Below are positions 1 through 64,000 of a stretch of DNA of 64,000 bases, piece after piece (within the stretch, counting starts at the first letter, position 1; every line of letters begins with the position of its first letter). The DNA comes from Ideonella sp. A 288. GTDB lineage: Bacteria; Pseudomonadota; Gammaproteobacteria; Burkholderiales; Burkholderiaceae_C. Under the pieces are notes generated by a model. The model did no database searches, was not told the origin of the DNA, and was given only the letters and a program-made list of their open reading frames with translations. The stretch lies in NCBI RefSeq assembly GCF_002198735.1, contig NZ_MWLO01000117.1, positions 1 to 64,000 on the forward strand. The letters are read 5' to 3'. Position numbers and translations under genes: made by a program.

Positions 1-1
1 C

Positions 2-940
2 CCACCGCCCCGTGCCGCCGCGCAGGCCAAGACCAAGGTGGCCGCGATCTACACCGTGCCCTTCGAGCAGCAGTGGGTCAGCCGCATCCACAAGGCGTTG
101 AAGGCCGCCGAGGCGCGTGGCGAGATCGAGTACAAGGCCAGCGAGAACGTGGCCAATGCCGACTACGAGCGCGTGATGCGCGAGTACGCCAACGGCGGCA
201 ACCAGCTGATCGTCGGCGAGGTGTTCGGCGTGGAGGCCGCCGCGCGCAAGGTGGCCAAGGACTTCCCGAAGGTGTCGTTCCTGATGGGCTCGTCGGGCAA
301 GCCGCAGGCGCCCAACTTCTCGGTCTTCGACAACTACATCCAGGACCCGGCCTACCTCACCGGCATGATCGCCGGCGGCATGACCAAGAGCAACAAGATC
401 GGCATGGTCGGGGGCTTCCCGATCCCCGAGGTCAACCGCCTGATGAACGCCTTCATGGCCGGCGCGAAGGAGGTGAACCCGAAGGTCGAGTTCACGGTGA
501 GCTTCATCAACAGCTGGTTCGACCCCCCCAAGGCCAAGGAAGCCGCCTTCGCGATGATCGACAAGGGCGCCGACGTGATGTACGCCGAGCGCTTCGGCGT
601 GAGCGACGCGGCCAAGGAGCGCAAGGTGCTGGCCATCGGCAACGTGATCGACACGCAGGACAAGTACCCCGACACGGTGGTGGCGTCGGCGCTGTGGCAC
701 ATGGAGCCCAGCATCGACCGCGCGCTGAAGCTGGTGAAGGACGGCAAGTTCAGCGCCGAAGACTACGGCCCCTATTCGATGATGAAGCACAAGGGCGCCT
801 CGCTGGCGCCGCTGGGCACCTTCGAGAAGAAGGTGCCGGCCGACCTGGTGGCCAAGGTGCAGGCCAAGGAGAAGGCCATCCTTGCCGGCAGCTTCACGGT
901 GAAGGTGGACGACGCGCAACCCAAGACGGCCGGCAAGTAA
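2..940 (+). CDS. BMP-family ABC transporter substrate-binding protein (5' end outside window)
   Basis: This is the periplasmic binding component of a BMP/Med-family ABC importer; characterised family members bind nucleosides or purine derivatives. The reading frame is open to the left edge, so the signal peptide and first residues are missing. What is visible runs from a strand ending AAIYTVPFEQQW to the stop at 940. The family core is clear: MGSSGKPQAPNFSVFDNYIQD, then GMIAGGMTKSNKIGMVGGFPIPEVNR, then KGADVMYAERFGVSDAAKE. It lies 14 bases before the ATPase gene and is the only binding protein seen for the two transporter sets that follow. The pyrimidine and nucleoside enzymes downstream suggest a nucleobase or nucleoside ligand, which is inference. 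Confidence 0.9.
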   Translation, partial: PPPRAAAQAKTKVAAIYTVPFEQQWVSRIHKALKAAEARGEIEYKASENVANADYERVMREYANGGNQLIVGEVFGVEAAARKVAKDFPKVSFLMGSSGKPQAPNFSVFDNYIQDPAYLTGMIAGGMTKSNKIGMVGGFPIPEVNRLMNAFMAGAKEVNPKVEFTVSFINSWFDPPKAKEAAFAMIDKGADVMYAERFGVSDAAKERKVLAIGNVIDTQDKYPDTVVASALWHMEPSIDRALKLVKDGKFSAEDYGPYSMMKHKGASLAPLGTFEKKVPADLVAKVQAKEKAILAGSFTVKVDDAQPKTAGK

Positions 941-954
941 GCGCGGCCGCGCCG

Positions 955-2505
955 GTGGCCGACACCGTCCTGCGCCTGCAGCACATCAGCAAGCGCTTCG
1001 GCGCGCTGGTGGCCAACGACGACATCTCGCTCGAGCTGGCTCGCGGCGAGGTGCTGGCGCTGCTGGGCGAGAACGGCGCAGGCAAGTCGACGCTGGTGTC
1101 GATCCTGTTCGGCCACTACGAGGCGGACGAGGGCCACATCGAGGCCTTCGGCCAGCCGCTGCCGCCGGGCCAGCCCAGGGCGGCGCTGGCCGCCGGCATC
1201 GGCATGGTGCACCAGCACTTCACCCTGGCCGACAACCTGAGCGTGCTCGACAACGTGATGCTGGGCGCCGAGCCGCTGTGGCGGCCCTGGTCGGCCCGCG
1301 CCGCGGCGCGCGATCGGCTGCTGGCGGCCGCCCGCCGCTTCGGCCTGACGGTGCAGCCCGACGCGCGCGTGGGCAGCCTGTCGGTGGGCGAACGGCAGCG
1401 GGTGGAGATTTTGAAGGCGCTGGTGCGCGGCGCGCGCATCCTGATCCTCGACGAGCCCACGGCCGTGCTCACGCCGCAGGAAAGCGAAGCCCTGTTCGAC
1501 ACGCTGGGGCAGATGGTGGCCGAGGGCCTGTCGATCATCTTCATCAGCCACAAGCTGGGCGAGGTGCTGCGCGTGTCGCACCGCATCGCCGTGCTGCGCG
1601 CGGGCAGGCTGGTGGCGCAGGCCGCGGCCGGCGAGGTGACGCAGGCCCAACTGGCGCTGTGGATGGTGGGCCATGCGATCGAGCTGCCCGCGCGGCCACC
1701 GGCGGCTGAGGTGGGCGATGCGGTGTGCGTGCTCGACGGCGTGAGCACCGCGCCGATCGGCCGCGACCGGCTCGACCGCGTGTCGCTGCAGCTGCGTGCC
1801 GGCGAGATCGTCGCCATTGCCGGGGTGTCGGGCAACGGCCAGGTGGCGCTGGCCGAACTGCTGTGCGGCATGCGCGCGGCGACCGACGGGCAGGTGAGCT
1901 TCCTCGCCGCGCCGCTGTCGCGCGAGCCGGCGGTGCTGGTGGGCCAGGGGCTGGCGCGCATCCCCGAAGACCGCCACGCGGTCGGCGTGGTGGGCGACCT
2001 GCCGGTGTGGGAGAACGCGGTCAGCGAGCGGCTGCGCACGCCGGCCTTCTCGCGCCGCCTGGGCGGGCTGCGCTGGGTGCGGCGCGCGGCGGCGATGGCC
2101 CATGCGCAGCGCATCGTGGCCGACTTCGACGTGCGCGGCGCCGGGCCGATGGCACCGGCGCGGGCGCTGTCGGGCGGCAACATGCAGAAGCTGATCCTCG
2201 GCCGCGCGCTGCGTTCGCCCGACGGCACGCCTCCGCGGCTGATCGTCGCCCACCAGCCCACCTGGGGCCTGGACGTGGGCGCGGTGGCCTATGTGCAGCA
2301 GCAACTGATCGCCGCCCGCGATGCCGGCGCCGCGGTGCTGGTGATCTCGGACGACCTGGACGAGGTGATGACGCTGGGCGACCGCGTGGCGGTGATGCAC
2401 GCCGGCCAGCTGACGCCCGCGCGGCCGGGCGGGCAGTGGACGCGCGAGACGCTGGGGCTGGCGATGGCCGGCGTGCACCCCGACCACGGCGCGGTGGCCG
2501 CATGA
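955..2505 (+). CDS. ABC transporter ATP-binding protein, two fused nucleotide-binding domains (BMP/nucleoside type)
   Basis: This ATPase energises import through the two permeases that follow. It is about 516 residues with two tandem domains, as in the RbsA/NupA class. The first half has Walker A GENGAGKST, signature LSVGERQRVEI and Walker B ILILDEPTAVLTPQE. The second half has a degenerate Walker A (GVSGNGQVAL), signature LSGGNMQKL and an unusual Walker B end (LIVAHQPTWGLD); one weakened site is usual in this class. The first usable start is GTG at 955, fourteen bases after the binding-protein stop, because no ATG lies upstream near the domain start. The stop overlaps the next start as ATGA, indicating translational coupling. 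Confidence 0.9.
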   Translation: MADTVLRLQHISKRFGALVANDDISLELARGEVLALLGENGAGKSTLVSILFGHYEADEGHIEAFGQPLPPGQPRAALAAGIGMVHQHFTLADNLSVLDNVMLGAEPLWRPWSARAAARDRLLAAARRFGLTVQPDARVGSLSVGERQRVEILKALVRGARILILDEPTAVLTPQESEALFDTLGQMVAEGLSIIFISHKLGEVLRVSHRIAVLRAGRLVAQAAAGEVTQAQLALWMVGHAIELPARPPAAEVGDAVCVLDGVSTAPIGRDRLDRVSLQLRAGEIVAIAGVSGNGQVALAELLCGMRAATDGQVSFLAAPLSREPAVLVGQGLARIPEDRHAVGVVGDLPVWENAVSERLRTPAFSRRLGGLRWVRRAAAMAHAQRIVADFDVRGAGPMAPARALSGGNMQKLILGRALRSPDGTPPRLIVAHQPTWGLDVGAVAYVQQQLIAARDAGAAVLVISDDLDEVMTLGDRVAVMHAGQLTPARPGGQWTRETLGLAMAGVHPDHGAVAA

Positions 2506-3569
2506 GACTCGAGAAGCGCACGCAGCCGTCGCCGATCAGCCTGGTGCTGGCGCCGCTGGGTGCGGTGCTCTTCACTTTGCTTGTCAGCGCGCTGCTGGTG
2601 CTGTGGGCGGGCGCGCCGGTGGGCCGCACCTATGCGGCGATGGTGCAGGGCGGCTTCGGCTCGGTCTTTGCGCTGAGCGAGACGTTCACCCGCGCCATCC
2701 CGCTGATCTTCACCGGCCTGGCGGCCACGGTGGCGTTCAAGGCGCGCCTCTTCAACATCGGCGCCGAGGGCCAGCTTTACGGCGGCGCGATGGCGGCGGT
2801 GGCGGTGGGCGGGCTGCTCGGCGAGAGCGGCCCGTTCTCGTCGACCGCGCTGGTCTTCGTGCTGATGCTGGCGGCCGCGGCGCTGGCAGGCGCGCTGCTG
2901 CTGCTGGGCCCCGCGTTGATGAAATCGCGCCTGGGCGTGGACGAGGTGGTGACCACGCTGCTGATGAACTTCATCGTGCTGCTGGGCGTGTCGGCGCTGC
3001 TGGACGGCCCGATGAAGGACCCCGCCGCGATGGGCTGGCCGCAGAGCGTGGCGCTGCCGGGCGAGCTGGAGCTGTCTCGGCCGCTGCAGGGCACGCGGCT
3101 GCACACAGGCCTGTTCATGGCGGTGGCGCTGGCGGTGTCGCTGTGGGCGGTGTTCCGCCACGCGGTGCTGGGCTTCGACATCCGCGCCACCGGTGCCAAC
3201 GCGCGCGCCGCGGCCTTCGCCGGCGTGCCGGCGCTGCGCACCACGGTGCTGGTGGCGATGCTGTCGGGCGCGCTGGCCGGGCTGGCGGGCGCGGTGGAGG
3301 TGGCCGGCCGCACCGGCTACGTCACGATGGACATGTCGCCGGGCTACGGCTACTCGGGCATCGTCATCGCGATGCTGGCGGGGCTGCACCCGCTGGGCGT
3401 GCTGGCGGCCAGCGTGTTCGTGGCCGGCGTGCTGGTGGGCGCCGACAGCATGAGCCGCGTGGTCGGCGTGCCCACCTACATTGCCGACGTGATCGTCGCT
3501 ACCTCGCTGATCGCGGTGCTGGTGGCCACGCTGGCCACGCAGTACCGGCTGCGCTGGCGGGCCCGATGA
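2502..3569 (+). CDS. ABC transporter permease (BMP/nucleoside type), first of pair
   Basis: This is an integral membrane permease of the branched-chain amino acid/ribose-type superfamily that partners BMP binding proteins. It has about 355 residues and multiple hydrophobic segments. The family motif FKARLFNIGAEGQLYGG is near residue 80, and DEVVTTLLMNFIVLL follows near residue 150. ATG at 2502 overlaps the ATPase stop by four bases, and its own stop overlaps the next permease start in the same way. The ATPase and both permeases are therefore one translationally coupled unit. Substrate specificity cannot be read from the permease. Confidence 0.9.
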   Translation: MRLEKRTQPSPISLVLAPLGAVLFTLLVSALLVLWAGAPVGRTYAAMVQGGFGSVFALSETFTRAIPLIFTGLAATVAFKARLFNIGAEGQLYGGAMAAVAVGGLLGESGPFSSTALVFVLMLAAAALAGALLLLGPALMKSRLGVDEVVTTLLMNFIVLLGVSALLDGPMKDPAAMGWPQSVALPGELELSRPLQGTRLHTGLFMAVALAVSLWAVFRHAVLGFDIRATGANARAAAFAGVPALRTTVLVAMLSGALAGLAGAVEVAGRTGYVTMDMSPGYGYSGIVIAMLAGLHPLGVLAASVFVAGVLVGADSMSRVVGVPTYIADVIVATSLIAVLVATLATQYRLRWRAR

Positions 3570-4489
3570 GCGAGATCGTCGACATCGTCGGCCAGTGGTC
3601 CTTCTGGGTGGCTGTGCTGCGCATCGCCACGCCGCTGATCCTGGGCACGCTGGGCGTGCTGCTGTGCGAGCGCGCCGGGGTGCTGAACCTGGGCATCGAG
3701 GGCATCATGGTGGCCGGCGCCTTTGCCGGCTGGCTGGCGGTGTACGCCGGCGCGGGGCTGTGGACCGGCGTGGCCGTGGCCGCGCTCACCGGCGCGGCCT
3801 TCGGGCTGCTGCACGCGGGGCTCACGGTGGGGCTGGCGCTGTCGCAGCACGTGTCGGGGCTGGGCATCACGATGCTGGCCACGGCGCTCAGCTACTACGG
3901 CTACCGCGTCGGCTTTCCGAAGGTGAGTACGCCGCCGACGATCACGCCCTTTGCCGAGATGAGCGGCCTGGGCATCCCCGTGCTATCGGGCCAGACGCCG
4001 CTCACACTCTTGGCGCTGGCCCTGGTGCCGCTGCTGGCCTGGGGCCTGGCGCGCACGCCGGCCGGCCTGGCGGTGCGCATGGTGGGCGAGAACCCGCAGG
4101 CCGCCGAAGGGCAGGGCGTGTCGGTGGCGGCCACCCGCACGGCGGCCATCGTTGCCGGCTCGGCGCTCATGGGCGTGGCCGGCTCCTTCCTCACGCTGGC
4201 CGCCTTCAATGCCTTCTTCTTCAACATGGTCAATGGCCGCGGCTGGGTGTGCGTGGCGCTGGTGGTGTTCGCCTCGTGGCGGCCGGGCAAGGCGCTGCTG
4301 GGCGCGCTGCTGTTCGCGGTGTTCGACGCGCTGCAGCTGCGGCTGCAGCAGTCGGCCACCGCCGCCTTGCCCTACCAGCTGTACCTGATGCTGCCCTACC
4401 TGCTGTCGATCGCCGCGCTGGTGATCGTGGCGCGCAAGGCAGCCTACCCGCAATCGCTGATGAAACCCTACCGCAAAGGAGAGCGCTGA
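3566..4489 (+). CDS. ABC transporter permease (BMP/nucleoside type), second of pair
   Basis: This is the second membrane subunit of the first transporter, about 307 residues and strongly hydrophobic throughout. The N-terminal family block LRIATPLILGTLGVLLCERAGVLNLGIEGIM matches the smaller permease of BMP-type systems, and a later block reads VRMVGENPQAAEGQGVSV. ATG at 3566 overlaps the previous stop (ATGA), and the TGA at the end overlaps the codA start (4489). The transporter therefore feeds straight into a cytosine deaminase, which argues that a pyrimidine base or nucleoside is among its substrates. Confidence 0.9.
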   Translation: MSEIVDIVGQWSFWVAVLRIATPLILGTLGVLLCERAGVLNLGIEGIMVAGAFAGWLAVYAGAGLWTGVAVAALTGAAFGLLHAGLTVGLALSQHVSGLGITMLATALSYYGYRVGFPKVSTPPTITPFAEMSGLGIPVLSGQTPLTLLALALVPLLAWGLARTPAGLAVRMVGENPQAAEGQGVSVAATRTAAIVAGSALMGVAGSFLTLAAFNAFFFNMVNGRGWVCVALVVFASWRPGKALLGALLFAVFDALQLRLQQSATAALPYQLYLMLPYLLSIAALVIVARKAAYPQSLMKPYRKGER

Positions 4490-5796
4490 TGCTCGATCTG
4501 CTGGTCACCAACGCCACGCTGCCCGATGGCCGGCGCGGCATGTCGGTGGCGGTGCGCGGCGGCCGCATAGTCGAAGTGAGACCGGGGTTGTCGGCGCCGG
4601 CGCACGACACGGTCGATGCGCAGGGCCTGCTGCTCAGCCCGCCTTTCGTCGATGCGCACTTCCACATGGACGCCACGCTGAGCTATGGCCTGCCGCGCGT
4701 CAACCAGAGCGGCACGCTGCTCGAAGGCATCGCGCTGTGGGGCGAGCTGAAGCCCCAGCTGACGCAGGAGGCGCTGGTCGAGCGCGCGCTGGCCTACTGC
4801 GACTGGGCGGTGGCCAAGGGCCTGCTGGCGATCCGCTCGCACGTGGACGTCTGCGACGACCGGTTGCTGGCGGTGGAGGCGCTGCTGGAGGTGAAGCGCC
4901 GCGTCGCGCCTTACCTCGACCTGCAGCTGGTGGCCTTTCCGCAGGACGGCGTGCTGCGCGCGCCCACGGCGATGGCCAACCTGGAACGCGCGCTGGCGAT
5001 GGGCGTGGACGTGGTCGGCGGCATCCCGCACTTCGAGCGCACCATGGCCCACGGCGCCGAGAGCGTGCGTCTGCTGTGCGAGCTGGCCGCGCGCCAGGGC
5101 AAGCTGGTCGACATGCACTGCGACGAATCCGACGACCCGCTGTCGCGGCACGTCGAGGCGCTGGCCTTCGAGACGCAGCGGCTGGGGCTGCACGGGCGGG
5201 TGACGGGCTCGCACCTCACATCGATGCACTCGATGGACAACTATTACGTCAGCAAGCTGCTGGCACTGATGGCCGAGGCGCGGCTGTCGGTGGTGGCCAA
5301 CCCGCTGATCAACATCACGCTGCAGGGCCGGCACGACAGCTACCCCAGGCGGCGCGGCATGACCCGCGTGCCCGAGCTGGCCGCCGCCGGCCTGGACGTG
5401 GCCTTCGGCCACGACTGCGTGATGGACCCCTGGTACAGCCTGGGCTCGGGCGACATGCTCGAAGTGGCGCAGATGGGCCTGCACGTGGCGCAGATGACCT
5501 CGCAGGCGGCGATGCGCCAGTGCTTCGACGCGGTGACCAGCGTGCCCGCACGCATCCTGCACCTGCCCGGCTACGGCCTGGCCGAGGGCTGCCATGCCGA
5601 TTTCGTGTGGCTGCAGGCCCGCGACCCGATCGAGGCCATCCGCCTGCGCGCCACGCGGCTGGGCGTGTGGCGGCGGGGCCGCCGCATCGCCCACACCGCA
5701 CCCGCCACCGCGCACCTGGCGCTGGAGCACCGGCCGGCGTTCACCTCGTTCATGCCCGCGGCGGCCGGCCCGCAAGCCGGTCAAACCCCAGCCTAA
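4489..5796 (+). CDS. codA: Cytosine deaminase
   Basis: It hydrolyses cytosine to uracil and ammonia in pyrimidine salvage. The 435-residue protein belongs to the metal-dependent amidohydrolases. Metal and substrate residues of E. coli CodA all appear here with a constant shift of four: H57 and H59 (DAHFH), Q152 (AFPQDG), H210 and E213 (HCDESDD), H242 (GSHLTSMHS) and D309 (FGHDCVMDPW). The segment NPLINITLQGRHDSYPRRRG is also typical. The GAAAGGAGAG motif before the start is a good ribosome-binding site, and the start overlaps the permease stop. The identification rests on conserved residues over most of the length; a close relative acting on a modified cytosine or isoguanine is possible. Confidence 0.88.
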   Translation: MLDLLVTNATLPDGRRGMSVAVRGGRIVEVRPGLSAPAHDTVDAQGLLLSPPFVDAHFHMDATLSYGLPRVNQSGTLLEGIALWGELKPQLTQEALVERALAYCDWAVAKGLLAIRSHVDVCDDRLLAVEALLEVKRRVAPYLDLQLVAFPQDGVLRAPTAMANLERALAMGVDVVGGIPHFERTMAHGAESVRLLCELAARQGKLVDMHCDESDDPLSRHVEALAFETQRLGLHGRVTGSHLTSMHSMDNYYVSKLLALMAEARLSVVANPLINITLQGRHDSYPRRRGMTRVPELAAAGLDVAFGHDCVMDPWYSLGSGDMLEVAQMGLHVAQMTSQAAMRQCFDAVTSVPARILHLPGYGLAEGCHADFVWLQARDPIEAIRLRATRLGVWRRGRRIAHTAPATAHLALEHRPAFTSFMPAAAGPQAGQTPA

Positions 5797-5827
5797 TGCC
5801 GCAGGGGTGCGCGGCGAGAATCCATCG

Positions 5828-7411
<1,584 letters not shown>

Positions 7412-7444
7412 GCGCGTCGCCCGGCCGCCCGAAGACGTGCTCGC

Positions 7445-7459
7445 TCCCGCCTGGCGGGA
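7445..7459 (+). other. Short inverted repeat between ATPase and permease genes
   Basis: TCCCGC and GCGGGA flank a three-base CTG, giving a six-base-pair stem. It sits in the only real gap (7412-7484) of an otherwise tightly packed transporter unit. The flanks are also GC-rich and self-complementary. It could stabilise or process the transcript, or be a dispersed extragenic palindrome. The sequence alone does not decide. Confidence 0.4.
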
Positions 7460-7484
7460 CGGGCCGCAGGCCCAAGGGTGCCCG

Positions 7485-8630
7485 ATGAACCACGTGAGTC
7501 TGCCCCGCTGGGCCGATCTGCTGCTGCTGCCGGCGCTGAACCTGCTGGCCGCGCTGCTGGCCGCCGCGGTGGTGGTGGCGGCCGTCGGCCAGAGCCCGGT
7601 GGAGGTGCTGCAGGTGCTGGTGAAGGGCGCCTTTGGCAGCCCTCGCGGCCTGAGCTACACGCTGGCCTACGCCACCACCTTTGTGTTCACCGGGCTGGCG
7701 GTGGCGGTGGCCTTCCATGGCGGCCTGTTCAACATCGGCGGCGAGGGCCAGGCGCTGATGGGCGGCCTGGGCACCGGCCTGGTGGCGCTGTGGCTGGCGC
7801 CGCACCTGCCGGCCATCGCGGTGCTGCCGCTGATGCTGCTGGGCGGCGTGCTGTTCGGCATGGCCTGGGCGCTGGTGCCCGGCTACCTGCAGGCCTGGCG
7901 CGGCAGCCACGTGGTCATCAACACCATCATGTTCAACTTCCTGGCCAGCGCGCTGGTGGCCTACCTGCTGGTCGGCCGGCTCAAGGCGCCCGGCGGCATG
8001 GCGGTGGAATCGGCCACCTTCGCCCCGTCGGCCAAGCTGCCGGGCCTGCACGAGGCGCTGGGCTGGCTGGGCATCGCCTGGCCGTCCACGCCGCTGAACC
8101 TCAGCGTGTTCCTGGCGCTGGCCGCCGCCGTCGGCGTGTGGGTGTTCCTGTGGCGCAGCCGCGCCGGCTACCGGCTGCGGGCCACCGGCTCCAGCGCGTC
8201 GGCCGCGGCCTATGCCGGCATCGAGCCGAGGCGCCAGGTGCTGGTGGCCATGGGCCTGTCGGGCGGGCTGGCCGGGCTGGTGGGCATGAACGAGATCGCC
8301 GGCATCAACGGCCGCATCCTGCTGGATTTCGTTGCCGGCGCCGGCTTCACCGGCATCGCGGTGTCGCTGATGGGCCGCAACCACCCGGTGGGCATCGTGC
8401 TGGCCAGCGTGCTGTTCGGCGCGCTGTTCCAGGGCGGCGCCGAAGTGGCCTTCGAAGTGAGCGGCTTCACCCGCGACATGGTGGTCATGCTGCAGGGCTT
8501 CATCGTGCTGTTCTCGGGCGCGATGGCCTATGTGCTGGCGCCGCTGCTGGCCAGGGTGCTGGGGCTGTTCGCCACGGGCGGTCCGGCCCGCGGCGCCGCG
8601 CCCCGGGCCGGGGAGGGCGCGCATGGATGA
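7485..8630 (+). CDS. ABC transporter permease, second BMP-type system, first subunit
   Basis: This 381-residue membrane permease is paralogous to the one at 2502-3569. The hallmark FHGGLFNIGGEGQALMGG is near residue 80, followed by SHVVINTIMFNFLASALVAYL. ATG at 7485 is preferred because AAGGG stands eight bases upstream and the protein then begins with a short polar stretch before the first hydrophobic helix. A GTG at 7437 would add sixteen residues with no family support. The TGA at 8628-8630 lies inside the start of the next permease (ATGGATGA), so the two are coupled. Confidence 0.88.
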   Translation: MNHVSLPRWADLLLLPALNLLAALLAAAVVVAAVGQSPVEVLQVLVKGAFGSPRGLSYTLAYATTFVFTGLAVAVAFHGGLFNIGGEGQALMGGLGTGLVALWLAPHLPAIAVLPLMLLGGVLFGMAWALVPGYLQAWRGSHVVINTIMFNFLASALVAYLLVGRLKAPGGMAVESATFAPSAKLPGLHEALGWLGIAWPSTPLNLSVFLALAAAVGVWVFLWRSRAGYRLRATGSSASAAAYAGIEPRRQVLVAMGLSGGLAGLVGMNEIAGINGRILLDFVAGAGFTGIAVSLMGRNHPVGIVLASVLFGALFQGGAEVAFEVSGFTRDMVVMLQGFIVLFSGAMAYVLAPLLARVLGLFATGGPARGAAPRAGEGAHG

Positions 8631-9591
8631 CGTCTTCATCGGCGCCGTGCTGGCGTCCACGCTGCGCGTGGCCACGCCGCTGATCCTGTGCGCGCTGGCC
8701 GGACTGCTGGCCGAGCGCTCGGGCGTCATCGACATCGGCCTCGAAGGCAAGATGCTGTGCGCCGCCTGTGCCGCCGCCAGCGCCGGCGTGGCCACCGGCT
8801 CGCTGACGCTGGCGCTGGTGGCCGCGCTGGGCGTGGCGGTGGCGCTGTCGTGGCTGCACGGGGTGGCGTGCGTCAGCCACCGCGGCGACCAGGTGGTGTC
8901 GGGCGTGGCCATCAACATCATCGCCGCGGGCCTGACCGTGGTGCTGGCCACCGCCTGGTTTCGGCAGGGCGGGCAATCGCCCCCAGTGGGCGACGCGGTG
9001 CGGCTGACCGGCTGGTCGCCGATCGCCTCCGACACCCTCGCTGCGCTGCCCATCGTCGGCACCGTGTTCGGCGCGGCGCTGCTGGGCCACAACGTGATGG
9101 TCTACCTGGCGCTGGCGCTGGTGCCCACGGTGTGGTGGCTGCTGTACCGCACGCGCTTCGGCCTGCGCCTGCGGGCGGTGGGCGAGAACCCGGCCATGGT
9201 CGATTCGGCCGGCGTGTCGGTCACCCGCCTGCGCTATGCGGCGCTGGGCCTGAACGGGCTGCTGTGCGGCCTGGCCGGCGCCTACCTGGTGCTGGGCCAG
9301 AACGCCGCCTTCGTGCCGCACATGACCGCCGGCCGCGGCTTCATGGCCCTGGCCGCGATGATCTTCGGCAAGTGGCACCCGGTGGGCGCCTTCTGGGCCT
9401 GCCTGCTGTTCGGGTTCCTCGACGCCGTGTCGATCCGGCTGCAGGGTGCCAAGTTGCCCGGCCTCGGCGAGGTGCCAGTGCAGTTGATCCAGGCGCTGCC
9501 CTACCTGATGACGGTGATCCTGCTGGCCGGGTTCATCGGCAAGGCCACGGCACCGCGGGCGTTGGGCAGGGCCTATCTGAAAGAACGGTAG
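8623..9591 (+). CDS. ABC transporter permease, second BMP-type system, second subunit
   Basis: This 322-residue membrane permease is paralogous to 3566-4489. It starts MDDVFIGAVLASTLRVATPLILCALAGLLAERSGVIDIGLEG, matching the smaller permease of BMP-type systems, and carries VGENPAMVDSAGVSV further on. The start overlaps the preceding stop by eight bases. It closes the second transporter unit; about 90 bases then separate it from a small membrane protein and the nucleoside-catabolism genes. A separate substrate range from the first transporter is likely but not shown. Confidence 0.88.
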   Translation: MDDVFIGAVLASTLRVATPLILCALAGLLAERSGVIDIGLEGKMLCAACAAASAGVATGSLTLALVAALGVAVALSWLHGVACVSHRGDQVVSGVAINIIAAGLTVVLATAWFRQGGQSPPVGDAVRLTGWSPIASDTLAALPIVGTVFGAALLGHNVMVYLALALVPTVWWLLYRTRFGLRLRAVGENPAMVDSAGVSVTRLRYAALGLNGLLCGLAGAYLVLGQNAAFVPHMTAGRGFMALAAMIFGKWHPVGAFWACLLFGFLDAVSIRLQGAKLPGLGEVPVQLIQALPYLMTVILLAGFIGKATAPRALGRAYLKER

Positions 9592-9684
9592 GCACTTGTG
9601 GATGGCAAGCGCTGACGGCAAAGTCCGCAGTCGGTCGGTGCTGCCTTTGCGGAACGGGTCGACCTGCAGGAATGCGCCGTCCGC

Positions 9685-9996
9685 ATGAAGCCCCAACCGC
9701 CGCTCAGTCTGCCCGCTCGAATTTCGGTGGCGGCACTCGTCTTGCTCGGACTGCTGGGCGGTTCGCTGATCGTGGCGTACTCCGGATTCGAGACGTCGCC
9801 CCGTCGCGGCGGTACTTCGACATTCGTTCCCGCGCCCGAGGCCTACATCCTTGCGGCGGCCATGTACCTCATGTCCTGCCTCGCCCTGCTGGCCTTGCTG
9901 CGTGACCGCAAGGTGTCGAAGCCGTCCACGGTCGCCGCCTTTTGTGCCTGGTCGGCCGTCGCCGCCACCTTGGTCGCGGCACTGGCCCCGACCTGA
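9685..9996 (+). CDS. Small hypothetical membrane protein
   Basis: I do not recognise this 103-residue protein. Three hydrophobic segments are visible, at about residues 11-31, 52-70 and 82-101, separated by a polar stretch with RRGG and a basic loop RDRKVSKPS. An AGGA lies thirteen bases before the ATG, a somewhat long spacing. It lies between the second transporter and cdd on the same strand, with about 90-100 bases on either side, so it may have its own expression signal. Codon composition resembles its neighbours, which supports a real gene. No function is assigned. Confidence 0.6.
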   Translation: MKPQPPLSLPARISVAALVLLGLLGGSLIVAYSGFETSPRRGGTSTFVPAPEAYILAAAMYLMSCLALLALLRDRKVSKPSTVAAFCAWSAVAATLVAALAPT

Positions 9997-10096
9997 GGTC
10001 GCCCAGTCGAACCGATGCGGTGGCGGTCACGCTGGCACGGCGTCGCCTTGACTGCCGCTGTTTGGTACGCTGTGTGACCGGCCCTCTGCAGACCCC

Positions 10097-10516
10097 ATGC
10101 TCGACGACCCCACACGCCAATCCCTGATCGACGCCGCCATCGCCGTGCGTGCGCACGCCCACGCGCCGTATTCGCACTTCCACGTCGGCGCCGCGGTGCT
10201 GGACGAGCAGGGCCGCATCCACGCCGGCTGCAACGTCGAGAACGCGGCCTACCCGGTGTCGCAGTGTGCCGAGGCCACGGCGCTGGGCGTGATGGTGGCG
10301 GCCGGCGGTCGGCGGGCCAGGGCGCTGGTCGTCGTCGGGCACGCGTCGGGCGGGGCCTGGGTCACGCCCTGCGGCGGCTGCCGACAGCGCCTGCGCGAGT
10401 TCGCCGACCCCGACACACCCGTGCTGATCGTCGGTGCGCAGGGCCTGCAGGCCACGCTGACACTCGATGAACTGCTGCCGCACAGCTTCGGCCCCGATCA
10501 CCTGAGTTCCACATGA
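10097..10516 (+). CDS. cdd: Cytidine deaminase
   Basis: It converts cytidine and deoxycytidine to uridine and deoxyuridine using a zinc-bound water. The 139-residue length fits the small homotetrameric class. Zinc ligands are C57, C92 and C95 (QCAEAT and TPCGGCRQ), with E59 as the proton-shuttling glutamate. Substrate motifs FHVGAA and GCNVENAAYP precede them. It is followed without a gap by purine nucleoside phosphorylase, the stop and start overlapping as ATGA, so it heads a cdd-PNP-deoA unit. Confidence 0.93.
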   Translation: MLDDPTRQSLIDAAIAVRAHAHAPYSHFHVGAAVLDEQGRIHAGCNVENAAYPVSQCAEATALGVMVAAGGRRARALVVVGHASGGAWVTPCGGCRQRLREFADPDTPVLIVGAQGLQATLTLDELLPHSFGPDHLSST

Positions 10517-11340
10517 CCACCACCGACAAGTCTGCCGCCCTCGACGCCTGCATCGCCCACCTGTGCACGCGCGTCGGCGATGAACCGCCCCGCGTCGCCG
10601 TGCTGCTGGGCTCCGGCTGGGGCGCGCTGGCCGGCCTGGTCCAGCAGCCGCGGCGCATCGCCTACGCCGACCTGCCGGGCTTCCCGGCCGCGGGCGTCGG
10701 CGGGCACGCCGGCGAACTGGTGCTGGGGCGCCTGGGCGCGCAGCCGGTGGCGGTGCTGGCCGGCCGCGTGCACACCTACGAGAACGACCGCGCCGACAAC
10801 ATGGCGCTGCCGATACGCGCACTTGGCGCGTTGGGTTGCCAGGTGCTGGTGCAGACCAATGCCGCCGGCAGCCTGGACGCGACGATGCCGCCCGGCAGCC
10901 TGATGCTGCTGGCCGACCACATCAACCTGCCGCAGCGCTCGCCGCTGGTCGGCTGGCCCGATGCCGACCGCTTCGTGGCGATGACCGATGCCTACGACCC
11001 CGCGCTGCGCCGCCATGCGCAGGCGGTGGCCGCGGGCCTGGGCCGCCCGCTGCCCGAGGGCGTGTACCTGTGGTGCCTGGGCCCGCAGTTCGAGACGCCG
11101 GCCGAGATCCGCATGGCCGCGCTGATGGGCGCGCAGGCCGTGGGCATGAGCACGGTGCCCGAGACCATCGTCGCGCGCCATGCCGGCCTGCGGGTGCTGG
11201 CGATGTCGCTGATGACCAACATGGCCGCCGGCCTGAGCACCGAGACGCTGAGCCACGCGCACACGCTGAGCCAGGCCCAGTCGGCCGGCGACGGCCCGGC
11301 GCGGCTGCTGGCCGAGGTCATCGGCACCTTGTCGCTGTGA
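10513..11340 (+). CDS. Purine nucleoside phosphorylase, trimeric (family 2) type
   Basis: It phosphorolyses inosine, guanosine or xanthosine to the free base and ribose-1-phosphate. The 275 residues show the family-2 landmarks in order: VLLGSGWGAL, the phosphate-site GRVHTYE, LVQTNAAGSLD, YLWCLGPQFETPAEIRM, VGMSTVPETIVARH and SLMTNMAAGL. Guanosine/inosine and xanthosine phosphorylases share these motifs, so the exact base preference is left open and no symbol is given. The start overlaps the cdd stop, and deoA begins seven bases after its stop. Confidence 0.9.
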   Translation: MTTTDKSAALDACIAHLCTRVGDEPPRVAVLLGSGWGALAGLVQQPRRIAYADLPGFPAAGVGGHAGELVLGRLGAQPVAVLAGRVHTYENDRADNMALPIRALGALGCQVLVQTNAAGSLDATMPPGSLMLLADHINLPQRSPLVGWPDADRFVAMTDAYDPALRRHAQAVAAGLGRPLPEGVYLWCLGPQFETPAEIRMAALMGAQAVGMSTVPETIVARHAGLRVLAMSLMTNMAAGLSTETLSHAHTLSQAQSAGDGPARLLAEVIGTLSL

Positions 11341-11347
11341 GCCGGTG

Positions 11348-12685
11348 ATGCTCGCCCAGGAGGTGATCCGTCGCAAGCGCGATGGCGCGGCGCTCGAGCC
11401 CGCCGAGATCGGCGCGTTCGTCGACGGCCTGACCACCGGCGCCTGGAGCGAAGGCCAGGTGGCCGCGCTGGCCATGGCCATCGTGTGGCGCGGCATGACG
11501 GCGGCCGAAACCGTGTCGCTGACGCAGGCCATGGTGCGCTCGGGCCAGGTGCTGCACTGGGACGCGCAGGCGCTGGGCGGCCCGGTGCTGGACAAGCACT
11601 CCACCGGCGGCGTCGGCGACAAGGTGAGCCTGATGCTGGCGCCCATCGTCGCGGCCTGCGGTGGCTTCGTGCCGATGGTCTCGGGCCGCGGGCTGGGCCA
11701 CACCGGTGGCACGCTGGACAAGCTGGCGTCGATTCCCGGTTACGACGTGGCGCCCAGCGTCGACCGCCTGCGGCAGGTGGTGGCGCAGGTGGGCTGCGCC
11801 ATCATCGGCCAGACCGCCGACCTGGCGCCGGCCGACCGCCGCCTGTACGCGGTGCGCGACGTCACCGCCACGGTCGAATCGGTGCCGCTGATCACCGCGA
11901 GCATCCTGTCGAAGAAGCTGGCCGCCGGCCTGCACGGCCTGGTGATGGACGTGAAGCTGGGCAACGGGGCCTTTGCGGCCGAGCCGGCCTTCGCGCGCGC
12001 GCTGGCGCAGTCGATCGTCGACGTGGCGGGCGGCGCCGGCCTGCCCACGCGGGCGCTGGTCACCGACATGAACTCGGTGCTGGGCCGCCAGGTCGGCAAC
12101 GCACTGGAAGTGCGTGAGGCGATCGAGTTCCTCACCGGCCGTGCGTCGCAGGCCCCGGCGCGCGAGCCCCGGCTGCTGGAGGCAACGCGCGAGCTGAGCG
12201 CCGAGCTGCTGTGCCTCGGCGGCCTGGCGGCCGATCTGGCGGCCGCGCGAGGACGCGTCGATCACGTGCTGGCCTCCGGCGTGGCGGCGGAGCAGTTCGC
12301 CCGCATGGTGCACGCGCTGGGCGGCCCGGCCGACCTGGTCGACCGACCCGGCGCGCACCTGTCCCTGGCGCCGGTGGTCCGCGCCGTGCCGGCCCCGCGC
12401 GACGGGTTCATCACTGCCATGGCCACGCGCGACATCGGCTTGGCGCTGATCGAACTCGGTGGCGGGCGGCGGCAGGCTGGCGATGCGATCGACCCCCGCG
12501 TGGGCTTCGCCGGGGTGCAGCCGGTGGGGGCCCCGGTGCAGGCCGGCGAGCCGCTGGCCTGGGTGCATGCCGCCAGCAACGCAAAGGCCGAAGCGGCCAT
12601 CCGTTCGCTCCGCGACAGCCTCACCCTGGCAGACGGGCCACCGCCTGAGGCCCCGGTGGTGCTGTCGCGCATTCCCGGCGACTGA
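11348..12685 (+). CDS. deoA: Thymidine phosphorylase
   Basis: It splits thymidine and deoxyuridine into base and 2-deoxyribose-1-phosphate. The 445 residues match the usual length of about 440. The pyrimidine phosphorylase signature is present: LDKHSTGGVGDKVSL, then SGRGLGHTGGTLDKL. The phosphate and dimer segments ITASILSKKLAAGL and MDVKLGNGAF follow. ATG at 11348 is chosen over the GTG three bases earlier. It is seven bases from the PNP stop and is the last enzyme of the tight cdd-PNP-deoA unit. Confidence 0.93.
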   Translation: MLAQEVIRRKRDGAALEPAEIGAFVDGLTTGAWSEGQVAALAMAIVWRGMTAAETVSLTQAMVRSGQVLHWDAQALGGPVLDKHSTGGVGDKVSLMLAPIVAACGGFVPMVSGRGLGHTGGTLDKLASIPGYDVAPSVDRLRQVVAQVGCAIIGQTADLAPADRRLYAVRDVTATVESVPLITASILSKKLAAGLHGLVMDVKLGNGAFAAEPAFARALAQSIVDVAGGAGLPTRALVTDMNSVLGRQVGNALEVREAIEFLTGRASQAPAREPRLLEATRELSAELLCLGGLAADLAAARGRVDHVLASGVAAEQFARMVHALGGPADLVDRPGAHLSLAPVVRAVPAPRDGFITAMATRDIGLALIELGGGRRQAGDAIDPRVGFAGVQPVGAPVQAGEPLAWVHAASNAKAEAAIRSLRDSLTLADGPPPEAPVVLSRIPGD

Positions 12686-12784
12686 CCGACGGCGCCAGGG
12701 GCCGAGGCGACGATGGGGTGTCGCGTCGATCGCTGACTACACTGCCAGCCATCACGACAAGGCCGACAGGCCAGGATGACCCGC

Positions 12785-13882
12785 ATGACACGCTCGTTCC
12801 TGATCGCCGCGCTGTGCGTGGTGCTCGCCGCCTGCGGCGGCAGCGACACACCGCCCGAGCCACCCTCGCTCGAGGTGGTGGGCCGGCTCAGCGTGCCGGG
12901 CGGCCGCGTCCACGGCCTAGCCCTCTCAGGCCCGCTGGTGCATGTGGCTGCCGGCTTCGACGGCCTGCTGGTGGTGGACGTGGCGGACCTGAGCCTGCCG
13001 CGCATCGTCGGCGGCGTACCGCCGAAGGAGCCTTTTGCCACCGCGTCCGACAACGTGGTGGCCGTGGCCGTCGACGGGCGCCTGGCCGTGCTCGCGGTCG
13101 CGCCGGGATGCGTCGGCACCTGCCAGCTCAGCCTCGAGCTGCGGGTCTTCGACCTGTCGATCCCGACGTCGCCGAAGTTGCTGTCCACCTTGCCCGAGGG
13201 CACGCGCAGCATCGCGCTGTCGGGTCAGCGTTTGTATGCCGTGCGCGACGCCTTCGGCTTCGACGCCAATGGCAGCAGCAGCTTCGGCCGGCTCGACGTG
13301 ATCGACCTGGCCGATCCGGCGCGTCCGCGGCTGCTGGGCGCCGTGGCGGTGGCGGCCAACGGGGCGATCGCGTTGCAGGGGCAGCGCCTGGCCATCGCCT
13401 TCAGCGGGTGCGCGCCTGCTGGGTCTGGCGCGCAGGTCGTCGACATCACCGATCCGCTGGCGCCCCGCGTGGTGGCCAGCCAGGGCTGCGGCATCAGCGT
13501 CTCCGGGGCGTCGACGGCGGCGCTGGGTGATGCCTCGCTGTATGTGGTGCATGGCGACCCGAGCCTCGACATCCATCGCCTGGCCGGCCCCGGTTTCGAG
13601 GCCACCCGGTGGTCGCTGGCCAACGCCGCCCAGGGCGTGGACCGGCTCGGCACCACGCTCTATGTCACGCAGCAGGCGCAGGGCGTGGCGGTGTTCGACC
13701 TGTCGCTGCCGCTGCCGCCGAATCCACCGCAGGCGGTGTTGACGCCGTCGCAATCGGTCGCCACTCGGTCACCGGCGCTGGCGGTGCGGGTGGCCGACGG
13801 CGTGGGCGTGGCCGTCACCGACGCCGCGGCCGCCGATGCGCTGGTGCCGCGGCAGGGGCTGGAGTTCTTCCGGCCGAAGTGA
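12785..13882 (+). CDS. Lipoprotein with repeated beta-propeller-like (LVIVD-type) motifs, function unknown
   Basis: The N-terminus MTRSFLIAALCVVLAAC with GG following is a lipoprotein signal peptide with the lipobox LAAC, so the product should be lipid-anchored in the cell envelope. The rest shows repeated units of the pattern LLVVDVADLSLPRIVGGV, RVFDLSIPTSPKLLSTL, VIDLADPARPRLLGAV and VVDITDPLAPRVVAS, spaced 60-80 residues, as in LVIVD/propeller proteins. ATG at 12785 is preferred because AGGA sits eight bases upstream; an ATG at 12776 would add three residues. It lies between deoA and deoC although no enzymatic role in nucleoside catabolism is evident. A TACACT at 12738-12743 could be its -10 element. 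Confidence 0.75.
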   Translation: MTRSFLIAALCVVLAACGGSDTPPEPPSLEVVGRLSVPGGRVHGLALSGPLVHVAAGFDGLLVVDVADLSLPRIVGGVPPKEPFATASDNVVAVAVDGRLAVLAVAPGCVGTCQLSLELRVFDLSIPTSPKLLSTLPEGTRSIALSGQRLYAVRDAFGFDANGSSSFGRLDVIDLADPARPRLLGAVAVAANGAIALQGQRLAIAFSGCAPAGSGAQVVDITDPLAPRVVASQGCGISVSGASTAALGDASLYVVHGDPSLDIHRLAGPGFEATRWSLANAAQGVDRLGTTLYVTQQAQGVAVFDLSLPLPPNPPQAVLTPSQSVATRSPALAVRVADGVGVAVTDAAAADALVPRQGLEFFRPK

Positions 13883-14143
13883 CGCACCCCGGGGTCGGGC
13901 ACACGGCTGCGCAGTGCCTTGCCTGGCCGGCCGTGACCGGCTCGGCGACCGCGATCGAACCTGAACGAGAGCGCCTGTGAACACGCAGGCCCAAGCACGC
14001 AGCGACAATCCGTCGTACAAACGCTGAACGTGGCGGCGACCGCATGGAGACAGGGATGAGCGACAGCCGGTGGGCGATGGGCCGGCGGCCTGGCCGAAGG
14101 GCGGCGGGCCGGCCAGAGCATTCGATGAAACTGCGGGGGCGCG

Positions 14144-15112
14144 ATGGCCACTGACGGCCTGCGCCTGAACCCCGGCAGCGGGTTCGACCTCGCCCGCGTG
14201 CAGGCCGTGCGCGTCAACGCGCCGGCCGTGGCGCGTCGCACCGCGTCGCTCAACGCCTCGCGCTCGGTGAAGGGCGCCCACCAGGCCGCCTGGCTGGTCA
14301 AGGCCATCCAGTGCATCGACCTCACCACGCTGTCGGGCGACGACACGCCCGGTCGCGTGCAGCGCCTGTGTGCCAAGGCGCGCCGGCCGTTGCGCGCCGA
14401 CCTGGTGGCCGCGCTGGGGCTGGCCGACCTGCCGGGCGGGCTGCGGGTGGGCGCGGTGTGCGTCTACCACGAGATGGTGGCGCCGGCCGTGCAGGCCCTG
14501 GCCGTCAGCGGCATCCCGGTGGCGGCGGTGTCCACGGGGTTTCCGGCCGGCCTGTCGCCGCTGGAGACGCGGCTGCGCGAGATCGAGTTGTCGGTGGCGG
14601 CCGGCGCCGCCGAGATCGACATCGTGATCAGCCGCCGCCAGGTGCTGCTGCAAGACTGGCGCGGCCTGTACGACGAGGTGCGCGCCATGCGCGCGGCCTG
14701 CGGCGCGGCGCACCTGAAGGCCATCCTGGCCACCGGTGAGCTGCAGACGCTGGAGAACGTCGCCCGCGCCTCGTGGGTGTGCATGATGGCCGGCGCCGAC
14801 TTCATCAAGACCTCCACCGGCAAGGAGCCGGTGAACGCCACGCCCGAGGTGTCGCTGGTGATGGTGCGGGCGATCCGCGACTACCTCGACGAGACCGGCC
14901 ACGTCGTCGGCTACAAGCCGGCCGGCGGCATCTCGTCGGCCAAGGCGGCCCTGCAGTACCTGGCGCTGATCCGCGAGGAACTGGGGACGCGCTGGCTCGA
15001 CCCGGCGCTGTTCCGCTTCGGCGCGTCCAGCCTCCTCACCGACCTCGAGCGACAGCTCGAGCACCATGTCACCGGCGCCTACAGCGCGTCGTGGCGCCAC
15101 GCCATGCCCTGA
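14144..15112 (+). CDS. deoC: Deoxyribose-phosphate aldolase
   Basis: It cleaves 2-deoxyribose-5-phosphate to glyceraldehyde-3-phosphate and acetaldehyde, finishing deoxynucleoside breakdown. The Schiff-base lysine is K222 in DFIKTSTGK, the second catalytic lysine is K258 in GYKPAGGIS, and LKAILATGEL contributes K192. At 322 residues it is longer than E. coli DeoC (about 259) because of an N-terminal extension of about 50 residues, as in the longer subfamily. The gap before it (13883-14143, 261 bases) holds no gene I can support. The aldehyde dehydrogenase starts five bases after its stop, an obvious partner for the acetaldehyde produced. Confidence 0.92.
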   Translation: MATDGLRLNPGSGFDLARVQAVRVNAPAVARRTASLNASRSVKGAHQAAWLVKAIQCIDLTTLSGDDTPGRVQRLCAKARRPLRADLVAALGLADLPGGLRVGAVCVYHEMVAPAVQALAVSGIPVAAVSTGFPAGLSPLETRLREIELSVAAGAAEIDIVISRRQVLLQDWRGLYDEVRAMRAACGAAHLKAILATGELQTLENVARASWVCMMAGADFIKTSTGKEPVNATPEVSLVMVRAIRDYLDETGHVVGYKPAGGISSAKAALQYLALIREELGTRWLDPALFRFGASSLLTDLERQLEHHVTGAYSASWRHAMP

Positions 15113-15117
15113 GCCCC

Positions 15118-17466
15118 ATGCCCCCTTCGATCACCGACCTGCTGACCACCATGGACTACGGCCCCTCGCCCGAATCGGCCCAGCCGGCCCTCGACTGGCT
15201 GGCCGGCCATGGCCGGCGCTTCGGCCACTTCATCGGGGGCACCTGGGTGGCCGGGGCAGGGCACTTCGACAGCGTCAACCCGGCCGATGGCCAGGTGCTG
15301 GCGCAGGTGGCCCAGGCCGGCGCGGCGGAGGTGCAGGCCGCCGTGGCGGCGGCCGAGGCGGCGCAGGCCGGCTGGGCGGCGCTGGGCAGCCACGGCCGGG
15401 CGCGGCACCTGTATGCCCTGGCCCGGGCGCTGCAGCGCCACGCACGCCTGTTCGCGGTGCTCGAGACCCTGGACAACGGCAAGACCATCCGCGAGACCCG
15501 CGATGTGGACGTGCCGCTGGCCGCGCGCCACTTCTACCACCACGCGGGCTGGGCGCAACTGCTCGACCGCGAGTTCCCGCGGCACCGTGCGCTGGGCGTG
15601 GTGGGGCAGATCGTGCCGTGGAACTTTCCGCTGCTGATGCTGGCCTGGAAGATCGCGCCGGCGCTGGCCTGCGGCAACACCGTGGTGTTCAAGCCGGCCG
15701 AGCAGACCTCGCTCACCGCGTTGCGCTTTGCCGAGTTGTGCACCGAGGTCGGCCTGCCGCCGGGGGTGGTCAGCATCGTCACCGGCGACGGCGAGACCGG
15801 CCGCGCGATCGTCGACCATGCGCGCATCGCCAAGATCGCCTTCACCGGCTCCACCGAGGTGGGCCGTGCGATCCGCCGCGCCACCGCCGGCAGCGGCAAG
15901 CGCCTGAGCCTGGAACTGGGCGGCAAGTCGCCGTTCATCGTCTTTGCCGATGCCGACCTCGACGCGGCCTGCGAGGGCCTGGTCGACAGCATCTTCTTCA
16001 ACCAGGGTCAGGTGTGCTGCGCCGGCTCGCGGCTGCTGGTGCAGGAGGGCGTGGCGCCGCGCCTGCTGGCCAAGCTGGAGCGGCGCATGGCGCAGATCCG
16101 CGTCGGCCACCCGCTGGACAAGTCCACCGACATGGGCCACCTGGTCGACCGCACGCAGTGGCAGCGCGTGGCCGGCTTCGTCGATCGGGCGCGCGAACAG
16201 GGGGCGCGCATCGTGCAGCCCGGGGCCGCGGTGCTGGCCGAGGCGTCGGCGGGCTGTGCCTACCCGCCGACGCTGGTGTGCGATGTGGACGGGTCGTTCG
16301 AGATCGTGCGCGACGAGGTGTTCGGCCCGGTGCTCACCGCACAGACCTTCCGCACCCCGGCCGAGGCCGTGGACCTGGCCAACAACACCGCCTACGGCCT
16401 GGCCGCCTGCGTCTGGAGCGAATCGATCGGCCTGGCGCTCGACGTGGCGCCCCGGCTGCAGGCCGGCGTGGTGTGGGTGAACGCGGCCAACCTGTTCGAT
16501 GCGGCCTGCGGCTTCGGCGGTTATCGCGAATCGGGCTTCGGCCGCGAAGGCGGTCGCGAAGGCCTGCGCGAGTACCTGCGGGCGGTGGACGACGCGCCGG
16601 TGGTGCCGACGGCGTCGGGCCCGGCCCGGGCCGCAGGACCGGCCGGCCACACGATCGACCGCACCCCCAAGCTGTACATCGGCGGACAGCAGGCGCGGCC
16701 CGACGGCGGCGCGACGCGCGTGCTGCGGGACGATGGCGGCCAGCCGATCGGCAGCGTGCCGGTGGGCAACCGCAAGGACATCCGAAATGCCGTCGAGGCG
16801 GCGCGCGCGGCCCAGGGCTGGGCGCGCCAGACGGCCCATGGCCGCGCCCAGGTGCTGTACTACCTGGCCGAGAACCTCGATGCGCAGCGCGCCCGGCTGG
16901 TGCAGGTGCTGGGCCAGACGCTCGGCGAGGCGGCGGCCGATGCCGAGGTCGATCGCGCCATCGGCCACCTGTTCGATGCCGCGGCGTGGGCGGACAAGCA
17001 CGATGGCGCCGTGCACCAGCCGCCCCTGCACGGCGTGGTGCTGGCGCTGCACGAGCCGATGGGCATCGTCGGCATCGTGGCGCCCGACGACGCACCGCTG
17101 TCGGGCCTGGTCGCGCTGGCAGCGCCGGCGATGGCCATGGGCAACCGCGTGGTGGTGGTGCCGTCGCGGGTGCACCCGCTGGTGTCGGCCGAACTGAGCG
17201 TGCTGGCCGACACGTCCGACCTGCCGGGCGGCGTGCTCAACCTGGTCACCGGGGATGCCGACGCGCTGGGCGACACGCTGGCCGCGCATGCCGAGGTGGC
17301 GGCGTTCTGGGCCCCCGGGGCGACGGCGGTCCAGGCGCAGCGTTTCGAGCAGTTGTCGGCCGGCAACCTGAAGCGCACCTGGGTCGGCGCCGGGTGGCCT
17401 GGCGCGCGAGAAATGCTGTATCTCGCGACGCAGGTCAAGAACGTCTGGGTGCCCTACGGCACATGA
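15118..17466 (+). CDS. Two-domain aldehyde dehydrogenase family protein
   Basis: NAD(P)-dependent aldehyde oxidation is the expected reaction. The first 500 residues are a complete dehydrogenase: PWNFPLLMLAWKIAPALACGNTVVFKPAEQTS, catalytic E266 in LELGGKS and catalytic C300 in QGQVCCAGSR. Residues about 515-782 are a second, partial copy. It has a cofactor-domain-like part (PMGIVGIVAPDDAPLSGLVALAAPAMAMGNRVVV) but no catalytic cysteine, and ends FWAPGATAVQAQRFEQLSAGNLKRTWVGAGWP. This degenerate half may be structural. Its position five bases after deoC suggests oxidation of acetaldehyde released from deoxyribose. I see no frameshift; the fusion is continuous. Confidence 0.88.
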   Translation: MPPSITDLLTTMDYGPSPESAQPALDWLAGHGRRFGHFIGGTWVAGAGHFDSVNPADGQVLAQVAQAGAAEVQAAVAAAEAAQAGWAALGSHGRARHLYALARALQRHARLFAVLETLDNGKTIRETRDVDVPLAARHFYHHAGWAQLLDREFPRHRALGVVGQIVPWNFPLLMLAWKIAPALACGNTVVFKPAEQTSLTALRFAELCTEVGLPPGVVSIVTGDGETGRAIVDHARIAKIAFTGSTEVGRAIRRATAGSGKRLSLELGGKSPFIVFADADLDAACEGLVDSIFFNQGQVCCAGSRLLVQEGVAPRLLAKLERRMAQIRVGHPLDKSTDMGHLVDRTQWQRVAGFVDRAREQGARIVQPGAAVLAEASAGCAYPPTLVCDVDGSFEIVRDEVFGPVLTAQTFRTPAEAVDLANNTAYGLAACVWSESIGLALDVAPRLQAGVVWVNAANLFDAACGFGGYRESGFGREGGREGLREYLRAVDDAPVVPTASGPARAAGPAGHTIDRTPKLYIGGQQARPDGGATRVLRDDGGQPIGSVPVGNRKDIRNAVEAARAAQGWARQTAHGRAQVLYYLAENLDAQRARLVQVLGQTLGEAAADAEVDRAIGHLFDAAAWADKHDGAVHQPPLHGVVLALHEPMGIVGIVAPDDAPLSGLVALAAPAMAMGNRVVVVPSRVHPLVSAELSVLADTSDLPGGVLNLVTGDADALGDTLAAHAEVAAFWAPGATAVQAQRFEQLSAGNLKRTWVGAGWPGAREMLYLATQVKNVWVPYGT

Positions 17467-17523
17467 TGCGGGTGTCGGTGTTCCCATGTCCGCTGCCGCC
17501 CGCCTCCGTCGCAGAGTGTCCGC

Positions 17524-18000
17524 ATGAAGCTGCCCTCGTCCAGCGTATGGGCTGAGTTCGCCGGCCCCGACCTGTCGGCCGATGCGTCGCCGGTGACGGG
17601 CCGCTGCCCACCGCCCGGCGTGATCGACCGGGTGGCCGATGCCGAGACCTCGCACCTCACCGTCCAGCCGGACGAGGGCCAGTGGCAGCCCTTCGTGCCC
17701 GGCGTGGCGATCAAGGTGCTCGATGAGCGCGAGGAGGTGCTGAGCTACCTGCTGCGGCTGGCGCCCGGTGCCGCGCTGCCCATGCATGCGCACCGCATGG
17801 ACGAAGAATGCCTGGTGCTCGCCGGCTCGCTGCGCATCGGCAGCGGCGTGGTGCTCGAGCAGGGTGCCTTCCACCTGGCGCGCCGAGGTTCGCTGCATGC
17901 CCGGATGACCAGCGACAGCGGCGCCACGCTGTACGTGCGCGGCGCCGTGCCCGAACTGATCGATCTCGTCGACCGAAGGTTCGGGGGTGGCGCACGGTGA
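17524..18000 (+). CDS. ChrR-like cupin domain protein
   Basis: This 158-residue protein has one cupin fold region resembling the C-terminal domain of ChrR-type anti-sigma factors. WQPFVPGVAIKVLDE is followed by YLLRLAPGAALPMHAHRMDEECLVLAGSLRIG, where H-x-H and a distal glutamate are candidate metal ligands. The zinc-binding N-terminal anti-sigma domain of ChrR (an H-x3-C-x2-C pattern) is not visible, and no ECF sigma gene is adjacent. It may be a stand-alone metal-binding cupin enzyme or sensor. It is the last plus-strand gene of the nucleoside island and converges with the cyclic-di-GMP gene. Confidence 0.75.
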   Translation: MKLPSSSVWAEFAGPDLSADASPVTGRCPPPGVIDRVADAETSHLTVQPDEGQWQPFVPGVAIKVLDEREEVLSYLLRLAPGAALPMHAHRMDEECLVLAGSLRIGSGVVLEQGAFHLARRGSLHARMTSDSGATLYVRGAVPELIDLVDRRFGGGAR

Positions 18001-18192
18001 CGTGGGCTCGAAGCGAGGAACCGCGACCGCTGGACGGCGTCATGTGAGCCGTGCGTCGCCCGGCCGACCTGCGACGTCAGACTTTGCAGGGTGGGCCGTG
18101 CGCCCGGCATCGAGACGCTCGGGCCGCTGCGCTGGCCTGTCGGCAAACAGTGGAACCCAGGGGCTCAAGCCGGCACGCGGCCCGTTCAGCCG

Positions 18193-20436
18193 TCAGGGGT
18201 TTTCGGCGGCCTTGCGGAGCCGGCCGTCGCGGCCGAGCAAGGGCCGCAGTTTGTCCAGCGACATCGGCCGTGCGAACCAGTAGCCCTGCGCGCTGTCGCA
18301 GCCGACCTGCAGCAGCACGTCCAGCTGCCCTTGGCGCTCGACACCTTCGGCCACGATGTTCAGGCCCAGGCCGTGGGCCATGGCACTGATGGCGCTGATG
18401 ATGCTTTCGCTTTCGCGCGACACATCGACATCGGCGACGAAGGTCTTGTCGATCTTCAGGAACTCCACGGGCAGACGCCGCAGGGAGTTGAGCGACGAAT
18501 AGCCGGTGCCGAAGTCATCGATGGCGGCGCTCACGCCGGCCTCGCGCAACCGGTTGAGCACCTGCGCCGCGTGGTCGATGTCGCTCATCACCATGCTCTC
18601 GGTCACTTCGACGATCAGGGCCGATCCGGGCAGGCCGCAGCGGTCGAGTTCACCGACGATGAAGTCGGCCAGCCCGGGGGCGGCGAGCTGCCGCCTGGAC
18701 ACATTCACGGCCACCCGTGCCTGCGGCCAGGTGTCGCTGCGCAGCTCGCGCGCCAGCTGCACGGCCTGGCGGACGACGAACTCGCCCAGTTCCACGATCA
18801 GGCCGGAGTCCTCGGCAATCGGGATGAATTGATCGGGCGCGATGGGGCCGCGTTCGGGGTGGTTCCAGCGCAGCAGCGCTTCCAGGCTGCGGACAAGGCC
18901 GCCGGCCAGATCAACCACCGGCTGCAGTTCGAGCGTGAATTCGCCGCGCTGCAGCCCCTGGGCGATCTGGGTCTTGACCTTGAGCTGGCGTGCGATGTCT
19001 TCGCCCAGGGCAGGCGAGTAGTACCGGCTGGTGTTGCGACCTGCCGACTTGGCCGCGTACATGGCCGTGTCGGCGTTCTTGATCAGCGTGTCGGGCTCGC
19101 TGCCGTCGTTCGGAAAGCGGGCGATGCCGATGCTGGCACCGATGCGCACGCTTTGCCCGCCGATGTCGAAGGGCAGGTTGATGGCCTGGATGATCTTCTC
19201 GCAGACGTGCAGCACGTCCGACTCGCTCGGGCTGCCGTGCATGATGACGGTGAACTCGTCGCCGCCGAGCCGGGCGAGCGAGTCGGCCTGCCGCACGCAA
19301 GCCTCGATGCGACGGGCGGCGATGCACAGCAACTGGTCGCCGGCGTCGTGCCCCAGGCTGTCGTTGACGATCTTGAACTCGTCGAGATCGATGAACAGCA
19401 GCGCCAGCGGGCCGATGTCGCGCCGCGCGCGCGCCATGGCCTGCTGCAGGCGGTCCTTGAACAGCACGCGGTTGGGCAGGTGTGTCAGGCTGTCGTAGAA
19501 GGCCAGCCGCTGCCAGCGTTCCTCGGCGTGCTTCAGCCGTGTGATGTCGGAGAAGTTGATCACGTAGTGACGCAGCGCGCCACTGTCGTCGGGAACGGCG
19601 CTGACGGTCAGCCACCTCGGAAAGGACTCGCCGCCCTTGCGCCGGCCGGTGCATTCGCCCTGCCAACTGCCCGTGCGTGCCACCTGGTCCCAGATGGCGT
19701 CGATGAAGCCGACCGGATGTTGGCCGGGCTCACCCAGGGCATGGACCGTGCCCAGCTGCTCCGCCTTGGTGAAGCCAGTGATCGCCGTGAAGGCCTGGTT
19801 GACGTCGACCACACGCCGGTCGTGGTCGGTCACCACGACCGCCTCGCCCGAGCTCTGAAGCACCCGGTGCGCCAGATGCAGGTCCTTGCGCAGCACGGCG
19901 CTCAGGCGGCGCAGTTCACCGTTCTTGCGCGCCAGTTCGCGCTCGGCGTTGACCAGGCGGTTGTTCAACTCGAGCATGTCGCGGAACATCTCGTGGGTGA
20001 AATGGCTGGACAGCTCGGTCTCGGCCCTTTTGCCCTTGCCGCGGCCTGCCTTGTGCTTGCTCAGCGCCCGCAGGCTGTTGATCTGCTCGCTGATGACGTG
20101 GCTCAGGCCGTCGTAGAGCCTGGACTCGTCGTGCGGCGTTGCGCTGGCCAGCAACAGGATGCGGTTGCCGACCACGGCGGCCTCGAAGTTCAGCGGGCGA
20201 GGGTTGCCGGCACCGGCCACGTTCAGTTCCCAGCCGAACGCGGCGCCGCGCTCCTTGACCTGCATGATCAGGCCCAGCGCCTTCTGCACCGACCCGGGGT
20301 CGAACAGGCAGGCCATGTGCGACTGGTCGGCCAGGGGGGCGCTGACTTCCAGGTCGTCCCACAAGACCTCGGTGACCAATCCGTCGTAGTTGCAGACCAG
20401 GGCCACACCGGAGTTGCTGGCAAAAGTCTCCGACAC
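18193..20436 (-). CDS. PAS-GGDEF-EAL cyclic-di-GMP turnover protein
   Basis: It is predicted to make and/or degrade cyclic-di-GMP in the cytoplasm; no membrane helix is visible. Order in 747 residues: an N-terminal PAS-like region (about 10-105), a coiled linker (about 115-195), a PAS domain (about 195-300), GGDEF (about 310-475) and EAL (about 485-735). GGDEF is intact at 391-395 with an inhibitory-site RQAD at 382-385, five residues upstream. EAL is intact at 519-521, with DDFGTGYSS at 640-648 and EGVE at 697-700, so both activities could be retained. The start is GTG, directly abutting the TGA of the cobalamin-binding gene (TGAGTG), implying coupling and a shared pathway. Confidence 0.93.
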   Translation of the reverse strand: MSETFASNSGVALVCNYDGLVTEVLWDDLEVSAPLADQSHMACLFDPGSVQKALGLIMQVKERGAAFGWELNVAGAGNPRPLNFEAAVVGNRILLLASATPHDESRLYDGLSHVISEQINSLRALSKHKAGRGKGKRAETELSSHFTHEMFRDMLELNNRLVNAERELARKNGELRRLSAVLRKDLHLAHRVLQSSGEAVVVTDHDRRVVDVNQAFTAITGFTKAEQLGTVHALGEPGQHPVGFIDAIWDQVARTGSWQGECTGRRKGGESFPRWLTVSAVPDDSGALRHYVINFSDITRLKHAEERWQRLAFYDSLTHLPNRVLFKDRLQQAMARARRDIGPLALLFIDLDEFKIVNDSLGHDAGDQLLCIAARRIEACVRQADSLARLGGDEFTVIMHGSPSESDVLHVCEKIIQAINLPFDIGGQSVRIGASIGIARFPNDGSEPDTLIKNADTAMYAAKSAGRNTSRYYSPALGEDIARQLKVKTQIAQGLQRGEFTLELQPVVDLAGGLVRSLEALLRWNHPERGPIAPDQFIPIAEDSGLIVELGEFVVRQAVQLARELRSDTWPQARVAVNVSRRQLAAPGLADFIVGELDRCGLPGSALIVEVTESMVMSDIDHAAQVLNRLREAGVSAAIDDFGTGYSSLNSLRRLPVEFLKIDKTFVADVDVSRESESIISAISAMAHGLGLNIVAEGVERQGQLDVLLQVGCDSAQGYWFARPMSLDKLRPLLGRDGRLRKAAENP

Positions 20437-21477
20437 TCACGTTCTCCAACGATCGGCCAGTTCCAGTGCGGTGCCGGGATCGGGCGCCCAGCCGTCACAG
20501 CCCATCTGGCGCCACAGCGTCGGCTCGACGTTGAACGCAGCGCCACCCACGAGGATCTTCACTGCCGCGCAGGCCGGGGACGCACGCACCGCCGCGATGA
20601 GCGCACTGGCGTCGCTCAGGTTGGCTGCCAGCGTGACCGAGATCGCCAGCACCTGGGCTTCGGTCTCCACCAGCATGTCGACCACCGACTCGCGCGGCAC
20701 GTCGGCGCCGAGGAAGGCCGTGTCCCAGCCCGCCATCTCGAACAGGTCGGCCACCATGCGGGCGCCGATCTCGTGCAGTTCGCCGGCCACACAGGCCGAC
20801 ACGATGCGTCCGATCGGCTTGCGGTCGTTGTCGAAGATGACCGGAAAGAGCTGCGCCATCACCATCTGTGCCACGGCAGTGCAGTAGTGCTCCTGCGCCA
20901 CCGTCAGCCGGTTCTGGTGCCATAGCCGGCCCAACTCGCGCATGGCCGGGGTGATGACGCCGGTGTAGATCTCGGGCACCGGCACGCCGTCCCGGATGGC
21001 CTGCTGCACCAGGGCCGCAGCCTGCGATCGGCGCAGGTGCACACAGGCATCGAGGAAGGCCTCGCCGAGCGCTCGATGGGGGTTGTCATCGCTCCAGTAG
21101 GACGTGTCGGGGGCCGGTGCCGTGCGCATGGTGGCGCAGGCCGCTTCCATGTCGCTCAAGGCCTCGGCCACCCAGTCGCCGCGGCCGCTTTCGCGCAGCA
21201 GCTCGGCGATGGCGCGCAGGCAAGCCTCGAAGCGGTCAACGTCGCCATGGGCAGTCGCCAGCAACTGGTAGGTCCAGGCGACGTACTCGGTGAACAGCCT
21301 CGGCACCCTCAAGCGCACCGCCTCGCCCAGGAATGCCAGGTGCATTTCCAGGTCGAACACCATGGCCAGCCGCTCGTTGCCGCCGAACTCGAACCAGGCA
21401 GGATTCAACCGATGGCGCAGCAGCCGCGCAAGTTCGGCCTTGCGTCTCAGCAGTTCACCCTCGTCTTGTATGACCAT
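20437..21477 (-). CDS. Cobalamin-binding protein with CarH-type photoreceptor motif
   Basis: The C-terminal part is a B12-binding Rossmann domain. ELHEIG (E233-G238) fits the E/DxHxxG motif with H235 as lower axial ligand, then exactly 41 residues to SVT (280-282), then 28 to GG (311-312). The preceding four-helix cap contains W186 and E196-H197, spaced W-x9-EH, the motif shielding the upper face of adenosylcobalamin in CarH-type photoreceptors. There is no MerR DNA-binding domain. Instead an N-terminal helical region of about 130 residues (FEFGGNERLAMVFDLEMHLAFLGE) may be the output or partner surface. It adjoins the PAS-GGDEF-EAL gene with no spacer. Light sensing is inference; redox or B12-level sensing is possible. 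Confidence 0.85.
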   Translation of the reverse strand: MVIQDEGELLRRKAELARLLRHRLNPAWFEFGGNERLAMVFDLEMHLAFLGEAVRLRVPRLFTEYVAWTYQLLATAHGDVDRFEACLRAIAELLRESGRGDWVAEALSDMEAACATMRTAPAPDTSYWSDDNPHRALGEAFLDACVHLRRSQAAALVQQAIRDGVPVPEIYTGVITPAMRELGRLWHQNRLTVAQEHYCTAVAQMVMAQLFPVIFDNDRKPIGRIVSACVAGELHEIGARMVADLFEMAGWDTAFLGADVPRESVVDMLVETEAQVLAISVTLAANLSDASALIAAVRASPACAAVKILVGGAAFNVEPTLWRQMGCDGWAPDPGTALELADRWRT

Positions 21478-21662
21478 CCAGGCTCCGGCGACGTTGCATT
21501 CACGGGCAATGTGGCGCTTTGCCCTGGGTCAGCCATCTGCCGACCACCGCAAGGCCTGCACAGCCTCGACGTCGATTGCTCCCTCTGTGGTGAATGCTGC
21601 ACCAGCCATCCTGGGCCGTCCATGCCCCAACACAGGGGCTCTGCGGTGGACTCGGCAAGGTA

Positions 21663-21676
21663 TTGATCTGGCTCAA
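21663..21676 (-). promoter_or_regulatory. FNR/ANR-like box upstream of the cobalamin-binding gene
   Basis: TTGAT-CTGG-CTCAA differs at one position from the FNR/ANR dyad TTGAT-N4-ATCAA. It lies in the 203-base gap between the psuG stop and the cobalamin-binding gene, 186 bases upstream of that start. I see no clear -10 at the distance expected of a class II site, so the assignment is tentative. Confidence 0.4.
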
Positions 21677-21680
21677 GCAG

Positions 21681-22664
21681 TCAACCCGCTCGGCGCGGCC
21701 CGTCGCCCAGCGGCGATGATGGCTGCGAGGGCGGCGCGTTGCCCGCCAGCGCCCGTGCCAGCCGGGCCCCCACCTGGGCGTTGTGGCGCACCAGCGCGAT
21801 GTTGGTGGCCAGGCTGCGCCCGCCGGTGAGCGCCACGATGCGGGCCAGCAGGTAGGGCGTGACGGCCTTGCCGACGATGCCCTGCGCCGCCGCCTCGGCC
21901 AGCGCCTGATCGGTGATGGCGTCGATGGCCTCGCGCGGCATCGCGGCTTCGGCGGGCACCGGGTTGGACAGCACCACGCCACCGGCCAGGCCCAGGTCCC
22001 ACTTGGCGCGGATGAAGCGCGCCTGCGCCTCGGCCGTGTCCAGCCGGCAGTCGGCGCGGAAGCCGCTGTCGCGGGTGTAGAAGGCGGCGAAGTTGTCCTG
22101 GCCGCAGCCGATCACCGGCACGCCGTGGGTTTCGAGGTACTCGAGCGTGAGGCCGATGTCGAGGATCGACTTGGCGCCGGCGCACACCACTGCCACCGAG
22201 GTGCGGGCCAGTTCCTGCAGGTCGGCCGAGATGTCGAAGCTGGTCGGCGCGCCGCGGTGCACCCCGCCGATGCCGCCGGTGACGAAGACCTCGATGCCGG
22301 CCAGTGCCGCGCACACCATCGTGCCGGCCACGGTGGTGGCGCCCAGCGCGCCCGAGGCCAGCACCGCGGGCAGGTCGCGGCGGCTCACCTTGGCGGCGTC
22401 GCGGGCCTGGCCCAGGCGCTCGAGCTGTGCCTCGTCCAGGCCGATGCGGATGCGGCCGTCGATGACCGCGATGGTGGCCGGCACCGCGCCCTCGGCGCGG
22501 ATCAGCGACTCGACCTCGCGGGCGGTGCGCACGTTGTCGGGCCAGGGCATGCCGTGGGCGATGATCGTGGATTCCAGCGCCACCACCGGCGTGCCGGCGG
22601 CGCGCGCGGCCAGCACTTCGTCGCTGAAGGCCAGCCAGCGGGCGGCGGTGTCGGGCATGGCCAT
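21681..22664 (-). CDS. psuG: Pseudouridine-5'-phosphate glycosidase
   Basis: It reversibly splits pseudouridine-5'-phosphate into uracil and ribose-5-phosphate, breaking the C-C glycosidic bond. The 327 residues contain the family blocks VVALESTIIAHGMPWPDNV, GALGATTVAGTM, VFVTGGIGGVHRGA and VVCAGAKSILDI, the last containing the catalytic lysine. No PsuK kinase or dedicated transporter is adjacent. It follows serB by 39 bases on the same strand. Pseudouridine breakdown fits the pyrimidine theme of the opposite strand, but co-regulation is not shown. Confidence 0.92.
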   Translation of the reverse strand: MAMPDTAARWLAFSDEVLAARAAGTPVVALESTIIAHGMPWPDNVRTAREVESLIRAEGAVPATIAVIDGRIRIGLDEAQLERLGQARDAAKVSRRDLPAVLASGALGATTVAGTMVCAALAGIEVFVTGGIGGVHRGAPTSFDISADLQELARTSVAVVCAGAKSILDIGLTLEYLETHGVPVIGCGQDNFAAFYTRDSGFRADCRLDTAEAQARFIRAKWDLGLAGGVVLSNPVPAEAAMPREAIDAITDQALAEAAAQGIVGKAVTPYLLARIVALTGGRSLATNIALVRHNAQVGARLARALAGNAPPSQPSSPLGDGPRRAG

Positions 22665-22703
22665 CTCAGTTCAACCCTGTGTTCGAAGGGTGTGCCGGGG
22701 GCG

Positions 22704-23414
22704 TCATTTCAGGATCTCGAGCGCGCGGTCCATGCCGCCCTGCTCGATGGACAGCATGGCCTGTTCGCGCACCGCCGGCTTGCCGTGGTAGGCGATCGAC
22801 AGGCCGGCCACCGACATCATCGGCAAGTCGTTGGCGCCGTCGCCCACGGCGATGGACTGGCTGGTGGGGATGCCCATCAGCTCGCACACCTCGAGCACCA
22901 CGCGGCGCTTTTCGGCACCGTCGCAGATGTCGCCCCAGGGCCGGTCGAACAGCGTGCCGGTGAGCCGGCCGTTGAAGGTGCCCAGCGTGTTGGCGCGCGC
23001 GAAATCCAGCTGCAGCCGGTGGCGGATGCGCTCGCTGAAGAAGGTGAATCCGCCCGAGACCAGCAGCGTCTTCAGGCCCGCGCGGCGGCAGGCCTGCACG
23101 AAGGTCTCGACCCCGGGGTTGAGCTGCAGGCGCTCGTCGTACACCTTCTGCAGCGCGCTCTCGGGCACGCCGGCCAGCAGCGCCACGCGGCGGCGCAGGC
23201 TGTCCTTGTAGTCGGTGATCTCGCCGCGCATCGCGGCCTCGGTGATGGCGGCCACCTCGTCCTTGCGGCCTGCGGCCGCGGCGATCTCGTCGACGCACTC
23301 GATGTTGATCAGCGTCGAATCCATGTCGAAGGCGATGAGCCGATAGTCGCTCAGCTTCAGCGGCGGCTCGAGGCCGCGGATGAAGAGGCCGGGGGCGTGT
23401 TCGATGGCGCTCAT
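22704..23414 (-). CDS. serB: Phosphoserine phosphatase
   Basis: This HAD-superfamily enzyme performs the last step of serine synthesis. The 236 residues carry motif I as DMDST (D30 nucleophile, D32 acid/base), motif II as LVSGGFTFF, and motif III as GDGANDLPMM. There is no N-terminal ACT domain, so it is the short bacterial form. It lies 25 bases after sppA and ahead of psuG, within a probable mfd-sppA-serB-psuG unit. Confidence 0.94.
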   Translation of the reverse strand: MSAIEHAPGLFIRGLEPPLKLSDYRLIAFDMDSTLINIECVDEIAAAAGRKDEVAAITEAAMRGEITDYKDSLRRRVALLAGVPESALQKVYDERLQLNPGVETFVQACRRAGLKTLLVSGGFTFFSERIRHRLQLDFARANTLGTFNGRLTGTLFDRPWGDICDGAEKRRVVLEVCELMGIPTSQSIAVGDGANDLPMMSVAGLSIAYHGKPAVREQAMLSIEQGGMDRALEILK

Positions 23415-23439
23415 CGTGTGGTGCGGATCCAGGTCGGGG

Positions 23440-25323
23440 TCAGGGGGGCGTGCACAGGCAGTGGGCCGTCGCGGTGAAGGGCTGGCGCCGCTCGATCACG
23501 TCGGACAGCCAGCCGAACTCGCGCCGCCAGCCGGGCCACAGCGCGTCGGCCGCCGCAGCCGACGGCGGCAGGCGGGCTGCGATCTGCTGCTCGACCACGG
23601 CCGCGGCCTGGCCGGCCAGCGTGTCGGCGCCCAGCAGGCGCAGCACGCGTTCCATCGGGCCAGGGTCGCGTTCGACGTAGACGATGCGCGGGTCGGGGTC
23701 GAGCTTGGCGCGCTTGGCGGCGGCGGCCAGTGCGTCGCCGTAGCTGCCGGTGCGGTCGACCAGGCCGCGCTCCAGCGCCTGGGTGCCGGTCCAGACGCGG
23801 CCCTGCGCCACCGCGTCGATCTTGTCGGGCGTGGTCTTGCGCGCCGCGGCGGCCTTGCCGATGAAGTCGGTGTAGATGCCACCGATGGCGCTTTGCACCA
23901 GGCCGGCGAAGCGCGGATCCAGCGGGCGCCGCGGGTCGTAGCCCTGGGCCAGCCAGGTGGTGGCATAGCCCCCGGTGTGCAGCGACAGCTTCTCCATCAG
24001 GCCCTCGCCGGTGGGCAGCATGCCGAAGACGCCGATCGACCCGGTGATGGTGGACGGGTCGGCGATCACCTCGTCGGCGGCCATCGCGATCCAGTAGCCG
24101 CCCGAGGCGGCCACGTCGCCCATCGACACCACCACCGGCTTGCCGGCGGCGCGGGTGAGTTCGAGTTCGCGGCGGATCAGCTCGGACGCGAAGGCGCTGC
24201 CGCCCGGTGAGTTCACGCGCAGCACCACGGTCTTGATGTCGTCGTCCTCGCGCGCCTTGCGCACCAGCGCCGCGGTGGAGCGGCCGCCGATGGCGCCTGC
24301 CGGCGCGTCGCCGTCCTCGATGTTGCCCTCGGCCACCACCACGCCGATGGCCGGGCCGCTGTGGCGCGGGCTCTGCCGATCCAGATAGCTGGCAAAGCGC
24401 ACTTGCCGGAAGGACTTGCTGGTCTCGTCGCGGGCGCCGCGCTCGATGAGCATCGCGCGCAGTTCGTCGGGCGTCTTCAGCCCGTCGACCAGTTTTTCGG
24501 CCAGCGCCAGCTGGGCCACGTTGCCGCCCTTGGCAGCCAGCCGCTCGGGCAGGGCATCGATGCCCTTCATCAGGTGCCCGGCCGGCAGCTTGCGGGCCGC
24601 CTCGACGGCGCTGGTGTAGCTGGACCACAGCGCGTCGTACAGGAAGGCGTCGGACTCCAGCGTCTCCTTGGACGGTTCATTGGCGAAGTAGGGCTCGCCG
24701 AAGTTCTTGTACTTGCCGACACGGATGACGTTGGCCTTGACGCCGAGGCGGTCGAAGGCGTCGAGGTAGTAGTTGCGCATGCGGCCGAAGCCTTGGATGC
24801 CCACCATGCCCATCGGGTGCAGGTACACCTCGTCGGCGGCCGCGGCCACGTAGTACTGGGCCTGGCTGTAGTGCGTGGCCCAGGCCACCACCTTCTTGCC
24901 GCTGGCCTTCCTGAAGCGCTCGAGGGCCATCGTCGCCTCGCGCAGGTTGGCCAGCCCGGCACCGCCGAAGTCGTCGAGCATCAGCAGCACGCTGCCGATC
25001 TTGTCGTCGCGCGCGGCGGCGTCCAGCACGCCGAGCAGGTCGCGCAGCGCCACCTGGTCCGTGTCCTGGCCCTGCGCCTGGGCCAGTGCCTGCTGTCGGG
25101 GGCTGCCCGAGTACTGTTCGACCAGGGCGCCTCGCAGGTCGAGCACCAGCACGGTCTTGTCCTGCAGGCGCGGCGGGCCGCTGCGCAGCCAGCCCACCAC
25201 CAGCGCCACGACGATCGCCAGGAACAGCAGGTTGAACACCAGGCGCCGGCTGCCGTCGACCAGCCACCACAGGCCGCCGAAGAAGCGTCGCAGGAATCCA
25301 GGTCGATCGTCGGGTATGGGCAT
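23440..25323 (-). CDS. sppA: Signal peptide peptidase SppA, 67 kDa type
   Basis: This inner-membrane serine protease digests released signal peptides. The 627 residues match the E. coli-type duplicated form. One membrane helix is at about residues 29-46 (LVFNLLFLAIVVALVVGWL). The general-base lysine is K206 (RVGKYKNFGEPY, N-terminal repeat) and the nucleophile is S407 (MGDVAASGGYW, C-terminal repeat), in the expected separate repeats. It starts six bases after the mfd stop and belongs to the same transcription unit. Confidence 0.93.
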   Translation of the reverse strand: MPIPDDRPGFLRRFFGGLWWLVDGSRRLVFNLLFLAIVVALVVGWLRSGPPRLQDKTVLVLDLRGALVEQYSGSPRQQALAQAQGQDTDQVALRDLLGVLDAAARDDKIGSVLLMLDDFGGAGLANLREATMALERFRKASGKKVVAWATHYSQAQYYVAAAADEVYLHPMGMVGIQGFGRMRNYYLDAFDRLGVKANVIRVGKYKNFGEPYFANEPSKETLESDAFLYDALWSSYTSAVEAARKLPAGHLMKGIDALPERLAAKGGNVAQLALAEKLVDGLKTPDELRAMLIERGARDETSKSFRQVRFASYLDRQSPRHSGPAIGVVVAEGNIEDGDAPAGAIGGRSTAALVRKAREDDDIKTVVLRVNSPGGSAFASELIRRELELTRAAGKPVVVSMGDVAASGGYWIAMAADEVIADPSTITGSIGVFGMLPTGEGLMEKLSLHTGGYATTWLAQGYDPRRPLDPRFAGLVQSAIGGIYTDFIGKAAAARKTTPDKIDAVAQGRVWTGTQALERGLVDRTGSYGDALAAAAKRAKLDPDPRIVYVERDPGPMERVLRLLGADTLAGQAAAVVEQQIAARLPPSAAAADALWPGWRREFGWLSDVIERRQPFTATAHCLCTPP

Positions 25324-25329
25324 GGCGTC

Positions 25330-28300
25330 TCAGGTGGTGGGGTTGGGCTGGCCCAGCGAGCGCAGCACGTCGCGAATGTACTGGGCGCGGTCCTTGGGGT
25401 CGGCCAGTTCGCGTTCCAGGCGCAGCTTGTCGTTGCCGGCCAGCTTGATCTGCCGGTTCTTCTGCACCAGGGCCACGATCTTCATCGCGTCGATCGGCGG
25501 GTTGGGGCGGAAGGTGATGCTCATCACCCGCGGGTTGGCGTCGATCTTCTGCACGCCGTAGGCGCGGGCCAGCACGCGCAGGCGGTGGGTGTCGAACAGG
25601 GTCTGGCCCTGGGCGGGCAGCTTGCCGAAGCGGTCGGTGATCTCTTCGAGCAGGATTTCCAGCTGTTCCGGCCGCTCGGCGGTGGCCAGGCGCTTGTACA
25701 GGTTCAGCCGCACCTGCACGTCGCCGCAGTAGCTGTCGGGCAGCAGCGCCGGCGCATGCAGGTTGATCTCGGTGGAGCCGCCGAAGATGCCGGTGGGGCT
25801 GAGCAGGTCGGGCTCGCGGCCGGCCTTCAGCGCGCGCACGGCCTCTGACAGCATGTCGTTGTAGAGCTGGAAGCCCACCTCCATCATGTTGCCGCTCTGG
25901 TTGTCGCCCAGCACCTCGCCGGCACCGCGGATCTCGAGGTCGTGCATCGCCAGGTAGAAGCCGGAACCCAGCTCTTCCATGCTCTGGATGGCGTCCAGCC
26001 GCATCTGCGCCGCCTTGGACAGCGTCTCGGTGTCGGGCACCAGCAGGTAGGCGTAGGCCTGGTGGTGGCTGCGGCCCACGCGGCCGCGCAACTGGTGCAG
26101 CTGCGCCAGGCCGAACTTGTCGGCGCGGGCGATGACGATGGTGTTGGCGCTGGGCACGTCGATGCCGGTCTCGATGATGGTCGAGCACAGCAGCACGTTG
26201 TGGCGCTGGGCGATGAAGTCGCGCATCACCCGTTCCAGCTCGCGCTCGGGCATCTGGCCGTGGGCGATGGCGATGCGCGCCTCGGGCAGCAGCTCGACCA
26301 GGCGGTCACGGCGCGCCGCGATGGTCTCCACCTCGTTGTGCAGGAAGTAGACCTGGCCGCCGCGCTTCAACTCGCGCAGCACCGCCTCGCGGATGACCGA
26401 GTTGCCCTCGTTGCGCACGAAGGTCTTGATGGCCAGGCGGCGTTGCGGGGCGGTGGCGATGACGCTGAGGTCGCGCAGGCCTTCCAGCGCCATGCCCAGC
26501 GTGCGCGGGATCGGCGTGGCCGTGAGCGTGAGCACGTCCACCTCGGCGCGCATGGCCTTGATGGCCTCCTTGTGGCGCACGCCGAAACGGTGCTCCTCGT
26601 CGATGACGAGCAGGCCCAGACGCTGGTACTTCACATCGGGCTGCAACAGCTTGTGCGTGCCGACGACGATGTCCACCGTGCCGGCGGCCAGGCCTTCGAG
26701 CGCCGCCTTCACTTCCTTGGGCGAGCGGAAGCGCGACATCTCGGCGATCTTCACCGGCCACTTGCCGAAGCGGTCGACGAGGGTCTGGTGGTGCTGCTCG
26801 GCCAGCAGCGTGGTGGGCGCCAGGATGGCCACCTGCTTGCCGCCCATCACCGCGACGAAGGCGGCGCGCAGGGCCACCTCGGTCTTGCCGAAGCCGACGT
26901 CGCCGCAAACCAGCCGGTCCATCGGCTGCGGGCTGATCATGTCCTGGATCACGGCGTGGATGGCCGCGCGCTGGTCGGGCGTCTCCTCGAAGCCGAAACT
27001 GGCCGCGAAGGCCTCGTAGTCGTGTGCCGAGAAGCGGTGCGCATGGCCTTCGCGCGCAGCGCGTCGGGCGTACAGGTTCAGCAGTTCGGCGGCGGTGTCG
27101 CGCACCTGCTCGGCGGCCTTGCGGCGGGCCTTCTCCCACTGGCCCGAGCCCAGCTTGTGCAGCGGCGCCTCGTCGGCGCTGACGCCGGTGTAGCGGCTGA
27201 TCAGGTGCAACTGCGACACCGGCACGTACAGCGTGGCCTTGTCGGCGTACTCGAGGTGCAGGAACTCCGACGGGCCCTCGCCCAGGTCGATGTTGAGCAG
27301 CCCGTGGTAGCGGCCGATGCCGTGGTTGGCATGCACCACCGGGTCGCCGATCTTCAGCTCGGACAGGTCCTTGATCAGCGCGTCGACGCTGCTCACCTGC
27401 TCCTGCTTGCGGCGGCGGCGCGCCCCCGGTGCGCTGGCGAAGAGCTCGGTCTCGGTGATGAACTGGATGGCCCGCCCGGCACCCGGGGCCACGCCCGGGG
27501 CGCCTTCCGGCTCGTGCCAGAAGAAGCCGGAGGCCAGCGGCGCCGCGGTGATGGCGAACTTCTCGTCGCTGGCTTCGAACTCGGCCAGCGTGGCCACGCT
27601 GGGCGGCTCGATCTGGTGGTCGCGCAGCAGCTCGAGCAGGCTCTCGCGGCGGCCCTCGCTCTCGGCGACGATCAGCACCCGGTGCGGCGTGGCGTCGAGG
27701 TGCCTGCCCAGCGTGGCCAGCGGCTCGGTGGCGCCGCGGTCGGCCGCCACGTCGGGCAGCGGGCGCGCCCATTCCACCGGCTCATTGCCTCGCAGCGCCA
27801 GCGTCGCAAAGGTGTTGGCGTTGGCGAAGAATTCATCGCTGCGCTGGAAGATGTCCTCGGGCGCCAGCACCTTGCGCTCGGGGTCGGCGCTGACGAAGCG
27901 GTGGCGGTCGCGGGTGTCGGTCCAGAAGTGCTCGAGCGCGGCGTCCACCTCGCCGTGCAGCACCAGCGTGGCGTTGCGGCCGAAGTAGTCGAAGATCGTC
28001 GCGGTCTGCTCGAAGAACAGCGGCAGGTAGTACTCGATGCCGGCGGTGGCGATGCCCTGGGCGATGTCCTTGTAGATGCGGCTCTTGGTCGGGTCGCCGT
28101 CGAGCTTCTCGCGCCAGCGGGCGCGGAAGGTGGCGCGCGCCGCCTCGTCCATCGGGAACTCGCGGCCGGGCAGCAGGCGCACCTCGGGCACGGGGTACAG
28201 GCTGCGCTGGCTGTCGGGGTCGAAGGTGCGGATCGAATCGACCTCGTTGTCGAACAGGTCCACGCGGTAGGGCACCGGCGAGCCCATCGGGAACAGGTCG

Positions 28301-28803
28301 ATCAGCCCGCCGCGCACCGCGTACTCGCCCGGCGAGACGACCTGGCTGACGTGGTTGTAGCCGGCCAGGGTGAGCTGGGCTTTCAGCGCGGCCTCGTCCA
28401 GCTTCGCCTTCTGCTTGAACTGGAAGGTGGTGCCGGCCAGGAAGCTGGGCGGCGCCAGCCGCGTCAGCGCAGTGGTGGCGGGCAGCAGCACCACGTCGGC
28501 CTCCCCCGTGTGGATGCGCCACAGCGTGGCCAGGCGCTCGGAGATCAGGTCCTGGTGCGGGCTGAAGCTGTCGTAGGGCAGCGTCTCCCAGTCGGGGAAG
28601 ACCGTGGTCTTCAAGCCCGGGGCGAAGAAGGGCAGTTCGTCGGCCAGGCGCTGGGCGTCCGCCGGCTCGGCGGTGACGATGGCCAGCAACTGCTTCTGCC
28701 CCTGCCGCGCCTGCGCCAGGCGGGCCAGCAGCAGGGCATCGGCCGAGCCGATCGGGCGGGGCAGGGTGAAGCGCTTACCGGGTGCGATCGAGGGCAGTTG
28801 CAT
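25330..28803 (-). CDS. mfd: Transcription-repair coupling factor Mfd
   Basis: It releases RNA polymerase stalled at DNA lesions and recruits UvrA. At 1157 residues it is full length (E. coli 1148). The N-terminal UvrB-like region (LPFFAPGLKTTVFPDWETLPYDSFSPHQDLISERL), the polymerase-interaction segment (DPVVHANHGIGRYHGL), Walker A GDVGFGKTE near residue 630, VIDEEHRFG near 730 and QLRGRVGRS are all present. The ATG lies 22 bases after a GC-rich hairpin with a following T-rich stretch, possibly regulatory. It leads a unit continuing into sppA. Confidence 0.96.
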   Translation of the reverse strand: MQLPSIAPGKRFTLPRPIGSADALLLARLAQARQGQKQLLAIVTAEPADAQRLADELPFFAPGLKTTVFPDWETLPYDSFSPHQDLISERLATLWRIHTGEADVVLLPATTALTRLAPPSFLAGTTFQFKQKAKLDEAALKAQLTLAGYNHVSQVVSPGEYAVRGGLIDLFPMGSPVPYRVDLFDNEVDSIRTFDPDSQRSLYPVPEVRLLPGREFPMDEAARATFRARWREKLDGDPTKSRIYKDIAQGIATAGIEYYLPLFFEQTATIFDYFGRNATLVLHGEVDAALEHFWTDTRDRHRFVSADPERKVLAPEDIFQRSDEFFANANTFATLALRGNEPVEWARPLPDVAADRGATEPLATLGRHLDATPHRVLIVAESEGRRESLLELLRDHQIEPPSVATLAEFEASDEKFAITAAPLASGFFWHEPEGAPGVAPGAGRAIQFITETELFASAPGARRRRKQEQVSSVDALIKDLSELKIGDPVVHANHGIGRYHGLLNIDLGEGPSEFLHLEYADKATLYVPVSQLHLISRYTGVSADEAPLHKLGSGQWEKARRKAAEQVRDTAAELLNLYARRAAREGHAHRFSAHDYEAFAASFGFEETPDQRAAIHAVIQDMISPQPMDRLVCGDVGFGKTEVALRAAFVAVMGGKQVAILAPTTLLAEQHHQTLVDRFGKWPVKIAEMSRFRSPKEVKAALEGLAAGTVDIVVGTHKLLQPDVKYQRLGLLVIDEEHRFGVRHKEAIKAMRAEVDVLTLTATPIPRTLGMALEGLRDLSVIATAPQRRLAIKTFVRNEGNSVIREAVLRELKRGGQVYFLHNEVETIAARRDRLVELLPEARIAIAHGQMPERELERVMRDFIAQRHNVLLCSTIIETGIDVPSANTIVIARADKFGLAQLHQLRGRVGRSHHQAYAYLLVPDTETLSKAAQMRLDAIQSMEELGSGFYLAMHDLEIRGAGEVLGDNQSGNMMEVGFQLYNDMLSEAVRALKAGREPDLLSPTGIFGGSTEINLHAPALLPDSYCGDVQVRLNLYKRLATAERPEQLEILLEEITDRFGKLPAQGQTLFDTHRLRVLARAYGVQKIDANPRVMSITFRPNPPIDAMKIVALVQKNRQIKLAGNDKLRLERELADPKDRAQYIRDVLRSLGQPNPTT

Positions 28804-28824
28804 GGGCGCGGGACAAAAGCAAAC

Positions 28825-28850
28825 CGCCCCGCCGCAAAGGCGGCGGGGCG
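28825..28850 (-). terminator. Terminator-like hairpin in the mfd leader
   Basis: CGCCCCGCCGC and its exact complement form an eleven-base-pair stem around a four-base loop. Read on the minus strand it is followed by GTTTGCTTTTG, as in an intrinsic terminator, yet it sits just upstream of the mfd ATG (28803). It may be an attenuator of mfd or may block antisense read-through from ispD's side. Confidence 0.55.
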
Positions 28851-28863
28851 TGCATCGCGACGA

Positions 28864-28873
28864 ATTCTAGAAT
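28864..28873. promoter_or_regulatory. Overlapping divergent -10 elements for ispD and mfd
   Basis: ATTCTAGAAT is palindromic and gives TAGAAT on both strands: 28868-28873 for ispD and 28869-28864 for mfd. No good -35 is visible for either. The plus-strand element would place the transcription start at or next to the ispD ATG. Confidence 0.4.
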
Positions 28874-28880
28874 CGCGCCG

Positions 28881-29618
28881 ATGAATGCGCTGGCCGATGC
28901 CGCACCACCCTCCGCGCCACCCTCCGCACCACCGCGTTGCTATGCGCTCGTGCCCTGCGCCGGGGTGGGGCTGCGTGCCGGCGTGGGCGGCCCCAAGCAG
29001 TACGCCGCGCTGGCCGGCCGGCCCATGGTGGTCCACACGCTGGAGGCGCTCGACCGCGTGCCGCGGCTGGCCGCCACGCTGGTGGTGCTGTCGGCCGACG
29101 ACGCGCAGTTCGTGCAGGCCGTGCCGGGCTGGGCCGGCCCCCGGCAATGGCTGGCGCGCTGCGGCGGCGATACCCGGGCGCACACCGTGGCCAATGGCCT
29201 GGCCGAACTGCAGGCCCGCGGCGCCCACGCGCAGGACTGGGTGCTGGTGCACGACGCGGCCCGCTGCCTGCTGCGGCCCGAGTGGGTGGACCGGCTGATC
29301 GACGCCTGCCTGGACGACACGGTGGGCGGCCTGCTGGCGTTGCCGGTGGCCGACACCCTGAAGCAGGCCGACGGCGGCCGCGTCGCGGCCACCATCGACC
29401 GCGCGGGCAAGTGGGCGGCGCAGACGCCGCAGATGTTCCGCCTCGGCCTGCTGGGCCGCGCGCTGGCCGAGGCCGGTGGCGCGGTCACCGACGAATCCAG
29501 CGCCGTCGAGGCCCTGGGCCATGCGCCGCGGCTGGTGCCCGGCGAGGCCGAGAACTTCAAGCTCACCTACCCCGGTGACTTTGCCCTGGCAGAGCGGCTT
29601 CTCTTGAACAAGGCATGA
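28881..29618 (+). CDS. ispD: 2-C-methyl-D-erythritol 4-phosphate cytidylyltransferase
   Basis: It joins CTP and methylerythritol phosphate in the MEP isoprenoid pathway. The 245 residues contain [22 protein letters not shown] (nucleotide-binding loop), [11 protein letters not shown] and [11 protein letters not shown] Pro/Ala/Ser-rich N-terminus of about 18 residues precedes the core. No ribosome-binding site is visible before ATG 28881, and a TAGAAT ends eight bases earlier, so a leaderless message is possible. The stop overlaps the ispF start (ATGA). Confidence 0.94.
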
Positions 29619-30121
29619 CGATGACCCCCTCGATGCGCATCGGTGAAGGCTGGGACATCCACGCGCTGGTCACCGGCCGGCCGCTGGTGCTGGGCGGTGT
29701 GACCATCCCGCACAGCCACGGCCTGCTCGGCCATTCCGATGCCGATGCGCTGCTGCACGCCATCACCGATGCGTTGCTGGGCGCGGCCGGCCTGGGCGAC
29801 ATCGGCCGCCATTTCCCCGACACCGATCCCGCCTTCGCCGGAGCCGATTCGATGAAGCTGCTGGCCGAGGCGGCCCGCCGGGTGCGCGTCGAAGGCTGGG
29901 CCATCGCGAACATCGATTCGACGATCGTGGCGCAGGCGCCGAAGATGGCGCCGCACATCCCGGCCATGCGCGAGCGCATCGCGGCGGCCCTGGGCATCAC
30001 CCCGCAGGCGGTCAACGTCAAGGCCAAGACGGCCGAGACGATGGGCCCGGTGGGCGAGGGCCGTGCCATCGAGGCGCGGGCGGTGTGCCTGCTGGTGGTC
30101 GACCCGCCCGAGCGGTACTGA
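29615..30121 (+). CDS. ispF: 2-C-methyl-D-erythritol 2,4-cyclodiphosphate synthase
   Basis: It cyclises CDP-methylerythritol diphosphate, the next but one step after IspD. The 168 residues include the metal ligands in GWDIHAL (D14, H16), [18 protein letters not shown], and the C-terminal motif [16 protein letters not shown]. The start overlaps the ispD stop by four bases, the usual ispDF arrangement. An ATG six bases later is an alternative start. It converges with the phospholipase-D-like gene 84 bases away. Confidence 0.95.
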
Positions 30122-30149
30122 GTCCACCCAGGGCCACTCTAGGCCCCAG

Positions 30150-30177
30150 GCCGCCGGGCGGGCGATCTCTCGGCGGC
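30150..30177. terminator. Hairpin between convergent ispF and phospholipase-D-like genes
   Basis: GCCGCCG and CGGCGGC form a seven-base-pair stem with a 14-base loop, in the 84-base gap between convergent genes. There is no T run, so if it terminates transcription it would be weak or Rho-assisted. Confidence 0.3.
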
Positions 30178-30205
30178 ACCGTCACGCGGGATCGGATGCC
30201 CGGTC

Positions 30206-31777
30206 CTACAGCAGGTCCTCCGACACGAACAGCGACATCAGGAAGAGCCTCAACCTCAGGGCCCAGCTGGTGCCCGGCGCATCGTCGAAGCGCTCTTCGC
30301 CGTCGTCGCCCTGGGCCACCCACTGCACCGATCGGCCGTCCTGCGCCAGCTTCAACTCGTAGGTGCCCTGCGGATCGTCGAGCCGGAAGAAGCCGATCAG
30401 CTCCTCGGCCAGCGCCGGGCTGCGGATGCCCATGCCGATCTCGGTGTTGGTGTGGTCCGAGCGCGGGTCGATGTTCATCGAGCCGATCAGTACCGTCGAG
30501 CGGTCGAGGATGCCCAGCTTGGCGTGCAGTCGGCCAGCGGCGCCGGCCAGGGCCTTGCGCAGGCCGGCGTCGCGCTGCAGCCGAGACGAGGCCACCTCGA
30601 ACAATCGCACCCCCATGCGCAGCAGATCGACGCGGTAACGGGCCAGCCCGGTGTTGACCAGTGGCTCGTCGGATGCCGCAGTGCCGTTGGTGAAGACATG
30701 CACCGCGACGCCCCGTTCGCGCAGCCGGCGCAAGGCCTCGATCCCTTTGCGTCCCGGCACGTAGTAGGGCGAGGCGACGATGATCTCGCGCTGCGCCGCG
30801 TCCATCAGCCCCTGCGCACGGTGGCGCAGCGAGTCGGGCACGTCGATCCGGTGGGCCAGCAGCTTGTCCGGGTGGTCGGCCATCGCCCCGCCCTGGGCAA
30901 CGATCAGTGCGTGCTGGCGCCGGGCCAGCGCCACGCCGAAGGGCAGCCGGCCGAAGGCGTCGGGGCCGACCAGCGGTTCGGGTTCTGTGGCGTCGGCGGT
31001 GAGGCGGTCGAACGACGCACGGCGCGCCACGGCGTCGAGCGGATTGCTGGCCACCGCTGCCAGCGGCCGCACCGGTGAGCTGTTCCAGTACTCGTCGAAG
31101 AGCGCAGAGAGCTCGGGCACGATGGCGCCGACCATCAGCAGATCGACATCGATGAAATTGGCCGTGCGGCTGCGAAAGAAGTACTCGTCGGCCAGGTTGC
31201 GGCCGCCGCCGATGGCCACCGCGCCGTCGGCCACCAGCAGCTTGTTGTGCATGCGGTGGTTGAGCCGGTCGAACTCGGTGGCCAGCTGCCACAGCCGCGC
31301 CGGCAGGCTGGCGCGGGCGCTGGCAAACGGATTGAACAAGCGCACCTCGACGTGCTCGTGCGCGGCCAGGCCCAGCAACACGTCGTCCATGCCCTCGGTG
31401 TGGAAGTCGTCCAGCAGCAACCGCACCCGCACGCCGCGCCGGGCCGCGTCGCGCAGTTCGCGCAGCACCAGCCGGCCGACCCCATCGTCCGACAGCACGT
31501 AGGTCTGCAGATCGATCGACGTGCGCGCCTGCCGGATCAACTGCAGGCGGGCATCCAGGGCGTAGGCCGGCTGCGCCAGCGGTTGGCAGCCCGACAGGCC
31601 GGGTGGCACGCCGGCGTCGTTGGCCACCTGGGCCAGCGGCGCATCGGCGGGCGCCGTCAGCGTGGTCGACGGGGCCTGCGGCACGGCGGGCGGCAGACCG
31701 GCGCAGCCGGCCAGGGCCAGGGCCACCAGACCCGCCGCCGCCAGCCGCAGCAGGCGGCCAACGCGCGGCGGCGTCAC
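30206..31777 (-). CDS. Phospholipase-D-like lipoprotein (cardiolipin synthase-related)
   Basis: It belongs to the phospholipase D superfamily, which includes cardiolipin synthases. Two HKD motifs are intact: HNKLLVAD (H177, K179, D184) and HAKLGILD followed by SMNIDPRS. The N-terminus has a basic start, a hydrophobic stretch and lipobox LAGC (C25), so the product should be a lipoprotein; ClsC-like enzymes have this build. The start is GTG at 31777, overlapping the envZ TGA as GTGA. Translation is thus coupled to the osmosensor kinase, suggesting envelope lipid remodelling under OmpR/EnvZ control. The reading frame continues upstream inside envZ but has no family similarity there. Confidence 0.88.
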   Translation of the reverse strand: MTPPRVGRLLRLAAAGLVALALAGCAGLPPAVPQAPSTTLTAPADAPLAQVANDAGVPPGLSGCQPLAQPAYALDARLQLIRQARTSIDLQTYVLSDDGVGRLVLRELRDAARRGVRVRLLLDDFHTEGMDDVLLGLAAHEHVEVRLFNPFASARASLPARLWQLATEFDRLNHRMHNKLLVADGAVAIGGGRNLADEYFFRSRTANFIDVDLLMVGAIVPELSALFDEYWNSSPVRPLAAVASNPLDAVARRASFDRLTADATEPEPLVGPDAFGRLPFGVALARRQHALIVAQGGAMADHPDKLLAHRIDVPDSLRHRAQGLMDAAQREIIVASPYYVPGRKGIEALRRLRERGVAVHVFTNGTAASDEPLVNTGLARYRVDLLRMGVRLFEVASSRLQRDAGLRKALAGAAGRLHAKLGILDRSTVLIGSMNIDPRSDHTNTEIGMGIRSPALAEELIGFFRLDDPQGTYELKLAQDGRSVQWVAQGDDGEERFDDAPGTSWALRLRLFLMSLFVSEDLL

Positions 31778-33102
31778 GGTGCGCGCTTGAGCCGCAGGTG
31801 CAGCATCAACCCGCCGTCGGGCGCGTTGGCCAGGTCGAGCTGGCCACCCATGCGCTGCATGGCCTTCTCGACGATCGCCAGGCCCAGCCCCGCGCCGGTG
31901 GCGGCGGTGCGGGCGGCGTCGCCGCGGAAGAACGGCGTGGTCAGCTGCGCCAGCCGGTCGGGCGCCACGCCCTGGCCGTGGTCGCGCACGGTGCAGATGA
32001 TCCAGGGGCCCGATCGCACGTAGCTCACGTGCACCACCGCGATGCCGGTGTCGGTGGTGCGGCCGTAGCGGCGCGCGTTCTCGAACAGGTTGGCGAAGAC
32101 GCGGCCCAGCTCCACCTCGTCGGCCATCACCTTCAGGTCGATGGCCACCTTGGAGGTGATGCGGATCTCGGACGGGTCGCGGAAGGCCGCCGCCTCCTTG
32201 TCGATGAGCATCGACAGGTGGATCGGCCGCATGTGCGACTCGCCCGGCCGCGCGTAGTCCATGAACTTGTCGATGATGGCGTCGAGCTGGTCGATGTCGG
32301 CGGCCATGTAGCGCCGCGCTTCCTCGTCGGACACGCTCATCTCGGCTTCCAGACGAAGCCGCGCCAGTGGCGTGCGCAGGTCGTGGCTGATGCCGGCCAG
32401 CATCACCGCGCGGTCTTCCTCCACCTTGGCCAGCTCGCGCGCCATGCGGTTGAAGCCCATGTTGACCTCGCGGATCTCGCTGGTCAGCGTGTTCTCGTCC
32501 AGGCGCGACTCGTACTCGCCGCCGCGGATGCGGCTGGCCGCGAACGACAGGTCGCGCAGCGGCCGGTTGATGAGCCGGGCGATGGCCACCGAGCCGATCA
32601 CCGTGGCCAGCAGGGCGATGCCCACCCAGACGAACCAGGTGCTGCCGGTGAGTGGATGGATGCGCGCCGACTCGGCCCGCAGCCACCACGGGTCGCCCTC
32701 GATGGTGAAACCGACCCACAGCCCTTCGTTGCCATTGACGGCGCTGGCCACGATGGTGTCCGGGCCCAGCCGTGAGCGCAGTTCGCCGCCCACCTTGTTG
32801 GTGAAGCCGTCGCGCTCGAAGGGCTCGAACTTGTCGTTGGGCTCGCGGGGCAGCACGCGGATGGCCTCGCTGGTGCTCATGGCCTTGACCAGCGCCACGC
32901 GGTTGATGCGGTCGGCGTGGCGCATGCCCTCGCGCGACAGGTTCACCAGGCTGGCGATCTGTTGCGCTGCCAGCACCACGCGCGGCTCGGATTCGAGCGC
33001 GCGCAGGGTCTGCACCCACGCGAAGATGCCCCCGCACAGCAGCAGCGCGAGCAGGAAGAACGTGCGCCAGAACAGGCTGAGGGCGACCTTCTTGTCGGTC
33101 AC
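31774..33102 (-). CDS. envZ: Sensor histidine kinase, EnvZ-like
   Basis: This inner-membrane kinase is the partner of the adjacent OmpR. In 442 residues: helix 1 at about 11-31, a periplasmic region, helix 2 at about 153-176, HAMP, then the phosphoacceptor H240 in GISHDLRTPLARLR. The N box (LFENARRYGRTT), DHGQGV and GAGLGLAIV follow in the ATP-binding domain. The start is GTG at 33102, 123 bases after ompR; that spacer is longer than in many ompR-envZ pairs and holds no gene. Its stop overlaps the phospholipase-D-like gene. Confidence 0.9.
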   Translation of the reverse strand: MTDKKVALSLFWRTFFLLALLLCGGIFAWVQTLRALESEPRVVLAAQQIASLVNLSREGMRHADRINRVALVKAMSTSEAIRVLPREPNDKFEPFERDGFTNKVGGELRSRLGPDTIVASAVNGNEGLWVGFTIEGDPWWLRAESARIHPLTGSTWFVWVGIALLATVIGSVAIARLINRPLRDLSFAASRIRGGEYESRLDENTLTSEIREVNMGFNRMARELAKVEEDRAVMLAGISHDLRTPLARLRLEAEMSVSDEEARRYMAADIDQLDAIIDKFMDYARPGESHMRPIHLSMLIDKEAAAFRDPSEIRITSKVAIDLKVMADEVELGRVFANLFENARRYGRTTDTGIAVVHVSYVRSGPWIICTVRDHGQGVAPDRLAQLTTPFFRGDAARTAATGAGLGLAIVEKAMQRMGGQLDLANAPDGGLMLHLRLKRAP

Positions 33103-33225
33103 TCGGAGGCCCCCGGGGGGCAGGGCGAGCGAGGGCGGACAGCCATCATCGGGATACCCCGGTGCCTTGCACCGCGCCGCCGGTCAGGGGGGCACTCACC
33201 TTCGGGTGGCCGGGCGACAGGTGCC

Positions 33226-33957
33226 TCATGCAGCGCCGTCCGGCACGAAGACATAGCCCACGCCCCACACGGTCTGGATGTAGCGCGGCTGCGAGGGGTC
33301 GGATTCGATCATCTTGCGCAAGCGCGAGACCTGCACGTCGAGGCTGCGGTCGAAGGGCTCGAACTCGCGGCCACGCGCCAGCTGCGCCAGCTTGTCGCGG
33401 GACAGCGGCTGCCGCGGGTGGCGCACCAGCGCCTTGAGCATCGAGAACTCGCCGGTGGTCAGCGCCATCTGCTCGCCGTCCTTGGTCAGGCGCCGCAGCG
33501 ACAGGTCGAACTCGAAGGGGCCGAAAGTGACGATCTGTGCCTCCTTCGACGGCGCGCCGGGGGCTTCGGGCGCCGGGCGGCGCCGCAGCACCGCGTGGAT
33601 GCGGGCCAGCAGTTCTCTCGGGTTGAAGGGCTTGGGCAGGTAGTCATCGGCGCCGACCTCGAGGCCGACGATGCGGTCCACGTCCTCCACCTTGGCCGTC
33701 AGCATGATGATGGGCGTCACGTCGTTGGCGGCGCGCAGGCGCCGGCAGATCGACAGGCCGTCCTCGCCGGGGAGCATCAGGTCGAGCACGATCAGGTCGA
33801 TGGTCTCGCGGGTGAGCAGGCGGTTCAGGGCCTTGGCGTCTTCGGCCAGCAGCACCTCGAAGCCTTCCTGCGTGAGATAGCGGCGCAGCAGATCGCGGAT
33901 GCGCGCGTCGTCGTCGACGACCACAATGCGGTCGGGGCGGGGTGTGGGTGAGTTCAT
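33226..33957 (-). CDS. ompR: DNA-binding response regulator OmpR
   Basis: This two-domain regulator is phosphorylated by EnvZ. In 243 residues: receiver with acidic cluster DDD (16-18), phosphoacceptor D59, T87 and K109, then a winged helix. The C-terminal stretch SRDKLAQLARGREFEPFDRSLDVQVSRLRKM and RYIQTVWGVGYVFVPDG is very close to E. coli OmpR, supporting true orthology. ATG 33957 is preferred because GGAG lies six bases upstream; a start at 34020 would add 21 residues not seen in the family. It is divergent from the SIMPL gene across 186 bases. Confidence 0.94.
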   Translation of the reverse strand: MNSPTPRPDRIVVVDDDARIRDLLRRYLTQEGFEVLLAEDAKALNRLLTRETIDLIVLDLMLPGEDGLSICRRLRAANDVTPIIMLTAKVEDVDRIVGLEVGADDYLPKPFNPRELLARIHAVLRRRPAPEAPGAPSKEAQIVTFGPFEFDLSLRRLTKDGEQMALTTGEFSMLKALVRHPRQPLSRDKLAQLARGREFEPFDRSLDVQVSRLRKMIESDPSQPRYIQTVWGVGYVFVPDGAA

Positions 33958-33971
33958 GCCTGGCTCCAAAT

Positions 33972-34038
33972 TTGTAACAGAGGCATTGTGCAAGGCGTTT
34001 GAAGGTGGATTCTGAGCCACCTGACCCGTTGTTACAAC
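33972..34038. promoter_or_regulatory. Repeated TTGT(A/T)AC elements in the ompR upstream region
   Basis: TTGTAAC at 33972-33978 and the dyad GTTGTTACAAC at 34028-34038 lie between ompR and the divergent SIMPL gene. TTGTTACA also occurs in OmpR sites of enterobacteria, so autoregulation is possible. Spacing and number of half-sites do not match a classic OmpR tandem site. Confidence 0.35.
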
Positions 34039-34143
34039 TCTTGCCGCCTGGTGCCAGCCCTGTCCAGGTCAACGGTGCAGTGCCCTGGCGCGCTGTGGAA
34101 GAGGGTGCGGCCGACCCGGTCGACCCACAAAAAGGACCATTCA

Positions 34144-34848
34144 ATGAACCGAACCATCCTGCTGGCGGCGGCTACGACCCTGGCCGCGGGTGCCAGCCTG
34201 GCGCAGACGCTGCCGCCGCCGCAAAACGTGCTGCAACTGGCGGCCAGCGCCACTGTGGAGGTGCCACAGGACCAGCTGTCGATCACGATGTCTGTGCAGC
34301 GCGACGGCAATGACGCGGCCGCCGTGCAGTCGCAGTTGAAGCAGGTGCTCGATGCGGCGCTGGTCGAGGCGCGCAAGGCGGCGCGTCCGGGTCTGGTGGA
34401 CGTGCGCACCGGGGCGTTCTCGCTCTATCCGCGCTATTCGCCGAAGGGCGGCATCGCCGGCTGGCAGGGGCGTGCCGAACTGGTGATCGATGGCCGCGAC
34501 ATGCCGGCCATCAGCCAGTTGAGTGGCCGACTCACCGGCCTGGTGGTGTCGGGCGTGGCGCACAGCCTGTCGCGCGAGGCACGCGACAAGGTCGAGGCCG
34601 ACGTGGCCGGCCAGGCCATCGCCAAGTTCAAGGGCCGCGCCGAGGTGTACGCAAAGCAGTTCGGCTTCGGCGGCTATTCGATCCGCGAAGTGGCGGTGGG
34701 CCAGGCCGACGGCGCGATGCCGTCGCCGATGCCGCGGATGCGGGCCATGGCCGCCGCGGCACCCACCGACGAGGCTTTACCGGTGGAGGCCGGCAAGGCC
34801 ACCGTCACGGTCACCGTGAACGGCAGCATCCAGATGTCGCCCCGGTAG
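34144..34848 (+). CDS. SIMPL domain (DUF541) periplasmic protein
   Basis: This 234-residue protein has a signal peptide (MNRTILLAAATTLAAGASLAQ) and one SIMPL domain. The domain is marked by LQLAASATVEVPQDQLSITMSVQRDG, RTGAFSLYPRYSPKGGIAGWQGRAELVIDGRD and a C-terminal VTVTVNGSIQM. Family members are periplasmic or outer-membrane associated with poorly defined roles, often stress-linked. AAGGA lies shortly before ATG 34144. It is divergent from ompR and may share its control region. It converges with 3-hydroxybutyrate dehydrogenase. Confidence 0.85.
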   Translation: MNRTILLAAATTLAAGASLAQTLPPPQNVLQLAASATVEVPQDQLSITMSVQRDGNDAAAVQSQLKQVLDAALVEARKAARPGLVDVRTGAFSLYPRYSPKGGIAGWQGRAELVIDGRDMPAISQLSGRLTGLVVSGVAHSLSREARDKVEADVAGQAIAKFKGRAEVYAKQFGFGGYSIREVAVGQADGAMPSPMPRMRAMAAAAPTDEALPVEAGKATVTVTVNGSIQMSPR

Positions 34849-34850
34849 TC

Positions 34851-34869
34851 AGGGCGACTGCGGCGCCCT
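34851..34869. terminator. Small hairpin between convergent genes
   Basis: AGGGCG and CGCCCT form a six-base-pair stem with a seven-base loop, between the SIMPL stop and the 3-hydroxybutyrate dehydrogenase stop. No T run follows on either strand. It is the only candidate terminator in the gap. Confidence 0.3.
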
Positions 34870-34877
34870 CGACGAAC

Positions 34878-35648
34878 TTACTGCGCCGTCCAGCCGCCGT
34901 CGACCGTCCAGGCCACGCCGCGGATGTTGTCGGCCGCCGGCGAGCACAGGAACATCACCAGCCCGGCCAGTTGCTCGGGCGTGGTGAATTGCAGCGAGGG
35001 CTGCTTCTCGGCCAGCAACTGGCGCTTGGCCTCGTCGTTGGACACGTTGGCCTGCGCGGCACGGGCGTCCACCTGCTTCTGCACCAACGGCGTCAGCACC
35101 CAACCCGGGCAGACGGCGTTGACGGTGATGCCGGTGGTGGCGTTCTCGAGCGCCGCCACCTTGGTCAGGCCCACGACGCCGTGCTTGGCGGCCACGTAGG
35201 CCGACTTCTGCACCGACGCCACCAGGCCGTGCACCGAGGCCACGTTGACGATGCGGCCCCAGTTGCGCTGCTTCATGCCCGGCAGGGCAGCGCGCATGGC
35301 GTGGAAATTGGAACTGAGGTTGATCGCCAGCACCGCATCCCAGCGCTCGACGGGGAAGTCCTCGACGCTGGCCACGTGCTGGATGCCGGCGTTGTTGACC
35401 AGCACGTCCAGCGCGCCGAACTCGGCCTCGCAGGCGCGCACCATGGCCTCGATCTCGGCCGGCTTGCTCATGTCGGCGCCGTGGTACGACACCTTGCCGC
35501 CGATGGCGGCGACTTCGGCCTTGGCGGCCTCGACGTCACCGAAGCCATTGAGCATCACATTGGCGCCATTGCGGGCCAGCGCCAGCGCGATGCCGAGGCC
35601 GATGCCACTGGTGGAGCCGGTGACGAGGGCGGTTTTTCCTTTGAGCAT
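34878..35648 (-). CDS. bdhA: 3-hydroxybutyrate dehydrogenase
   Basis: This short-chain dehydrogenase interconverts 3-hydroxybutyrate and acetoacetate with NAD, a step in polyhydroxybutyrate use. The 256 residues start MLKGKTALVTGSTSGIGLGIA (TGxxxGIG cofactor motif), with NNAGIQHV, the catalytic Ser-Tyr-Lys region (VASVHGL...SAYVAAKHG) and VCPGWVLTPLVQKQ. The last two and the FTTPEQLAGLVMFLCS segment are typical of this enzyme rather than other reductases. It is divergent from an alpha/beta hydrolase 51 bases away; phaR lies some 5 kb downstream. Confidence 0.88.
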   Translation of the reverse strand: MLKGKTALVTGSTSGIGLGIALALARNGANVMLNGFGDVEAAKAEVAAIGGKVSYHGADMSKPAEIEAMVRACEAEFGALDVLVNNAGIQHVASVEDFPVERWDAVLAINLSSNFHAMRAALPGMKQRNWGRIVNVASVHGLVASVQKSAYVAAKHGVVGLTKVAALENATTGITVNAVCPGWVLTPLVQKQVDARAAQANVSNDEAKRQLLAEKQPSLQFTTPEQLAGLVMFLCSPAADNIRGVAWTVDGGWTAQ

Positions 35649-35699
35649 GACAATCTCCGTGGGATTCACTGCGATGATTATCCGCAAGGAGACTGACCG

Positions 35700-36566
35700 A
35701 TGACTGAAGCTCGACTCCGCCACGTGCAATGCCTCGATGCCAAGGGCCTGCACCGCATGGCGTACTGGGAGTGGGGCGATCCCGCCAACCGCCGCGTGCT
35801 GGTGTGCGTCCATGGCCTGTCGCGGCAGGGGCGCGATTTCGACACGCTGGCCCGGGCGCTGTGCGGCGAGTACCGCGTGGTCTGCCCCGACGTGGTCGGC
35901 CGCGGCCGGTCCGACTGGTTGCGCGAGCCGATGGGCTACGGCATCCCGTCCTACGTGGCCGACATGGTGACACTGCTGGCGCGGCTGGACGCCGAGGTGG
36001 TGGACTGGGTCGGCACCTCGATGGGCGGCCTGATCGGGCTGGGCGTGGCGGCGCTGCAGAACTCGCCGCTGCGCCGCCTGGTGCTCAACGACGTGGGCCC
36101 GACGATCGAGCCGGTGTCGCTGGCCCGCATCGGCACCTACCTGGGGCAGCCGGCGCACTGGGCCTCGGTCGAGGATGCGGCCGACGCGCTGTGGGCCATC
36201 TCGAAAGGCTTCGGCCCGCACAGCCGCGAGCAGTGGCTGGCACTGACACAGCCTCAATTGGTGCCCGACGGCGCCGGCTTCAAGCCGCACTACGACCCGG
36301 CCATCGCCGTGCCGTTCCGCCTGATCACGCCCGAACTGGCCAAGGCCGGCGAGGGCGCGCTCTGGCATGCCTACGACAGCCTGCGACTGCCCGTGCTGCT
36401 GCTGCGTGGCGCTGAGTCCGACCTGCTGTCCCCGGCCACCGCGAAGGCGATGACCGAGCGCGGCCCGAAGGCGACGCTGGTGGAGTTCGCCGATGTGGGC
36501 CACGCGCCAACCCTCGTGCAGCCCGACCAGGTGCAGGCGGTGAGCGGGTTCCTGCGCGCGGCATGA
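35700..36566 (+). CDS. Alpha/beta hydrolase
   Basis: This 288-residue hydrolase has an oxyanion-hole motif VCVHGLSRQGRDF, nucleophile S107 in VGTSMGG, acid in GAESDLLSP and histidine in DVGHAPTL. No signal peptide is visible, so it should be cytoplasmic. The substrate is not evident. Its divergent position next to 3-hydroxybutyrate dehydrogenase makes a hydroxybutyrate ester or oligomer a reasonable guess, but only a guess. The stop overlaps the relA start (ATGA), an unusual coupling. Confidence 0.85.
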   Translation: MTEARLRHVQCLDAKGLHRMAYWEWGDPANRRVLVCVHGLSRQGRDFDTLARALCGEYRVVCPDVVGRGRSDWLREPMGYGIPSYVADMVTLLARLDAEVVDWVGTSMGGLIGLGVAALQNSPLRRLVLNDVGPTIEPVSLARIGTYLGQPAHWASVEDAADALWAISKGFGPHSREQWLALTQPQLVPDGAGFKPHYDPAIAVPFRLITPELAKAGEGALWHAYDSLRLPVLLLRGAESDLLSPATAKAMTERGPKATLVEFADVGHAPTLVQPDQVQAVSGFLRAA

Positions 36567-38791
36567 AGACCGGACAGGCCGCACCGCGCGGGCCCGAGGC
36601 CGCGGAGGCGGCACCCATCGTTCGCATCGCCGGCGACGAGGTGCACGAGGCCGACGGGCAGGGTGCGCTGCAGCGCGCGCGGGCCTTCGCCGAACCGCTG
36701 CTGGCGGGCCAGCGCCTGGACACCGGCGAAGAGGCGCTGTCCCATGCCGAGGGCGTGGCGGCCATCTTGCGCGGCATCGGCGCGGCACCGTCGATGCAGG
36801 CGGCGTCCTACCTGGTGTATGCCGGTGACTTCCTGCAGCGGCCCGAGGAGATGGTGGCCAAGGCCTTCGGCGAGCACTACGCGGGCCTGGTGGCGCACAC
36901 GCGCAAGCTGGTGCAGATCCAGCGCGCGGCGCGCGGGGCGGTGGTCGAAGCCGATCAGCATGCCCAGCAGACCGAGCGCGTGCGCAAGATGCTGCTGGCC
37001 TTCTCACGCGACCTGCGCGTGGTGCTGCTGCGCCTGGCCTCGCGGCTGCAGACGCTGCGCTGGCACGCGTCGTCGCGCGAGCCCTGCCCGGTGCTGCTGG
37101 CCCAGGAGTCGCGCGATGTGTTCGCGCCGCTGGCCAGCCGCCTGGGCATCTGGCAGATCAAATGGGAGCTGGAGGACCTGGCCTTCCGCTTCCTGCAACC
37201 CGCCGACTACAAGCGCGTGGCGCAGTTGCTCGACGAGAAACGCATCGAGCGAGAGGACGGCGTCGAGGCCGTGCGCTGCCAGCTGGCCGACGAACTGGCG
37301 GCGGTGGGCGTTCGGGCCGAGGTGCAGGGGCGGCCCAAGCACCTGTACAGCATCTGGAAGAAGATGCAGGGCAAGGGCCTGGGCATCGAGCGCGTGTTCG
37401 ATGTGCGTGCGCTGCGCGTCATCGTGGCCGATGTGCCCGCGTGTTATGCCGCGCTGTCGCGCGTGCACGAGCGCTACCGCGCGGTGCCCGGCGAATACGA
37501 CGACTACATCGCTCGGCCCAAGCCCAACGGCTACCAGAGCCTGCACACGGTGGTGCTGGGCGACGACGGCCGGCCGGTGGAGGTGCAGATCCGCACGACC
37601 GCGATGCACGAGCATGCCGAGCATGGTGTGGCCGCGCACTGGGCCTACAAGGAGGCCGGTGCCAAGGGCTATGCCGGTGTCACTGCCGCCGGCGACTTCG
37701 AGGAGCGCGTGGCCGAGGCCCGCAAGGCGGTGCTGCGCCAGTTGCTGGCTTGGGAGCGCGACTATGCCGGCCAGGCCACCGAAGGCCCGTCTTTCGAAGA
37801 CCGCATCTACGTCTTCACGCCCCAGGCCACGGTGATCGAACTGCCGGCCGGTGCCACGCCGGTGGATTTCGCCTACAGCCTGCACACCGACCTGGGCCAC
37901 CGCTGCCGCGGCGCCCGCGTCGACGGCGCCATGGTGCCGCTGAACACGCCGCTGGCCAATGGGCAGACGGTCGAGGTGATCGCGGCCAAGGAGGGCGCGC
38001 CGTCGCTCGACTGGCTGAACGCCGAACTGGGCTACCTCAAGAGCCACCGGGCGCGGTCCAAGGTGCGGGCCTGGTTCAACGTGCAGGCGCTGTCCAACAC
38101 GGTGGCGCGCGGGCGCGAGCTGGTCGAGAAGCTGCTGCAGCGCGAGGGACGGACGTCGCTGAAGCTGGACGACCTGGCCGCGCAGCTGGGCTTCAAGGGC
38201 GCCGACGCGCTGTTCGAGGTGGTCGGCAAGGACGAGTACTCGCTGCGCCACATCGAACTGCTGCTGCGCCCGCCCGAACCGGTGCCTGGCGAAGAAGAGA
38301 CCATCCACCTCAAGCGCGCCCGCGCCACCGATGGCGGCGTGCTGGTGGTGGGCGTCGAGTCCCTGCTCACCACGCTGGCCAAGTGCTGCCGGCCCGCGCC
38401 GCCCGATGCCATTGCGGGCTATGTCACGCGGGGCAAAGGGGTGGCCATCCACCGCGCGGGCTGCAGCAACTTCCGGCACATGGCCGAGCAGTCGCCGGGC
38501 CGCGTCATCGCAGTGGCCTGGGGCCACGTGCCGGCGGGCCGCGATGCCGCCTACCCGGTGGACGTGCTGGTCGAGGCGAACGATCGCTCGGGCCTGCTGC
38601 GCGACATCTCCGAGGTCTTCGCCAAGGAGAAGATGAACGTCACCGGCGTGCACACGCAATCGGTCAAGGACGCGAGCGGCGGCACGGCCTACATGACCTT
38701 CACCATCGAGGTCGGCGATGCATCGCGCCTGGCGGCGGTGCTGCGCCTGGTGGCGCAGGTGCCGGGCATCCGTCACGCCCGGCGCCGCTGA
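36563..38791 (+). CDS. relA: GTP pyrophosphokinase RelA
   Basis: It makes (p)ppGpp on ribosomes in the stringent response. In 742 residues: a pseudo-hydrolase domain (about 40-195), synthetase (about 230-375), TGS (about 415-480) and ACT (about 665-742). The HD pair of active hydrolases is absent (YLVYAGDFLQRP where LLHDVIEDT is expected), and the synthetase has EYDD near residue 311, the ExDD signature of synthetase-only RelA. It is thus RelA rather than SpoT. The synthetase core KPNGYQSLHTVV and HAEHGVAAHWAYKE is intact. It overlaps the hydrolase stop by four bases and is followed by tRNA-Val. Confidence 0.94.
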   Translation: MKTGQAAPRGPEAAEAAPIVRIAGDEVHEADGQGALQRARAFAEPLLAGQRLDTGEEALSHAEGVAAILRGIGAAPSMQAASYLVYAGDFLQRPEEMVAKAFGEHYAGLVAHTRKLVQIQRAARGAVVEADQHAQQTERVRKMLLAFSRDLRVVLLRLASRLQTLRWHASSREPCPVLLAQESRDVFAPLASRLGIWQIKWELEDLAFRFLQPADYKRVAQLLDEKRIEREDGVEAVRCQLADELAAVGVRAEVQGRPKHLYSIWKKMQGKGLGIERVFDVRALRVIVADVPACYAALSRVHERYRAVPGEYDDYIARPKPNGYQSLHTVVLGDDGRPVEVQIRTTAMHEHAEHGVAAHWAYKEAGAKGYAGVTAAGDFEERVAEARKAVLRQLLAWERDYAGQATEGPSFEDRIYVFTPQATVIELPAGATPVDFAYSLHTDLGHRCRGARVDGAMVPLNTPLANGQTVEVIAAKEGAPSLDWLNAELGYLKSHRARSKVRAWFNVQALSNTVARGRELVEKLLQREGRTSLKLDDLAAQLGFKGADALFEVVGKDEYSLRHIELLLRPPEPVPGEEETIHLKRARATDGGVLVVGVESLLTTLAKCCRPAPPDAIAGYVTRGKGVAIHRAGCSNFRHMAEQSPGRVIAVAWGHVPAGRDAAYPVDVLVEANDRSGLLRDISEVFAKEKMNVTGVHTQSVKDASGGTAYMTFTIEVGDASRLAAVLRLVAQVPGIRHARRR

Positions 38792-38792
38792 C

Positions 38793-38821
38793 TGGATGGC
38801 GCTGAAAAACGATGGTATAGT
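38793..38821 (+). promoter_or_regulatory. Likely promoter of tRNA-Val
   Basis: TATAGT at 38816-38821 is a good -10 and lies twelve bases before the tRNA. A poor -35 (TGGATG) is seventeen bases upstream. It overlaps the end of relA by two bases of spacer only. Confidence 0.5.
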
Positions 38822-38833
38822 CTTGGGCTTCGC

Positions 38834-38910
38834 AGGCGCGTAGCTCAGCTGGTTAGAGCACCACCTTGACATGGTGGGGGTCGTTGGTTCGAGTCCAATC
38901 GCGCCTACCA
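38834..38910 (+). tRNA. tRNA-Val (anticodon GAC)
   Basis: The 77-base gene folds as a full cloverleaf. The acceptor strands AGGCGCG and CGCGCCT pair perfectly. D arm GCTCAGCTGGTTAGAGC, anticodon stem CCACC/GGTGG around loop TTGACAT, and TTCGAGTCC in the T arm are all present. The anticodon GAC reads valine codons GUC and GUU. The CCA end is encoded. Confidence 0.97.
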
Positions 38911-38917
38911 AATTGGA

Positions 38918-38945
38918 AGGCCCCGGGGTGCAAGCCCCGGGGCCT
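38918..38945 (+). terminator. Hairpin terminator after tRNA-Val
   Basis: AGGCCCCGGGG and CCCCGGGGCCT pair perfectly over eleven bases around a six-base loop, starting eight bases after the tRNA. Only a short T-rich run (CGTCGTTTG) follows, so termination may be imperfect. Confidence 0.6.
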
Positions 38946-39052
38946 CGTCGTTTGAGGGCCTGTCGTTGTCGCGGCCCAGAGGCAGGTGCCTCGACCGCGA
39001 CGGCGCCTGTGGCCTAATCCCAGGTTTTTAGAACACATCAACGGAGCCCTTC

Positions 39053-39220
39053 ATGGCCATCAAGATCAGGACCGAAGCCGACCGCAAAGCCACGCCGCGT
39101 CCGCCCACCATCCCCGGTACCACGCTCACCGTGCACCGCGGCCAGAAGAGCAGCCTCGAGCGCGGCTCGCACACGCGCAGCAAGAAGAACCCGGGCAAGC
39201 GGCCGCACAAAGGCGGCTGA
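39053..39220 (+). CDS. Small basic protein of unknown function (55 residues)
   Basis: I do not recognise this protein. It starts MAIKIRTEADRKATPRPP and ends RSKKNPGKRPHKGG, is rich in Lys, Arg, Pro and Gly, has no hydrophobic segment and no cysteine, and is predicted to be very basic and probably disordered. A GGAG lies seven bases before ATG 39053. Upstream, a complete tRNA gene and hairpin separate it from relA, so it is likely transcribed on its own. The composition would suit RNA, ribosome or nucleic-acid binding, which is inference. The good ribosome-binding site and ordinary codon pattern argue that it is real. Confidence 0.65.
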   Translation: MAIKIRTEADRKATPRPPTIPGTTLTVHRGQKSSLERGSHTRSKKNPGKRPHKGG

Positions 39221-39326
39221 TTCTGGTGGTTGATCCCCTCGGTTGATCGGGACGACCGACCCGACCGACCGTTCCGACCGACCATTCCATTCGTCGGGCC
39301 GGGCGCTTTCCCCGACCGCCGCACCC

Positions 39327-41003
39327 ATGCTGCGCATCACCGAACTGCGCCTGCCGCTGGACCACGCCGACGACGCCCTGCGCACGGCGATCTTGGCGCG
39401 GCTGGGCCTCCCCGACGCCGCGCTGTCGGCGTTCACCGTCTTCAAGCGCAGCTACGACGCGCGCAAGCGCTCGGCCATCGTCCTGACCTACACGGTCGAC
39501 TGCACGCTGGCCGACGAGGCTGCCGTGTTGGCCCGGTTTGCAGGCGATCCGCAGGTGCGGCCGTCGCCCGACACCCGCTATCGCTTCGTCGGCCATGCGC
39601 CGGCCGACTTCCATGCCGTCGGGCGCCCGCGTCCGGTGGTGGTGGGCTTCGGGCCGTGCGGCATCTTTGCCGCGCTGGTGCTGGCGCAGATGGGTCTGCG
39701 TCCCATCGTGCTGGAGCGGGGCAAGGCCGTGCGCGAGCGCACGCAGGACACCTGGGGCCTGTGGCGCCGCGGTGTGCTCGACCCGGAGTCGAACGTGCAG
39801 TTCGGCGAGGGCGGGGCCGGCACCTTCTCGGACGGCAAGCTCTGGAGCCAGATCAGCGACCCGCGGCACCTCACGCGCAAGGTGCTGACCGAGTTCGTGA
39901 AGGCCGGTGCCCCGGAGGAGATCCTCTACGTCGCGAAGCCGCACATCGGCACCTTCCGCCTGGTGGGCATGGTCGAGAAGATGCGGGCCGAGATCGAGTT
40001 GCTCGGCGGCGAGGTGCGCTTCCAGCAGCGCGTCACCGACCTGCTGGTCGAGGACGGACAGGTCCGCGGTCTGACGCTGGCCTCGGGCGAAACCCTGCGC
40101 GCCGACCACGTGGTGCTGGCACTCGGCCACAGCGCCCGCGACACCTTCGAGATGCTGCAGCGGCGCGGCGTGTTCCTGGAACCCAAGCCGTTCTCGATCG
40201 GCTTCCGCATCGAGCACCCGCAGAGCCTGATCGACAAGGCGCGCTTCGGCGCCCACGCCGGGCACCCGCTGCTGGGCGCCGCCGACTACAAGCTCGTGCA
40301 CCACGCTGGCAACGGGCGCTCGGTCTACAGTTTCTGCATGTGCCCCGGCGGCACGGTGGTGGCGGCCACGTCGGAAGTCGACCGCGTCGTCACCAACGGC
40401 ATGAGCCAGTATTCGCGCAACGAGCGCAACGCCAACGCCGGCATCGTGGTGGGCATCTCGCCGCAGGACTACCGGCGCGATCCGGGCGCCAGCGGCCCGG
40501 TCGATCCGCTCGACGGCATGGCCTTCCAGCGCGTCTGGGAGTCGCGGGCCTTCGAACTGGGCGGCGGTGGCTACCGGGCGCCCGGCCAGCTGGTCGGTGA
40601 TTTTCTGAAGGGCCGGCCCTCCCGGGCACTGGGCAGCGTGGAACCGTCGTACACGCCGGGCGTCCACCTCACCAACCTGGACGAGCCGGGGTGCGGGAGC
40701 CTGCCCGACTACGCGCTGGCGGCCATCCGCGAGGCCTTGCCGGCCTTCGAGCGGCAGATCAAAGGGTTCTCGATGGCGGACGCGGTGCTCACCGGCGTCG
40801 AGACCCGCACCTCGTCGCCGCTGCGCATCACCCGCGGCAAGGATTTCCAGAGCCTCAACGTGGCCGGGCTCTACCCGGCGGGCGAGGGGGCGGGCTACGC
40901 GGGCGGCATCATGTCGGCCGGTGTTGACGGCATCGAGGTGGCCGAAGCAGTGGCCCGGCGGATACTGCCTGTCGAGGCGTCCGGACCGACCCTGACGGGG
41001 TAA
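39327..41003 (+). CDS. FAD-dependent oxidoreductase (NAD(P)/FAD-binding, uncharacterised family)
   Basis: This 558-residue flavoprotein belongs to a conserved family of uncharacterised FAD-dependent dehydrogenases. Residues 1-100 form an N-terminal domain (MLRITELRLPLDHADDALR), then the dinucleotide fold VVVGFGPCGIFAALVLAQMGLRPIVLERG, the family block NVQFGEGGAGTFSDGKLWSQI, and C-terminal FAD contact LYPAGEGAGYAGGIMSAGVDGI. A cysteine pair CMCPGG is near residue 338. ATG 39327 matches the family N-terminus; an earlier ATG at 39243 would translate a low-complexity GACC-repeat region. Substrate unknown. Confidence 0.85.
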   Translation: MLRITELRLPLDHADDALRTAILARLGLPDAALSAFTVFKRSYDARKRSAIVLTYTVDCTLADEAAVLARFAGDPQVRPSPDTRYRFVGHAPADFHAVGRPRPVVVGFGPCGIFAALVLAQMGLRPIVLERGKAVRERTQDTWGLWRRGVLDPESNVQFGEGGAGTFSDGKLWSQISDPRHLTRKVLTEFVKAGAPEEILYVAKPHIGTFRLVGMVEKMRAEIELLGGEVRFQQRVTDLLVEDGQVRGLTLASGETLRADHVVLALGHSARDTFEMLQRRGVFLEPKPFSIGFRIEHPQSLIDKARFGAHAGHPLLGAADYKLVHHAGNGRSVYSFCMCPGGTVVAATSEVDRVVTNGMSQYSRNERNANAGIVVGISPQDYRRDPGASGPVDPLDGMAFQRVWESRAFELGGGGYRAPGQLVGDFLKGRPSRALGSVEPSYTPGVHLTNLDEPGCGSLPDYALAAIREALPAFERQIKGFSMADAVLTGVETRTSSPLRITRGKDFQSLNVAGLYPAGEGAGYAGGIMSAGVDGIEVAEAVARRILPVEASGPTLTG

Positions 41004-41032
41004 GCCCTTCCGGGTATCGGAGGCCCCATACT

Positions 41033-41054
41033 TAGAATTTGTGCCTCGCACAAA
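41033..41054 (+). promoter_or_regulatory. phaR -10 element and overlapping PhaR-type operator
   Basis: TAGAAT (41033-41038) is a -10. TTTGTGC-CTC-GCACAAA (41038-41054) is a perfect 17-base dyad around the expected transcription start and runs into the ribosome-binding site. Its core TGC-N3-GCA resembles sites reported for PhaR, suggesting autoregulation. Confidence 0.6.
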
Positions 41055-41058
41055 GGAG
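41052..41058 (+). promoter_or_regulatory. Ribosome-binding site that sets the phaR start
   Basis: AAAGGAG is nine bases before ATG 41068, which decides that start over an in-frame GTG at 41041. The first three bases belong to the inverted repeat, so hairpin formation could hide the site. Confidence 0.75.
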
Positions 41059-41067
41059 CAGCCCGAG

Positions 41068-41646
41068 ATGCCAGCCACCCGCCGCAGCACCGCCCCCAGC
41101 GGCACCGAGGACGCAGCCCCCACCGAGATGCGAGTCCTCAAGAAGTACCCGAACCGTCGCCTGTACGACACGCGCACCAGCAGCTACATCACGCTGGCCG
41201 ACGTCAAGCAGATGGTGCTGGGTGCCGAGACCTTCGAGGTGCGTGACGCCAAGTCCGGCGAAGACCTCACCCGCAGCATCCTGCTGCAGATCATCCTCGA
41301 GGAAGAAACCGGCGGCGTGCCGATGTTCAGCACACCGATGCTGGCCAACATCATCCGCTTCTACGGCCACGCCATGCAGGGCATGATGGGCAACTACCTC
41401 GAGAAGAACCTGCAGACCTTCGTCGAGGTGCAGGCGCGCTTTGCCGAGCAGAGCAAGGGCCTGTACGACCCCAAGACCTTCACGCCCGAGACCTGGGCGC
41501 AGTTCATGAGCGGGCAGGCGCCGCTGATGCAGGGCCTGATGGGCAACTACCTCGAGCAGAGCAAGAACCTGTTCGTGCAGATGCAGGAGCAGATGCAGGC
41601 CGGCGCGCTGTTCCCCGGCATGCCCGGCTTCGGCGCCAAGCGGTAG
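41068..41646 (+). CDS. phaR: Polyhydroxyalkanoate synthesis repressor PhaR
   Basis: This DNA-binding and PHA-granule-binding repressor controls phasin and PHA genes. In 192 residues the N-terminal PHB/PHA accumulation domain RVLKKYPNRRLYDTRTSSYITLADVK is followed by LQIILEEE. Two later repeats have the form MGNYLEKNLQTFVEVQ and MGNYLEQSKNLFVQMQEQMQAG, likely polymer- or self-association elements. No other PHA genes flank it here, but 3-hydroxybutyrate dehydrogenase is about 5 kb upstream. A dyad over its own promoter suggests autorepression relieved when PHA accumulates. Confidence 0.93.
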   Translation: MPATRRSTAPSGTEDAAPTEMRVLKKYPNRRLYDTRTSSYITLADVKQMVLGAETFEVRDAKSGEDLTRSILLQIILEEETGGVPMFSTPMLANIIRFYGHAMQGMMGNYLEKNLQTFVEVQARFAEQSKGLYDPKTFTPETWAQFMSGQAPLMQGLMGNYLEQSKNLFVQMQEQMQAGALFPGMPGFGAKR

Positions 41647-41652
41647 CAGCGC

Positions 41653-41689
41653 CACGGGCCTGCCGGGCGCTGTGCCAGGCAAGCCCGTG
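41653..41689 (+). terminator. Hairpin between phaR and rimO
   Basis: CACGGGC and GCCCGTG pair over seven bases, with an inner GCCTG/CAGGC that can extend or compete. No T run follows. It occupies the 81-base gap and may partly separate the two transcripts. Confidence 0.35.
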
Positions 41690-41727
41690 CCGTGCGGCGG
41701 CGCTGCGCCGTCGCGGACAATGGCGCC

Positions 41728-43104
41728 ATGCACGACACCTCCACCGCCCGGCCGCCCAAGGTCGGCTTCGTCTCGCTCGGCTGCCCCAAGGCGCTGACCG
41801 ATTCCGAACTCATCCTCACGCAGCTGTCCGCCGAAGGCTACGAGACCAGCAAGACCTTCGCAGGCGCCGACCTGGTGATCGTCAACACCTGCGGCTTCAT
41901 CGACGACGCGGTGAAGGAAAGCCTGGACACCATCGGCGAGGCCCTGGCCGAGAACGGCAAGGTCATCGTCACAGGCTGCCTGGGTGCCCGCAGCGGCGAC
42001 GGGGGTGGCAACCTCGTGCGGCAGGTGCATCCCAAGGTGCTGGCGGTGACCGGCCCGCACGCCACGCAGGAGGTGATGGACGCCGTGCACCTGCACGCGC
42101 CCAAGCCGCACGACCCCTTCATCGACCTGGTGCCGGCCACCGGCATCAAGCTCACGCCCAAGCACTACGCCTACCTCAAGATCAGCGAGGGCTGCAACCA
42201 CCGCTGCACCTTCTGCATCATCCCCAGCATGCGTGGCGATCTGGTGTCGCGGCCGGTGGGCGACGTGCTGGGCGAGGCCCGCGCGCTGTTCGAGTCCGGC
42301 GTGAAGGAACTGCTGGTGGTCAGCCAGGACACCAGCGCCTACGGTGTCGACGTCAAGTACCGCACCGGCTTCTTCGATGGGCGGCCGGTCAAGACCCGCA
42401 TGCGCGAGTTGTGCGAGGCGCTGGCCGAACTGGCCCAGCCGCACGGCGCCTGGGTGCGCCTGCACTACGTCTATCCGTATCCGCACGTCGACGAGGTGCT
42501 GCCGCTGATGGCCGCTGGGCGCGTGCTGCCCTACCTGGACGTGCCGTTCCAGCATTCGCACCCCGAGGTGCTCAAGCGCATGAAGCGGCCGGCCAGCGGC
42601 GAGCGCAATCTCGAACGCCTGCTGAAGTGGCGCGAGGCCTGCCCCGAACTGGTCGTGCGCTCCACCTTCATTGCCGGCTTCCCGGGCGAGACCGAGGCCG
42701 AGTTCCAGCACCTGCTCGACTTCGTGCGCGAAGCGCAGATCGACCGCGCGGGCTGCTTCGCCTATTCGCCGGTCGATGGCGCAGCGGCCAATGCCCTGGC
42801 CGACCCGGTGCCGGCCGAACTGCGCGAGGAACGCCGCGCCCGCTTCATGGCCGTGGCCGAAGACGTCTCGACGCAGCGCCTTCAGCGCCGCGTGGGCGCC
42901 ACGATGCAGGTGCTGGTCGACCGCGCGCCGGCCCTGGGCCGCAAGGGCGGCGTCGGCCGCAGCTACGCCGACGCCCCCGAGATCGACGGCACCGTCCGCC
43001 TGCTGCCGCCCGAAAAGGCCTCGAAGACCCTCAAGGTCGGCGAGTTCACCCGCGCCCGCATCGTGGCCGTCGACGGCCACGACCTCGTCGGCCAACCCGT
43101 CTGA
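41728..43104 (+). CDS. rimO: Ribosomal protein S12 methylthiotransferase RimO
   Basis: This radical-SAM enzyme methylthiolates an aspartate of ribosomal protein S12. In 458 residues: an N-terminal cluster domain with C19, C55 and C84 ([21 protein letters not shown]), radical-SAM C156-x3-C160-x2-C163 ([17 protein letters not shown]), and a C-terminal TRAM domain. The CPKALTDSE start distinguishes RimO from MiaB. ATG 41728 gives the family N-terminus. Confidence 0.95.
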
Positions 43105-43117
43105 AACCGCCCCCGCC

Positions 43118-44293
43118 ATGTCCAAGCCGCTCAGCGACCTCGTCACCGACCTGATCCACCACGACTACCAGCCGCCCGCCGGTTGGGCCGCCGTGCCGCC
43201 AGGGGTCTTCAAGGCCTCGACCGTGATGTTCTCCAACGTGGCCGCGCTGCGCGCCCGCACCTGGAAGAGCAAGGCCGGCTACACCTACGGCCTGCACGGC
43301 ACGCCGACCACCTTCACGCTCGAGGAGCGCATCGCCACGCTCGAAGGCGGCCGATTCTGCGTGCTGGCGCCCAGCGGACTGGCGGCGATCACGATGGTCA
43401 ACGTGGGCCTGCTGCAGCAGGGCGACGAGGTGCTGCTGCCCGACAACGTGTATGGCCCGTCGAAGGAAATGGCCCGCACGCTGCTGGCCGGCTGGGGCAT
43501 CGGGCACCAGCTCTACGACCCGATGGACCCGGACGATCTGGCACGCCGCATCGGCACGCGCACCAGGCTGGTGTGGCTGGAGGCCCCCGGCTCGGTGACG
43601 ATGGAGTTTCCCGACCTGCGTGGCCTGATCGCCGTGGCGCGCGAGCGCGGCGTGACGACGGCGCTGGACAACACCTGGGGCGCCGGCCTGGCGTTCGGCG
43701 CCTTCGACCTGGGCGTGGACATCTCGATGCATGCGCTGACCAAGTACCCGTCGGGCGGCGCCGACGTGCTGATGGGCTCCGTCGTCACCCGCGACGAATC
43801 GCTGCACCACCGCATCCTGCAGGCCCATGGCCGGCTGGGCGTGGGGGTGGCGGCCAACGACGCCGAGACCGTGCTGCGCTCGCTGCCGACCATCGCGCTG
43901 CGCTACCACGCGCACGACGCGGCCGCGCGCGAACTGGCGCTGTTCCTCGGCCGGCAACCGACGGTGCGGCAGGTGCTGCACCCGGCGCTGCCGGGTTCGC
44001 CCGGCCACGCCCATTGGGCCGCCACCTGCACCGCGGCCGCCGGGCTGTTCTCGGTGATGCTCGACCCGGCCATCGCGCCCGAGCGCGTCGATGCCTTCGT
44101 CGACGCGCTGCGCCGGTTCAAGATTGGCTATTCGTGGGGCGGTCCGGTCAGCCTGGTGGTGCCCTACGACCTGCCCTCCATGCGATCCGACACATCGTCG
44201 CTGCCCGGTCATCTGGTGCGCTTCTCGATCGGGCTGGAGTCCGTGGCAGACTTGCGGGCCGACCTGGCGCAAGCGCTCGAGCAATTGGGCTGA
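43118..44293 (+). CDS. metC: Cystathionine beta-lyase-type PLP enzyme
   Basis: This member of the trans-sulfuration PLP family is expected to cleave cystathionine to homocysteine, pyruvate and ammonia. In 391 residues: YTYGLHGTPTTFTLEERIATLEGG, LAPSGLAAITMV, DNTWGAGLAFGAFDLGVD and the PLP lysine K209 in HALTKYPSGGADV. The tryptophan in DNTW and the C-terminal SWGGPVSLV favour beta-lyase over gamma-synthase. It lies 13 bases after rimO and 28 before the FHA-GGDEF gene. Confidence 0.87.
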   Translation: MSKPLSDLVTDLIHHDYQPPAGWAAVPPGVFKASTVMFSNVAALRARTWKSKAGYTYGLHGTPTTFTLEERIATLEGGRFCVLAPSGLAAITMVNVGLLQQGDEVLLPDNVYGPSKEMARTLLAGWGIGHQLYDPMDPDDLARRIGTRTRLVWLEAPGSVTMEFPDLRGLIAVARERGVTTALDNTWGAGLAFGAFDLGVDISMHALTKYPSGGADVLMGSVVTRDESLHHRILQAHGRLGVGVAANDAETVLRSLPTIALRYHAHDAAARELALFLGRQPTVRQVLHPALPGSPGHAHWAATCTAAAGLFSVMLDPAIAPERVDAFVDALRRFKIGYSWGGPVSLVVPYDLPSMRSDTSSLPGHLVRFSIGLESVADLRADLAQALEQLG

Positions 44294-44321
44294 CACGCGC
44301 CGGGTCGTCGCCCACCCAGCC

Positions 44322-45236
44322 ATGCACGACGCACCCACCATCGCACTGACCAAGAGCGACATCACGCTCTTCCAGAACCTGGGCGGTCCGGGGCGCCGAC
44401 CCTGCCTGATCCTTTACAGCGGCGCCGACACCGGGCGCCCTTTCGCGCTCGACGCCGGGCGGGTGGTCATCGGCCGCGCGCCCGATGCGGCGGTCCACAT
44501 CGACAGCCCGGGCCTGAGCCGGCGCCATGCCGAATTGACGGTGAGCGACGAGGCCGTCACGCTGCGCGACCTGGGGTCGTTCAACGGCACGCATGTCAAC
44601 GACCGCCGCATCGACGGCGAGGTGGCGCTGCGCGAAGGCGATCTGGTGCGCCTGGGCGACCTGCTGTTCAAGTTCTACGAGCACCACAGCCTCGACGCCG
44701 CGCTGCACGACCGCGTCTACCGCCTTGCCACCATCGACGCCGGCACCGAGGTCTTCAACCGCCGCTACCTGTTCGACACGCTGCGGCGCGAGTTTCGCCT
44801 GGCCAAGGGTGACCGGCGGGCGCTGAGCGTGGTCTGCTACGACCTCGACCATTTCAAGGCTGTCAACGACACCTACGGCCACCCGGCCGGCGACAAGGTG
44901 CTGCGCGAGAGCGCCACCGCCGTGCGCCATGCACTGATGGGCGTGGGCGTTCTGGGCCGCCTGGGGGGCGAGGAGTTCGCGGTGGTCCTGCCGCATGTCG
45001 AGCATGGCCCGGCCACCGAATTGGCCGAACGCCTGCGCGCGACCGTGGCCGACCATGTGTTCGTGCTGCCGGCGCCGGGTGCGCCGGCCGGTGCCACCGC
45101 CGTGCACCGCCAGACCATCTCGCTGGGCGTGGCCTCGTTGACCGAGACCATGCAGGAGGTCATCGACCTCTTCGAGGCCGCCGATCGCCGGCTTTATGCC
45201 GCCAAGGCGGGCGGTCGCGACCGAGTGGGTTCGTAG
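44322..45236 (+). CDS. FHA-GGDEF diguanylate cyclase
   Basis: It is predicted to make cyclic-di-GMP under control of a phosphothreonine-binding domain. In 304 residues, FHA covers about 46-112 (VVIGRAPDAAVHID, GLSRRHAEL, SFNGTHVN) and GGDEF about 135-300, with intact GGEEF at 215-219. No RxxD inhibitory site stands five residues upstream (MGVGVLGRL), so product inhibition through it is unlikely. There is no membrane helix or EAL domain. A cognate Ser/Thr kinase is not in the window. It converges with argG only seven bases away. Confidence 0.92.
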   Translation: MHDAPTIALTKSDITLFQNLGGPGRRPCLILYSGADTGRPFALDAGRVVIGRAPDAAVHIDSPGLSRRHAELTVSDEAVTLRDLGSFNGTHVNDRRIDGEVALREGDLVRLGDLLFKFYEHHSLDAALHDRVYRLATIDAGTEVFNRRYLFDTLRREFRLAKGDRRALSVVCYDLDHFKAVNDTYGHPAGDKVLRESATAVRHALMGVGVLGRLGGEEFAVVLPHVEHGPATELAERLRATVADHVFVLPAPGAPAGATAVHRQTISLGVASLTETMQEVIDLFEAADRRLYAAKAGGRDRVGS

Positions 45237-45243
45237 CCCGCGT

Positions 45244-46629
<1,386 letters not shown>

Positions 46630-47523
46630 TTATCGTCGGTCGACCGGTCCGGTCGGCCGCCGCGGCAGCAGCCCGGTGGCCAGGGCGGTGCCGGCCAGGA
46701 TGACCGCACAGCCCAGCACCATCGGCACCGTGAGGCGCTCGCCCAGGAACACCGCCCCCCAGGCCACCGCGAACGCGGGCACCAGGTAGGTGACGGTCAT
46801 CGCGAAGGCCGGGCCGGCGTGGGCAATGAGGCGGAAGTACAGGATGTAGGCCAACCCGGTGCACAGCGCGGACAGCGCCGCCAGCATGGCCCACGCCTGC
46901 AGGCCGGGTGGTGTGGCGGGCCAGGTGAGGGCGGCCGGTGCGGCCAGGGCGAGCGCGGCGAACAACTGGCTGCCGGTGGCCACGGCCAGCGATGGCACGC
47001 CCGACAAGCGCCGCCGCGTGAAACTGGCCGAGAAGCCGTACAGCAACGGTGCGGCCAGGCAGGCGGCCACCGCCAGGGCCGGGCCGCCGGCGGCGGTGTC
47101 GCCGGCTTTCACCCAGGCCAATGCGCTGACGCCGCCGAAGCCGGTCAGCAGCCCGGCCACACGCCAGGCGGTGAGAGATTCGCGCAGCCACAGCCACGCG
47201 ATCAGCGCGCCGAACAGCGGCGTGGCGGCATTGAACACCGCGGCCAGCCCACCGGTGAGGTGCAGGGCGGCGTAGCCGAACAGCGCGAAGGGCAGGGCCG
47301 AGTTGGCCAGGCCCACCACCAGCAGGTCGGGCCAGCGCTCGATCAGCAGCCTCGACTGGCCGCGCCAGTGCAGCAAGGGCCACAGCAGAGCGGTGGCGCC
47401 GGCGACGCGCAGGGCTGCCATCGCCCACGGCCCAAAGGCGGGTGCCGTGATGCGCATGAACAGGAACGACGCGCCCCAGAGGGCGGCGAGCAGCAGCAGA
47501 TCGCGCGTGTCGGAGCGTCTCAA
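46630..47523 (-). CDS. DMT-family (EamA) transporter
   Basis: This inner-membrane permease of the drug/metabolite superfamily has 297 residues and about ten hydrophobic helices in two EamA repeats. The first begins DLLLLAALWGASFLFMRITAPAFGPWAMAALRV; the second contains AYILYFRLIAHAGPAFAMTVTYLVPAFAVAWGAVFLGE. The likely start is TTG at 47523, which overlaps the ogt stop as TTGA and has GAGGGG close upstream. No ATG is available before the first helix. Substrate unknown. Confidence 0.87.
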   Translation of the reverse strand: MRRSDTRDLLLLAALWGASFLFMRITAPAFGPWAMAALRVAGATALLWPLLHWRGQSRLLIERWPDLLVVGLANSALPFALFGYAALHLTGGLAAVFNAATPLFGALIAWLWLRESLTAWRVAGLLTGFGGVSALAWVKAGDTAAGGPALAVAACLAAPLLYGFSASFTRRRLSGVPSLAVATGSQLFAALALAAPAALTWPATPPGLQAWAMLAALSALCTGLAYILYFRLIAHAGPAFAMTVTYLVPAFAVAWGAVFLGERLTVPMVLGCAVILAGTALATGLLPRRPTGPVDRR

Positions 47524-48056
47524 GGAGACCCCTCGGACTGGCGCGGTGCCGCCGCGCCCGGCAGCGCCACGTCTTCGAGCCGCAGCAGTGCCCGCTTGCG
47601 GTCCAGCCCGCCGGCATAGCCGGTGAGGGCGCCGGACGCGCCCAGCACGCGGTGGCAGGGCACCAGCACCGACACCGGGTTGCGGCCGATGGCCGCGCCG
47701 GCGGCACGCACCGCGGCTGGCGAGCCGGCCTGCCCGGCGATGGCGGCGTAGGTGCTGGCGTGGCCACGGGGCAGGGCCCGCAGCGCCCGCCAGACGGCGC
47801 GCTGGAACGGGGTGCCGTGCAGGTCGAGCGGCAGGTCGCGCAGCGGATCGGCATCCCCCGAGAAATAACGCGCCAACGCCAGGTCCGCGGCCTTCAGCCA
47901 GCGGTGACCCGGCTGGGTCGGCACCACCAGCGGCCCGGGGTGGTGCGCCTGGCCGTCGAACCACAGGCCGGCCAGGCCCTCGGCGGAGGCGGCGGCGGTC
48001 ATCGGGCCGAGTGGCGTCTCCAGCCGCGCCTGGGCAACGAGTCGGGGATGGGTCAT
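47520..48056 (-). CDS. ogt: Methylated-DNA-protein-cysteine methyltransferase
   Basis: It removes alkyl groups from O6-alkylguanine by irreversible transfer to a cysteine. The 178 residues contain the helix-turn-helix region (GTPFQRAVWRALRALPRGHASTYAAIA) and acceptor C134 in VPCHRV. ATG 48056 is chosen because GGAG stands seven bases upstream; a GTG at 48083 would add nine residues. It starts 13 bases after the Ada-AlkA gene, so the two alkylation-repair genes are co-transcribed. Confidence 0.93.
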   Translation of the reverse strand: MTHPRLVAQARLETPLGPMTAAASAEGLAGLWFDGQAHHPGPLVVPTQPGHRWLKAADLALARYFSGDADPLRDLPLDLHGTPFQRAVWRALRALPRGHASTYAAIAGQAGSPAAVRAAGAAIGRNPVSVLVPCHRVLGASGALTGYAGGLDRKRALLRLEDVALPGAAAPRQSEGSP

Positions 48057-48069
48057 GGCATCTCTCCAA

Positions 48070-49578
48070 TCAGGGGTGGCCACGGTCGGCCACGGTGCCC
48101 GCGGGGCGTGGGGTGTCGGCCTCCTGGCCCTCCAGCGTCAGCCACAGGCGCATCACGGCGTAGGCGCGCCAGGGGCGCCAGGCCTCGGCGCGGGCGGCCG
48201 CCTCGGCGACGTCGCGCGTGCCCAGGGCCTTGAGGATGCCGATGTCGGTGGCCGGCCAGGCGTCGGGCCAGGCCAGGGCCCGCATGGCGATCAGTTGTGC
48301 GCTCCAGTCGCCGATGCCGGGCAGGGCGCGCAGTGCATCCAGCGTGTCCTGCAGTGGCGCGGCGCGGTGCAGGCGCAGGCGGCCCGCGGCGACCTCGGTG
48401 GCCAGGGCCTGCAAGGCCCGCACGCGCTGGCGCACGATGCCCAGGGTGCCGATGTCCTCGGGCGCGGCAGTGGCCAGGGCCGTCGCCGATGGGAACAGGC
48501 GGTCCAGCCCGGCAAACGGCGTGGCCACCGGGGCGCCGAAGCGCTGCACCAGCCGTTGGGTCAGCGTGCGCGCGGCGGCCACGGTGACCTGCTGGCCCAG
48601 CACCACACGCACCGCCGTTTCGAACCCATCGGGCCCACTGGGCAGGCGCACGCCTGGCCGGGGCGCAGCGCCGATGCCGGCGATGACCGGGTCGATCCGC
48701 GATGGCTCGGCATCGAGGTCGAAGGCCTGGCGCAGCCGCGACAGCAGCGTGCCGAGGGCAGGCACGAGCGTCGGCGCCACGGTGAGGTGCAGTTCGCAGC
48801 GGTCCGGCACGAAGCGCGCCTCGAACCACCCGGCCAGCGTCTGGCCCGCGTGCTCGATGGCCAGCGTGCGGCGCAGCGCCAGGCCATCGACCGACTCGAC
48901 GCCGTCGATCGCGCGGCGGCGGAAGAAGCCGAGCACGCCGTCGATGTCGTAGGGCGGGCGCCAGGCCAGGCGCAGCGTCGTGCCCTCGTGGGCATCGGAC
49001 GGCGTGCGTTGCGGCCCGGCCTTGCGCAATGCCGTCGGGCTCATGCGGTAGCGTTCGGCGAACAAGGCATTGAACCGCCGCAGGCTGCCGAAGCCGGCGG
49101 CCAGGGCCACCTGGGTCACCGGCAATGCGGTGTCGGTGAGCAACTGCTTGCACAGCAGCAGCCGGCGTGTGCTGAGGTAGTCCACCGGCGACACGCCGTG
49201 CACCTGCGCGAACAGCCGCCGCAGGTGCCGGTCGGTCACCCCCAGGCGCGCCGCGACCAACGGCAGCGGTGCGTCTTCGCCGTCGTGGGCGGCCTGGTCC
49301 AGCAGGGCCGCCGCTTGCGTGGCCAGGGCCTGCGGCGAATCCACCAGCGACAGCCCCGGAGCCAGTTCGGGCCGGCAGCGCAGGCATGGCCGAAAGCCTG
49401 CGGCCTCGGCTGCCGCGGCGTGGCCGAAGAAGCGGCAGTTCTCCTGGCGTGGCGTGCGCACGCGACACACCGGGCGGCAGTAGATGCCGGTGGACGTGAC
49501 GCCGACGAACAGCCGCCCGTCGAAGCGGGCATCGTGGGTCTGCAGCGCACGGTAGGCGGCGTCGTCCTGGAGCGTCAT
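48070..49578 (-). CDS. alkA: Ada-type regulator fused to AlkA 3-methyladenine DNA glycosylase
   Basis: This bifunctional alkylation-response protein has 502 residues. The Ada zinc domain has C34, C38, C65 and C68 with the same spacing as E. coli Ada C38, C42, C69 and C72, so C34 is the likely methylphosphotriester acceptor. An AraC-type DNA-binding region follows (VTDRHLRRLFAQVHGVSPVDYL). The AlkA part has VRVVLGQQVTVAAARTL and the helix-hairpin-helix LPGIGDWSAQLIAMRALAWPDAWPATD. The Ogt domain of classical Ada is separate, in the next gene. ATG 49578 fits the family start. Confidence 0.9.
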   Translation of the reverse strand: MTLQDDAAYRALQTHDARFDGRLFVGVTSTGIYCRPVCRVRTPRQENCRFFGHAAAAEAAGFRPCLRCRPELAPGLSLVDSPQALATQAAALLDQAAHDGEDAPLPLVAARLGVTDRHLRRLFAQVHGVSPVDYLSTRRLLLCKQLLTDTALPVTQVALAAGFGSLRRFNALFAERYRMSPTALRKAGPQRTPSDAHEGTTLRLAWRPPYDIDGVLGFFRRRAIDGVESVDGLALRRTLAIEHAGQTLAGWFEARFVPDRCELHLTVAPTLVPALGTLLSRLRQAFDLDAEPSRIDPVIAGIGAAPRPGVRLPSGPDGFETAVRVVLGQQVTVAAARTLTQRLVQRFGAPVATPFAGLDRLFPSATALATAAPEDIGTLGIVRQRVRALQALATEVAAGRLRLHRAAPLQDTLDALRALPGIGDWSAQLIAMRALAWPDAWPATDIGILKALGTRDVAEAAARAEAWRPWRAYAVMRLWLTLEGQEADTPRPAGTVADRGHP

Positions 49579-49712
49579 GGCCCGATGATAGGCAGGTGCC
49601 GGACGGGCACTCGCCGTTTCCGGACCTGTGCACCGAGACCCGGCCGGCGCGGTCCGTGGTCGCGCGGGCCGCTCCGTAGAATGAGGCGGCACATCGACAG
49701 GAACCCCTCGCC

Positions 49713-51116
49713 ATGCAAGTACAAGCCTCGGCCTTCAAGGCCTACGACATCCGCGGCATCGTCGGTGCCGGCATCGACGAAAGCTTCGCCGAGCACCTGG
49801 GCCGGGCCTTCGGCAGCGAGGCGATGGCGGCTGGGGAAAAGGCCGTGGCCGTGGGGCGCGACGGTCGCTTGTCTGGCGCGGGCCTGGTGGCCGCGCTGGC
49901 CCGCGGCCTGGCGTCCACCGGGCTGGACGTGGTGGACCTCGGCGCCGTGACGACGCCGATGCTGTACTACGTGGCCGCCACCCGCGGCAAGCACGGCTGC
50001 CGCAGCGGCATCCAGGTCACCGGCAGCCACAACCCGAAGGACTACAACGGTTTCAAGATGGTGCTCGGTGGCCGGGCCATCTATGGCGACGACATCCAGC
50101 GCCTGCGCCAGCGCATGGAGGACGAGGACTACACGTCGGCCCGAGGCCGCATTGCGGCCATGGACATCGTGCCCGAGTATGCCCACCGCATCACCAGCGA
50201 TTGCAGGCTGTCACGGCCGATGAAGGTCGTCGTCGATTCGGGCAATGGCATTCCTGGCGCCACGGCGCCGGCCATCCTGCGCGCGCTGGGCTGCGAGGTG
50301 ATCGACCTGTATTCGCGCGTCGATGGCGATTTTCCCAACCACCACCCAGATCCCAGCAAGCCAGAGAACCTGGCCGACCTGATCAAGGTGGTCAACGCGA
50401 CCGAGGCCGAGATCGGCTTAGCCTTCGACGGCGACGGCGACCGTCTCGGTGTGGTCACCCGGGGCGGCAACATCATCTACCCCGACCGGCAGATCATGCT
50501 GTTCGCGCGGGACATCCTGTCGCGCCACCCGGGCGGCCAGATCATCTTCGACGTGAAGTGCTCGCAGCGCCTGCCGGTGGCCATCCGCGAGGCCGGCGGT
50601 GTGCCGGTGCTCTGGAAGACGGGGCACTCGCTGATCAAGGCCAAGCTCAAGGAAATCGGCGCGCCGTTCGCAGGCGAGATGAGCGGCCACATCTTCTTCG
50701 GCGAACGCTGGTACGGCTTCGACGATGCGATGTACACCGCCGGCCGCCTGCTCGAGATCCTGAGCCGCAGCGACGACCCCAGTGCCGTGCTCGATGCGCT
50801 GCCCACCAGCTTCAACACGCCCGAACTCAATGTGCCCTGCGCCGAGGGCGAGCACCACCGTCTGGTGGCCGAACTGCAGGCCCGCGTGGCCGACGGTCGC
50901 ATGCGCTTCCCCGGCGGCGAGGTGGGCACCATCGACGGCCTGCGGGTCGACTTCACCGATGGCTTCGGACTGATCCGCGCCTCCAACACCACGCCGGTGC
51001 TGGTGTTGCGTTTCGAGGGACACACAGCCGACGCGCTGCACCGCATCGAGACACAGTTCATGGCGGCGCTGCGCGAGCTCAAGCCCGACGCGCAGGTGGC
51101 GCAGGCGGCGCATTGA
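49713..51116 (+). CDS. Phosphomannomutase/phosphoglucomutase
   Basis: It interconverts hexose-6- and hexose-1-phosphates for sugar nucleotide and envelope polysaccharide synthesis. The 467 residues resemble AlgC. They show AFKAYDIRG at the N-terminus, phosphoserine S105 in TGSHNPKDYNGFK, metal loop FDGDGDRLGVV, sugar loop GEMSGHIFF and phosphate loop RASNTTPVLVLRFE. A TAGAAT at 49677-49682 is a candidate -10. Glucose versus mannose preference cannot be told. waaA follows 78 bases later. Confidence 0.91.
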   Translation: MQVQASAFKAYDIRGIVGAGIDESFAEHLGRAFGSEAMAAGEKAVAVGRDGRLSGAGLVAALARGLASTGLDVVDLGAVTTPMLYYVAATRGKHGCRSGIQVTGSHNPKDYNGFKMVLGGRAIYGDDIQRLRQRMEDEDYTSARGRIAAMDIVPEYAHRITSDCRLSRPMKVVVDSGNGIPGATAPAILRALGCEVIDLYSRVDGDFPNHHPDPSKPENLADLIKVVNATEAEIGLAFDGDGDRLGVVTRGGNIIYPDRQIMLFARDILSRHPGGQIIFDVKCSQRLPVAIREAGGVPVLWKTGHSLIKAKLKEIGAPFAGEMSGHIFFGERWYGFDDAMYTAGRLLEILSRSDDPSAVLDALPTSFNTPELNVPCAEGEHHRLVAELQARVADGRMRFPGGEVGTIDGLRVDFTDGFGLIRASNTTPVLVLRFEGHTADALHRIETQFMAALRELKPDAQVAQAAH

Positions 51117-51194
51117 TCTGGCAGGTCGGCGCGCCATGTCGCGGTCCGACCGGCCCGGCGGCGTCGTCCGGGGTGCCGGCTTGAAGGCCCCCCG

Positions 51195-52490
51195 GTGAGC
51201 GCGGTGCCGCAGCGCGCGGCGCGTGCCCTGTACGCCGCCCTGCTGCGCGCGGCCACGCCGCTGTACCTGCTGCGCCTGTGGCGGCGCGGGGCGCGCGAGC
51301 CGGGCTACCGCCTGGCCCTGGGCGAGCGGCTCGGCGTCTACCGTGGCGAGCCGCCGCCACCAGGGGCGCTCTGGCTGCACGCGGTGTCGCTGGGCGAGAC
51401 GCGCGCGGCCGCGCCCCTGGTGGCCGCCCTGCGCGAGCAGCAGCCCTCGATTCGCCTGTTGCTGACCCACGGCACCGCCACCGGCCGCGCCGCCGGCCAG
51501 TCGCTGCTGCGGCCAGGCGACCTGCAGGCCTGGCTGCCCTACGACACGCCTGGGGCGGCACGCCGATTCCTGCGGCGCTTTCGCCCGTCGGCCGGCGTGT
51601 TGATGGAGACGGAACTCTGGCCGGCGTTGATGCACGAGGCCGAGCGGGCCGGCGTGCCGATGGTGCTGGCCAACGCCCGGCTGAGCGAGCGCAGCGCGCG
51701 CAAGGGCCGCCGCCTGGCCGCCCTGCTGCACCCGGCGGCCCGGCGCCTGACGCTGGCGCTGGCCCAGACCGCCATCGATGCGCAGCGCCTGCGTGATGCC
51801 GGCGCGCCGCAGGTCGTCGTCGGGGGCAACCTCAAGTTCGACATGACACCGCCGCTGGCGTTGCTGGAACGCGGCCGTGCCTGGCGGCAGGCCGCGGGCC
51901 GGCCGGTGGTGCTGGCGGCCGTCACCCGCGAGGGCGAAGAGGCGCCACTGCTGGAAGCCTGGTGCCGGACGGCCGCGCCACGACCGCTGCTGCTGATCGT
52001 GCCGCGCCATCCGCAGCGCTTCGACGAGGTGGCGGCGCTGGTGGCATCGGCCGGCCTGAGCGTGGTGCGCCGCAGCCAGTGGGGCGACGGGCCGCCGGCG
52101 GAGGCGATGCAGGCCGATGTGTGGCTGGGCGACTCGATGGGCGAGATGCCGCTGTACTACGCCTGTGCCGACGTGGCGCTGCTGGGCGGCAGCTTCGCGC
52201 CGCTGGGCGGGCAGAACCTGATCGAGGCCGCCGCCTGTGGCTGCCCGGTGGTGATGGGCCCGCACACCTTCAACTTTGCCCAGGCGGCCGAGCAGGCGCT
52301 GGCGGCCGGTGCAGCCCTGAGGGTGGCGGACATCGTGGCTGGTGTCGACGCGGCGCTGGCGATGACGCTCGATCCGCAGCGCGAGGATTGGGTGCGCCGG
52401 TCGCTGGACTTTGCCGCCGCGCACCGCGGTGCTGCGCAGCAGATGGCGCAGCGCATCCTGTCGCTGGCGTCGGTGCCGCCCGCGCGGTGA
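51195..52490 (+). CDS. waaA: 3-deoxy-D-manno-octulosonic acid (Kdo) transferase
   Basis: It transfers Kdo from CMP-Kdo to lipid IVA in lipopolysaccharide core assembly at the inner membrane. The 431 residues contain GALWLHAVSLGETRAAAPLV, LLTHGTATGRAAG, VLMETELWPALMHEAERAGVPMVLANARLSERS and the nucleotide-sugar region LGGSFAPLGGQNLIEAAACGCPVVMGPHTFNF. The start is GTG at 51195. It converges with tolC, 30 bases apart. Confidence 0.94.
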   Translation: MSAVPQRAARALYAALLRAATPLYLLRLWRRGAREPGYRLALGERLGVYRGEPPPPGALWLHAVSLGETRAAAPLVAALREQQPSIRLLLTHGTATGRAAGQSLLRPGDLQAWLPYDTPGAARRFLRRFRPSAGVLMETELWPALMHEAERAGVPMVLANARLSERSARKGRRLAALLHPAARRLTLALAQTAIDAQRLRDAGAPQVVVGGNLKFDMTPPLALLERGRAWRQAAGRPVVLAAVTREGEEAPLLEAWCRTAAPRPLLLIVPRHPQRFDEVAALVASAGLSVVRRSQWGDGPPAEAMQADVWLGDSMGEMPLYYACADVALLGGSFAPLGGQNLIEAAACGCPVVMGPHTFNFAQAAEQALAAGAALRVADIVAGVDAALAMTLDPQREDWVRRSLDFAAAHRGAAQQMAQRILSLASVPPAR

Positions 52491-52520
52491 CCCGACAACA
52501 GCCCCAGCGGCCGCGCGGGA

Positions 52521-53867
52521 TCAGCGGGCCAACAACGCGTCGGCGGCGGTCACGTCCTGCGGCATCAGCTGCCCAGAGGCCTGGCGCAGCCGCAGGCCGG
52601 TCAGGATGACGTCGTAGCGCGCCTTGGCCAGGTCTCGTTTGGTCTGGAACAGCTGGCTCTGGGCGTTCAGCACGTCGAGGTTGACGCGCACTCCGACCTT
52701 GTAGCCCAGCTGCGTGGCCTCGAGGGCCAGCTTGGTGGACGCCTCGGCCGCTTCGAGCGCCTTCACCTGCGCCTTCAACGACTGCAGGCCGAAATAGGCC
52801 TGGCGAGTGCCCTGGGCCACGGCGCGTCGGGCCGCCTCGAGGTCGTTGCGGGCCTTCTCTTCCAGCACCACGGTTTCCTTGATGCGGTTCTCGACCGCGT
52901 AGCCGGTGAACAGCGGCCAGTTCATCTGCACGCCGATGCTGCCGGTGCGGGTGCTGCCGGGGCGGCCCCCGGCCGAGGTGACCGCGGCGCCGGCGCTGTG
53001 GCTGTCGGAGAGCGACCCGACGAGGTCGACGGTGGGCAGCTTGCCGGCCTGCGCCTTGGCGGTTTCGAGCCGCGCGACCTCCTGGCCGAGCCGTGCGCGA
53101 CGCACGCTGGGGTGGGCACCGTCGGCGGCGCTGACCCACTCGTCCGCGTTGGCGGGCTGGGTGTCGGGCAGCACCACCGGCACCACCAGCGGCCGAGGCT
53201 CGACGCCGGTGCGGCCCACCAGCACGTCGAGCGCGATGCGCTTGGTGCGCAGGTCGTTGTCGGCCTGGATCTCCTGGGCGGTGCCCAGGTCGAAGCGGGC
53301 CTGCGCCTCGCGCGTGTCGGTGATGGTGGCCGTGCCGACCTCGAAGTTGCGCTTGGCCGAGGCCAGCTGCTCCGAGATGAAGGTCTTGTTGGTCTGGGCC
53401 GTGACCAGGGTGTCCTGGGCCGCCAGCACGTCGAAGTAGGCCTGCGACAGGCGAATGATCAGGTCCTGCTCGGCGATCTCGAGTTCGGCCTTGGCCACTT
53501 CCACCGAGCGGCGGGCCTGCTCGATCGTGGCGCCGTTGGCCTTGTTGTACAGCGGGTGCCGCCCCTGCAGGGACAGCTGCTCGTTGCTGCTGTTGACGCT
53601 GGTGCTGGCCGGGGTCTGGATGTCACCGCGGCTGATCGATCCCGACAACGATGCCGATGGCAGGCGCAGCGACTCGACTTGCGCGGCCCGGTACTGGGCC
53701 GAATCGGCCAGCGCCCGCGCGGACAGATAGGTGGCGTCGTAGGCCCGCGCTGCTTCGTAGAGCGCCTGCAACCCTTGGGCCTGGGCCCCTCCCGCCAGGC
53801 ACAACGCGGCCGCAGCCAGGGCCACGCGCAGGCGGGGGAAGGTCGGAGACGGGGTTGGCTTGGGCAT
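52521..53867 (-). CDS. tolC: Outer membrane efflux protein TolC
   Basis: This outer-membrane channel couples to inner-membrane pumps. The 448 residues have a signal peptide ending near AGGAQA, then QGLQALYEAARAYDATYLSARA and two repeats of long helices with strands typical of TolC. Examples are SQAYFDVLAAQDTLVTAQTNKTFISEQL and RQAYFGLQSLKAQVKALEAAEASTKLALEATQLGYKVGVRVNLDVLNAQ. It is the last gene of a same-strand series tetR-MFP-RND-pcm-rhodanese-tolC, 48 bases after rhodanese. A perfect palindrome in that gap may give it separate control. Confidence 0.93.
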   Translation of the reverse strand: MPKPTPSPTFPRLRVALAAAALCLAGGAQAQGLQALYEAARAYDATYLSARALADSAQYRAAQVESLRLPSASLSGSISRGDIQTPASTSVNSSNEQLSLQGRHPLYNKANGATIEQARRSVEVAKAELEIAEQDLIIRLSQAYFDVLAAQDTLVTAQTNKTFISEQLASAKRNFEVGTATITDTREAQARFDLGTAQEIQADNDLRTKRIALDVLVGRTGVEPRPLVVPVVLPDTQPANADEWVSAADGAHPSVRRARLGQEVARLETAKAQAGKLPTVDLVGSLSDSHSAGAAVTSAGGRPGSTRTGSIGVQMNWPLFTGYAVENRIKETVVLEEKARNDLEAARRAVAQGTRQAYFGLQSLKAQVKALEAAEASTKLALEATQLGYKVGVRVNLDVLNAQSQLFQTKRDLAKARYDVILTGLRLRQASGQLMPQDVTAADALLAR

Positions 53868-53901
53868 GGGCGATGTCCTCGTGAACGGGGGATGGATCTT
53901 G

Positions 53902-53915
53902 TACCCTGTAGGGTA
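53902..53915. promoter_or_regulatory. Perfect palindrome upstream of tolC
   Basis: TACCCT-GT-AGGGTA lies between the rhodanese stop (53916) and the tolC start (53867). It looks like a compact operator for a dimeric regulator, possibly metal- or sulfur-responsive in style. No cognate regulator is identified. Confidence 0.5.
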
Positions 53916-54251
53916 TCAGTATCTCGGCACGGACGGGTCGACCTGAATCGACCAGGCGTCGATGCCACCGGCGACGTTGTACACATCGGCATAGCCTTGC
54001 TGCAACAGGTATGCGACGCAATGCATGCTGCGCATGCCGTGATGACACAAGGCGAGGATGGGCTGCGCCGGGTCGAGTTCATCCAACCGGCCCGGCAGGT
54101 CGTTGATCGGGATGTGCACTGTCGGGGTGCCGGGCAGGTCGAGCCGGGCCAGGGCCAGTTCCCAGGGTTCGCGGACGTCCAGCAGCACTGGCCGCGACCC
54201 CGCCGCACCGCGGATGAACGCGTGGAGCGAGGCGACGGGCAACTGCTGCAT
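53916..54251 (-). CDS. Rhodanese-like sulfurtransferase
   Basis: This 111-residue single-domain rhodanese transfers sulfane sulfur through a cysteine persulfide. The fold landmarks RPVLLDVREPWELALARLDLP, HIPINDL and VYNVAGGIDAWS are present. The active loop is C69-HHGMRS, and C77 is a second cysteine. No signal peptide is present. It lies eight bases after pcm and 48 before tolC, an order common in Burkholderiales; why it accompanies tolC is unclear. Confidence 0.92.
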   Translation of the reverse strand: MQQLPVASLHAFIRGAAGSRPVLLDVREPWELALARLDLPGTPTVHIPINDLPGRLDELDPAQPILALCHHGMRSMHCVAYLLQQGYADVYNVAGGIDAWSIQVDPSVPRY

Positions 54252-54259
54252 CGGTGCGG

Positions 54260-54913
54260 TCAGAAGTGGAAGGCGCCAGCCTCGCCGAAGCCGTCGAGGC
54301 GCGGCACCACGGTGTCGAACAGCGTGTCGCTGGCGAAACTGCGCGGGCCCAGGCAATTGACGCGCATGGCGCGCATCACCGGCTCGCCGCCGACCACGGC
54401 CAGCAGGCGGCCGCCCGGCTTGAGTTGGTCGAGCAGGGCCTGCGGCACCGCAGCGACCGAGCCCGACAGCACGATGACGTCGAACGGTGCCTCGCCCGGC
54501 AGGCCGCCCACGCCATCGGCCTGTCGCACGGTGGCGTTGGAGATGGCGGCGCGGCGGAGGTTGTCGGTGGCCATCTTCGCCAGCGCCGGGCGGATTTCGA
54601 GCGAGACCACCGATCGCGCCCGATGCGACAGCAGCGCGGCCATGAAGCCCGAGCCGGCACCGATCTCGAGCACGTTCTCGTGGCGGTGGACGCGGGCTTC
54701 CTGCAGCAGGCGGGCCTCGACGCGCGGGGCCAGCATGACCTGGTCGTCGCCGATCGGGATCTCGCAATCGACGAAGGCCAGCGCACGGTAGGCGGCGGGC
54801 ACGAAGTCCTCTCGCCGCACCATGGCCAGCAGCGACAGCACGGCGGGGTCCAGCACATCCCAGGGGCGGATCTGCTGCTCGATCATGTTGAAGCGGGCCT
54901 GTTCGATGTTCAT
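54260..54913 (-). CDS. pcm: Protein-L-isoaspartate O-methyltransferase
   Basis: This SAM-dependent methyltransferase repairs isoaspartyl residues. The 217 residues start MNIEQARFNMIEQQIRPWDVLD, with FVPAAYRALAFVDCEIPIGDDQVMLAPRVEARLLQEA, the SAM motif VLEIGAGSGFMAALLS, and post-motif LKPGGRLLAVVG. The family loop usually reading GxGQTIS is here GDDQVML, so a divergent subgroup or altered substrate is possible. It lies 35 bases after the RND pump gene. Confidence 0.85.
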   Translation of the reverse strand: MNIEQARFNMIEQQIRPWDVLDPAVLSLLAMVRREDFVPAAYRALAFVDCEIPIGDDQVMLAPRVEARLLQEARVHRHENVLEIGAGSGFMAALLSHRARSVVSLEIRPALAKMATDNLRRAAISNATVRQADGVGGLPGEAPFDVIVLSGSVAAVPQALLDQLKPGGRLLAVVGGEPVMRAMRVNCLGPRSFASDTLFDTVVPRLDGFGEAGAFHF

Positions 54914-54948
54914 GGCGCGAATCCTGGTGGTTCGGGAAAACGCGGATT

Positions 54949-57900
54949 CTATTTCGCCGGGTCTGCACCGGGCTGACGCCGGTCAGACACGAAGCGACGA
55001 CGGGCCCACTGGCCCAGGTCGTCGAGCCAGCAGTAGATGACGGGCACCACCACCAGCGTGAGCACCGACGAGGTGATGACGCCGCCGATCACCGCCTGGC
55101 CCATCGGGGCCCGCTGCTCCGAGCCCTCGCTCAGCGCCATCGCCAGCGGCAGCATGCCGAAGATCATCGCCAGCGTGGTCATCAGGATGGGCCGCAACCG
55201 CACCTTGGCCGCCCGCAGCAGGGCCGGGGTGCGCTCCAGGCCCTCGTCGCGCCGCGCGCGGATGGCGAAGTCGATCAGCAGGATCGCGTTCTTGGTCACC
55301 AGGCCCATCAGCATGACCACGCCGATGACCGAGAACATGTTCATCGTCGAGCGCCACATGAGCAGCGCGAGCACGACGCCGATCAGCGTCAGCGGCAGCG
55401 AACTCATCAGCGCCAGCGGTTGCAGGAAGCTGCGGAACTGCGAGGCCAGGATCATGTAGATGAACACCACGCCCAGGGCGAGCGCAGACACCGCGTAGGC
55501 GAAGGATTCCTGCATGTCCTTGGTCGAGCCGCCGAAGCGGTAGGCATAGCCCGGCGGCAGCGGCGTGGCGTCGAGCACCTTGCGGATGTCGGCCGACACC
55601 TCGCCGAGCGCGCGCCCCGAGGTGTTGGCGGTGAGCTCGGATTCGCGGTTCAGGTCTCGGCGGTTGATCTGGTTGGGCCCGGTGCCCGGCCGCACGTCGG
55701 CCACCTGCGAAAGGCGCACCACGCGCGGCGTGCCGTCGGCATTGGTGCCGGCCACCAGCCCCAGCCGCGACAGGTCGGACGCCTCGTTGCGTGCGGCCGG
55801 TGCCAGCCGCACCTTGACGTCGTAGTTCTGGTCGTCGGCGGCACGCCAGTCGCCCACCGTCTGGCCGGCCACCAGCGCCCGCAGCGCACTGGTGATGCTG
55901 CCGATGGACAGGCCCAGATCGGATGCCGCCTCGCGCTTCACGTCGATGGCCAGCGTGGGCTTGGGCGGCTTCATGCTGGTGTCCAGGTCGACCAGCCCAG
56001 GCACGGCGCGCAGGCGTGCCATCAGTTCGTCGGTGAGGCGCTGCAACTGGGCCAGGTCGGGCCCCTGGATGGACAGCGAGATCGGCTTGCCGCCGCCCAC
56101 CGGGTCGAGCAGGCCGACGTGCGTGACCGTGATGCCGGCCACCTGATGCAGCCGCTGACGCAGCGGCCCCGACATCTCGTCGACGCTGCGCGTGCGCTGG
56201 TGCCGGTCGACCAGCCGCACATAGACGCTGACGTAGTTGCGGCCCTGCGCCTGGCCGGTGTTGACGGTGGACAGCGTGTAGCGCACCTCGGGCATCTCGC
56301 GCAGGATGGCGTCGACCTGGCGCGCGCGTGTTTCGGTGGCCTCGAGCGAGGACCCCACCGGCGTGTAGAAGTTGATCGCCGTCTCGGAGAAATCGGCCTT
56401 GGGCACGAACTCGGTGCCCAGCAGTCGCGACAGCGGCACCACCGCGACCAGGCTGGCCAGGGCGATGAGCAGCGTGGCACCCTTGTGGCGAAGCGACCAA
56501 TCGAGCGCGGCCACGTAGCCTTCGCCCAGGCGGTGCGAGGCGCGGTCCACCCAGTGCGTCAGCCGACCCAGCGTGTGGTCGTACCACGAGGTGGGCACGA
56601 AGGGCTGGCCTTCGCGGTCGATGGCCGGGTCGTGCCAGATCGAACTGAGCATCGGGTCGAGCGTGAAGCTCACGAACATCGAGATCAGCACCGCCGCGAC
56701 GATCGTGATGCCGAACTCGTGGAAGAACTTGCCGATGATGCCGCCCATGAAGCCCACCGGCAGGAACACCGCCACGATGGACAGCGTGGTGGCCAGCACT
56801 GCCATGCCAATCTCGTCGGTGCCCTCGAGCGCGGCGTCGTGGGCGCTCTTGCCCATCTGCACGTGGCGCACGATGTTCTCGCGCACGACGATGGCATCGT
56901 CGATCAGCAGGCCCACGCACAGGCTCATCGCCATCAGCGTGATCATGTTGATCGAGAAGCCGAAGGCGTGCATGACGCTGAAGGTGCCGATCAGGGCGAT
57001 GGGCAGCGTCAGGCCGGTGATGACCGTCGAGCGCCAGCTGTTGAGGAACAGGAAGACGATGCCGATGGTCAGCAGCGCCCCCTCGAACAGCGTGCGCTTG
57101 ACGTTGGCCACCGACACGCGGATGGGGCGCGAGTTGTCGCGCACCACCTCGAGCGCCACACCCTTGGGCAACTGCGGGCGCAGGGCTTGGGTCGCCGCGA
57201 CCAAGCCGTCGACGACCTCGATCGTGTTCTCGCCCTGGCTCTTCAGCACCTCGAGCGCGAGGGTGCGCTGGCCGTTGTAGAGGGCCAGCGTCTCTTCTTC
57301 CTCGGGGCCGTCGACCACTTGGGCCACCTGGCCCAGGCGCACCGGCTGGCCGTTGCGGCGGGCGACGATGACCTGCGCCAGGTCTTCGGGCCGCTTGACA
57401 CGGCCTTCGACCTGCACGATGCGCTCGGATTCGCGCGAGTGCAGGCTGCCGGCCGGCAGGTCCTGGTTCTCGGTGCGGGTGGCGGTCAGCACCGATTCGA
57501 CGCCGATGCCGAAGGCCTCCATTGCCTCGGGCTTGAGGTAGACGTTGATCTCGCGCTTGACCCCGCCCACGCGGGTGACCGAGCCCACGCCGCGCACGTT
57601 CTCGAGCCGCTTCTTGACCACTTGGTCGGCGTAGGTGGTCAGTTCCTGCACGCTGCGCGACCCGTCCGGCGAGGTCAGCGCCAGCGAGAACACCGGCCGG
57701 CTGGCCGGGTCGAAGCGCGACACGCGCGGCTCCTTCACCTCGTCGCGGAAGCTGGCCTTGACGATCGACAGCTTCTCGCGCACGTCGTCGGCGGCCTTGC
57801 GGCCATTGACGTCCAGGTTGAACTGCACGATGACCACCGACACGCTCTCGTAGCTGCGCGAGAACAGCTGGTTGATGCCGGCGATGGTGTTGACGGCCTC

Positions 57901-58104
57901 CTCGACCTTCTTGGTCACCTCGCTCTCGACGATCTCGGGCGACGCGCCGGGGTAGTCCACCTGCACCACCACGGTGGGGAAGTCGATGTCGGGGAACTGG
58001 TCGACCTTCAGCCGCTGGTACGAGAACAGGCCCATCACGACGAAGGCCAGCATGACCATCACGGCCATGACGGGGTTGCCGATGGAGACGCGGGTGAACC
58101 ACAT
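54949..58104 (-). CDS. RND-family efflux pump, inner-membrane subunit
   Basis: This proton-driven exporter of the hydrophobe/amphiphile efflux family has 1051 residues, the normal length. It starts MWFTRVSIGNPVMAVMVMLAFVVMGLFSYQRLKVDQFPDIDFPTV. The proton-relay pair is in transmembrane helix 4 (LLIDDAIVVREN), and the relay lysine is in GLVTKNAILLIDFA. Two large periplasmic loops flank as expected. It starts 12 bases after the membrane fusion gene, with tolC in the same series. Substrates cannot be inferred. Confidence 0.94.
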   Translation of the reverse strand: MWFTRVSIGNPVMAVMVMLAFVVMGLFSYQRLKVDQFPDIDFPTVVVQVDYPGASPEIVESEVTKKVEEAVNTIAGINQLFSRSYESVSVVIVQFNLDVNGRKAADDVREKLSIVKASFRDEVKEPRVSRFDPASRPVFSLALTSPDGSRSVQELTTYADQVVKKRLENVRGVGSVTRVGGVKREINVYLKPEAMEAFGIGVESVLTATRTENQDLPAGSLHSRESERIVQVEGRVKRPEDLAQVIVARRNGQPVRLGQVAQVVDGPEEEETLALYNGQRTLALEVLKSQGENTIEVVDGLVAATQALRPQLPKGVALEVVRDNSRPIRVSVANVKRTLFEGALLTIGIVFLFLNSWRSTVITGLTLPIALIGTFSVMHAFGFSINMITLMAMSLCVGLLIDDAIVVRENIVRHVQMGKSAHDAALEGTDEIGMAVLATTLSIVAVFLPVGFMGGIIGKFFHEFGITIVAAVLISMFVSFTLDPMLSSIWHDPAIDREGQPFVPTSWYDHTLGRLTHWVDRASHRLGEGYVAALDWSLRHKGATLLIALASLVAVVPLSRLLGTEFVPKADFSETAINFYTPVGSSLEATETRARQVDAILREMPEVRYTLSTVNTGQAQGRNYVSVYVRLVDRHQRTRSVDEMSGPLRQRLHQVAGITVTHVGLLDPVGGGKPISLSIQGPDLAQLQRLTDELMARLRAVPGLVDLDTSMKPPKPTLAIDVKREAASDLGLSIGSITSALRALVAGQTVGDWRAADDQNYDVKVRLAPAARNEASDLSRLGLVAGTNADGTPRVVRLSQVADVRPGTGPNQINRRDLNRESELTANTSGRALGEVSADIRKVLDATPLPPGYAYRFGGSTKDMQESFAYAVSALALGVVFIYMILASQFRSFLQPLALMSSLPLTLIGVVLALLMWRSTMNMFSVIGVVMLMGLVTKNAILLIDFAIRARRDEGLERTPALLRAAKVRLRPILMTTLAMIFGMLPLAMALSEGSEQRAPMGQAVIGGVITSSVLTLVVVPVIYCWLDDLGQWARRRFVSDRRQPGADPAK

Positions 58105-58116
58105 GGCGGCGCAGGC

Positions 58117-59331
58117 TCAGCGCGCCGCAGCAGGCTTCAGGCCTGGCGGCACGGTGGCCTTCAGGTCCTGCGGCGTGGCGGCGGCCGACGCTGCCGCGGC
58201 GGCAGGCGCGGGCGCTGCCACGCGCACCATCACCCCGCTGGGCACCAGGCCGACCGAACCAGCCAGCACCGTGTCACCGTCGGCGAGACCGGACAGCACC
58301 TCCACCGATTCGACGCCGCCGGACTGGCCGCGGCTGCCCAGTTGCAGGTCGGCGCGCTCCGTGCGGCCCTGGGCCAGCCGGATGGCATAGGGGCGCGCCT
58401 GGTCGCTGCGCACGGCCGACAGCGGCAGCAGCAGCGACTGCCGGCGTTCCAGGTCGATGCGGCCCCGGGCGAACAGGCCCTGGCGCAGCGCCGGGTGCGG
58501 CGCCAGGGCCAGGTAGGCGGTCACCGTCCGCGAGCCGGCCTGCGCGCTGGGGTTGATGCGCGCCACCGTGGCCTGCAGGGGGTCGGTGCCGCCGTCGATG
58601 GTGAGGGTGGCGACCTGGCCGACCCGCAGCGCGGCCAGCTCGGCGGGCGGCACTGCGGCCTCCAGTTCCATGCGCGAGAGGTCGACGATCTCGAGCAGGC
58701 GGCCGTCGACCGGCACGCGCTCGCCCGGTTGCACCAAGCGCTGCGCGACAAGGCCGCCGATGGGCGCTTCGATGGTGGCATCGCCCCGCGCCTTGCGTGC
58801 CAGTTCCACCGCCGCCATCGCCGCCTGCAGCGTGGCCTGCGCGCCGGCTTCGCTGGAGACGGCGGTATCCAGTGCCGTGGGCGAGATGAAGCCCTGCGCC
58901 ACCAGGGCCTGGTTGTTCAGCAGTTGGCGGCGTGCGATGTCGAGCTGCGCCTTGGCAGCGGCGGCCTGCTGCTCGGTCTGGCGCAACCGCCATTCGAACT
59001 CGGTGGTGTCGAACTGGCCCAGCACCTGGCCCGCGCGCACGGTGTCGCCCTCGCGCACAGACAGCGCGCGCAACTCGGCGGCCACCTTGGCCTTGACGAA
59101 GGCGCTGTTGACAGCCTTCAGAGTGCCCGACACCTCGATGCCACGGACGAGCTCACCTTTCGAGGTGCGCAAGACATCGGTCGGCGCGAGTTCCAAGCGC
59201 TGCTCGGCCGGTGCACTGGCCGCCGAGGCCGCGGCCTGGGTCGCCTGGCGGCCCGACATCACACGGGCGATGCCCAGCGCCACGCCGACCACGGCGACCG
59301 CCACCAGTGCGCCACGCAGGCCCTTGTTCAT
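58117..59331 (-). CDS. RND efflux membrane fusion protein
   Basis: This periplasmic adaptor links the RND pump with TolC. In 404 residues: a signal anchor at 7-25 (GALVAVAVVGVALGIARVM), barrel-sandwich segments (ELRALSVREGDTVRAGQVLGQFD and DATIEAPIGGLVAQRLVQPGERV), a helical hairpin between them, and a beta-barrel (VGQVATLTIDGG). The C-terminus is Ala/Pro-rich. It follows tetR by 16 bases and precedes the pump by 12. Confidence 0.92.
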   Translation of the reverse strand: MNKGLRGALVAVAVVGVALGIARVMSGRQATQAAASAASAPAEQRLELAPTDVLRTSKGELVRGIEVSGTLKAVNSAFVKAKVAAELRALSVREGDTVRAGQVLGQFDTTEFEWRLRQTEQQAAAAKAQLDIARRQLLNNQALVAQGFISPTALDTAVSSEAGAQATLQAAMAAVELARKARGDATIEAPIGGLVAQRLVQPGERVPVDGRLLEIVDLSRMELEAAVPPAELAALRVGQVATLTIDGGTDPLQATVARINPSAQAGSRTVTAYLALAPHPALRQGLFARGRIDLERRQSLLLPLSAVRSDQARPYAIRLAQGRTERADLQLGSRGQSGGVESVEVLSGLADGDTVLAGSVGLVPSGVMVRVAAPAPAAAAASAAATPQDLKATVPPGLKPAAAR

Positions 59332-59347
59332 GCGCGTCCTTTGTGCA

Positions 59348-59998
59348 TCACTCTACCCGGCCACCCGGCGCGCACAGGCCGTCGAGCAGCAGGTTGATGT
59401 GGTCAGGGATGAAGCGATGCCCGTCGATCTCCATGCTGCACGGTGCACAGGCGCCGAGCGAGTGCTTGTGCAGGCAGAGCATGATCAACGGGAAGACCAG
59501 CGAGTGAACCGCGACGTTCACGTCGACCGCGCGGAATTCGCCGCGGTCGATGCCTTGCTGGATCACGCCACCCAGCAGCACATGGGCCCGCTCCACCACC
59601 TCGCGGTGGTAGTAATCGGCGATCTCGGGAAAGTTGCGCACCTCGGTGATCACCAGCTTGAACACGCCGGACGCCGGGCTGTCGTAGAGCTGGGTCCACC
59701 AGGTCGTAAGGAGGTCGCGCAGCAACTGGGCGCTGCTGCCGCTGAAGCCGGCGGCCAGCGCAGCGCCCTCCGAGATGCGGTCCGACAAGTGCTGGGCGAT
59801 CACCGCCTTGAGCAGGTCTTCCTTGCTGGGGAAGTAGAGGTACAGCGTGCCTTTGGAGACCCCTGCCTTCAGGGCCACCTCGTCCGTGCGTGTGGACGCG
59901 AAGCCCTTCTCGACGAAGAGTTCGAGCGCCGCGTCCAGCAGTTCCTGCGGGCGCTCGTCCTTGCGGCGGCGGCGATGGGGGGCGTCGGTGGCGTTCAC
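59348..59998 (-). CDS. TetR-family transcriptional regulator
   Basis: This 216-residue repressor has an N-terminal helix-turn-helix (ELLDAALELFVEKGFASTRTDEVALKAGVSKGTLYLYFPSKEDLL) and a ligand-binding domain with three cysteines near the C-terminus (MLCLHKHSLGACAPCSM). The start is GTG. It heads the efflux series and probably represses it; a dyad 56 bases upstream of its start is the likely operator. Its ligand is unknown. Confidence 0.92.
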   Translation of the reverse strand: MNATDAPHRRRRKDERPQELLDAALELFVEKGFASTRTDEVALKAGVSKGTLYLYFPSKEDLLKAVIAQHLSDRISEGAALAAGFSGSSAQLLRDLLTTWWTQLYDSPASGVFKLVITEVRNFPEIADYYHREVVERAHVLLGGVIQQGIDRGEFRAVDVNVAVHSLVFPLIMLCLHKHSLGACAPCSMEIDGHRFIPDHINLLLDGLCAPGGRVE

Positions 59999-60053
59999 AG
60001 TGGAGGCGGCATCGTGGATCGCGTGAGCGATTCACAGTTCGACGGCTTTTTAA

Positions 60054-60071
60054 TGACTGACTGGTCAGTAA
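60054..60071. promoter_or_regulatory. Likely TetR-family operator
   Basis: TGACTGAC-TG-GTCAGTAA is a dyad with a perfect inner six-base pair and 7 of 8 matches overall. It lies in the tetR/uppP divergent gap beside AT-rich stretches (TTTTTAAT, AATATAAA), rare in this GC-rich DNA, as expected of promoters. Confidence 0.65.
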
Positions 60072-60096
60072 TATAAACCAAGCCAGGGCCGGCCGC

Positions 60097-60102
60097 TATG
60101 AT
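60097..60102 (+). promoter_or_regulatory. Candidate -10 element of uppP
   Basis: TATGAT differs from TATAAT at one base, 31 bases before the preferred uppP start. It contains the ATG at 60098, which would therefore not be a translation start if this is the promoter. No clear -35 is seen. Confidence 0.4.
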
Positions 60103-60127
60103 CCGCGCCTTTGACCGGAGAGACGTG

Positions 60128-60952
60128 TTGGACGCTGTGCTGCTGCTGAAGGCCGCCATCATGGGGGTGGTCGAAGGCCTGACCGAGTTCCTGCCGATCT
60201 CGTCCACCGGCCACCTGATCCTGGCGGGCTCGTTGCTGGGCATGGCCGACGCCAAGGCCAAGGTCTTCGACATCGCCATCCAGACCGGCGCCATCGGCGC
60301 GGTGATCATCGTCTACTGGCAGCGTCTGCGCGACGCGGTGGTGCAACTGCCCAGCAGCGCCCAGGCCCGACGCTTCGTGCTGAACGTGGCCATCGGCTTC
60401 CTGCCGGCGGTGATCCTGGGACTGGCGTTCGGCAAGGCGATCAAGGCGCACCTGTTCACCGCGCCGGTGGTGGCCAGCACCTTCATCATCGGCGGATTCA
60501 TCATCCTGTGGGCCGAACGCCGGCCCGCGTCGTCGGTGCGCATCGCCACCGTCGACGAGATGGGGCCGCTGGATGCCTTGAAGGTGGGTCTGGTGCAGTG
60601 CCTGGCGATGATCCCGGGCACCAGCCGCTCGGGCGCCACCATCATCGGCGGCATGTTGCTGGGCTTGTCGCGCCAGGCCGCCACCGACTTCAGCTTCTTC
60701 CTGGCCATTCCCACGCTGGTGGGGGCCGGCGCCTACAGCCTGTACAAGGAGCGTGCGCTGCTCAGCATGGCCGACCTGCCGATGTTCGCGGTGGGTCTGG
60801 TGGCGTCCTTCATCAGCGCCTATGCGTGCGTGCGATGGCTGCTGCGCTACATCGCCAGCCACAGCTTCGTGCCCTTTGCGTGGTACCGCATCGCCTTCGG
60901 TCTGGTGGTGCTGGTGACGGCCTGGACGGGCGCGGTGCAGTGGGCCGAGTGA
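60128..60952 (+). CDS. uppP: Undecaprenyl-diphosphatase
   Basis: This membrane phosphatase recycles undecaprenyl pyrophosphate for cell wall synthesis. The catalytic regions [22 protein letters not shown] and [15 protein letters not shown] are intact, with about eight hydrophobic helices. TTG 60128 is preferred: GGAGAG (60117-60122) precedes it and the product then starts [13 protein letters not shown], the family N-terminus. GTG 60125 is nearly as good; ATG 60098 would add ten residues and overlaps a -10-like box. It is divergent from tetR. Confidence 0.93.
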
Positions 60953-60964
60953 CCGCGGCCGATT

Positions 60965-61009
60965 GACCGCGACCGGCTGAGCGCGACCGGCCGCCGGCCT
61001 TTCGCGGTC
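60965..61009. terminator. Long imperfect hairpin between uppP and the L7/L12-like gene
   Basis: GACCGCGA and TCGCGGTC pair over eight bases around a 29-base loop holding a small GGCC/GGCC hairpin. It lies between convergent genes, but no T run follows, so its termination role is uncertain. Confidence 0.35.
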
Positions 61010-61017
61010 GAATCGTG

Positions 61018-61488
61018 TCAGCCGCCCTGGCGACGCCAGAACCACCACACCAGCACGGCAATCACGGCGGCGACCAGCGGCCACACGCTGTCACGCGAAC
61101 GCGGCACTTCGCCGGGCGACAGCCCGCCGCTGCCAGCGACCATGCTCAGCGGCGAGGCCTCGATCGCATCCTTGGCTTCCTTCAGGCCGAGGCCGCTGTG
61201 CTCGCGCAGCAGACGGATGGCCTCGAGCTTGTGGCCGTGAGCGAGCGCGGTGACCACCGCAGGCGGGAAGCCCACACCGGTGTGCAGGGCCGGCCGAACG
61301 GTGGCCGACGCCGTGGGCAGTGCGGCCGCCTGGCTGGCGCCCGTGCGCGCCTGACCGTCGATCAGTCGCTTGGCCTCGCGCAGGCTCACGCCGCCAGCGG
61401 CGCGCAGGCGCTTGACGGCCTCGAGGATGTCACCGCGGCGCAAGGCCTCGATCACGTCGTCGGGGAGTGGACTGCCGGTTGCGGCCAT
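61018..61488 (-). CDS. Membrane-anchored protein with two ribosomal L7/L12 C-terminal-like motifs
   Basis: This 156-residue protein carries two copies of the helical motif found at the end of ribosomal protein L7/L12 (GLGLKEAK): DILEAVKRLRAAGGVSLREAKRLIDG (about 20-45) and HKLEAIRLLREHSGLGLKEAKDAIE (about 85-109). A single membrane helix near the C-terminus (VWPLVAAVIAVLVWWFWRR) makes it a tail-anchored protein with the motifs probably facing the cytoplasm. The L7/L12 motif binds translation factors in the ribosome; whether it does so here is unknown. Confidence 0.8.
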   Translation of the reverse strand: MAATGSPLPDDVIEALRRGDILEAVKRLRAAGGVSLREAKRLIDGQARTGASQAAALPTASATVRPALHTGVGFPPAVVTALAHGHKLEAIRLLREHSGLGLKEAKDAIEASPLSMVAGSGGLSPGEVPRSRDSVWPLVAAVIAVLVWWFWRRQGG

Positions 61489-61558
61489 GGAGCCTCCGTG
61501 CCTCGGGGGAAGGATCGAGTATGCGGCGGGCGGCCCCGCCCCGCGAACCGATCGGGCT

Positions 61559-62251
61559 TCAAGCCCTGCGGCGGAACAACAGATCCCAGACGCCGTGGCC
61601 CAGCTTCAGCCCGCGCTGCTCGAACTTGGTCAGCGGGCGCATCTCCGGTCGCGGCGCATATGCCTCGGCCGTGTTCTCCAGCGCAGGGCAGGCGGACAAC
61701 ACCTCCAGCATCTGTACGGCGTAGTCTTCCCAGTCGGTGGCGCAGTGCAGGGTGCCGCCCGGCGCCAGGCGGGACGCCAGCAAGGCCACCAGTGCAGGCT
61801 GGATCAGGCGCCGTTTGTGGTGACGCTTCTTGTGCCACGGGTCCGGGAAGTACACATGGATGCCGGCCAGCGAGTCGGGCGCCAGCATGTGCTGCACCAC
61901 CTCGACGGCATCGTGCTGGATCAGCCGCAGGTTGCCCAGCCCGCGCTCGTCGATGCGCTGCAGCAGGGCGCCCACGCCGGCCTCGTGCACCTCGACCCCG
62001 ATGAAATCGATCTCGGGGTGGGCCGCGGCGATGGCGGCGGTGGCGTCGCCCATGCCGAAGCCGATCTCCAGCACCACCGGGGCCTGTCGACCGAACAGCG
62101 CCACTGGGTCCAGGCAGGTGGCGGCGTAGCCGATCGAGTACCGCGGCGCCAGTTCCTTCAGTGCGCGCACCTGGCCGCTGCCCATGCGGCCGGCCCGCAA
62201 CACATAACTTCGGATCGGGCGGCGCGGGTACGGCGAGGGGTCGGTGCTCAT
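61559..62251 (-). CDS. trmB: tRNA (guanine-N7)-methyltransferase
   Basis: It methylates G46 of tRNA with SAM. In 230 residues: [39 protein letters not shown] (SAM site), [20 protein letters not shown] and the C-terminal [20 protein letters not shown] 62251 gives [23 protein letters not shown], the usual start. It is divergent from dacB and 70 bases after the L7/L12-like gene. Confidence 0.95.
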
Positions 62252-62377
62252 GGTCGGCGGGGTCGGGGCAGACGGAACGCGCGCGGGCCTGGGGTGGCGC
62301 ACGAGATCTCGTTCAAACGGGGGAGGAGCCGGTACTTCTGCGTTTGAGAAGCCGGTGGCGGGGACTATTCTTCAGGT

Positions 62378-63907
62378 GTGAGGAATTTTGCCCGATCGTT
62401 GCCCCGTCACGCCCTTGGCCGGCGCGCTTGCCTGCTGGCGGCGGGCGCGTGGCTGGCCGAAGCGGCTCTGGCGGCCAAGGCCCCGGCCCCCAAGGTGCCG
62501 GTCGTGGTCGAGCCTGCCGTCGACTGGAGCAGCCTGCCTGCCGCGCTGAGGCCCGTGGTGGCGTCGGCAGGCCTGCCGCCGCACAGCATCGGCCTGATGG
62601 TGCAAGCCATGGGGCCGCGTGCCACACCGCTGGCCGCCTTGAATGCCGAGTTGCCGTTCCAACTGGCCTCGACGGCCAAGGTCGTCACCGTGCTGGCCGC
62701 GCTCGACCTGCTGGGGCCGCACTACCGCTGGCGCACCCATGCCTTCCTCAGCGGACCGATCCACGAGGGCCGCCTGCTCGGTGACCTGGTCATCGTGGGT
62801 GGGGGCAATGCCCACCTGCGTTCGTCCGACCTGCAGCAGTGGTTCGCGTCGATGCAGTCGCAGGGCTTGCGCGAGGTGTGGGGCGACATCGTGCTCGACC
62901 GCTTTGCGTTCCGACTGACCGAGCACGACCACGCCCATACGCCCGAACCCACCGCCGAGCGACCGCACCATGCGCGCCCCGACGCGCTGACGCTGGACGA
63001 AGGCGTGCTGCGCGTCGCCGTGCAGGCCGAACCCAAGGGCCCCCCGAGCGTCACGCTGACGCCGCCGATGGCACGCGTGCGTGTCGACAACGCGGTGTCG
63101 ACCAAGGGCCCGGGTTGCACGGTGTTTGCCCAGGCCACGCGCGACGCCGATTTTCCGCAGGTCAGCGTGCAGGGCCGATGGGGCCCGCAATGCGGCACCC
63201 GGGAACTGATCATGGCGCCGTGGTCGCACGGCGAGTTCAGCGTGCGTGCGGTCGAAGGCCTGTGGCGCGCGGCCGGAGGCAAGCTCAAGGGCCGTGTGAT
63301 CGACAAGCGCAGCCCCGACCGCGAATCTCCCCTGCCCACCGGGCCCGACGGCGAGGCCCTGCTGCCCTTCATGGTGCACCAGTCGGATGAACTGCCCGCG
63401 GTCATCCGCGACATCAACAAGACCAGCGACAACCTCGGGGCGCGCAACCTGATGCTGTCGCTGGCCAACGACTTCCCGAACCGGGCGGCGACGATGGCCG
63501 AGGCCCGGCGCCGCGTCGACACGTGGCTGCAGCGCCAGGGCCTGCAGCCTGGTGACATCGCGCTCGAAAATGGCTCGGGGCTGTCGCGCGAGGAACGCGG
63601 CAAGCCGCGCGCCATGGTTCACCTGCTGCGGCGCGCCTGGGCATCCACCCAGTCGAAGGCCTTCGTCGATTCCCTGCCGGTGGCCGGTGTCGACGGCACG
63701 CTGGCCAACCGCATGACCGACGGGCCTGCACGCGGCGTGGCTTTCCTGAAGACCGGCAGCCTCATCGACACCCGGGCACTGGCCGGCTACGTGCGCGCCC
63801 GCAGCGGCAAGGCCTATGCCGTCACCGCGCTGGTGAACCACCCCGAGGCACCCCGGGCCACCCCGGCCCTGGACGCCTTGATCGAGTGGGTGGCGACGAA
63901 CGGTTGA
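62378..63907 (+). CDS. dacB: D-alanyl-D-alanine carboxypeptidase/endopeptidase (PBP4 type)
   Basis: This periplasmic serine peptidase trims or cleaves peptidoglycan peptides. In 509 residues: a signal peptide with a twin-arginine-like GRRACLLAAG, the SxxK box S98-TAK, the SxN box TSDN (TSDNLGARNLML) and the KTG box FLKTGSLI. The insertion between the first two boxes is characteristic of class C low-mass PBPs. The start is GTG at 62378. It is followed by a strong hairpin and a convergent tRNA gene. Confidence 0.92.
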   Translation: MRNFARSLPRHALGRRACLLAAGAWLAEAALAAKAPAPKVPVVVEPAVDWSSLPAALRPVVASAGLPPHSIGLMVQAMGPRATPLAALNAELPFQLASTAKVVTVLAALDLLGPHYRWRTHAFLSGPIHEGRLLGDLVIVGGGNAHLRSSDLQQWFASMQSQGLREVWGDIVLDRFAFRLTEHDHAHTPEPTAERPHHARPDALTLDEGVLRVAVQAEPKGPPSVTLTPPMARVRVDNAVSTKGPGCTVFAQATRDADFPQVSVQGRWGPQCGTRELIMAPWSHGEFSVRAVEGLWRAAGGKLKGRVIDKRSPDRESPLPTGPDGEALLPFMVHQSDELPAVIRDINKTSDNLGARNLMLSLANDFPNRAATMAEARRRVDTWLQRQGLQPGDIALENGSGLSREERGKPRAMVHLLRRAWASTQSKAFVDSLPVAGVDGTLANRMTDGPARGVAFLKTGSLIDTRALAGYVRARSGKAYAVTALVNHPEAPRATPALDALIEWVATNG

Positions 63908-63923
63908 ATGCCGTCCGCCATAC

Positions 63924-63952
63924 GACACAGGGCCCGCGAGGGGCCCTTTGTC
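63924..63952. terminator. Terminator between dacB and tRNA-Gly
   Basis: A twelve-base stem (one mismatch) centred on AGGGCCC/GGGCCCT with a five-base loop is followed by TTGTC on the plus strand. It follows the dacB stop by 16 bases and, being symmetric, may serve the convergent tRNA too. Confidence 0.7.
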
Positions 63953-63957
63953 TTGTC

Positions 63958-64000
63958 TGGAGCGGGTGAAGGGAATCGAACCCTCGTATGAAGCTTGGGA
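63958..64000 (-). tRNA. tRNA-Gly (anticodon CCC), cut by the window edge
   Basis: On the minus strand the 3' half of a tRNA is visible. It shows the end of the anticodon loop CCCAA, stem GCTTC, variable ATACGA, T arm GGGTTCGATTCCC, acceptor strand CACCCGC, discriminator T and encoded CCA. It closely matches the 3' half of E. coli glyU. The 5' half lies outside the window. Confidence 0.88.

Follow-up and report, generated by a model that had tools for sequence, protein, structure and literature searches.

What does a cobalamin-binding protein do when its gene ends directly ahead of a gene for a cyclic-di-GMP enzyme? This arrangement occurs in the window, by which we mean the whole 64,000-nucleotide stretch of Ideonella sp. 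A 288 DNA that was analysed. The sensor gene (P0001; 20437..21477, minus strand) encodes 346 residues from an ATG start, and its TGA stop (20439-20437) abuts the GTG start, beginning at 20436, of a 747-residue partner (P0002; 18193..20436, minus strand); GGAG lies 7 nt ahead of that start in the junction sequence (20444..20447, minus strand). The first-pass annotation, which had correctly placed the neighbour's start at the base after the sensor stop, took the pair for a light- or B12-controlled switch built on a CarH-type protein, and as a whole this interpretation is partly supported. We favour, with moderate confidence, a light-operated cyclic-di-GMP switch made of two proteins, in which a photocobilin-type sensor would dock on the PAS/coil cassette of its partner. 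Sensor and enzyme appear to share one operon; a scan of 17950-21750 for promoters and terminators found none.

The sensor matches the Pfam families B12-binding_2 (2e-17) and B12-binding (1e-20). Its four-helix cap (residues 135-210; 20848..21075, minus strand; placed by Pfam, the AF2 model and alignment) carries W186, E196-H197 and Q204, and is followed by a Rossmann B12-binding domain (residues 223-334; 20476..20811, minus strand) with H235, the expected lower ligand, S280 and G311-G312. The motif spacing is W186-x9-E196-H197, then E233-L-H235-E-I-G238, 41 residues to S280-V-T and 28 to G311-G312; the open reading frame, Pfam matches and motif positions thus confirm the 346-residue B12 protein first described, with every motif quoted for it. 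By themselves the motifs are insufficient, because the window's six frames hold the loose cobalamin motif three times and W-x9-EH twice, the sensor gene's own copies included. They nevertheless exceed chance, because the residues are invariant or nearly so across the window protein and 30 relatives (alignment A1, covering 30 of 31 loci, with L036 dropped as partial): E196, H197, H235, E236, G238, S280, G311 and G312 do not vary, Q204 is found in 31 of 31 rows and W186 in 30 of 31. The AF2 model has a mean pLDDT of 91.8, and in the VIA structure comparison residues ~132-346 give Z scores of 26.3, 26.1 and 25.5 with photocobilins and 23.0 with the next row; CarH reaches about 20, against 26 for the photocobilins. 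Motifs and conservation together support, as an inference, the CarH-type AdoCbl pocket proposed earlier. Membership of CarH was rejected, as the sensor has no MerR match in Pfam and a globin-like N-terminus. As a separate observation, Q204 stands 18 residues after the Trp, and by counting from that residue lines up with Gln112 of AerR, which is modelled facing the CrtJ Q-linker (PMC9144470); the correspondence is suggestive only. Q204 is not common to the two photocobilins in the alignments with the sensor.

Residues 1-117 (21127..21477, minus strand) match photoglobins, or bilin-binding-type globins, in sequence profiles. In the photoglobin family, reportedly described by Schneider in 2022, a globin is said to be joined with a domain that binds B12, in settings concerned with signalling or bilins. 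A profile of 28 N-termini (alignment A4, the window protein and 27 of 31 loci, leaving out L028, L030, L031 and L036) retrieved photocobilins (8j2x/8j2w) first, at E 8e-10, and then allophycocyanin, at 1e-5. D42 (21352-21354) and W68 (21274-21276) align with the biliverdin-contacting Asp270 and Trp296 of SasPcob and are found in 29 of the 29 rows having a letter and in 31 of 31 rows, respectively, counting the window protein and its relatives; Met39 occupies the place of the phycobiliprotein attachment Cys. Among relatives, L010 scores 0.0067 against Phycobilisome PF00502, below the family cut-off, and of those drawn from order and family, L056 and L063 lack a globin match. The globin assignment rests on sequence profiles, because the structure rows barely cover residues 1-131. 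Judged by these profiles, the domain is a phycobiliprotein-like photoglobin, and the sensor is probably of photocobilin type, a dual-pigment class described only recently, holding AdoCbl and probably a bilin, with the globin preceding the B12 module. The first-pass annotation was right that no MerR domain is present, but the helical N-terminus that it called unrelated is of photoglobin type, which groups the sensor with photocobilins and not with CarH bearing an odd replacement.

The partner is composed of an N-terminal PAS-fold domain, a coiled coil, a second PAS domain, GGDEF and EAL, with no HTH in Pfam searches. The first PAS-fold domain (about residues 3-102; 20131..20430, minus strand) was recognised by AF2, fold comparison and a profile match, and has no Pfam match. 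It leads into a coiled-coil linker (residues 104-188; 19873..20127, minus strand), placed like the Q-linker of CrtJ/PpsR and including the conserved stretch LNNRLVNAERELARKNGELR (19909-19968, minus strand). The second PAS domain (residues 191-298; 19543..19866, minus strand; Pfam PAS_9, 1.5e-11) is followed by GGDEF (residues 312-468; 19033..19503, minus strand; Pfam 1e-50), with an RxxD I-site at 382-385 and GGDEF at 391, and by EAL (residues 490-724; 18265..18969, minus strand; Pfam 7e-71), with EAL at 519 and also NVS, DDFGTG, AEGVE and QGY. The catalytic motifs expected of an EAL domain are thus there. All of the GGDEF, I-site and EAL motifs appear intact by sequence, as had been noted at the outset. 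The PpsR-type site TGT-N12-ACA shows no enrichment across the window, with 4 copies against 5.7 expected, and none lies at the gene pair.

By fold comparison and profile-profile comparison, the partner opens with a cassette related to the N-PAS/Q-linker of CrtJ/PpsR. The AF2 model of residues 1-189 has a mean pLDDT of 80. VIA comparison of the N-terminal PAS gives Z 12.6 (rmsd 1.8, 90 aligned), and the 50 matches listed are PAS-protein chains, PpsR not being among them. Foldseek returns the PpsR chains 4l9g, 4hh3 and 4hh2 at 3e-4 to 9e-4 amid many other PAS chains, which taken by itself proves little, and the cassette profile found nothing credible among PDB sequences (best 0.57). With hhalign, the cassette matches the CrtJ N-PAS/Q-linker collinearly at 95.8% (E 3.4e-9 for a single comparison), the CrtJ/PpsR set comprising at most 31 sequences, all of one bacterial family and with gap-rich rows dropped; the controls gave 0.9% for CrtJ PAS1, 0.04% for PAS2 and 0.1% for the reversed control. 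The coil by itself reaches 2.7-5%, which is not significant; it is the PAS portion (80-84%), and both parts taken together, that carry the match. This region of CrtJ/PpsR is touched by the SCHIC domain of AppA, and AerR has been modelled there (PMC9144470).

Conserved adjacency to a signalling enzyme, which the first-pass annotation had offered as a check, was found among relatives: at 24 of 31 loci the gene directly behind the sensor carries the same cassette. These loci are an uneven sample, because they were retrieved with peptides of the window protein, and they include one that is cut off (L014). Twenty-one of the cassettes were detected by blastp of P0002 (E 1e-5) and those of L034, L035 and L037 by a profile whose construction did not include them, with L035 matching in the coil part only. 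Outputs vary across the 31 loci (21 of histidine-kinase type, two of these with HATPase_c alone; 5 GGDEF; 3 PAS-GGDEF-EAL; 2 not seen). Sensor and partner distances are correlated (r 0.77 for 21 pairs; r 0.73 for 17 pairs without the window's group; 0 of 5000 permutations in each case, uncorrected for host ancestry); the partner alignment, A3, is made up of the window and 20 of 26 A2 partner genes, L024 and five myxobacterial ones being dropped. When a coil profile was run against the 1755 ORFs from 44 loci, its 30 matches (domain E <1) all fell in the gene that comes next to the sensor in order; 20 of these matches had served to build the profile, which matches 23 of 24 cassette genes (the exception is L024); a coil motif composed after the sequences had been inspected matches 15 of 24. 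At six myxobacterial loci a kinase comes next with no clear cassette match, and five of these six retain the coil motif. Seven of nine order and family relatives adjoin a PAS/coil, GGDEF or kinase gene, none with a strong cassette match, the others being L060, which has no such neighbour, and L064, a fragment. Of five phylum relatives, two have the cassette, one has a weak coil match only about 500 nt away, one has none and one is cut off. Few genomes have a relative: with the host counted, 5 of 399 for the order, 6 of 399 for the family and 6 of 398 for the phylum, and none among the 5 other listed genomes of the genus. This patchy distribution speaks against generality, and the pairing is not universal.

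The host is probably a purple phototrophic betaproteobacterium. Its genome carries two Photo_RC genes on C12, two heme oxygenases (on C12 and C141) and a PduO-type adenosyltransferase; BtuR PF02572 is absent, which counts against our best explanation. It also has abutting AerR-CrtJ-type genes (L058), the AerR-like copy being without EH and without a globin match.

In the favoured model, both chromophores, their photochemistry, the docking step and whichever direction the effect takes are inferred. AdoCbl would be sandwiched by the four-helix cap and the Rossmann domain, with biliverdin probably held non-covalently next to it by the globin. Light would cleave the Co-C bond, green directly and red via the bilin, and on loss of adenosyl the cap helix with E196-H197 would move. 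The sensor may dock on the opening PAS and coiled coil of its partner, by analogy with SCHIC, which in 4HH3 sits on the PpsR Q-linker (PMC9144470). Adenosyl loss would then shift this contact, and the movement, travelling down the coil into the PAS-GGDEF-EAL region, could alter the balance of cyclase and phosphodiesterase and so cyclic-di-GMP turnover. The sign of the light effect is not predictable, because SasPcob without biliverdin stimulates the cyclase in darkness and is inhibitory under light, opposite to the other cases (PMC10979010).

An unlikely version, though one to be taken seriously, has a green-light switch with AdoCbl alone, the globin serving structure or interaction and carrying no bilin in this lineage. 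Heme oxygenase PF01126 was found in only 8 of the 41 genomes holding a relative, leaving 33 with none found, and the Sorangium genomes searched gave no match at all, so that a bilin is not general among relatives; Met39 in place of the Cys, and the roughly 20% biliverdin occupancy of AbDPcob, which has His for the Asp (PMC10979010), point the same way. Set against these are the conservation of D42 and W68, the two heme oxygenases of the host itself and the binding of biliverdin by SasPcob, which likewise lacks the Cys (PMC10979010). Were the sensor a light-independent monitor of cobalamin status or redox, its cofactor loading would tune the partner. An R. rubrum PpaA/AerR-like protein is tied to redox state (PMC10734443), and dark rates of AbDPcob already differ between the apo and AdoCbl-bound forms (PMC10979010); retention of the W-x9-EH photoreceptor pocket, which contrasts with the host's own AerR-like copy, and the Photo_RC genes make this reading rather improbable.

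We consider it quite improbable that the two genes are merely co-transcribed, with no action of the sensor on its neighbour. Some relatives (L060, L105) have no such partner adjoining, but the cassette keeps reappearing next to the sensor with differing outputs, and the coil profile, partly self-built as it is, finds only post-sensor genes. That the sensor is just a conventional corrinoid protein from a methyltransferase system was considered and rejected as extremely improbable: NCBIfam corrinoid families match at 1e-17 to 1e-14, yet all fall far below their cut-offs (best 64 of 215 bits), and the globin domain, W-x9-EH and signalling partner also argue against it.

If the favoured light switch is correct, stand-alone photocobilins, whose function has been called "less clear" (PMC10979010), gain a definite genetic partner and a candidate docking site. 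A wider reading, quite possible and put forward tentatively, makes AerR-CrtJ and AppA-PpsR special cases of a two-protein light module, in which a B12-fold sensor, often a photocobilin, acts on a transferable N-PAS/Q-linker cassette joined in several phyla to kinases, cyclases, cyclase-phosphodiesterases or DNA-binding domains. The CrtJ/PpsR photosynthesis regulator and cyclic-di-GMP enzymes would then share one sensor logic, and a sensor docking on such a movable cassette, whose outputs can be exchanged, would also be of use in green/red optogenetics.

The earlier statement that no system of this layout had been described holds in part. No description of a two-gene sensor and PAS-GGDEF-EAL layout was found in the portions of the literature searched, the photoglobin family paper lying outside them; photocobilin control of a diguanylate cyclase, both fused and by photocobilins added in trans, is published (PMC10979010). 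Proteins mined with SignatureFinder include BBD-CBD fusions, with DGC/PDE among the network domains (PMC11796333), and described B12/globin/heme-oxygenase clusters concern bilin synthesis (PMC10151467). Like SasPcob and AbDPcob (8J2W, 8J2X, 8J2Y; PMC10979010), the sensor has a B12 module with W-x9-EH and E/DxH and is paired with a cyclic-di-GMP enzyme, a kind of enzyme that they control, also in trans in vitro; like SasPcob, its globin has the biliverdin-contacting Asp and Trp and no attachment Cys. It differs from both in domain order, with the globin first (a photocobilin group with a C-terminal AdoCbl domain is mentioned in PMC10979010), and in its enzyme, which is encoded apart, brings a PAS/coil cassette of its own and has EAL as well. 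The AdoCbl pocket with W-x9-EH and a lower-ligand His is shared with CarH/LitR (5C8D and others), whose MerR-type DNA-binding domain the sensor lacks by Pfam. AerR-CrtJ and AppA-PpsR of purple bacteria likewise join a B12-fold co-regulator to a partner opening with N-PAS and coil, whereas the output here is GGDEF-EAL in place of a PAS-PAS-HTH DNA-binding regulator (PMC9144470).

The two open reading frames called in the first-pass annotation, with their positions and motifs, are as it described them: a B12 protein of 346 residues (the sensor; 20437-21477, minus strand), and a PAS-GGDEF-EAL protein of 747 residues (the partner; 18193-20436, minus strand) whose GTG start directly follows the sensor stop and is preceded by GGAG 7 nt upstream. 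Pfam searches identify two B12 modules in the sensor and PAS, GGDEF and EAL domains in the partner, and give no match over the cut-off for sensor residues 1-138 or partner residues 1-190. In the AF2 model of the sensor (mean pLDDT 91.8), the best structural matches of residues about 132-346 are photocobilins (Z 26.3, 26.1 and 25.5); lower-scoring rows include a monomethylamine corrinoid protein (23.0), CtMerR and MetH (22.3), AerR (21.4), AppA SCHIC (20.7) and CarH (about 20).

The sensor N-terminus, previously described as an unrelated helical stretch, has sequence matches to the SasPcob globin and to phycobiliproteins. Photocobilins head the phmmer search of PDB sequences with the sensor (8j2w, 8e-28), in which a second, weak stretch (14 bits) places residues 21-97 on the C-terminal globin of SasPcob. 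A profile built from 28 N-termini has as top matches SasPcob (8e-10), allophycocyanin beta (1e-5) and AbPcob (2e-5), with more phycobiliproteins below. In both alignments D42 and W68 correspond to the biliverdin-contacting Asp270 and Trp296 of SasPcob (numbered after the paper, i.e. chain index plus 6, fixed by Trp61); counting the window protein, D42 is kept in 29/29 rows with a letter and W68 in 31/31. The phycobiliprotein Cys position is Met in the window protein and Cys in 12 of 26 such rows. The profile matches and aligned biliverdin-contacting residues thus mark the sensor, by sequence, as a photocobilin-type protein with its globin N-terminal. Three sensor ORFs of about 510-600 aa (L025, L028 and L033) carry two globin-type N-terminal stretches each by the sensor profile, and two relatives from the order and family searches, L056 and L063, lack any globin match.

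Both chromophores are plausible in the host, because its genome encodes two heme oxygenases, Photo_RC genes, a bacteriophytochrome and a PduO-type adenosyltransferase; BtuR is absent. The two Photo_RC genes lie on one contig, C12, together with the stronger heme oxygenase and the bacteriophytochrome. Positions 1-12000 of this contig bring heme oxygenase and the PHY/GAF bacteriophytochrome together with a PAS-HTH gene, the second of PpsR-like type. Given these genes and the nearest relative found, in a Rubrivivax MAG (76%), the host is probably a phototrophic betaproteobacterium. Of 41 genomes with a relative, own genome counted, only 8 yield a heme oxygenase PF01126 match; many of these genomes are MAGs, and the Sorangium genomes searched likewise have no PF01126. 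The bilin-pocket residues are retained though PF01126 was not found in 33 of the 41, and the pocket might there be served by another bilin source, accept another ligand or have a structural role.

The partner N-terminus (the cassette, about residues 1-190) is predicted as a PAS fold plus long coil (mean pLDDT 80), the PAS part matching PAS domains at Z 12.6. The first-pass annotation had proposed searching other genomes for the adjacency, and a cassette gene directly follows the sensor in 24 of 31 loci, an uneven sample from public genomes found with the window-protein peptides. In 21 the partner's first 140-190 residues are recovered by blastp (E 1e-5), and in three (L034, L037 and, for the coil part only, L035) by a profile built from 20 of those 21 plus the window. 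The other seven are L014, at a contig end, and six myxobacterial loci where the next-door kinase has no clear cassette match and, in five, keeps a coil motif. Judged by their record titles, cassette loci span several phyla, among them Chloroflexi and Proteobacteria. Outputs of the 31 are of histidine-kinase type in 21 (L015 and L016 with HATPase_c and no HisKA match), GGDEF in five, PAS-GGDEF-EAL in three and not seen in two. The PAS-GGDEF-EAL loci are from a Rubrivivax MAG (L008, assigned from 70% identity to the partner), a Methylococcaceae MAG (L009) and a Thiohalocapsa MAG (L026), the latter two assigned from Pfam. In L021, tandem photocobilin-type genes (4515-5747 and 5869-6909) stand ahead of one GGDEF partner.

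Run over the 1755 ORFs of 44 loci, a coil-only profile gives 30 matches at domain E under 1; each is the gene that follows the sensor, and 20 of these genes had served to build the profile. The motif L[NS]x6[QEH]RxL, devised post hoc after that profile, occurs in 26 of the 1755 ORFs, 25 being the gene after the sensor. Sensor and partner distances correlate (r 0.77, 21 pairs; r 0.73, 17 pairs, without the window's group; 0/5000 permutations each), host ancestry not being removed from either value.

The sensor is rare (order 5/399, family 6/399 and phylum 6/398 genomes, own counted each time), and at E 1e-8 the cassette is found in the own genome only among 399 of the order. Seven of nine order and family relatives have an adjoining PAS/coil, GGDEF or kinase gene with no strong cassette match; L060 has no such gene next door, and L064 is a fragment. 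Among the seven, L061 (1965-5333), a distant relative of the same family (26% identity), lies 9 nt ahead of a PAS-GGDEF-EAL gene with a marginal cassette match, and its pairing is perhaps of independent origin. Among five relatives drawn from the phylum, the cassette is present in L103 and L104; in L107 a weak coil match lies at a distance of about 500 nt, L105 has no cassette and L106 is cut off. The L104 frame (2142-5051) is open for 970 aa, with the cassette N-terminal and then a long C-terminal part.

Profile comparison relates the cassette to the N-PAS/Q-linker of CrtJ/PpsR (profile of up to 31 proteins) at 95.8% (E 3.4e-9 for one comparison), both parts collinear; control values for the whole cassette are 0.9% with CrtJ PAS1, 0.04% with PAS2 and 0.1% with a reversed profile. 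The PAS part alone gives 80% with CrtJ N-PAS and 2.4% with PAS1, and the coil alone is not significant against CrtJ/PpsR (2.7-5%). The own genome encodes a second B12 protein, lacking the Glu-His pair of the W-x9-EH motif, whose gene overlaps a CrtJ/PpsR-type PAS-PAS-HTH gene by 4 nt (L058, contig C163, 617-2973), an AerR-CrtJ-like pair in the window's own genome. The cassette profile weakly matches this PAS-PAS-HTH protein (E 1e-4) and the PpsR-like protein adjoining the bacteriophytochrome (7e-4). With partner NNRLVNAERELARKNGELR aligned under CrtJ-like QQRLVDAQHTLERDYWRLR, three cassette residues, N158 and N172 (both invariant) and L161 (nearly so), coincide, matched by spacing, with the Q-linker Gln, Tyr and Leu, in that order, termed universally conserved in CrtJ in PMC9144470; the own-genome PpsR-like copy has Phe instead of this Leu.

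Binding and a response to light are predicted properties of the sensor, and its effect on the partner may be of either sign; in PMC10979010, SasPcob without biliverdin acts with a sign opposite to that of the other cases. The globin-first order is not new, since a group whose AdoCbl domain is C-terminal already appears in that paper; the study includes a gene-neighbourhood analysis with supplementary figures, and the portion of its main text available does not contain "histidine kinase", "operon" or "EAL". The corresponding portion of PMC11796333 does not contain "histidine kinase" or "operon", and no description of the two-gene layout was found among the matches listed from the literature covered, which includes few subscription papers and not the photoglobin paper. 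The new element is the link of the cassette to the CrtJ/PpsR N-PAS/Q-linker. According to PMC9144470, the B12-fold SCHIC domain contacts the Q-linker in the AppA-PpsR crystal complex, and AerR was placed at the Q-linker of CrtJ by modelling; the sensor may dock on the cassette in a similar, Q-linker-like manner.
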